DNA from: a virus
IMG/VR virus record: IMGVR_UViG_3300008050_000375
Location: 1 to 21,675 of that record
Reading direction: 5' to 3' (one strand)
Length of the DNA stretch: 21,675 bases
Part shown: piece after piece, positions 1 to 21,675 of the stretch
How positions within the stretch are numbered: the stretch's first letter is position 1
How the letters are laid out: the number at the start of each line of letters is the position of its first letter
Program-made: the position numbers and the translations under genes
Notes under the pieces: model-generated
What the model was told of the DNA's origin: nothing
Seen by the model: the letters and a program-made list of their open reading frames with translations, nothing else
Database searches by the model: none

Positions 1-491
1 ACCCTCAAAACGAAGGTAAGGTCTTTCTTTACAAATATGGTAAGAAGATTTTTGATAAAGTGAATGAATCAATGAACCCTGAATTTGCAGATGAAGAAGC
101 AATCAACCCATTCGATTTCTGGAAGGGTGCAAACTTCAAGTTGAAAGTTCGTAAGGTTGCAGGTTTTATTAATTATGATAAGAGTGAATTTGAATCTGCC
201 TCGGCATTGTTTGATGGTGATGATGCCAAATTGGAAGAACTTTGGAAAACCCAATATGCACTTACTGAGTTTACTGACTCTAAGAATTTCAAATCATATG
301 ATGAATTGAAAATAAAACGAGATGCAGTTCTTGGTGCGGATATTCGTCAAACAACACAAGACACATCAACTACTGCTGAGACTGTTAGTGAATCAGAAGA
401 TGGTGGAGTTGCAGGAGCAGAAAAAGCATTTGGAGAAGGAACTGAAGAAACGGATGCCCTTTCTTACTTTGAAAAGTTGGCAAATGAATAG
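1..491 (+). CDS. gp32: ssDNA-binding protein gp32, C-terminal part (5' end outside window)
   Basis: The frame is open from base 3, so the ATG at 60 is internal and the gene is truncated by the window edge. About 162 residues are visible, compared with roughly 300 for T4 gp32. The visible part opens with the pattern NEGKVFLYKYGKKIFDKV, then NPFDFWKGANFKLKVRKV and GFINYDKS. This matches the second half of the OB-fold core of T4 gp32 (EGKV..VKFGKKI.DKI, then GANF.LKV.QV.GF.NYD). It ends with an acidic tail (SESEDGG, EGTEETDALSYFEKL). In T4 such a tail contacts replication and recombination partners. gp32 coats single-stranded DNA during replication, recombination and repair. The zinc-binding segment known in T4 lies upstream of the window and cannot be checked. 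It is the only non-structural gene here, and a terminator follows directly. Confidence 0.9.
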   Translation, partial: PQNEGKVFLYKYGKKIFDKVNESMNPEFADEEAINPFDFWKGANFKLKVRKVAGFINYDKSEFESASALFDGDDAKLEELWKTQYALTEFTDSKNFKSYDELKIKRDAVLGADIRQTTQDTSTTAETVSESEDGGVAGAEKAFGEGTEETDALSYFEKLANE

Positions 492-510
492 TTCGTTCTA
501 ATTTTCACTT

Positions 511-540
511 AAAAAGGAGTCTTACGACTCCTTTTTTTTT
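511..540. terminator. Bidirectional intrinsic terminator between gp32 and the minus-strand operon
   Basis: A perfect 11-bp inverted repeat, AAAAAGGAGTC (511-521) and GACTCCTTTTT (526-536), has a 4-base loop TTAC and a run of nine T (532-540) on the plus strand. Read on the minus strand the same hairpin ends in five T, so it can also stop the converging operon, whose last stop codon is at 542-544. The plus-strand terminator looks stronger. It sits 20 bases after the gp32 stop. Confidence 0.9.
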
Positions 541-541
541 A

Positions 542-1798
542 TTAACCAAATCCTCTACGCCATATTGGATATTGAGTTTGTAATCCCATAGACTCACTGG
601 CTTTAGTGCCTCCACCAAAACTTTGAGAAGGTCCGTTGCCTGAATTATTATTATTATTAGTCGTATTATTGATAATGGTTGGCGCCGAAGTAGAGTCAAC
701 GGCAGGCTTTGCCGTTTCAGATTCTTGTTGTTTTAATGTTTTATTTTCCAACATTGACTTGTTTGCAACTGTTGATAATGTTTGGTTTTGATTTTTAATT
801 ATTTGTGCTGAGTTTTGACCGTACTGGTTAACAGTTTGTCTAATAACTGGTCGAAGATTATTATTACCATCTTTCATAGTATCTTTAATCTTCGTTTCTT
901 TTATCTTCGACACTGGTGTCACTATTTCGTCTTCACCTTTGTCGGCCAGTAAAGCCAATTTCCCACCAAATGTTCTTTCAACTGGTGAACCGGCCGGTGT
1001 ACCTTCACCATATGCAGGTATAGTTTTAGGAACTTGTGATTTACCAGATAATATTTTATTTACTGTTGACTTATCTATAGTAAAATATTTCTTATTTATT
1101 CTATTGGTATTAGTATCTGTGTTTCTTTCTAGTATATTTGATAATGCTTTATTTGATATATTCGTTTTGTTTATTGTAAAAGATAACGGGTTTTTATTAT
1201 TGTTGGTGTTATTTGTTATTGTTGGTAATTTAATATTCTTATTATTTCTTACATTGTTGTTTTTGGTTTCGTTTCTGTGATGATTATGAAATAACATTTT
1301 TTTAATGTTGTTCTGTACATTTTTTATATTTTTGGTTTCTTTGTGTGAAGCCTTTTCTTCTATTGATACTGGATTTATCACAGAAGGAATTTTAATTTCC
1401 TTTGGAATATTAATTATTCTTTTGTTGTTTTTAGTGTCTGTGTTGTAATGCTTCTCTATTCTTTTGTTGTTTTTAGTGTCTGTGTTGTAATGCTTCTCTA
1501 TTGTGTTGTTGTTTTTGGTGTCTGTATAGTGCTTCTCTATTGTCTTTGTATTGAGATAATCTTTTGGTTTATTGATAATAAAGTCTATTCTTTTATTTAA
1601 TTTTAATATTGATTCATTAAGTTCTGTTGGAATGTAATTTTGTTCTTTTTTTGGTTGTTCCTTTTTTTTCTTTTCAATGGGGTTGAGTATTTTGGGTATT
1701 GGATTTTTATCTTTTGGAACTATATTGACAGCATCTCCATTCTTTCTTTTATTAAAGTGGGAAATAATATTTTGTTTAATTTTCTTTTTATTCTTCAT
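542..1798 (-). CDS. Asn/Lys-rich low-complexity protein of unknown function (418 aa)
   Basis: I do not recognise this gene. It starts 5 bases after the 68-residue frame ends and is the last gene of the minus-strand operon. The N-terminal ~60 residues are very Lys-rich. About residues 85-130 hold a tandem repeat IEKHYNTDTKNNKR (two exact 14-residue copies plus one degenerate). The middle is Asn-rich. A more ordinary stretch near residues 255-300 contains GEGTPAGSPVERTFGGKLAL. The C-terminal third is Gln/Asn/Ser-rich (TIINNTTNNNNNSG) and ends PIWRRGFG. No signal peptide or membrane segment is visible. The gene lies just after a tail-assembly-chaperone-like pair, the slot where many long-tailed phages place the tape measure. 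However, the composition does not look like a long helical tape measure and the length is short. A structural or hub-associated role is only inferred. No strong ribosome binding site is visible, so translation may be coupled. Confidence 0.75.
   Translation of the reverse strand: MKNKKKIKQNIISHFNKRKNGDAVNIVPKDKNPIPKILNPIEKKKKEQPKKEQNYIPTELNESILKLNKRIDFIINKPKDYLNTKTIEKHYTDTKNNNTIEKHYNTDTKNNKRIEKHYNTDTKNNKRIINIPKEIKIPSVINPVSIEEKASHKETKNIKNVQNNIKKMLFHNHHRNETKNNNVRNNKNIKLPTITNNTNNNKNPLSFTINKTNISNKALSNILERNTDTNTNRINKKYFTIDKSTVNKILSGKSQVPKTIPAYGEGTPAGSPVERTFGGKLALLADKGEDEIVTPVSKIKETKIKDTMKDGNNNLRPVIRQTVNQYGQNSAQIIKNQNQTLSTVANKSMLENKTLKQQESETAKPAVDSTSAPTIINNTTNNNNNSGNGPSQSFGGGTKASESMGLQTQYPIWRRGFG
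1415..1537 (-). repeat. Tandem 42-bp repeat (3 copies) inside the 418-aa gene
   Basis: Two identical 42-bp units (1415-1456 and 1457-1498) are followed by a degenerate 39-bp third unit (1499-1537). Each is a whole number of codons, so the repeat adds 14-, 14- and 13-residue blocks of the type IEKHYNTDTKNNKR. Exact identity of the first two copies suggests recent slippage or unequal recombination. Confidence 0.9.
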
Positions 1799-1803
1799 TT
1801 AAT

Positions 1804-2010
1804 TTACCCAACCAAATTTGTTCTTGAACCAGCCCTTTCTGATTCTATCTGTGCTAATTTTATTCTCTCATTCTCTACTTCTATATATTCAATTAATTGA
1901 GCCAAATACACATCTCTTTCCCACGGAATAAGATTTTCTAATTCATTTAGACTATATTTGTGGTGTTGTACCATCTGGAATATGGTTTGGAAGTAATCTT
2001 TAAGACTCAT
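1804..2010 (-). CDS. Small helical protein downstream of gp26; probable frameshift extension (chaperone 'T-like' part)
   Basis: This 68-residue frame holds the motif SLNELENLIPWERDVYLAQL followed by a charged helix (IEYIEVENERIKLAQIESER). Short proteins or domains of this kind follow gp26 in marine T4-like phages. The ATG at 2008-2010 lies 11 bases after the gp26 stop and has only a weak upstream purine run (AGGG). The frame is -1 relative to gp26 and open back to the slippery heptamer at 2028-2034. A -1 shift there would add RLGLSH and then read straight through this frame, giving a fusion of 312 residues (complement 1804..2741). Position and layout match the C-terminal extension of tail-assembly chaperones such as lambda GT. 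Whether it is also made separately from its own ATG is open. It could correspond to the small hub-assembly factor sometimes labelled gp51. Confidence 0.75.
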   Translation of the reverse strand: MSLKDYFQTIFQMVQHHKYSLNELENLIPWERDVYLAQLIEYIEVENERIKLAQIESERAGSRTNLVG

Positions 2011-2021
2011 GTGGCTGAGCC

Positions 2022-2741
2022 CTAGCCGAAAAAATCCGAAAGTCCTGACAACACCACCTCTCTTTCAACATTATCTGATGTGGTATATAAAACCTTATGT
2101 TCTACTCTAGGGGATGTTAAAAAGAAATCTAATATTTTTTCAAACTGTTTCTTGGTCATATTATCAACAAATTCTAACATTTCTTCTTTAGGTATAGTAG
2201 ATGAATTAATTAATTCAGACTTTGTTTGTATGGAAACTATACAATCGGAAATTAAATCATAGAAAGTAGAAGGGTCTTCATAATCAATAACACCATCTCT
2301 TTTATCTAAATCATCTAATGTGGGATATCTCATTTTTAGTATGATTTCTCTGCTTATTTTTATTTCTTTTGTGTGTCCTTCTGTCTTTGTTACTTTTATG
2401 TCTGGTATTAATACCTTTACTGGTATATTTTCTTTTGTAAATGGACACACAACCACGGGTTCGATACCTTCCCCCACAGACTTTTCTCTTATTTGTAGAA
2501 ATATATATTCTATATCAAATAGTGGTAATGAGCCTACATCTTCTATATCATCGACACACGATTCTATTATATTCTTTATTGCTCTAATCATGGAAGAAGC
2601 TTCTTCTGACTGTTGAGCAAGAAGAAGTATCTTTTCTTCTTTTACCAAAAAAGGTCTAAATGATTTTTTATCACCAGAAGATGGAAGAACTACTTCATAT
2701 TTTGGAATATCTGACACTAATAAATTTGACAATCTGTTCAT
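2022..2741 (-). CDS. gp26: Baseplate hub assembly protein gp26-like (putative tail assembly chaperone)
   Basis: The 239-residue protein has the pattern typical of gp26 in marine T4-like phages: an N-terminal LPSSGDKKSFRPFLVKEEKIL, a helical stretch with IIESCVDDIEDVGSLPLFD, and then IEYIFLQIREKSVGEGI. The next part, VVCPFTKENIPVKVLIPDI, is a beta-rich segment. The C-terminal half is helical (YPTLDDLDK, EEMLEFVDNMTKKQFEKIL). T4 gp26 is about 208 residues and is needed to assemble the central hub. It is not certain that it stays in the virion. The start is supported by a GAGGT ribosome binding site 7 bases upstream and a TATAAATA promoter just beyond it. The gene ends GAT TTT TTC GGC TAG, carrying the heptamer T TTT TTC in frame. 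A fraction of ribosomes is therefore likely to enter the 68-residue frame. Confidence 0.8.
   Translation of the reverse strand: MNRLSNLLVSDIPKYEVVLPSSGDKKSFRPFLVKEEKILLLAQQSEEASSMIRAIKNIIESCVDDIEDVGSLPLFDIEYIFLQIREKSVGEGIEPVVVCPFTKENIPVKVLIPDIKVTKTEGHTKEIKISREIILKMRYPTLDDLDKRDGVIDYEDPSTFYDLISDCIVSIQTKSELINSSTIPKEEMLEFVDNMTKKQFEKILDFFLTSPRVEHKVLYTTSDNVEREVVLSGLSDFFG
2028..2034 (-). other. Putative programmed -1 ribosomal frameshift site T TTT TTC at the end of gp26
   Basis: Read on the minus strand, the last gp26 codons are GAT TTT TTC GGC TAG. The heptamer T TTT TTC fits X XXY YYZ in the zero frame, so both P- and A-site Phe tRNAs can re-pair with TTT TTT after slipping back one base. The -1 frame then reads CGG CTA GGG CTC AGC CAC ATG, entering the 68-residue frame without a stop. 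Six bases past the heptamer a weak stem, GGCTC (2021-2017) with GAGTC (2008-2004, one G-U pair), could act as a stimulator. A GGCT/AGCC helix also lies beside it. The structure is weak, but the frame and heptamer are clear. Confidence 0.7.
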
Positions 2742-2762
2742 ATTATTTACCTCACTTTATTA

Positions 2763-2770
2763 TATTTATA
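2763..2770 (-). promoter_or_regulatory. T4-type late promoter core TATAAATA upstream of gp26
   Basis: An exact TATAAATA on the minus strand lies directly after the TGA of the upstream gp54-like gene and 21 bases before the gp26 ATG. A GAGGT ribosome binding site lies between. Its intergenic position favours a real late promoter driving gp26, the 68-residue frame and the 418-residue gene. Confidence 0.7.
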
Positions 2771-3370
2771 TCACTTAATATTATACTTCACCGCTCGAGG
2801 GGAGCCCGATGGGGAGTCGCCAGAGTGGAATGCATAATGTCTATATTTAAATGCAACCTGTAATCTTGTATAATCATTAAACATATTTGCACCTAGAGAT
2901 GAAGGAAATATGGTTGATGGATAAACTTCCTGGAATTCATATGTAGATGTTACTTTATCTGATTCGTCTAATGTTTTTATTGACATGTGTGCTATACCAA
3001 CAAAAGTTGAATAATTATGCTGTTCTGGGTACAAGCCCCACTTCATCAGATGGTCAGGAACTATTGAGCTCATCCATCCTTCAAAAAATGCTCTTTCTCT
3101 TTGGTCTGATGATACAGGAAAAACGGCAACTACTTCTCCAGTATATGAATTACCAATAGGAACGGTTCTTTTGGGACCAAACCATTGTTCATCTGTGGTT
3201 ATAAAACCTCTAGTCGGTAGGTTTAAAGATTCTGCTGGAAATATAGGGTTTGAGTATTTATTACCACCGTTTGGAATATTTGCAAATTCTATACGATATC
3301 TAGAAGGTTTTGCCAGTCCATTTCTCAGAAATGTGTTTTTGAAATAGTCTATTGATGATGTTGATGCCAT
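2771..3370 (-). CDS. gp54: Baseplate tail-tube initiator gp54-like (gp19/gp54 tube fold)
   Basis: The 199-residue protein begins with DYFKNTFLRNGLAKPSRYRI and continues EFANIPNGG. The opening 'NG.AKPSRY.VEF..P' is shared by T4-type tail-tube proteins (gp19) and the tube initiator gp54. Further features are an aromatic segment TTDEQWFGPKRTVP, a mid-region VVAVFPVSSDQRERAFFEGW typical of the tube fold (small residue changes leading to a helix 'R.FFE.W'), and a C-terminal beta-rich region (VTSTYEFQEVYPS, LQVAFKYRHY). gp54 forms the hexameric ring on the hub that starts tube polymerisation. T4 gp54 is about 320 residues, so this is closer to a bare tube domain. A tail-tube (gp19) paralogue is the main alternative. 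The baseplate neighbours favour gp54. AGAGGA lies 10 bases before the ATG and TATAAATA lies further upstream. Confidence 0.7.
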   Translation of the reverse strand: MASTSSIDYFKNTFLRNGLAKPSRYRIEFANIPNGGNKYSNPIFPAESLNLPTRGFITTDEQWFGPKRTVPIGNSYTGEVVAVFPVSSDQRERAFFEGWMSSIVPDHLMKWGLYPEQHNYSTFVGIAHMSIKTLDESDKVTSTYEFQEVYPSTIFPSSLGANMFNDYTRLQVAFKYRHYAFHSGDSPSGSPRAVKYNIK

Positions 3371-3389
3371 TTTTATAGTTTCCTCTTAT

Positions 3390-3397
3390 TATTTATA
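3390..3397 (-). promoter_or_regulatory. T4-type late promoter core TATAAATA upstream of the gp54-like gene
   Basis: An exact TATAAATA on the minus strand lies in the 33-base gap between gp4 and the gp54-like gene, 19 bases before the ATG at 3370. A ribosome binding site AGAGGA (complement 3381-3386) lies between them. Confidence 0.7.
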
Positions 3398-3403
3398 ATA
3401 AAA

Positions 3404-3835
3404 TTACGGCAATATCGTATCTTCTGTAAGAATAATAAAAGTCCATCCTTTTTGTTTACAATATTTATTAGCGGATTTCCATTTCGCTTCATTTACACTA
3501 TATGTCAAACATTCTTTGATATATGACCTAGTTTGTTTCTTTTTCTTTGGTGGTATCGTTTGTTTCTTTGGTTTTACCTCTATGATGTAGGTTTTGACCT
3601 CACCATTATTGGTTTTTATTTCTGCTATAAAATCGGGAAAATACCTATGATTCTTTTTGTCTACAGGAGAATAGTATGGAATTATTACTTCTTCACTGCC
3701 CCATCTTATGACATTCTTATTATAGTCTAGGTATTTGCATACTCTCCTCTCCCATAAAGAACGACATATGATATTCGTTGGATTTCCTATATACTTTGAT
3801 GGATTAATTGTCTTATATTTTGTTTTATATGCCAT
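3404..3835 (-). CDS. gp4: Head completion protein gp4 (PD-(D/E)XK nuclease-like)
   Basis: The 143-residue protein has the family opening MAYKTKYKTINPSKYIGNP followed by TNIICRSLWERRVCKYLD. It continues SEEVIIPYYSPVDKKNHRYF (residues 48-66), then PDF and, after a short loop, IIEVKPKK. This agrees with T4 gp4 (also called gp50), which acts after DNA packaging to ready filled heads for tail joining. The residues PD (67-68) and E86-x-K88 form a PD-(D/E)XK nuclease signature, with E29 or E49 as possible further metal ligands, in line with a TnsA-like fold. Length matches T4 gp4. It is the first gene of the minus-strand operon, divergent from gp48. No good Shine-Dalgarno sequence is visible in front of its ATG. 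Confidence 0.88.
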   Translation of the reverse strand: MAYKTKYKTINPSKYIGNPTNIICRSLWERRVCKYLDYNKNVIRWGSEEVIIPYYSPVDKKNHRYFPDFIAEIKTNNGEVKTYIIEVKPKKQTIPPKKKKQTRSYIKECLTYSVNEAKWKSANKYCKQKGWTFIILTEDTILP

Positions 3836-3888
3836 AAATTATACCGTTTCTTTAGATATATATTATACAAGAAGGAGTATTCAAAAAT
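3836..3888. promoter_or_regulatory. Divergent AT-rich promoter region between gp4 and gp48
   Basis: These 53 bases separate the two diverging operons and must serve both. No exact TATAAATA is present. AT-rich near-matches are TATATATTATAC on the plus strand and TATAATATATAT on the minus strand (about 3855-3868). AAGGAG at 3872-3877 is the gp48 ribosome binding site. A promoter is inferred from the gene layout only. Confidence 0.35.
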
Positions 3889-4764
3889 ATGCCAAATCCA
3901 TTAATAATAGGCCTTGGGATTGGCCTCGCAGCTAAATTTGTCAAAGACTCGCTTACACCAGACTCCACATCAGAGGTTATCTCGCGATTTAGCGCCGGCA
4001 AGTTGAAATTCCCTTCTGATGGGTTTGGTGGAGTAACGGACCGTGGAATGCAAATTCCAGTTTCTCTTAATTTCAAAGCAGACACCTATAAGAATAAACA
4101 AATGTTCAGAGATAATGCAATTAAAGGGACTCTTGCTGATATAACCCTACCTTTATCAATTAATCTTGTTGATGATACACAAATAAGTTATAATAGAGGC
4201 CAATCAGAAACCACTGGTGGTGTTTGGGATATGACTCCGGGTGGATGGGCAGAAACTTTCAGGAGTTGGTTTGGGGCGAAAACACTTTTATCTGATTTTA
4301 TTGGAACTTCTGCTATGTACGGGCAAAGACCTATGGACGAAAGTGATAATATATTTAAAGGAGCAGAGATGCGGAAGCATGCATATACATGGATTCTTAT
4401 TCCAAAAAATATAACGGAAGCACAAGATGTTGATAAAATTGTTAAGACATTTCAGAGAATGGCATATCCTATGTCTTCTAATGATGAAGTTTATTCTAGA
4501 GTAATTCATCCTCCTATTTGGCAAATTAGTACTTTTGACTATGTTAACAAATTGAACGATGTTTGGGTTATCGACCCATTACCTTCTTTTCTGTCACAGG
4601 TAAATATAAAAACTGCACAGGGTACATTACACCAAACAAGAGGTGGATATCCTGCGGCTACTGCACTATCTTTGACCTTCGTTGAAGTAGAACCTGCGAT
4701 CAATACTGGACCAGAAGGTGGATTACAATCCAGAAGTCAACTTCGTGGTGGTAAGGATGAATGA
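3889..4764 (+). CDS. gp48: Tail tube cap / baseplate protein gp48-like
   Basis: The 291-residue protein has a short hydrophobic N-terminus (PLIIGLGIGLAAKFV) and then a family-like arrangement: LPLSINLVDDTQISYN (about residue 88), a variable Trp/Gly-rich middle (GVWDMTPGGWAETF), and a helix with TEAQDVDKIVKTFQRMAYP. After that come VIHPPIWQI, NDVWVIDPLPSFLSQVN and YPAATALSLTFVEVEPAI. The last block, alternating hydrophobic with 'L.L.F.E.E', is the conserved end of gp48-type proteins and of tube proteins of this fold. T4 gp48 (about 364 residues) sits on gp54 at the top of the baseplate and starts the tail tube. AAGGAG at 3872-3877 supports the start. It heads the long plus-strand baseplate operon. 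gp54, its usual neighbour in T4, is here on the opposite strand. Confidence 0.75.
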   Translation: MPNPLIIGLGIGLAAKFVKDSLTPDSTSEVISRFSAGKLKFPSDGFGGVTDRGMQIPVSLNFKADTYKNKQMFRDNAIKGTLADITLPLSINLVDDTQISYNRGQSETTGGVWDMTPGGWAETFRSWFGAKTLLSDFIGTSAMYGQRPMDESDNIFKGAEMRKHAYTWILIPKNITEAQDVDKIVKTFQRMAYPMSSNDEVYSRVIHPPIWQISTFDYVNKLNDVWVIDPLPSFLSQVNIKTAQGTLHQTRGGYPAATALSLTFVEVEPAINTGPEGGLQSRSQLRGGKDE

Positions 4765-4785
4765 TCAAGATGGAGATTAATAATA

Positions 4786-5790
4786 ATGTATTTTGAAAAA
4801 ATGGAAAATATTAATTATAGTTTTCCTGGCATACCCGATTTAGAAATGATGGATATTTTTCGTAGAGTAAAATTTACAGATAAGACACTTGAGGAAACCC
4901 AAAACTTTGTAGAAGTATTAGTACCAGAAGGTTCTAGACCCGATGATGTTGCAAGAACGTATTATGGAAGTTCAAGATATTGGTGGTTAGTATTATTTTC
5001 AAATAATATTATTGATGTAAATTCAGAATGGCCCAAATCTCAATCTCAAATAAAATCATTATTTAATAATTTTATAAATGGAGATAGTTATTTTGTATTA
5101 GAGGACTTGAATATTTCTGAGGGTGATATAGTTGTTAAGAGAGATGTAGATGCAACTGGTGGAATTGACATAAACCATTTTGGAGTAGTGGATTCTTATG
5201 ATAGGCTTTTTCACAGAATAAATGTAAAAAGAAAAGGTGGTACTATTGATGAAGGTGCTGAAATTTGTGCATTTGGTTTGGATGACCAGGGGCAGCCGAC
5301 TAATCAAATAACATCTGGTTTTGGGCAAACTGGTTGCTTCAGACAAAATGTGGGTGCTACATCATGTACTGCATTTACTGCACCCGATTCGGATGCTGCA
5401 CCACTGTGTGCAACTGCTGGTGCAACATTTGCAAAGATACAAAAGAAAACTTCTATTAAAGAAGGCGTTTCTAGATTTTCATATCAGAGTGGTGATAGAA
5501 TAAATGAACTGAATCCTTATACTACTGACGGACTAACTCACGACTATTTTCAGTTTCGTAATATGTGTGGATTAACTGGAACTTTGTTATATAAATATAT
5601 GACAGGTAAAGATTTACCAGAGGAAGTTTCTATAATTACTGTTGAAGAAGAAATGGTATATGACAATGATAGAAATAAATTTATTAAATTACTAAATGCA
5701 AATTTAGCAGCTTTGGTTGCTACTGAAATAGAATCTTTATTAGGTGGTAATGTTCCAAGAGGAACTACCAAAATTGTAACATACACATGA
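4786..5790 (+). CDS. gp53: Baseplate wedge protein gp53
   Basis: The N-terminal half carries the gp53/LysM-like signature: TQNFVEVLVPEGSRPDDVAR, TYYGSSRYWWLVLFSNNIID (about residues 65-85) and EWPKS. This matches T4-like gp53, which locks adjacent wedges and is needed for baseplate assembly around the hub. The C-terminus (LPEEVSIITVEEEMVYDNDR, then NKFIKLLNANLAAL) is the usual charged end of the family. At 334 residues it is longer than T4 gp53 (196). The extra length lies mostly in residues ~160-230, which include several cysteines (GFGQTGCFRQNVGATSCTAF) and look like an inserted loop. GGAG lies 10 bases before the ATG. Confidence 0.85.
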   Translation: MYFEKMENINYSFPGIPDLEMMDIFRRVKFTDKTLEETQNFVEVLVPEGSRPDDVARTYYGSSRYWWLVLFSNNIIDVNSEWPKSQSQIKSLFNNFINGDSYFVLEDLNISEGDIVVKRDVDATGGIDINHFGVVDSYDRLFHRINVKRKGGTIDEGAEICAFGLDDQGQPTNQITSGFGQTGCFRQNVGATSCTAFTAPDSDAAPLCATAGATFAKIQKKTSIKEGVSRFSYQSGDRINELNPYTTDGLTHDYFQFRNMCGLTGTLLYKYMTGKDLPEEVSIITVEEEMVYDNDRNKFIKLLNANLAALVATEIESLLGGNVPRGTTKIVTYT

Positions 5791-5811
5791 AAATGATATC
5801 AAGGGTGAATA

Positions 5812-7974
5812 ATGATGGATAAGCAAACACTATCAGACATTAATATAAAAAAAATAGTTATACGAAATAAACGAAGTGAAACAGAACTTCAAATTATACC
5901 TGCACCAACAAAAGGTGGTGCAATAGAAGAACTATTCGTTAGTATGCAAATTAATGAAAATATAATGCGTAACGGTATTATTGGTTCTCTAAAATTTAAA
6001 GAACCAAGTTCTGTTGGTGATTATTTTAATATGACAGGTAATGAATTTGTAGACATAGAAATGGAATCTCCAGAGATTGAAAATTCTGAACACAAATTAA
6101 CCTTCTGTGTGAATGATGTAAGAGCAACAGGTAATGAAGCAACAGAAGCAACATCTGGACCAAGTGCTAGGTATGGTTCCGGGTGGGAAGTTGAATTTGT
6201 GTCTTGTGAAAGTTACATATTAGATTGGGACAATCTAGATTATATGGATGAAGATTTTATTGGACCAATTGTAGGTGATGGTGGTTTAGTAAATGAGTTA
6301 GCAGAAAAATATTTAAATCCTGAGGCTGTAGACGGATTTTCCAACGCTCAAAAACCAATGGACCTTAAAGATACTACACATAACTGGATATGGTTGAAAA
6401 AAAATCAAAGCATGTATCCTTGGGGCAAAGATGTTCATCCACCAAACCTTATGCAACTTATGAATAACCTTGCAGAAAATGCTGTTACGGAAGACTTGGG
6501 TGGTGTAAATTATTTATTTTATGCAGACTTGGGTGGATGGCACTTTAAATCTATTAGACAAATGATTAAAGATGCAAAAGAAAAGGGTGTTCTTTATGGT
6601 GGTGCGCATGGTGGAGCAAACGAATATAGAGTTGCTGATGTAGATGATGATGGTGAAGGGGTTGGTAACAAAAATATTAAATCGATAATAAACTTTAGTG
6701 AGTATGACCATTTAAATGCGTTCAAGTCTGGTGCATATACATCATATTATGAAAGAATAAAACCATCATATGAAGACCCTTATTTTGAATATGTAGATTT
6801 TACGACTGCACATACGCATCCGCTATCAACTAATTGGGGAGGCAGAGAAATTGTTACATATGGTTATCATGAGGATGGGGAAGATGGAAAATGGGGTGAC
6901 CATGAGGATGGGGGAAGGGTAGAAAAATTTAAACTTCTTCCAAATAGTATAGAAACTTCTATTGATGTTAAGAATCCAGTAAACATAGAAAGAAAGTCAG
7001 TAAGAAAACATGATGTAACTGGACTGTATGGTTATTTTGATTCTCCGTATAATTATCATGGAGAAAAGTCTTATGATTTTCTTGGCTCTGCGGCACTAGA
7101 AGGAAAGCAAGGAAAAAGAAATGATAAACTTTGGCAAACAATGTTCGACCAAACAAATCTTGAAGGGGAAATAATAAAAACCATTCAAAAAGATATTAAA
7201 AAACCAATATCCGATAAAATTAAAGAACACCTTCAAGTAATGAATCTTAAAGAAAAGTTTAATGTGTACAGACACTCGATTTGTTGTGATAAACAAACTA
7301 TTAAACCCTTTGTCTTTCTTGCAGTTATTGAAGATGCAAAAAAAGTCACAGAAGATGATAGGGGTGGAATCTACGAATACTCTTGGAGAGAAGTTGAGAT
7401 ATGGCCCAGTGACCATGTGGAAGACAATTTGGGTACAGATATTAGTCCAGAAGGTTCGCCAGTAAAAATTGTTAAACCACCTGAAGGTAAAGGACTAGCA
7501 GGAACATTTAGAGAAAATAATCCCACTTCAGAATCAGAGTGGACAAACCCCGCTTATAACTTGAATGAATTAATGAATGAAATGGTAGGGGTTAATGTTA
7601 ATGTTGGTCCTGGAATTAATGTTGCTGATTTAGAATATAATGATTATCCCGAATCATATCAAATGATGCCAGTCGGTGGGTATTTTCAAGTTCCAGAGGA
7701 TGGTGATATGTTGGTAGACCCATGTGCATTAGAAGATGAAGATGGTAATGGTATAATGGATGGGCCTTGGACTATGAAACACCACATTGTACAGATGTAT
7801 AGAATTCCTAACTACATGCTAGGAGAATTAAATGAAGACGGAGAAATTGTAAAGGGGACAATTGCTCCAAGAGAAGAAGACCCATTGGGTGAACCAGACC
7901 CAACTATTCCAAAAGACATATACTTCTTCGATGTTCCAAATGCACATGATGGACTGTGCGGGTGTCTTTCTTAA
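5812..7974 (+). CDS. Large baseplate hub protein (gp27-like N-terminal part)
   Basis: The first ~110 residues (SDINIKKIVIRNKRSETELQ, then EELFVSMQINENIMRNGIIG, LKFKEPSSVGDYF and GNEFVDIEMESPE) match the opening beta-barrel of marine T4-like hub proteins in the gp27 position: a secondary-structure-rich 'I..I.I.N' strand, then an 'E..F....G.L.I.D...L...P..G.EFV.I' pattern. Residues ~210-245 (NLMQLMNNLAENAV, NYLFYADLGGWHFKSI) resemble the second hub domain. The C-terminus holds Asp/Gly-rich loops and a segment HHIVQMYRIPNYMLGELNED. The hub would form the trimeric centre of the baseplate. At 720 residues it is much longer than T4 gp27 (391). A second ATG at 5815 lies at better spacing from AAGGGTG (5801-5807). 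A 13-bp direct repeat occurs at 6868-6880 and 6901-6913. The usual hub C-terminal motif is not obvious here but appears in the gene at 12176. Confidence 0.62.
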   Translation: MMDKQTLSDINIKKIVIRNKRSETELQIIPAPTKGGAIEELFVSMQINENIMRNGIIGSLKFKEPSSVGDYFNMTGNEFVDIEMESPEIENSEHKLTFCVNDVRATGNEATEATSGPSARYGSGWEVEFVSCESYILDWDNLDYMDEDFIGPIVGDGGLVNELAEKYLNPEAVDGFSNAQKPMDLKDTTHNWIWLKKNQSMYPWGKDVHPPNLMQLMNNLAENAVTEDLGGVNYLFYADLGGWHFKSIRQMIKDAKEKGVLYGGAHGGANEYRVADVDDDGEGVGNKNIKSIINFSEYDHLNAFKSGAYTSYYERIKPSYEDPYFEYVDFTTAHTHPLSTNWGGREIVTYGYHEDGEDGKWGDHEDGGRVEKFKLLPNSIETSIDVKNPVNIERKSVRKHDVTGLYGYFDSPYNYHGEKSYDFLGSAALEGKQGKRNDKLWQTMFDQTNLEGEIIKTIQKDIKKPISDKIKEHLQVMNLKEKFNVYRHSICCDKQTIKPFVFLAVIEDAKKVTEDDRGGIYEYSWREVEIWPSDHVEDNLGTDISPEGSPVKIVKPPEGKGLAGTFRENNPTSESEWTNPAYNLNELMNEMVGVNVNVGPGINVADLEYNDYPESYQMMPVGGYFQVPEDGDMLVDPCALEDEDGNGIMDGPWTMKHHIVQMYRIPNYMLGELNEDGEIVKGTIAPREEDPLGEPDPTIPKDIYFFDVPNAHDGLCGCLS

Positions 7975-7990
7975 TTAGTATACTTATATT

Positions 7991-10900
7991 ATGAGAACCA
8001 TAAAAACATGTTGCTGTTGCGGGGATAAACCTTGTAAAGATTGGGATAACGAATATCGTTATGGTGGTGGTGAAGCGAATTGTCCTATATGTGCGTTGGG
8101 CACAACTACAATTAGTGCAACAGACTTTGAAGAATTTGCTCCATATGAACCCACACGAAATCAAGGTGATGAGGAATGGGACGGACGAGAAGTATTTACC
8201 TTTGGACATAAAGACAATTTACATTTTGGTGATCTGTGTTTTCACCACGACCCTGAAGATGGTTGGGAGTTTTATCCTGAAGAATGTGAGTGGAATGTTT
8301 GTTGGAATGAATACCCAGATTACTTTGGATATCCATTCCCTGTTCCAGAATCTACATTCTATCAATATGATTCTCCTATGGGACTTCTCCCATGGTCACC
8401 ACAAGCATTTACAGATTGGATAGACAATTGGGATGGACCACTATTACCAAAAGGTGATTGCACAATGCACTGTACTCTTGGTAGTGAAGGTAATCTTGGT
8501 TGTCATAAATTGGCATTCGTTGGTGCTATTGGAAAGAACTTTGGTTCTCAACATGCTAATACAGATGGTGCTGGTGAAATGAAGGGTCCATTGTGCGGTT
8601 CTGACATTGTTACTGTTCCACCACCCGAAAGTGATTGGCCTGAAATCCGTGAATGGGTTAGGTCTGGTGGTAAATTAATTGTTATGGGAGAATCCAGTGG
8701 AAGTCCAATGGAAGGAACAGAATGTAAAGAGAAGATAGGATTCTTTAATGGAGATTCAACTTATTATACTGATAGGTGTCTAGACGATTTAAGTGGTGAA
8801 GCACCATTACAACTTGATGGTTTAGAAGTAGCGGAACTATTAAGAAACTTTGCACTGTATTGCGCGCAACAAGAAGATGAAGAAGAAATAGAAGAATTCT
8901 TTAAATTTAGAGATGATGAATATTATGATGAAGAAAGAGATGAAAACTACATCAATACCTTTGAAGCATTTGAATTGGAAGATGATGTAGCAACAACAAT
9001 CTCTTGTTGTCAACGATCAAAAAGACCATTTCTAAAACGAGATTCAGAAGAAGACCCATCAAAATCATTTTCGTTTCATTGTTCTTCGAGTAGTGGACTC
9101 CTTCCAAAAGGAAAAGGTAAAGGACTAGTCGGACACTGTAACGGTGAAGGGTGTACAGTTGTGTGGAAACCTAATGGTGCCGGTGCAGTTGTCGTTGTAT
9201 ATGATTCCAATGTTTGGGGTGCTACCAATTCACAGATTCCAATGAGTTGGTGGGAAAATGAAACTTTACATCCAGAAATTCAACTCGATGCAGAAACATT
9301 AAAACTGAGAGCCTGCAATAGTGATTTCTGGAGATTTATGTGTGAAGATTTTCTTGATGGTGAGATGCCAAATTATTCATGCACAGAGAGTGATAGTTAT
9401 TGGGATAACAAAGAACCAGATAATTATACTTCTGAAAATCCATGTCTTCCAACTGCACCATGTTGTTTACCAAACGAAGTTTGTCTAGACGATGTTACTG
9501 TCTGGGAATGTTTTAAACATGTAGATGAAAATGGAAATAGATTGCCTGGCATTTGGCATGGTCCTTCAGCAGTTCATCCGAGTGGTGTTGGTTCTTGTGA
9601 TTTGACATGTGGAGATATTACTTGCGAACCACAAGAAAAAAAATTATGCTGTTCTTTAGCAGAAGGATGTTCTCAGAGTAGCCTTCAAGGACCAGATTGT
9701 TGTTTGAGTGAAGGGAAAGGATTCGATGGTGGTAATTTAGTATACAAATATGAATGTTGTGAACTTGCAAAAGCTGCCGGATATGAACCATCGGATGTTG
9801 AAGATATGTGGACACTCACTGGTGATGAATATGGTGATAGTGGTGATAGTTGTGATGCTTGTTATGTTATTGGTGCGTGTTGTTATCCATATGGATGTGA
9901 AGAAGTGGTAAGACAACATGTGTGTGAAAAAACCTTTGGCATTTTTCAAGGCCCCAATAGTGTTTGCAATCCCGATCCGTGTGTTGGTGCATGTTGTTGT
10001 TGGGATAGTTTTGAATGTTATGACGATTTTACAGAAGACGATTGTATGAGTGCATGTGGTGAGGATGCTTGGCAGCAAGCAGGATCGGTTTGTGGCGATA
10101 ATGATGTTATTTGTGGTTTTCCAACAGAGGGTGCGTGTTGTTTAGATACAGGCGAATGTACAATACTTACGCCTAAGAATTGTGCGGCGCAGGGTGGTGT
10201 TTTTGATGGTATTGGTTCTTTGTGTGCTGATGTAGATTGCCCTCAACCAGGTGCGTGTTGTTTGAGTGAAGGTGGATGTACATACGGTCTGGAAACATCT
10301 TGCGATGCAGATGCTGGTGATGCTTGGCAGGGAGCGGGATATTCGTGTGGTGATGTAGATTGCCCTGGGGTTGACGTAACTGCATGTTGTATCGATGATG
10401 GGGAAAATGCAGGCTGTGAAAACTGTCAAGAACTAACCGATACACAATGTGACGCCGAGGGAGGAATAAGTGACCCAAACAACATGTGTGCTGATAACCC
10501 CTGCAATACAAGTGGATGTGTGGGCGGTGCGTGTTGTGTCAATAACTCTCTAGGAGAGTGTGGTGCGTGGGGAGATTGTTGTTGTGTAGATGATGTAACA
10601 ACAGAAGAATGTTACTCAATGGGAGTGCAGGACCCTGGTGGTACTCAACCCAATACATTTCATGATGCCACGCAGTGTGATGAAGTTGATTGTTGTGGTT
10701 CATGTTGTTGTATAGATGGTGGTGAAAGTTTCTGTTTAAGTACCGAGTATATGTGGGGTGAATGGAGTTGTGTAGTACTTCCCCACGAAGAATGTAACGG
10801 AACTCCATTCTGGAATCCTTGCGACAATTGTTTTTGTGAGGATGTGTCTGGTGGTGAAGAAATACATTGTGAATCATTTGGTTCTTGTTGTATTTCTGAA

Positions 10901-12148
10901 TGTTTTGATGGGGACATGCCCGTCAGTTGTATAGGATATTGTGTAAATGTTAAAAACGAACAAGAATGTGTTGATTTAGAAACCGCAACAAACACAATAT
11001 ATTATAATGAAGAACAAATGTGCGATGAAGAAGATATAGAAAGTCCAATGTGTAGACCTGGATATTGTTGTTACAATGATGGAAACTGTAAAGACTGCTC
11101 ATTTGAAAATGAATGTACGGTTGATTTGGCAGGTGATTGGACTGCGTATAGTGAAAATTGTACAGAAGACGAGCCAGAAGACACTTGCTATGACACAGAT
11201 GGTACTATATGCGACCCAGATGCAGAAGGTGGATGTTGTATAGATGGAACTTGTCATGATGATCACACAGAGAAATCGTGTGGCGCTTTGTTTGGTGTTT
11301 GGCTTGATGGTGAAATTTGTTTGGATGACGACACAGATGAATATCAATGTGACCCAAACAAAGGGACATGTTGCAACAGTGATTTTAGTTGTTTATGTTC
11401 AGGGGCATGGTATTGTGTACATGATTTCTGCAATGAATGGGGTGGGATGTGGTTCGGATATGTAGTTGATCAATGCAATGATTTTTGTGGGGCAGACGCC
11501 ACGCTTGGAGCATGTTGTCTTAATGATTGTGGTTACTGTTTAGAGATAAGCAGCACGGCTTGTGGTCAATACGCTGGAAGTCAATTTCAAGGTGACAATA
11601 CATTTTGTGGTATAGATGGTCCTTGTGCTTGGAAAGGTGCGTGTTGCACCCATTACGCGCCATCAGGGGGGTCTGCGTGTGTAAATATGGGCAACAGCCA
11701 TGGTGGCATTGTATATGATGGGACGGCATCATCCTGCGCGGAATTTAGCGAGGGAACTTCAAATGCCTATGTTTGGCTGCCGTATTGGTTTGGACCTTGT
11801 GAAACCTGTTCTGGTCATTCTTGCAATGTTGTATGTTGCGCGATTGATTGGGATGGTGATGGTTGGTGTGATTGGGATGGTTGGTGTGGTGATGGTTGTA
11901 TGGTGTCTACATTAAATGAATGCATCAACAATTGCAATTATGGTAGCAACTTGCCAGATTGGGTTTGGGTAGATGTTCCTCCCCACTACACTTGTTCGGA
12001 CTGCTATTGTTCCCAGCTGGGCACACTTGACGGAACACCTGATGCCGGAACACCAGAAATTCCACAGCAAACTTGTCCACAAGAATGCATTGATGCAGGA
12101 TGTGAATGTAATTGTTTAAACACAAGAAATGGTATAGTATGTCTATAA
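7991..12148 (+). CDS. Giant cysteine-rich structural/adhesin-like protein (1385 aa)
   Basis: This single unbroken frame has about 150 cysteines by hand count, roughly 11 percent. Three parts are visible. Residues 1-170 hold CCCC at 7-10 and many Trp, Tyr and acidic residues. Residues ~170-460 resemble a class I glutamine-amidotransferase-like or DUF4350-like Rossmann fold: a strand KLAFVGAIG, the helix-strand pair EIREWVRSGGKLIVMGE, GAVVVVYDSNVWG, and a closing NSDFWRFMCEDFL, with an acidic insertion at 294-332. Residues ~485-1385 are Cys-rich with about thirteen GxCC-type repeats (first GACC at 628, last at 1216, spacing near 40-48). The core pattern is GACC-x5-GxC-x(n)-C-x(n)-GxGxxC-x3-DCP. 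Similar GACC repeats are known to me from long extracellular proteins of planctomycetes and relatives. No membrane segment is visible. The location between two hub-like genes suggests a baseplate or tail-tip component. There is no Shine-Dalgarno before the ATG. Exact function is unknown. Confidence 0.8.
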   Translation: MRTIKTCCCCGDKPCKDWDNEYRYGGGEANCPICALGTTTISATDFEEFAPYEPTRNQGDEEWDGREVFTFGHKDNLHFGDLCFHHDPEDGWEFYPEECEWNVCWNEYPDYFGYPFPVPESTFYQYDSPMGLLPWSPQAFTDWIDNWDGPLLPKGDCTMHCTLGSEGNLGCHKLAFVGAIGKNFGSQHANTDGAGEMKGPLCGSDIVTVPPPESDWPEIREWVRSGGKLIVMGESSGSPMEGTECKEKIGFFNGDSTYYTDRCLDDLSGEAPLQLDGLEVAELLRNFALYCAQQEDEEEIEEFFKFRDDEYYDEERDENYINTFEAFELEDDVATTISCCQRSKRPFLKRDSEEDPSKSFSFHCSSSSGLLPKGKGKGLVGHCNGEGCTVVWKPNGAGAVVVVYDSNVWGATNSQIPMSWWENETLHPEIQLDAETLKLRACNSDFWRFMCEDFLDGEMPNYSCTESDSYWDNKEPDNYTSENPCLPTAPCCLPNEVCLDDVTVWECFKHVDENGNRLPGIWHGPSAVHPSGVGSCDLTCGDITCEPQEKKLCCSLAEGCSQSSLQGPDCCLSEGKGFDGGNLVYKYECCELAKAAGYEPSDVEDMWTLTGDEYGDSGDSCDACYVIGACCYPYGCEEVVRQHVCEKTFGIFQGPNSVCNPDPCVGACCCWDSFECYDDFTEDDCMSACGEDAWQQAGSVCGDNDVICGFPTEGACCLDTGECTILTPKNCAAQGGVFDGIGSLCADVDCPQPGACCLSEGGCTYGLETSCDADAGDAWQGAGYSCGDVDCPGVDVTACCIDDGENAGCENCQELTDTQCDAEGGISDPNNMCADNPCNTSGCVGGACCVNNSLGECGAWGDCCCVDDVTTEECYSMGVQDPGGTQPNTFHDATQCDEVDCCGSCCCIDGGESFCLSTEYMWGEWSCVVLPHEECNGTPFWNPCDNCFCEDVSGGEEIHCESFGSCCISECFDGDMPVSCIGYCVNVKNEQECVDLETATNTIYYNEEQMCDEEDIESPMCRPGYCCYNDGNCKDCSFENECTVDLAGDWTAYSENCTEDEPEDTCYDTDGTICDPDAEGGCCIDGTCHDDHTEKSCGALFGVWLDGEICLDDDTDEYQCDPNKGTCCNSDFSCLCSGAWYCVHDFCNEWGGMWFGYVVDQCNDFCGADATLGACCLNDCGYCLEISSTACGQYAGSQFQGDNTFCGIDGPCAWKGACCTHYAPSGGSACVNMGNSHGGIVYDGTASSCAEFSEGTSNAYVWLPYWFGPCETCSGHSCNVVCCAIDWDGDGWCDWDGWCGDGCMVSTLNECINNCNYGSNLPDWVWVDVPPHYTCSDCYCSQLGTLDGTPDAGTPEIPQQTCPQECIDAGCECNCLNTRNGIVCL
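9872..11670 (+). repeat. Degenerate GxCC cysteine-repeat array within the 1385-aa gene
   Basis: Recurring units begin with Gly-x-Cys-Cys. Examples by residue are GACC at 628, 666, 714, 754 and 1216, with GSCC, GYCC, GGCC and GTCC variants between. At DNA level the exact string ggtgcgtgttgt begins at 9872, and ggtgcgtgttg recurs at 10130 and 10250. Units are 38-48 residues apart where I measured them. This is a protein-level repeat, not a CRISPR or a site for DNA recombination as far as can be seen. Confidence 0.75.
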
Positions 12149-12152
12149 ATTG

Positions 12153-12160
12153 TATAAATA
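12153..12160 (+). promoter_or_regulatory. T4-type late promoter core TATAAATA upstream of the 276-aa hub-like gene
   Basis: An exact TATAAATA lies in the 27-base gap between the cysteine-rich gene and the next gene, 15 bases before its ATG at 12176. It is followed at once by AGGAG (12165-12169). It would allow the distal baseplate genes to be expressed separately from the giant gene. Confidence 0.7.
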
Positions 12161-12175
12161 CATTAGGAGAAATAT

Positions 12176-13006
12176 ATGGCAGAACATGACTTTCTAGTAA
12201 AACTCACTCACTTTGCTAACACCGAATGGCCTAGTGTCAAGTTGGGTCATTCTGTTGGTGCATTTGATGATAAATATCCGTGTGCTAATCCAGAAGGTCC
12301 TGTGGACAATTCTGGATGTAAAGACAGTGACCCAAATAATCCTCTTTGTATGTGCCCATGTCAAGAATTAAATCCCTTTAAAGAGTCTCACTTGATTGAT
12401 TTTCCGTGGTATGTTGATATGGTTACTGGTTTTGGTGCTGGTGCTGGTCTTTTAAATTTAATACTTGGTAACGAAGACCACACATTAGAACCCACAAAAG
12501 AACAAATAAGAGAATCTGTAGAATCTATAAAAGAATGTGATTTAATAGAAGGTAACAAAAAATTGGGTAAATCTTGGATGGGATGTTTATGGAAAGACCA
12601 AAACCACCCAAGCAGTTGTGACTGCCCTTGTGTTGGAGAAAATTTTAAAAAGTATATTGAATATACAAGAACCAGTGCAACATATTGGGACACTCCTAAC
12701 GAAACTCCTTTATGGCGAGACGCTCAAATGGCTCTGATAAATTCTCAACAGGCTTCAATTATGTTAAGTGGAGATTTGAGTTTGCGACCAGGAGAAATAA
12801 TCAACATAACAAATAAAAATATTGATTCGCAAAAAGAAAGAAGAATGGCTGGTAGGTGGTTACTTGCAGAAATTCAGCACAACATGATTAGGGGTGGACA
12901 GCATACGATGCTTTGTCATTTAATCAGAGATAGTAGTCCAATTGACCCCAATGATTCTGAACATTTAGGTTTCTTTGGTGAGATTTGGGACTGGCTTTGG
13001 AATTGA
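12176..13006 (+). CDS. Hub C-terminal-domain-like protein with paired CxCPC motifs (276 aa)
   Basis: Residues ~184-255 read AQMALINSQQASIMLSGD, then LSLRPGEIINI, RRMAGRWLLAEIQHNMIRGG and HTMLCHLIRDSSP. This is the closing pattern of T4/P2-type hub proteins (gp27 or gpD-like: 'G...L..GD.I.V......L.G.YLV..V.H......Y.......RD'). The N-terminal ~160 residues are unlike that and hold two similar cysteine motifs, CMCPC (58-62) and CDCPC (148-152), each followed by an Asn-Pro/Asn-Phe-Lys-like stretch, with further cysteines at 36, 48, 121 and 137. These could bind metal or form disulfides. Together with the 720-residue gene upstream this may be a hub protein split in two, with the cysteine-rich gene between. 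AGGAG precedes the ATG by 6 bases. Confidence 0.6.
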   Translation: MAEHDFLVKLTHFANTEWPSVKLGHSVGAFDDKYPCANPEGPVDNSGCKDSDPNNPLCMCPCQELNPFKESHLIDFPWYVDMVTGFGAGAGLLNLILGNEDHTLEPTKEQIRESVESIKECDLIEGNKKLGKSWMGCLWKDQNHPSSCDCPCVGENFKKYIEYTRTSATYWDTPNETPLWRDAQMALINSQQASIMLSGDLSLRPGEIINITNKNIDSQKERRMAGRWLLAEIQHNMIRGGQHTMLCHLIRDSSPIDPNDSEHLGFFGEIWDWLWN

Positions 13007-13034
13007 TTATTATACATATAAAAAAGGAATGCCA

Positions 13035-13463
13035 ATGCCAATATCCGATTTTCAATTCATAGATTTTGATATAGATTTAAATAAGAATCCGTTCAGCAAT
13101 GACATCTCTGTGGTTGGTGACAGGAATGCAATTAGACAATCTATTATGAATATAGTTCTTACCTCTCCGGGTGAAAAAAGATTCAATGACGATTTTGGCG
13201 TAAGTCTTCGTGATTATTTATTTGAATTGTGGACCCCACACCAATCTAGCATGCTGGAACTGGATATAAAGATAGCAATTGCTAGATTAGAACCCAGAGC
13301 AGTTGTCGATTCTGTTATTTTTGAAGAAGATTCGGATGTTGCAAAACAAGGAAGTTCAGGAATTGCAAATCAATTAAATTTAACAATCAACTACACCATT
13401 CTTAACGGAAGAAAGTCCAAACTAAGAGATACTTTACGGGTAGCATTACAGAAGGTAAGATAA
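13035..13463 (+). CDS. gp25: Baseplate wedge protein gp25 (GPW/gp25 lysozyme-like family)
   Basis: The protein carries the gp25 hallmark: VVGDRNAIRQSIMNIVLTSP, then GEKRFNDDFGVSLRDYLFEL and LELDIKIAIARLEPRAVVDS. It ends with a beta-hairpin region (LNLTINYTILNG). This is the sheath-initiator/wedge protein conserved across contractile injection systems (PF04965). The frame is open from an earlier ATG at 12975, but that would overlap the previous gene by 32 bases. ATGs at 13029 and 13035 follow AAGGA (13024-13028). The second has the better spacing, giving 142 residues starting MPISDFQFIDF, typical of T4-like gp25. The stop is followed after one base by gp6, so translation is likely coupled. Confidence 0.9.
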   Translation: MPISDFQFIDFDIDLNKNPFSNDISVVGDRNAIRQSIMNIVLTSPGEKRFNDDFGVSLRDYLFELWTPHQSSMLELDIKIAIARLEPRAVVDSVIFEEDSDVAKQGSSGIANQLNLTINYTILNGRKSKLRDTLRVALQKVR

Positions 13464-13464
13464 A

Positions 13465-15273
13465 ATGAGCAATGTAAACATTCAACTAGGAAGTCTTGAT
13501 TTTGAATCTATTAAATCCAGTATCATAGACCATCTAAAAACACAAAACGACATTAAAGATTATGAATACACAGGTTCGGCTGCACAAGTTCTTTTAGATA
13601 TGCTTGCATATAATACTTTATATTATGGGTATTATGCAAACATGACTGCTAATGAGATGTTTCTAGATACTGCACAAAAAGAAGAATCTATGGTTTCACT
13701 TGTAAAACCCTTGGGTTATGTGGTGCCTGGAAAAACATCTGCTAAAGGATTAGCATTTGTTAAATCTGGTGCCGAGGGTGGTGGTGGATATGCTGTTCCT
13801 AGATATACAAGATTTACTGGAAATTCTCCTTCTGGATTATTATATAATTTTTACACATTAGAAGATGGTGTTTTGAATGACCAAGGTGAAAACATATTTA
13901 CTATTGTGGAAGGTAAAAGTTTAATAAAAGAAGTTCCATTAATTATAGACGACACAACAAATAAAGGATTCGTTTATGGTTTAGATATAGACATATCCAC
14001 CATTAGGGTGGAAGTATATAATTCGGACCAAAATATTGATGGGAGTGATGTTGGTTGGCAAGAATGGGTTAAGGCAAGCAATACACAATCAGGATTAAAT
14101 CAAACAAGTAAAGTGTATTGGTTGGAAAGAACAGAACTTGGATTCTTTATAGTATTTGGTGGTGGATTTGATTCTTCTTATGGAAATGTAGGGCAAGAAA
14201 TTGCTCCAAATCAACAAATAAGAATTTCATACTTAAAGAGTAGTGGTTCTGTTGGTAATGTTTGTGGTAATTTTACCATTAGAGATATGGAAGACCTTAC
14301 CAGTTATGCTGCAAGTAATGGTTTATCTAGTGGTGGTACAGATAAACCAGATTTAGAAGCAATCAGATTTTTTGCTCCAAAGTGGTTCGCTGCACAAGAC
14401 AGAGCAGTTACTATAGACGATTGTAAAGGCATTCTTTCAGAATCGGGATTTGTAACTGGTGATGAAGACCCCTATTCAGTATTTAATGTGTGGGGCGGAG
14501 AAACGATGACTCCACCAAGATATGGAAGACTTTTTGTTTCTTTGGATACAACAACAGACCCATTTATATCTTCAACCGTATTAAATATTCTAAACGATAA
14601 AACTTGTGTTACTATCATTCCAGAATTTATGAATTTAGAAATATTTGAAGGGGTTGTTTCTGGTCAGTGTATATATGATCCCAATGAAGTAGAACATTCT
14701 CAAGATGTCTTACTGTCGATTGTAAAACAAAATATCATCGATACATATGCACCTAGATTTGAATTAGAAAATTTTAATACTTCTTCTATTTCTAATATAG
14801 TAAATTCTATAGATGAATCTTTTAGAGCTTCTTCTAATGAACTCTCTTTGAAACTTGTAAAACCATGTTCGGTTACTAATTATAAAATAGATAAACAGAG
14901 TTTTAGAAATGTATGCTTGGCCGGTTCTCTTGAAACTGATTATTATACTCCACCAGATTGGGTCTACAACGACCAGCTGATTGGACTTGATGCTGGTACA
15001 CAAATAAAAATACAAACTGTTGGTCCAGTTGACAATAAAGGATTTCAAAAGTTAGAGGCTGTTGATTCTAATGGAAGCACACACATTACTGGTGTTGGAA
15101 AATGGCATCCGTTTACAGGAGAAGTTAATGCAACTAAAAATATATTTTCTGGTAATACTGTTAATTTGAAGGTAAAGCCTGGTGGTATTGGTTCTGATAA
15201 ATTTAATATAAAAGAAAATATGTATTTTTCTAATTTAAATTTTGAGAATTTTTCTTTAGTCGCAAGAAGTTAA
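13465..15273 (+). CDS. gp6: Baseplate wedge protein gp6
   Basis: The N-terminus holds the strongly conserved gp6 block: DFESIKSSIIDHLKTQ, YEYTGSAAQVLLDMLAYNTL, YYGYYANMTANEMFLDTAQK and LVKPLGYVVPGKTSAKG (residues ~10-95). The middle part (a ring of beta-strands, with YLKSSGSVGNVCGNFT near 262, then FFAPKWFAAQDRAVTIDDCK) matches the J-like/gp6 domain that dimerises between wedges. T4 gp6 is 660 residues and this one is 602. gp6 with gp7 and gp53 forms the core bundle and continuous ring of the inner baseplate. It starts one base after the gp25 stop, with GAAGG about 10 bases upstream inside gp25. The two genes form a fixed pair in contractile phages, which supports both calls. Confidence 0.92.
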   Translation: MSNVNIQLGSLDFESIKSSIIDHLKTQNDIKDYEYTGSAAQVLLDMLAYNTLYYGYYANMTANEMFLDTAQKEESMVSLVKPLGYVVPGKTSAKGLAFVKSGAEGGGGYAVPRYTRFTGNSPSGLLYNFYTLEDGVLNDQGENIFTIVEGKSLIKEVPLIIDDTTNKGFVYGLDIDISTIRVEVYNSDQNIDGSDVGWQEWVKASNTQSGLNQTSKVYWLERTELGFFIVFGGGFDSSYGNVGQEIAPNQQIRISYLKSSGSVGNVCGNFTIRDMEDLTSYAASNGLSSGGTDKPDLEAIRFFAPKWFAAQDRAVTIDDCKGILSESGFVTGDEDPYSVFNVWGGETMTPPRYGRLFVSLDTTTDPFISSTVLNILNDKTCVTIIPEFMNLEIFEGVVSGQCIYDPNEVEHSQDVLLSIVKQNIIDTYAPRFELENFNTSSISNIVNSIDESFRASSNELSLKLVKPCSVTNYKIDKQSFRNVCLAGSLETDYYTPPDWVYNDQLIGLDAGTQIKIQTVGPVDNKGFQKLEAVDSNGSTHITGVGKWHPFTGEVNATKNIFSGNTVNLKVKPGGIGSDKFNIKENMYFSNLNFENFSLVARS

Positions 15274-15277
15274 TACA

Positions 15278-16522
15278 ATGTTTTATGGCACCATTTATAA
15301 AAACTCTGATGCTAACACTAGATATCAAACTCTTTTGTTAGGCCTAGCGGTTGCTGAGGTAGATGTAGAATATGAAAGAATGGTTGACATTAAAGAGTTA
15401 TTTCCTCATTGGATACTAGAAAGGTCAGAATCTAATAACCCTGTTAATTTTCTAGTTAATTTTGTTCAAGAATATTATAATTGGTTATATATTAAAAGTG
15501 GATATGAATTAAATAAAACATCACATCATTACAGTGGGTTTGGTAAATTATCAGATATAGATGAAACCCCCACAAAGTTTTTAAAGCATTTTGCATATGC
15601 ATATGCAACTGGTCTTTCTACTCATTTTATCGGTGCGACATCTGGACCTTCGGATGATAATGTAAGAGAGTTTTTAAAGGGTATTCGTAAAAACTTGTAT
15701 ATGCGAAAAAGTAATGAAGAAGCATATCGATACTTCTTTCAAAGTCTTTTTGGTTCTAAAGGAACTGATATATCCATACAATATCCTAAACAAACCGTAT
15801 TTCGTCTAAATGGTGGCAAGTTTGATGACCAACGATGGGGTGAGGGTGATGGTCTTACTGGTTATTATGAAAATCTTAATCATCTTGGTGGTAGTTTCCT
15901 AAATGGAAATTATAAAATTCAAGATAGTGATTTTTATCAAGACTTCTCTTATGTTATAAAAGCAGGAGTTGATGTAGTTAATGAAGAAACTGGATTGCCA
16001 GTTTACTATGAAGATTTAAATACAATGCTTCACCCCGCAGGAACTAAGGGATTTTTTGAACAAACTATTAATGATTATGTCCCTCCAGATGATTTTGATG
16101 GTAATATCCTTCAAGGAGAACAACCAGTACTAGGAAATTATTTTGCATATCGTTTGAGCAATACAGGAGGAATAGGTTCTGCGTTGGGAACTACAGGATA
16201 TTCTGCATGTATTGGCTGTTGTGGTAGTGCGTTTGGTTATGACGGTCCCACCGCATATATTGGTGCAACTCTTGGTGCATTCGGTGGTGCTTCTGGTGGT
16301 TGGACAATGGGACAAGGTTGGGGTGCAGTCGGTGGTGGAGGCATATCTGCTGATTATAATTTGCCAACACATCAATGGCCTACATGGGATGGTGATATTG
16401 ATGCCGGACTAACTTTTGGAGGCATATATATTCGTGACTTTATATATCTGTATCCCTCAACAAGCAGTCCAAATATTGGAATAACGGGATGCACTTCAGG
16501 TAGTGGACAATGCTGGACATAA
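15278..16522 (+). CDS. Baseplate wedge protein in the gp7 position, with a glycine-rich C-terminus
   Basis: Residues ~40-160 show a pattern common in marine T4-like baseplate proteins: LFPHWILERSE, NPVNFLVNFVQEYYNWLY, then FLKGIRKNLYMRKSNEEAYR, YFFQSLFGSK and ISIQYPKQTVFRLNGGKF. A second block YQDFSYVIKAGVDVV with YEDLNTMLHPAGTKGFFE (about 225-270) is also typical ('YQ.FSYVI......W...L..LVHPAG...FG'). These proteins follow gp6 and are usually taken to replace or resemble T4 gp7, although T4 gp7 is over 1000 residues. From about residue 290 the composition changes sharply to Gly/Ala/Ser-rich (ATLGAFGGASGGW, AVGGGG) with a CIGCC motif, ending in CTSGSGQCWT. This tail may be an exposed, tightly packed glycine-rich module. 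The gene begins 4 bases after the gp6 stop. Confidence 0.6.
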   Translation: MFYGTIYKNSDANTRYQTLLLGLAVAEVDVEYERMVDIKELFPHWILERSESNNPVNFLVNFVQEYYNWLYIKSGYELNKTSHHYSGFGKLSDIDETPTKFLKHFAYAYATGLSTHFIGATSGPSDDNVREFLKGIRKNLYMRKSNEEAYRYFFQSLFGSKGTDISIQYPKQTVFRLNGGKFDDQRWGEGDGLTGYYENLNHLGGSFLNGNYKIQDSDFYQDFSYVIKAGVDVVNEETGLPVYYEDLNTMLHPAGTKGFFEQTINDYVPPDDFDGNILQGEQPVLGNYFAYRLSNTGGIGSALGTTGYSACIGCCGSAFGYDGPTAYIGATLGAFGGASGGWTMGQGWGAVGGGGISADYNLPTHQWPTWDGDIDAGLTFGGIYIRDFIYLYPSTSSPNIGITGCTSGSGQCWT

Positions 16523-16534
16523 TAGGATATTCAT

Positions 16535-18511
16535 ATGGCTAAATCATTAGGAAAAAGAAACGGAACAGCAAGAGGAGTACGAGATTTCCTTCGTTCTCGA
16601 AACCTATCCCTTTGTCTTGGCAGGTCAAATTCGGATATTATAAATAACTCTCCAGAAGGCAACAACGATGCTAATGATAATAGTATGTTTGCACAAAAAA
16701 TTCTCGCCAAAGATATAAAAACAGTTGTACATTTTGGAGCAACCGAAACAAAGTATTGGAAAACTGGTCTAGCACCGCATGCCTATCAGTCTGACGGAAC
16801 TGCTAACGGACAATACCTATTTGTTAGTGGTGGAATTTTGTTTATGTGTGTTGGAACGCCTGGTGTTAAAAACAGAATAGACAAGGATGGTGCTTTGCTT
16901 ACAACAACCAAACCCACCAGAATTGATGGTGGAATAGAAACTACCGCTGACGGAATATCATGGATGGCAATTAATGCTATAGATGGTTTCGACCAGTTGA
17001 GTAATAGATATCAGGAGATTGCACCGTTTGAGCAATTGCAAGAGGAAGTTAATTCAACTACGTCGCTATCAACTAAAGCAAAACAAATATGTGGTGCGGG
17101 GACTGAGGGAAGAACAGGAAATTGTTGTTTGTATTATGGTGAATCTGGATATGACCCCATAGGCGGTAGCACATATGCCGCAGGTCAATTTTATAAATGT
17201 CTATGTTCTAAGTGTTACAGATGTATAGAAATGGCAGAAGCCTTAGACATGAGATATGTGTTTAATAAATTTGACCCATCTGGTTGTACCACTTGTGGAT
17301 GTACAGGATGTGATGGAGAGAATTATCCAACAGATTGTGGTCCTTGTGGATGTACAATTGATTGGAACGAGAACAGTTATTATACTAGTGTTATTAATGA
17401 TAAACATGTAACACCAACAACTTCTGCACTAGGAAGAAATGCAAGAATAATTAATGAACAAGAAGTAAATCTTTCTGGTGCTGTATTATCTGCAAGTATT
17501 GATTTGAGTAGTATACCAATCGAAGCAAGGACGATTGCCTATGAAACTTATGATACTAAGATAAAAGATGGAACATTCTATCTTCCTATAAGAGCAGGTA
17601 GTCTTAAAGAAGAAGCATATATTCCAATTTCTGTGGTGAGGGACGATGTTAGTGGATTGCATTACATTGATGGTTTTGAAGAACCAAAAGAAAGAGGTTC
17701 TGGATATACATCAGCAATAGTTGATACAGTTGTATGGGGACAAATATTTCCCAATTGGTCTGTAGGTGTTAATGTTAATGATATAGTTAAAATCACCACA
17801 ACACCTATTGGGGGCATGGCAAAACATCTTGATGAAATTCTGGAACTTTCTACATTATTCCATGTAGTAGTAAATGCAAATGATATTTCAGATACTTTTA
17901 AGGCAGTTTCAACAGGCACAACTAATACACCAAAAGGATTTGATTATTATGCTATACAAGAATTGTATGACACTGCTGGTGCGCCAATATATAGTGGTTT
18001 GGGCCCAAACGCTACGAATTTCAAATCTCTAGTACCTTTGATTACAGTAAGTCCAGTAACTGGGATTTTTTCACCAAGTGTGGAGGGACTTGCCGAATTA
18101 CCAAAAGCAAATGAGGTAATGCACAACAGTGAACGACTAGTAACAACAGGGAACAAAAACATATACACCGACACCAGTTTGAATAATATTGTTGCATATG
18201 ATTCAGAAAGAAGAAGCGGTACGGAAGTTAGAGTTCCACTTCAAACTTCTTATGCAAAGGATTTGGTAGGTAAAACCCTTTGTGTCGTTACAAATATTGA
18301 TGACACTGCCGCAAAATTGTCAATGAATGTAGAGAGTGTATATTATAATCCAAAAAGTAATGGCAATGATGATATAGATTTCACCAAAACAAAAACACTA
18401 TTCAGACAGGCAATGACATTGAATTTTGATATTGTATCAACACAAAGTGTAGTGAGTTTAGAAATTCTGTATGGACAAGACCAAGGCATCGGCAAGGTAA
18501 CAACATCTTAG
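16535..18511 (+). CDS. gp8: Baseplate wedge protein gp8-like with a cysteine-rich insertion
   Basis: The N-terminal part fits gp8-like wedge proteins: IKTVVHFGATETKYWKTG, then a strand NGQYLFVSGGILFMCVGTPG, a TTTKPTRIDGGIETTADGIS stretch and WMAINAIDG, comparable to the '.YKC.....P.....DGY.WKYLY.I' pattern of gp8. The C-terminal ~90 residues (RSGTEVRVPLQTSYAKDL, ESVYYNP, FRQAMTLNFDIVSTQSVVSL) are beta-rich. At 658 residues it is about twice T4 gp8 (334), closer to marine relatives. Residues 186-273 hold 14 cysteines (KCLCSKCYRC at 221-230, CTTCGCTGC at 251-259, CGPCGC at 268-273), which looks like an inserted metal-binding or disulfide-rich module. AGGA lies 7 bases before the ATG. Gene order after gp25 and gp6 supports the wedge assignment, but gp7 or another wedge part remains possible. 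Confidence 0.6.
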   Translation: MAKSLGKRNGTARGVRDFLRSRNLSLCLGRSNSDIINNSPEGNNDANDNSMFAQKILAKDIKTVVHFGATETKYWKTGLAPHAYQSDGTANGQYLFVSGGILFMCVGTPGVKNRIDKDGALLTTTKPTRIDGGIETTADGISWMAINAIDGFDQLSNRYQEIAPFEQLQEEVNSTTSLSTKAKQICGAGTEGRTGNCCLYYGESGYDPIGGSTYAAGQFYKCLCSKCYRCIEMAEALDMRYVFNKFDPSGCTTCGCTGCDGENYPTDCGPCGCTIDWNENSYYTSVINDKHVTPTTSALGRNARIINEQEVNLSGAVLSASIDLSSIPIEARTIAYETYDTKIKDGTFYLPIRAGSLKEEAYIPISVVRDDVSGLHYIDGFEEPKERGSGYTSAIVDTVVWGQIFPNWSVGVNVNDIVKITTTPIGGMAKHLDEILELSTLFHVVVNANDISDTFKAVSTGTTNTPKGFDYYAIQELYDTAGAPIYSGLGPNATNFKSLVPLITVSPVTGIFSPSVEGLAELPKANEVMHNSERLVTTGNKNIYTDTSLNNIVAYDSERRSGTEVRVPLQTSYAKDLVGKTLCVVTNIDDTAAKLSMNVESVYYNPKSNGNDDIDFTKTKTLFRQAMTLNFDIVSTQSVVSLEILYGQDQGIGKVTTS

Positions 18512-18525
18512 GAGATTAATTTAAA

Positions 18526-19542
18526 ATGACAAATATACAACCATTATATAAAGGAGGTAGCCCAGACGGTTCATTTCCTTTAACACCAAAACCCTATTAC
18601 AGTAGGACTGAAGATAAAAATGTAAACTTTGATAGTAATGACATAGAGCATGAAAAGGGTAATTATAAATCTATTGCATTTAGACCTGGATTTTCTCTAC
18701 AAGCATCTGAACTAAACGAAATTCAAGAAAACTTTCAGTTGCAAATGTCTTTGACAATTTCAATGATGCACAACTGGATTACTTCTGGTGCAGGAAGTTC
18801 ATGGATGCCATGGAAATCTAATTCTCCTGGTGGAGAAGGTGGTGATGGACTGGCCAACAATTTTCCCACTTCACCACCACAAACAGGAATAGGTGTTGGT
18901 GGTATTGCAGGTGGAAGTCATAATCAAGATAAGGTTGTGTCTGGTCCTGGATGGAGAGGTGCAACACCTTTACATCCTTTTATATCTCCATATCAACAAC
19001 CGAATAGTACATCTCCAAAGAAGTCTGTGGAAGTGGGAACACCATCTGGTGGCCAGATGATGATTACATTTAATCCAGGATGGTGGTTAGTGGAAGACAA
19101 AGGTCACTGGAAAGGTGTAGAAGATGATATGCCAAATCAAGTTAGTGGATTAAAACATTGGATTTATTTAAAGAACAAAATAGAACAGAATGTTCCAACA
19201 ACTAACAATATAGGCGGCAGATATATTACCGTAGGGCTTACACTAGAAACTGATTATGTAGAGTGTGGAACATCAACAGATGGTTCGCAAGATGAAGAAC
19301 TTGCAGATAACGCAACAGGTACACCCAACTCTGCTTCTTGTGGTGCAAGTAGATATACTATTAATTTTGTAGGGGATATATATGGTTCGGGTGGGTCTGA
19401 CTATGTTGATATTCCAAACAGTGTTTGGCCCCTAGACAACGCCGATTTTGCAAAAAGAGAAAATATGAATCCTGTGTGCGTTGTGGATACATCAAACAAA
19501 GAAGTAAGATATATGAATAATATATTAATTGCAGAGTATTGA
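18526..19542 (+). CDS. DUF4815-like baseplate/tail structural protein
   Basis: In the first ~90 residues the pattern HEKGNYKSIAFRPGFSLQAS, then ELNEIQENFQLQMSLTISMM, resembles the N-terminal motif of phage structural proteins with DUF4815 ('NY..VLFRPG.A.QARELT.LQ..LQ.Q......'), which attach to the outer baseplate in marine T4-like phages. The middle is Gly/Pro/Trp-rich (PWKSNSPGGEGGDGLANN, GWRGATPLHPF). The C-terminal part is beta-rich (ISRYITVGLTL-like; TDYVECGTS) and ends VRYMNNILIAEY. At 338 residues it is shorter than many relatives. It probably links wedge proteins to fibres, in the slot T4 uses for gp9/gp10. AGGAG overlaps the stop of the preceding gene, 11 bases before the ATG. No homologue of known function is recognised with certainty. 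Confidence 0.6.
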   Translation: MTNIQPLYKGGSPDGSFPLTPKPYYSRTEDKNVNFDSNDIEHEKGNYKSIAFRPGFSLQASELNEIQENFQLQMSLTISMMHNWITSGAGSSWMPWKSNSPGGEGGDGLANNFPTSPPQTGIGVGGIAGGSHNQDKVVSGPGWRGATPLHPFISPYQQPNSTSPKKSVEVGTPSGGQMMITFNPGWWLVEDKGHWKGVEDDMPNQVSGLKHWIYLKNKIEQNVPTTNNIGGRYITVGLTLETDYVECGTSTDGSQDEELADNATGTPNSASCGASRYTINFVGDIYGSGGSDYVDIPNSVWPLDNADFAKRENMNPVCVVDTSNKEVRYMNNILIAEY

Positions 19543-19554
19543 TTGTAAAAAAGG

Positions 19555-19562
19555 TATAAATA
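19555..19562 (+). promoter_or_regulatory. T4-type late promoter core TATAAATA upstream of the tail fibre gene
   Basis: An exact TATAAATA lies in the 39-base gap between the DUF4815-like gene and the fibre gene, 19 bases before the ATG at 19582. A weak purine-rich AAAGAGA lies between. It fits separate late expression of the fibre. Confidence 0.7.
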
Positions 19563-19581
19563 AAGTAAAGAGATAACATAT

Positions 19582-21675
19582 ATGGCAAATGTAGACGACA
19601 ATTATTACGACATACCGTATCTAACAGGTGACGACACCTTTTTGGATTGGGTTAATCATTACAACAATTATACTGTTGAGAAATTAAATAATATACGAAT
19701 TTTTAACGGTGTTTCAGGTGATGGTGTTGGGTTAACCCTCGGCACTACTGCTGATGGCACAACTTGGGGCGGTGTTTTTAGAGTTGATTTAAATGATACA
19801 ATAACCAAAGGTATTACATTTAGCGAAAGTGTTACTATTCAAGGAACTTTAAATCTTGATGGAGATTTTGTACTAGGTGGAATTAAATCTAGATATGGTC
19901 ATTCAGCAGGATTAACTGGAATTTCTGGTGGATTTACTGTTGGACAACCAATTAGAATGTCTACTGTTGATGGTGATGCTTCTGGACTAGATTATGGTTA
20001 TGGATTCACTCTCGCACAAGCAAGTGGTACTACTGGTGCAGAAGTTTATGGTGTTGTTTCTAAAGTAGTTTTAGGAAGTGCCCCATATACAGAAGATAAC
20101 ACATATTTTGAAGTCACTACAAATGGTGTAATTCAAGGCGACTTTACTGAAGCAAATGTTACAGGGTATGGTCTTAGTGCAGGTGAAGTATATTTCTTAG
20201 ACCCAGGCGTAACAGGTGGACTTACTACAATCGAACCAGTAATTTCAGGATATGTTAGTAAACCCGTTTTGATGGGTATTACTTCTGATAAGGGATTGGT
20301 TCTTAACTATAGAGGTCAATACTTACAGGGTACAGGTACTGGTGGTACTGGTGGAATAGACAATAATAGAAGTATTGTTCCGATAGGTAATGATGTTGCT
20401 TTTGAAGTTGGTCATGTTGTTGGTTATGATGAAGACGAAGCATTGAGTGATTCAAACGGTTGGTTTATATGTAACGGCGATACTAAGTCGAATTGGGACA
20501 AAGCAGTCGGTATATGCACTCAAGGAAACTTTAATGTTGGTGGGTGGCATATCGAATTGGCACACACTGGATGGGTAGATAATTTCCCATCAAATAGTCA
20601 AACTGGTTTGTTGTATGTGGACCAGTCAAATGGAAAACTAACCAACACTTATCCTGGTGAGGGTGATGTTAAAAAGATATTTGCTATAGTTTGGGACATA
20701 GGCAGCGATATTCGTGGTATTGTTCTTAATCAATTACCAGACACATCATATTCTTCTGACGGGTCGGTTGGTTCGTGGGCGCATCGTTCTTCAACTGCTG
20801 GTGGTGTTACATTCGGTAGTGCAATTAATCCAAACATGATGATTAACGGTGGGTTTGATGTATGGCAAAGAGATATCGGTAAGAGCAGTTCTTATGTAAA
20901 TACTGGAAGTACATACTTTGCAGACCGTTGGGTAAGGGTTGATGGTATTACTTCTGGCAATCAAGGAACATGGAACATTGAAAGACAAACTTTCGACACA
21001 AACCAAACAGAAGTATATGGTCAACCAAAATATTATTGTTCTATAAAGAATGATATTACATCTGGTACAACATTAGATTATGTTCATGTTGAAAATAGAA
21101 TAGAAGATGTTCGTACTGCAAGAAATGAAACAGTATCATTATCGTTCTGGTCTAAGTGTGGAGTTACTGGTTCAACAATGGATGTTTCTGTTACACAATG
21201 GGATGGTAGTACTTCAACGACAACATATCCTTCTACGGTTTCTTTGGGAACAGTGTGGAACAAATATGAAGTAGCATTCCAAGTTCCAAATATAACTACA
21301 ACTCCATCAGGAAAACATTATCTTGGTGTAGGGTTTAGAACAGAAAAATTATCAGGCACAACTTTAGATTTAGCAAAAGTTAAATTGGAAAGGGGATTAG
21401 TTGCTACAAATAATCCATGGACCGAGGAAAATGAAGAACACAATAAGTGTAAGAGATTCTATCAAAGAAGTTATAATATGGATGAATCTACACATACAGT
21501 AACTATGTTGGATAATGATACTCCAAGCATAAGTTCTGTAGATTTTACAATCACACCAGAGAAAGATTATTTTTATAAATTCCCAGAACCACTAAGAGAT
21601 ACTCCATCGATTACATTCTATTCGCCTGCTAGTGGATATACAGGTGATGTATATAATCGAACTGCGAAAAAAGAT
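19582..21675 (+). CDS. Tail fibre protein (3' end outside window)
   Basis: The frame is open from the ATG at 19582 to the window end (698 codons) and no stop is seen. Residues 1-105 begin MANVDDNYYDIPYLTGDDTF and have a baseplate-attachment look followed by the strand-rich SVTIQGTLNLDGDF. Residues ~280-330 include GNDVAFEVGHVVGY and SNGWFICNGDT, a weak tail-collar-like motif. From about residue 415 the protein shows a very common fibre module: NPNMMINGGFDVWQRD, YFADRWVRV, then sandwich-like strands with VSLSFWSKCG and KLERGLVATNNPWTE. It continues to EEHNKCKRFYQRSYN (618-632), equal to the 'E..LCQRYYQ' motif after this module in many phage fibres. Such modules are thought to bind surface glycans. 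The C-terminal tip, and hence receptor specificity, lies beyond the window. Confidence 0.85.
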   Translation, partial: MANVDDNYYDIPYLTGDDTFLDWVNHYNNYTVEKLNNIRIFNGVSGDGVGLTLGTTADGTTWGGVFRVDLNDTITKGITFSESVTIQGTLNLDGDFVLGGIKSRYGHSAGLTGISGGFTVGQPIRMSTVDGDASGLDYGYGFTLAQASGTTGAEVYGVVSKVVLGSAPYTEDNTYFEVTTNGVIQGDFTEANVTGYGLSAGEVYFLDPGVTGGLTTIEPVISGYVSKPVLMGITSDKGLVLNYRGQYLQGTGTGGTGGIDNNRSIVPIGNDVAFEVGHVVGYDEDEALSDSNGWFICNGDTKSNWDKAVGICTQGNFNVGGWHIELAHTGWVDNFPSNSQTGLLYVDQSNGKLTNTYPGEGDVKKIFAIVWDIGSDIRGIVLNQLPDTSYSSDGSVGSWAHRSSTAGGVTFGSAINPNMMINGGFDVWQRDIGKSSSYVNTGSTYFADRWVRVDGITSGNQGTWNIERQTFDTNQTEVYGQPKYYCSIKNDITSGTTLDYVHVENRIEDVRTARNETVSLSFWSKCGVTGSTMDVSVTQWDGSTSTTTYPSTVSLGTVWNKYEVAFQVPNITTTPSGKHYLGVGFRTEKLSGTTLDLAKVKLERGLVATNNPWTEENEEHNKCKRFYQRSYNMDESTHTVTMLDNDTPSISSVDFTITPEKDYFYKFPEPLRDTPSITFYSPASGYTGDVYNRTAKKD

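Follow-up and report, generated by a model that had tools for sequence, protein, structure and literature searches.

Short and long versions of a tail assembly chaperone occur in the majority of long-tailed phages. In phage lambda, a tube gene, the gene for the short chaperone G, an overlapping extension and a long gene follow one another, and a -1 slip shortly before the short open reading frame ends leads to GT (PMC5009743). The same review names T4 as the exception. Phage P2 has a slip site, T TTT TTG, in E that closely resembles those described below, together with an annotated -1 frameshift, and its E' overlaps the tape measure gene. In the Vandenendeviridae and Andersonviridae, the TAC-N/TAC-NC pairs likewise have a poly-T slip motif and a conserved -1 extension, which annotations treat as a hypothetical gene of its own (PMC12846349). 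Chaperones of T4-like phages were identified by Vladimirov et al. (2022, Virology 566:9-15) according to the papers citing that work, one of which (PMC12846349, from 2025) refers to it in connection with poly-T slip sequences of T4-like TAC-N genes, and according to PMC10885494 some T4-like phages have one short gene and one long, fused gene. Judging from these citations, the idea of a frameshifted chaperone in T4-like phages has already been published, and the work of Vladimirov et al. may contain most of the finding presented here.

We analysed a stretch of 21,675 nucleotides from a marine T4-type virus (IMG/VR record IMGVR_UViG_3300008050_000375), called the window in the following. Its genes annotated 26 and 51 very probably constitute one locus that encodes a chaperone pair by means of a -1 frameshift with a downstream stem (Table 1). 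On the complement, the zero frame of gp26 ends GAT (2036-2034) TTT (2033-2031) TTC (2030-2028) GGC (2027-2025) TAG (2024-2022). The original prediction had placed the heptamer T TTT TTC at 2028-2034 in slip phase, and this is exact on the minus strand; re-pairing upon the slip would go from TTT to TTT in the P site and from TTC to TTT in the A site. The prediction of an open -1 frame yielding a 312-residue fusion was borne out as well, as this frame reads CGG CTA GGG CTC AGC CAC ATG and meets its first stop, TAA, at 1806-1804. The predicted fusion, with the junction peptide ...LSGLSDFFRLGLSH..., has a computed mass of 36.0 kDa compared to 27.3 kDa for the zero-frame product. A conserved overlapping -1 extension joined to the short open reading frame, by which frameshifted chaperone pairs are recognized, is present.

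Table 1. Features of the 26/51 locus in the window (positions are those of the whole stretch).
Feature	Position	Strand	Basis
gp26 homologue, predicted short tail assembly chaperone (TAC-N), 239 aa	2022..2741	-	PF12322 T4_baseplate E=1.1e-55; phrog_150 E=2.6e-59
Slippery heptamer T TTT TTC in -1 slip phase	2028..2034	-	Sequence and conservation in relatives
Zero-frame stop TAG of gp26, one codon past the heptamer	2022..2024	-	Sequence
Putative frameshift-stimulating stem-loop just downstream of the heptamer	2001..2024; arms 2016-2022/2003-2009, extendable to 9 bp	-	RNAalifold, MFE fold
-1 extension (T domain), 74 aa plus stop TAA; corresponds to cyanophage 'gp51, baseplate hub assembly catalyst'	1804..2028	-	phrog_634 E=1.1e-23
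In-frame ATG of the -1 frame, possible independent start (68-aa product)	2008..2010	-	Not conserved
Tail-tube-family gene upstream of gp26; layout analogue of lambda V	2771..3370	-	phrog_45 tail tube E=4.3e-19
418-aa downstream ORF in tape-measure position; layout analogue of lambda H	542..1798	-	Position only

The order of genes, with a tail-tube gene, 26/51 and a long open reading frame in tape-measure position, is that of lambda, whereas the heptamer and the protein sizes are different. The 418-aa downstream reading frame had no significant family match in Pfam and PHROG searches and is a candidate tape measure by its position. Long reading frames follow 26/51 in most relatives too, and among them only the Rhizobium counterpart had a match, a weak one, to a tape measure family. 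Profile comparison revealed no homology of P2 E' or Mu gp41 to the window proteins. The Vandenendeviridae and Andersonviridae differ from the window in having GTTTTT rather than a full heptamer and in belonging to other phage families (PMC12846349). Elsewhere in the window, on the plus strand, the matches to a single tail-protein profile, phrog_350, are split over two reading frames (profile positions 173-276 and 348-434). The reading frames concerned are 5812-7974, 7991-12148 and 12176-13006, and between the two matches lies a 1385-aa cysteine-rich reading frame without Pfam or PHROG match, so that a hub-type gene seems to be divided around a large cysteine-rich protein.

Taken alone, the heptamer of the window is no evidence for a frameshift and was rejected as such, because 67% of synonymous shuffles of gp26 produce a T TTT TTN heptamer within the last ten codons, a high rate that follows from the Phe-Phe encoded at the site and from the AT-rich genome. 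Heptamers of the type X XXY YYZ occur in phase 34 times within the reading frames of the window, and only at the gp26 site does the -1 frame extend far beyond the zero-frame stop, namely for 218 nt as opposed to 41 nt for the next best.

Conservation among relatives is far beyond chance and settles the matter. The original prediction would have been at odds with relatives in which the two genes are well separated or the in-phase heptamer is absent; T TTT TTC (or TTA) is instead found in phase ahead of the gp26 stop in all 80 IMG/VR loci selected by gp26 (36-89% identity), and T TTT TTN stands at the same place and in the same phase in 79 of 80 distinct loci selected by the -1 product alone, the two sets overlapping partly in that some contigs are common to both. 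The sole locus without the heptamer, L199, has ATTCATC there, and its gp26 seems to be truncated, with the end missing from just before the slip site. In Mosig and five loci of the set selected by the -1 product, the gp26 stop lies 7-8 codons further downstream and the heptamer is still in place. The preceding codon has T as its third base and the first Phe is encoded by TTT in every one of 54 divergent representatives, a fixation of wobble positions with a log10 P of about -20 under the assumption of independent positions and loci, which ignores phylogeny and is not fully warranted.

The Phe-Phe pair is conserved in the gp26 protein as well, and this accounts for some of the T run. It could accordingly be put forward that the run is kept only for an Asp/Ser-Phe-Phe element of gp26 and that the -1 frame is the scar of an old fusion. 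GL-x-[DS]-FF is in fact a conserved protein motif, and T4 retains EFF, which it encodes with TTC TTT. Such a requirement of the protein would not, however, fix the wobble positions as T TTT TTN in all of the 54 representatives, where TTT-TTC is used at the slip site in 48 of 54 cases as opposed to 3 of 53 other Phe-Phe pairs of the same genes. T4, which is devoid of the -1 extension, uses G TTC TTT, and the -1 peptide is itself conserved, so that we regard this explanation as hardly credible. In some systems six consecutive T residues can make the polymerase slip, and the fusion might then arise during transcription rather than on the ribosome; six is a short run for this process. Furthermore, the phase is strictly X XXY YYZ, the variants TTTTTTA, TTTTTTG, TTTTTTC and TTTTTTT all fit ribosomal re-pairing, and the covarying stem is placed at a distance that fits ribosomal pausing, which makes transcriptional slippage very improbable.

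The more conventional alternative is the one underlying GenBank annotation, that is, two separate proteins, with gp51 as a small catalyst of baseplate hub assembly starting on its own at ATG 2010 or another start. The ATG of the window has AGGG about 9 nt upstream, and many cyanophages possess an ATG five codons past the slip, which is annotated as the gp51 start. On the other hand, conservation of the -1 peptide begins with the very first codon past the slip, with R-[IVL]-x-x-x-H-x-x-L ... HHKYSLTE-[IL]-ENMIPWER in 39 aligned loci and RIALSHxxLENYYxxNFALMQHHKYSLTELENMIPWER... as consensus of the extension, yet the -1 frame contains no ATG, GTG or TTG up to codon 10 in 48 of the 80 loci selected by the -1 product. 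Independent initiation can therefore not be the general mechanism and was rejected as such. The ATG of the window is replaced by CTG in its closest relative, the 89%-identical L002, and is absent in L001, L003, L004 and L007, and the 31-codon annotation in P-SSM7 omits most of the conserved part. Separate genes would also leave the retention of an in-phase heptamer without a reason. We consider separate translation improbable as the explanation of this locus, bearing in mind that an independent start and a frameshift can coexist. The predicted -1 slip itself is strongly supported by the comparison of relatives.

The stem that had been predicted downstream of the heptamer is present in the window as GGGCUCA/UGAGUCU, comprises 7 to 9 bp and begins 3 to 5 nt past the heptamer; the 81-nt region folds with -19.2 kcal/mol (z = -2.46, MFE fold). 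RNAalifold with seven relatives of the same clade gave a 7-bp stem with two compensated pairs, which differs from the stem of the cyanophage type and lies at the same distance. Most loci of the cyanophage type have an 11-bp stem beginning 5 nt past the heptamer. In 67 distinct sequences, 72% of the cells of this stem are paired as opposed to 26-46% with a displaced partner, and both the covariation score (reached by 0 of 500 shuffles) and the number of cells with both sides changed are above all 500 shuffles. Two of the five measures, pairs and pair types, are not above the shuffles. At columns 21/35, U-A, A-U and G-C all occur. No more than 7 of the 11 pairs can form in about 30 of the 74 loci checked; the stem is thus not universal and likely a modulator, and we propose it as a putative stimulator of the slip.

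T4 gp26 belongs to the same family (PF12322) as that of the window, its gene ends GAG TTC TTT GAG TTA CTA TAA, runs into gene 25 and lacks the heptamer (GTTCTTT). Whereas the window would produce both forms from one locus by frameshifting, the long form of T4 is the product of a gene of its own, 51, which lies on the opposite strand. T4 gp51 consists of a PF12322 domain at residues 1-201 (E=3.9e-52) followed in a single frame by the same extension, to which the -1 extension of the window aligns over 36 columns (residues 209-244, E=1.5e-4). Phrog_150 and phrog_634 both occur in the window fusion and in T4 gp51, and the fusion lines up with gp51 along its length. The window fusion and T4 gp51 are therefore the same kind of protein, and T4 gp51, being such a fusion in one frame, indicates that a protein of this shape really exists. 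Cyanophage gp51 has been described as having about 20% of the length of T4 gp51 and as being similar only at the C-terminus (Sullivan 2010, PMC3037559). The present reading explains this description, the missing part being gp26 itself. As T4 encodes the pair as two genes, the cyanophage 'gp51' can be understood as the C-terminus that frameshifting adds to the long chaperone and that is usually misannotated as a gene in its own right. The arrangement for a frameshift in T4-type gp26, as originally predicted, is very widely conserved in relatives, whereas T4 itself is without it and relies on its separate long gene.

The proposal that gp26 is a tail assembly chaperone is supported by the homology to T4 gp26/gp51, by the position after the tail-tube gene and, weakly, by the fold, and it is not new (Vladimirov et al.). 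The structure model of gp26 is confident, with a pLDDT of 90.8. A fold search of this model against solved structures gave no significant match, with 3FGX and the HK97 chaperone 2OB9, both given as chaperones in PMC9603447, at ranks 5, 6 and 11 (E about 0.8-1.8), and a sequence search of the PDB with gp26 and T-domain profiles gave none. By analogy with lambda gpG/gpGT, the majority of ribosomes would stop at TAG 2024-2022 and release the short chaperone of 239 aa, while a fraction would slip by -1 at T TTT TTC, probably aided by the downstream stem, and synthesize the long chaperone of 312 aa. Many short and few long copies may then coat the tape measure protein and recruit tail tube subunits.

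The arrangement extends well beyond cyanophages, as most of the named non-cyanophage phages sampled keep the in-phase heptamer. Heptamer, open -1 frame and recognizable extension are found in Vibrio PVA8, KVP40-type contigs, Aeromonas Ah1 and CC2, Citrobacter Ci1, Stenotrophomonas DLP6 and Moby. Heptamer variants accompanied by an open -1 frame and an extension are TTTTTTG in Rhizobium P10VF and TTTTTTT in Caulobacter Cr30 and Acinetobacter nACB2. An open -1 frame and a recognizable extension are also present in Rhizobium phage RHph_I1_18 (L086), the slip region of which (TTTTTTAAAC, 2175-2190) lies about ten codons ahead of the stop and offers two heptamers in one phase, T TTT TTA and T TTA AAC. 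A similar -1 extension, without the heptamer, is retained in Kuttervirus CBA120 and Vibrio Ackermannviridae. In the Kuttervirus, CBA120-like loci (L090, L106-L120) this extension, HLIFEIDLLSYF...SMPWHLDLL, is located at the end of gp26 and is unannotated in CBA120; the context, GAG ATT TTC ATT TAA, is near-constant. A T7-like non-canonical slip or a GTG/ATG start is possible at this junction.

We tentatively suggest, with somewhat more doubt than confidence, that the frameshift is the ancestral route to the long chaperone in T4-type and related myoviruses, tuned by an undescribed covarying stem, and that there were at least two replacements of it. In T-even phages a duplicated fused gene 51 would have taken its place, and in Ackermannviridae such as CBA120 either a non-canonical slip (ATTTTC or TTTTTC-like) or a coupled start would have done so, the -1 extension being the same. 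The conservation of the stem and the non-canonical variant in Ackermannviridae may be new.

Annotation does not reflect this organization. Cyanophage records in GenBank, among which P-SSM2 was also examined, give gp51 as a separate gene, in shortened form (P-SSM7, 31 codons) or not at all (S-WAM1), and none of the T4-type records examined contains a join for the frameshift, whereas the P2 record has one. Many cyanophage entries for 'gp51, baseplate hub assembly catalyst' are better read as the frameshifted C-terminus of a long chaperone. Tail assembly would then follow a general rule from which T4 deviates, and testable slip sites exist in culturable phages such as P-SSM2 and KVP40-like phages.

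Follow-up and report, generated by a model that had tools for sequence, protein, structure and literature searches.

The 21,675-nucleotide stretch of DNA from an uncultured T4-like phage analysed here (the whole of it termed the window; IMG/VR record IMGVR_UViG_3300008050_000375) encodes a cysteine-rich protein of 1385 residues, the gene of which is located inside a split gp27-like baseplate hub gene (Table 1). The protein is probably a virion component of a remodelled T4-type hub; its repeats would be turned towards the host and, once the cell has lysed, oxidise to a scaffold of disulfides.

Table 1. Features of the cysteine-rich gene and of the surrounding baseplate region in the window.
Feature	Position	Strand	Details
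gp26-like baseplate hub protein	2022..2741	-	PF12322 2.6e-57; <=47% identity to P-SSM7 gp26
gp48-like tail-tube cap	3889..4764	+	phrog_230 3.5e-17, PF11091 1.9e-7
gp53-like baseplate wedge protein	4786..5790	+	phrog_232 2.1e-25, PF11246 1.3e-6
gp27-like hub, N-terminal part	5812..7974	+	720 aa, ends NAHDGLCGCLS; phrog_350 3.5e-16
Cys-rich hub-slot protein	7991..12148	+	ATG to stop, 1385 aa; orthologues share slot
N-terminal region	7991..9460	+	residues 1-490; CCC(C) start motif and conserved GDCTMHC...GGKL...NDFW domain, possibly GATase1-like fold
Cys-rich repeat region	9461..12010	+	residues 491-1340; Cys conserved, loops fast-changing
GACC unit	9872..9982	+	residues 628-664; bacterial-unit HMM 31.0 bits, 1.5e-8
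GACC unit	10130..10249	+	residues 714-753; bacterial-unit HMM 45.0 bits, 6.3e-13
GACC unit	10250..10366	+	residues 754-792; bacterial-unit HMM 26.1 bits, 4.9e-7
Conserved C-terminal Cys-rich tail and stop	12062..12148	+	residues 1358-1385; near-identical in L001, L002, L008; recognisable in L090
Hub, C-terminal part	12176..13006	+	276 aa; phrog_350 positions 348-434, 2.7e-9; two C..C..CxCPC clusters
gp25-like baseplate wedge protein	12975..13463	+	PF04965 1e-12
gp6-like baseplate wedge protein	13465..15273	+	phrog_219 1.9e-73

The gene product contains 156 cysteines (11.3% of its residues), which bears out the initial annotation of a 1385-residue protein with about 150 cysteines at exactly these coordinates. 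The cysteines are unevenly spread: residues 1-500 contain 29 of them, and residues 501-1385 contain 127 (14%). Since these 127 are located in the last 885 residues, the share of 11% over about 900 residues given earlier was right as to cysteine richness, but too low as a figure. Among the stop-to-stop frames of at least 100 amino acids in the window, the second highest cysteine share is 6.7%, in a frame of 104 residues. The protein is acidic (253 D+E versus 53 K+R). In comparison to the orthologues L001, L002 and L008, the reading frame is kept and dN/dS ranges from 0.33 to 0.43 for residues 1-490 and from 0.43 to 0.52 for residues 491-1340. The aligned repeat cysteines are retained almost completely (111/118 in L001, 111/117 in L002 and 111/116 in L008), in contrast to only 44-46% of the other residues. 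Because the orthologues conserve the repeat cysteines but less than half of the remaining positions, the gene is, as judged from sequence comparison, real; a chance frame or an artefact is ruled out by the cysteine share of the runner-up, the frame kept in orthologues, the dN/dS values, the cysteine conservation and the recurrence of the slot. No match to the protein was found in Pfam, PHROGs, NCBIfam or the PDB sequences, and no relative in a collection of annotated phages. A PDB search with a sequence profile yielded E-values of 0.44 and 0.59 only. In the open-licence PMC text, no paper describing such a phage was found.

The initial annotation as a virion protein holds for the phage structural context, and the place of the gene could be narrowed to the baseplate hub, where it lies inside the split gp27-like gene. 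The phrog_350 match is split around the cysteine-rich gene in the window and in 9/9 relatives of the cysteine lineage, while it is intact in both controls. The C-terminal part matches phrog_350 in all six members, and its C..C..CxCPC clusters are conserved in 16 sequences; conserved cysteines are present in both hub halves. A whole gp27-like hub on a single polypeptide is not encoded in the window. In all nine single-ORF hubs examined in relatives both halves are located on one chain, and therefore the slot lies within the hub. In a profile comparison with the phrog_350 protein of P-SSM7, the halves aligned to its two ends with modest probabilities of 50 and 60. The part upstream of the cysteine-rich gene has the gp27 fold: the top Foldseek matches of its AF2 model are T4 gp27 (2z6b_D, 2.0e-6; three chains at 2.0e-6 to 3.5e-6), and VIA superposed the model, the mean pLDDT of which is only 51, on 1k28_D (T4 gp27) with a Z of 13.7 and an rmsd of 3.6 A over 224 residues. 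The fold search was needed, as sequence profiles did not reveal T4 gp27 at significance (E 0.15 and 0.10); PDB profile searches with the hub halves revealed nothing, and neither of the two hub neighbours of the cysteine-rich gene was matched in annotated phages.

Both control records contain a T4-type gp5 (spike/lysozyme), and gp6 was found in 21/21 records of the hub lineage. In these 21 records, each possibly a fragment, searches with phrog_694 (0/9 and 0/12), phrog_430 (0/13) and the P-SSM7 gp5 protein (0/9) did not detect gp5. PF06714 detects one of the two controls, while PF04717 and PF06715 detect neither, and PAAR was absent from 21 records with the two controls among them; the PAAR, PF04717 and PF06715 searches are uninformative, since both controls are negative as well. 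In P-SSM7, three small genes separate the phrog_350 gene from gp5, which follows downstream, and in the two controls the gp5 match starts within approximately 250 bases of the phrog_350 match. This proximity, together with the pattern of gp5 and gp6 detection, would fit a replacement of a lost gp5 by the cysteine-rich slot protein (or another hub insertion), which would serve as the tip that pierces or seals below the gp27-like trimer. Such a replacement is nevertheless rather doubtful, as a diverged gp5 could escape the search in records that may all be incomplete, and some lineage members have either no slot protein or only a short one. The cysteine-rich protein itself has no sequence match to gp5 families in Pfam, PHROGs or NCBIfam.

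Same-slot orthologues were found in L001, L002, L008, L090, L092, L093, L097, L100, L101, L105, L106 and others; 24 of 80 loci were cut before the slot and left unclassified, and several of the loci come from overlapping stretches of a single contig. In some lineage members the slot protein comprises merely 264-324 amino acids, and four relatives (L282, L286, L289 and L298) have none, so that not every such hub requires a slot protein. A putative identity of the short slot proteins as vWA proteins is based on a DxSGSM motif in 4/6 loci and a CobT_C match at 0.043 in one; a PDB search with one of them was unhelpful. Additional cysteine-rich, mostly collagen-like, fibre candidates are encoded in all seven relatives read further; a search of annotated phages with one such candidate gave no match. 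Only one record contained a tRNA-Cys gene, and none was present in the 21 loci scanned. The lineage records, the largest of which is 157 kb, are possibly fragments.

The N-terminal part of about 490 residues is a separate conserved, non-repeat domain. The GDCTMHC...GGKL...NDFW pattern is conserved in an alignment of 14 sequences, and the domain forms an ORF of its own in L095, L096, L098 and L107. Pfam did not match this part or two relatives. The AF2 model (pTM 0.67, mean pLDDT 54) weakly resembles a glutamine-amidotransferase-like (GATase1-like) fold, with a best Foldseek E-value of 0.02 and VIA Z up to 7.1; the best match in the viral fold library BFVD had an E-value of 0.21. The PurL glutaminase domain, ThuA-like proteins, the GH42 middle domain and the IFT52 N-terminal domain share one fold, and residues ~30-460 are predicted to be weakly similar to these class I glutamine-amidotransferase-like structures. 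A search of the PDB by sequence gave no match to the region, the Z stays below 8, and no function is implied. With regard to a conserved catalytic cysteine in the nucleophile elbow of a GATase1-like fold, no invariant cysteine follows, by eye, directly after the GGKL strand in the 14 sequences.

Within the repeat region, three units match an HMM of the six-cysteine GACC unit of bacterial proteins with E < 1e-3, and two further units lie at 0.0065-0.019, while the majority of the repeat units remain below significance; reversed and 20 shuffled versions of the protein gave no matches. The likeness to long extracellular bacterial proteins put forward in the initial annotation was supported: of the 80 genome loci retained for a GACC unit, 70 bear the name of a Planctomycetota taxon in their titles (a count by eye), and many of the proteins appear secreted (judged by eye). 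Some repeats of the window protein are thus, on sequence grounds, kin to bacterial GACC units. The regularity claimed for the GxCC repeats applies to two to three successive units, but the remainder are not uniform in their length or in how many cysteines they contain. Among the genes compared (the gp25-like gene taken from 13032 onward), conservation is lowest in residues 1101-1340, a divergence possibly inflated by misaligned repeats. No unit was found by the bacterial GACC HMM in the slot proteins of L101, L105, L107b and L096b, nor at E < 0.01 in the hub ORFs of 975-1029 amino acids of L273, L274, L278 and L287. GACC-like motifs are visible in the hub ORFs of L278 and L287 and were not counted as fused units.

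For the state of the cysteines, three options had been put forward, namely metal binding, disulfides formed after lysis and a rigid tail-tip adhesin. CxxC is depleted in residues 491-1340 (8 observed, 18.0 expected), histidine is scarce (14/850), and exactly six cysteines are found in 325/387 related cellular units. In Agrobacterium phage Milano, which has a contractile tail, a disulfide network is described in tail, baseplate and receptor-binding proteins (PMC10811340). Because of these four points, post-lysis disulfides would fit best among the three options, with the disulfide-linked tail of Milano as the closest precedent by analogy; a rigid tail-tip adhesin is plausible as a role. Coordination of Zn or Fe by the cysteines inside the cell is very unlikely: 156 cysteines could hold metal and the C-terminal hub part has short CxC and CxCPC motifs, but the CxxC and histidine counts, as well as the secreted appearance of the cellular relatives of the units, argue against it. 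For contraction in vitro, Milano required guanidine together with DTT according to the same source (PMC10811340), and a redox lock was suggested for this phage. A similar lock, in which hub, slot protein and fibres are joined by cysteine cross-links until reduction at the host surface precedes contraction, would be compatible with the conserved cysteines in both hub halves and the cysteine-rich fibre candidates. It could hold alongside the preferred reading of a disulfide scaffold, but is improbable, as many cysteines are located in units resembling self-contained six-cysteine modules, which suggests intra-domain bonds.

The preferred reading is that of a structural part of the hub. The protein may dock through the CCC motif at its N-terminus and through the cysteine clusters present in the two parts of the hub, with a chain of small cysteine-stabilised modules extending from the N-terminal domain. 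Virion assembly would take place in the reducing cytoplasm, and disulfides would form in the modules upon release, resulting in a tough tail-tip scaffold with freely varying loops, most likely serving as an adhesin in contact with the host surface or as armour that shields the tip. This reading is favoured because of the hub split in 9/9 relatives, the gp27 fold upstream, the single-ORF hubs, the retained cysteines, the low conservation of residues 1101-1340, the GACC units, the CxxC depletion, the cysteine-rich fibre candidates and the precedents of Milano and phage 7-7-1 (PMC10811340, PMC12796354). The weak fold match of the N-terminal domain, the many repeat units below HMM significance, the slot proteins lacking such units and the relatives with an empty slot count against it. 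A role outside the virion, in which the protein, encoded in the tail cluster, assists tail assembly or blocks the host surface after release, would suit a long, variable and acidic protein with a putative place in the virion, but is highly improbable given that its gene is strictly located within that of the hub and given the single-ORF hubs of relatives. A broader proposal is put forward tentatively and is itself rather unlikely: a widespread uncultured T4-like branch would have dispensed with the T4-type gp5 spike, and cysteine-rich modules related to surface proteins of planctomycetes would now make up its tail tip and fibres. Disulfides formed by oxidation would provide the skeleton, and variable loops would contact the host, possibly a planctomycete. 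If the preferred reading holds, post-lysis oxidation completes the tails of phages beyond the Agrobacterium group as well, and in extreme form. A T4-type hub could then be split, accommodate a giant repeat protein and perhaps manage without gp5, which raises the question of what pierces the envelope in these phages. That this uncultured group of phages carries repeats of a type found mostly in Planctomycetota is a possible clue to the host.

Compared to the gp27-gp5 hub of T4, the modelled gp27 fold is common to the hub part upstream of the cysteine-rich gene, whereas the hub gene in the window is split, a large cysteine-rich gene is inserted and gp5 was not found in the lineage records. The GACC-x-C-x-C-x-G-x-C-x-C unit, usually with six cysteines, is common to the window protein and to the GACC-repeat proteins that occur in Planctomycetota and in a small number of other bacteria. 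The bacterial proteins have no phage hub context and many look secreted by eye, while the window protein has only three clear units and apparently no signal sequence. Phage 7-7-1, also with a contractile tail, has a disulfide network in the capsid and 1.45% cysteine in its proteome (PMC12796354). Virion disulfides are known in Milano and 7-7-1 and would be a parallel to those predicted for the window lineage. The cysteines of Milano and 7-7-1 are located in ordinary structural proteins, whereas in the window a single hub-slot protein with 11% cysteine consists largely of repeats.

The window (21,675 bases, a virus record) belongs to a T4-like phage, and relatives of T4-type gp32, gp26, tail tube, gp4, gp48, gp53, gp25 and gp6 were recognised in it; gp26 shares at most 47% identity with that of Prochlorococcus phage P-SSM7. 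The two ORFs flanking the Cys-rich gene, hub N and hub C, match different stretches of phrog_350. This family was split around the Cys-rich gene in all nine records carrying that gene, while it formed a single ORF (443-445 aa) in both control records. T4 gp27 was the top match of a structure model of hub N (Foldseek 2.0e-6; Z 13.7). The split of phrog_350 and the gp27-like model together place the Cys-rich gene inside the hub gene; a non-virion role of its product, weighed beside this location, is very improbable.

Coordinates of features in the window and in related loci
Feature	Position	Strand	Remarks
Hub N	5812-7974	+	
Cys-rich gene	7991-12148	+	1385 aa, 156 Cys
Hub C	12176-13006	+	doubled C..C..CxCPC almost invariant across the lineage regardless of slot protein
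658-aa ORF	16535-18511		clustered CxxC/CxC motifs contain many of its 17 Cys; family search without match
Fibre gene	at 19582		left out of the comparison with L001, L002 and L008, without counterpart
Extra Cys-rich ORFs, L008 contig	L205:1-15675 and L204:16723-20000		one spans the L204/L205 border
tRNA-Cys, L008 contig	L207:1549-1622		sole tRNA gene found on the contig
Largest Cys-rich ORF, record G007	L218:1335-10571		3078 aa, 359 Cys; 40 [GAST]xCC motifs and collagen-like stretches
gp6 match, record G007	G007:C1:24466-26241		reported with one internal TAG

Hub C contains two C..C..CxCPC clusters, almost invariant across 16 sequences. An IMG/VR survey with hub C confirmed 232 relatives, of which 80 were kept and assigned to arrangement classes by reading, refined with HMM checks. 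The slot between the hub halves held a CCC-start protein with GDCTMHC in 19 of the 80, a long CCC-start protein lacking this motif in nine, a short one (264-324 aa) in six and a 750-aa protein with 27 Cys in one (L277). Hub C followed hub N directly in four, the entire hub was one ORF of 1457-2016 aa in nine (both hub HMMs matching 9/9), eight had other two-ORF layouts in which the HDGxC end of hub N is missing, and in 24 the locus was cut. In the giant one-ORF hubs (L260, L262, L269, L275, L279, L280, L283, L292 and L297) the halves lie far apart; the short slot proteins of L240, L247, L248 and L251 carry a vWA-like DxSGSM motif. An N-terminal HMM matched five long CCC-start proteins (L234, L236, L242, L253, L263), not L254 and L265; L266 and L268, equal to L265 in length and start, were left out of this run. 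The variety of classes indicates that a protein in the slot is dispensable and can be exchanged for another.

T4-type gp5 was found in both controls (protein query; phrog_694), but in none of nine Cys-lineage records by the same searches, nor with phrog_694 in 12 further hub-lineage records. Phrog_430 matched both controls yet none of 13 lineage records, and PF06714 none of nine, with just one of the two controls matched. Since gp6 was present in 21/21 lineage records, records and method are sound for the baseplate region, despite the controls giving no gp6 match. The lineage records (up to 157 kb) may be fragments, which limits the gp5 absence, and a takeover from gp5 by the Cys-rich protein is considered rather unlikely.

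The cysteines of the window protein are unevenly spread (29 in residues 1-500, 127 in 501-1385). Its close orthologues are L001, L002 and L008, others being more distant. The dN/dS values against these three were 0.43, 0.34 and 0.33 for residues 1-490 and 0.43, 0.52 and 0.49 for the repeats (residues 491-1340). Aligned repeat cysteines were retained at 111/118, 111/117 and 111/116 positions, respectively, compared to 44-46% of non-Cys repeat residues. Judged from these alignments, the Cys-rich ORF is a real gene under selection. Residues 1101-1340 were least conserved in all three comparisons (38-40% identity, which may stem partly from misaligned repeats); both hub halves showed 76-86%.

Residues 1-490 start with a CCCC motif, and GDCTMHC, GGKL and NDFW are common to 14 aligned N-terminal sequences. 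The AlphaFold2 model of this region (pTM 0.67, mean pLDDT 54) gave weak structural matches at best, both in Foldseek (best E 0.02) and in VIA (Z up to 7.1, with PurL, ThuA-like, GH42 and IFT52 chains); many of these weak matches are class I glutamine-amidotransferase-like domains, which share one fold. In L095, L096, L098 and L107 the N-terminal part is a separate ORF (491-498 aa), followed by one of 373-549 aa with 16-18% Cys, which marks the domain boundary.

Scanning bacterial genomes with one GACC unit confirmed 149 stretches; among the 80 kept, 70 titles named Planctomycetota taxa (counted by eye, with Kuenenia, a member of this phylum, included), the scan pattern being biased toward GACC-type units. 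Exactly six Cys occur in 325 of 387 extracted units. An HMM built from 120 of these recognised three units in the window protein (E<1e-3) and one to eight in each of ten further proteins of the slot; it detected no unit in slot proteins L101, L105, L107b and L096b or in reversed and 20 shuffled sets. Some relatives (L107b, L106) carry an alternative short module, approximately CxxDxDCPxxxCCxxGxC by eye. In residues 491-1340 CxxC is below chance (8 observed, 18.0 expected) and His occurs 14 times; these sequence features fit disulfides better than metal sites while proving neither, and metal binding by the cysteines seems highly unlikely.

Beyond its fibre region, the 123 kb contig of L008 encodes five more Cys-rich ORFs. 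Four of them begin with collagen-like GPTG sequence, one is 1922 aa long with 249 Cys, and one has a seemingly vWA-like stretch (by eye). Such extra ORFs occur in all seven records read further (G001, G002, G004 to G008). A tRNA scan of 21 other loci found none. Several ORFs in L202-L203 of the L008 contig resemble sugar-nucleotide or glycosyl-transfer enzymes by eye.

We regard the window protein as probably a hub-anchored virion protein: the hub would hold it in the virion, disulfides would close within the modules once the virion is released, and variable loops would point toward the host. Neither a search of the annotated phage collection for relatives of the window protein or a fibre candidate nor a search of open-licence PMC text for such a phage returned any. 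According to the report on phage Milano, disulfides cross-link its tail and contraction needs reduction of some of them (PMC10811340). A redox lock in the present phage is compatible with hub-anchored disulfides, though improbable. The proteome of phage 7-7-1 has 1.45% Cys (PMC12796354). The new element here is a T4-type hub carrying an inserted giant of cysteine repeats.
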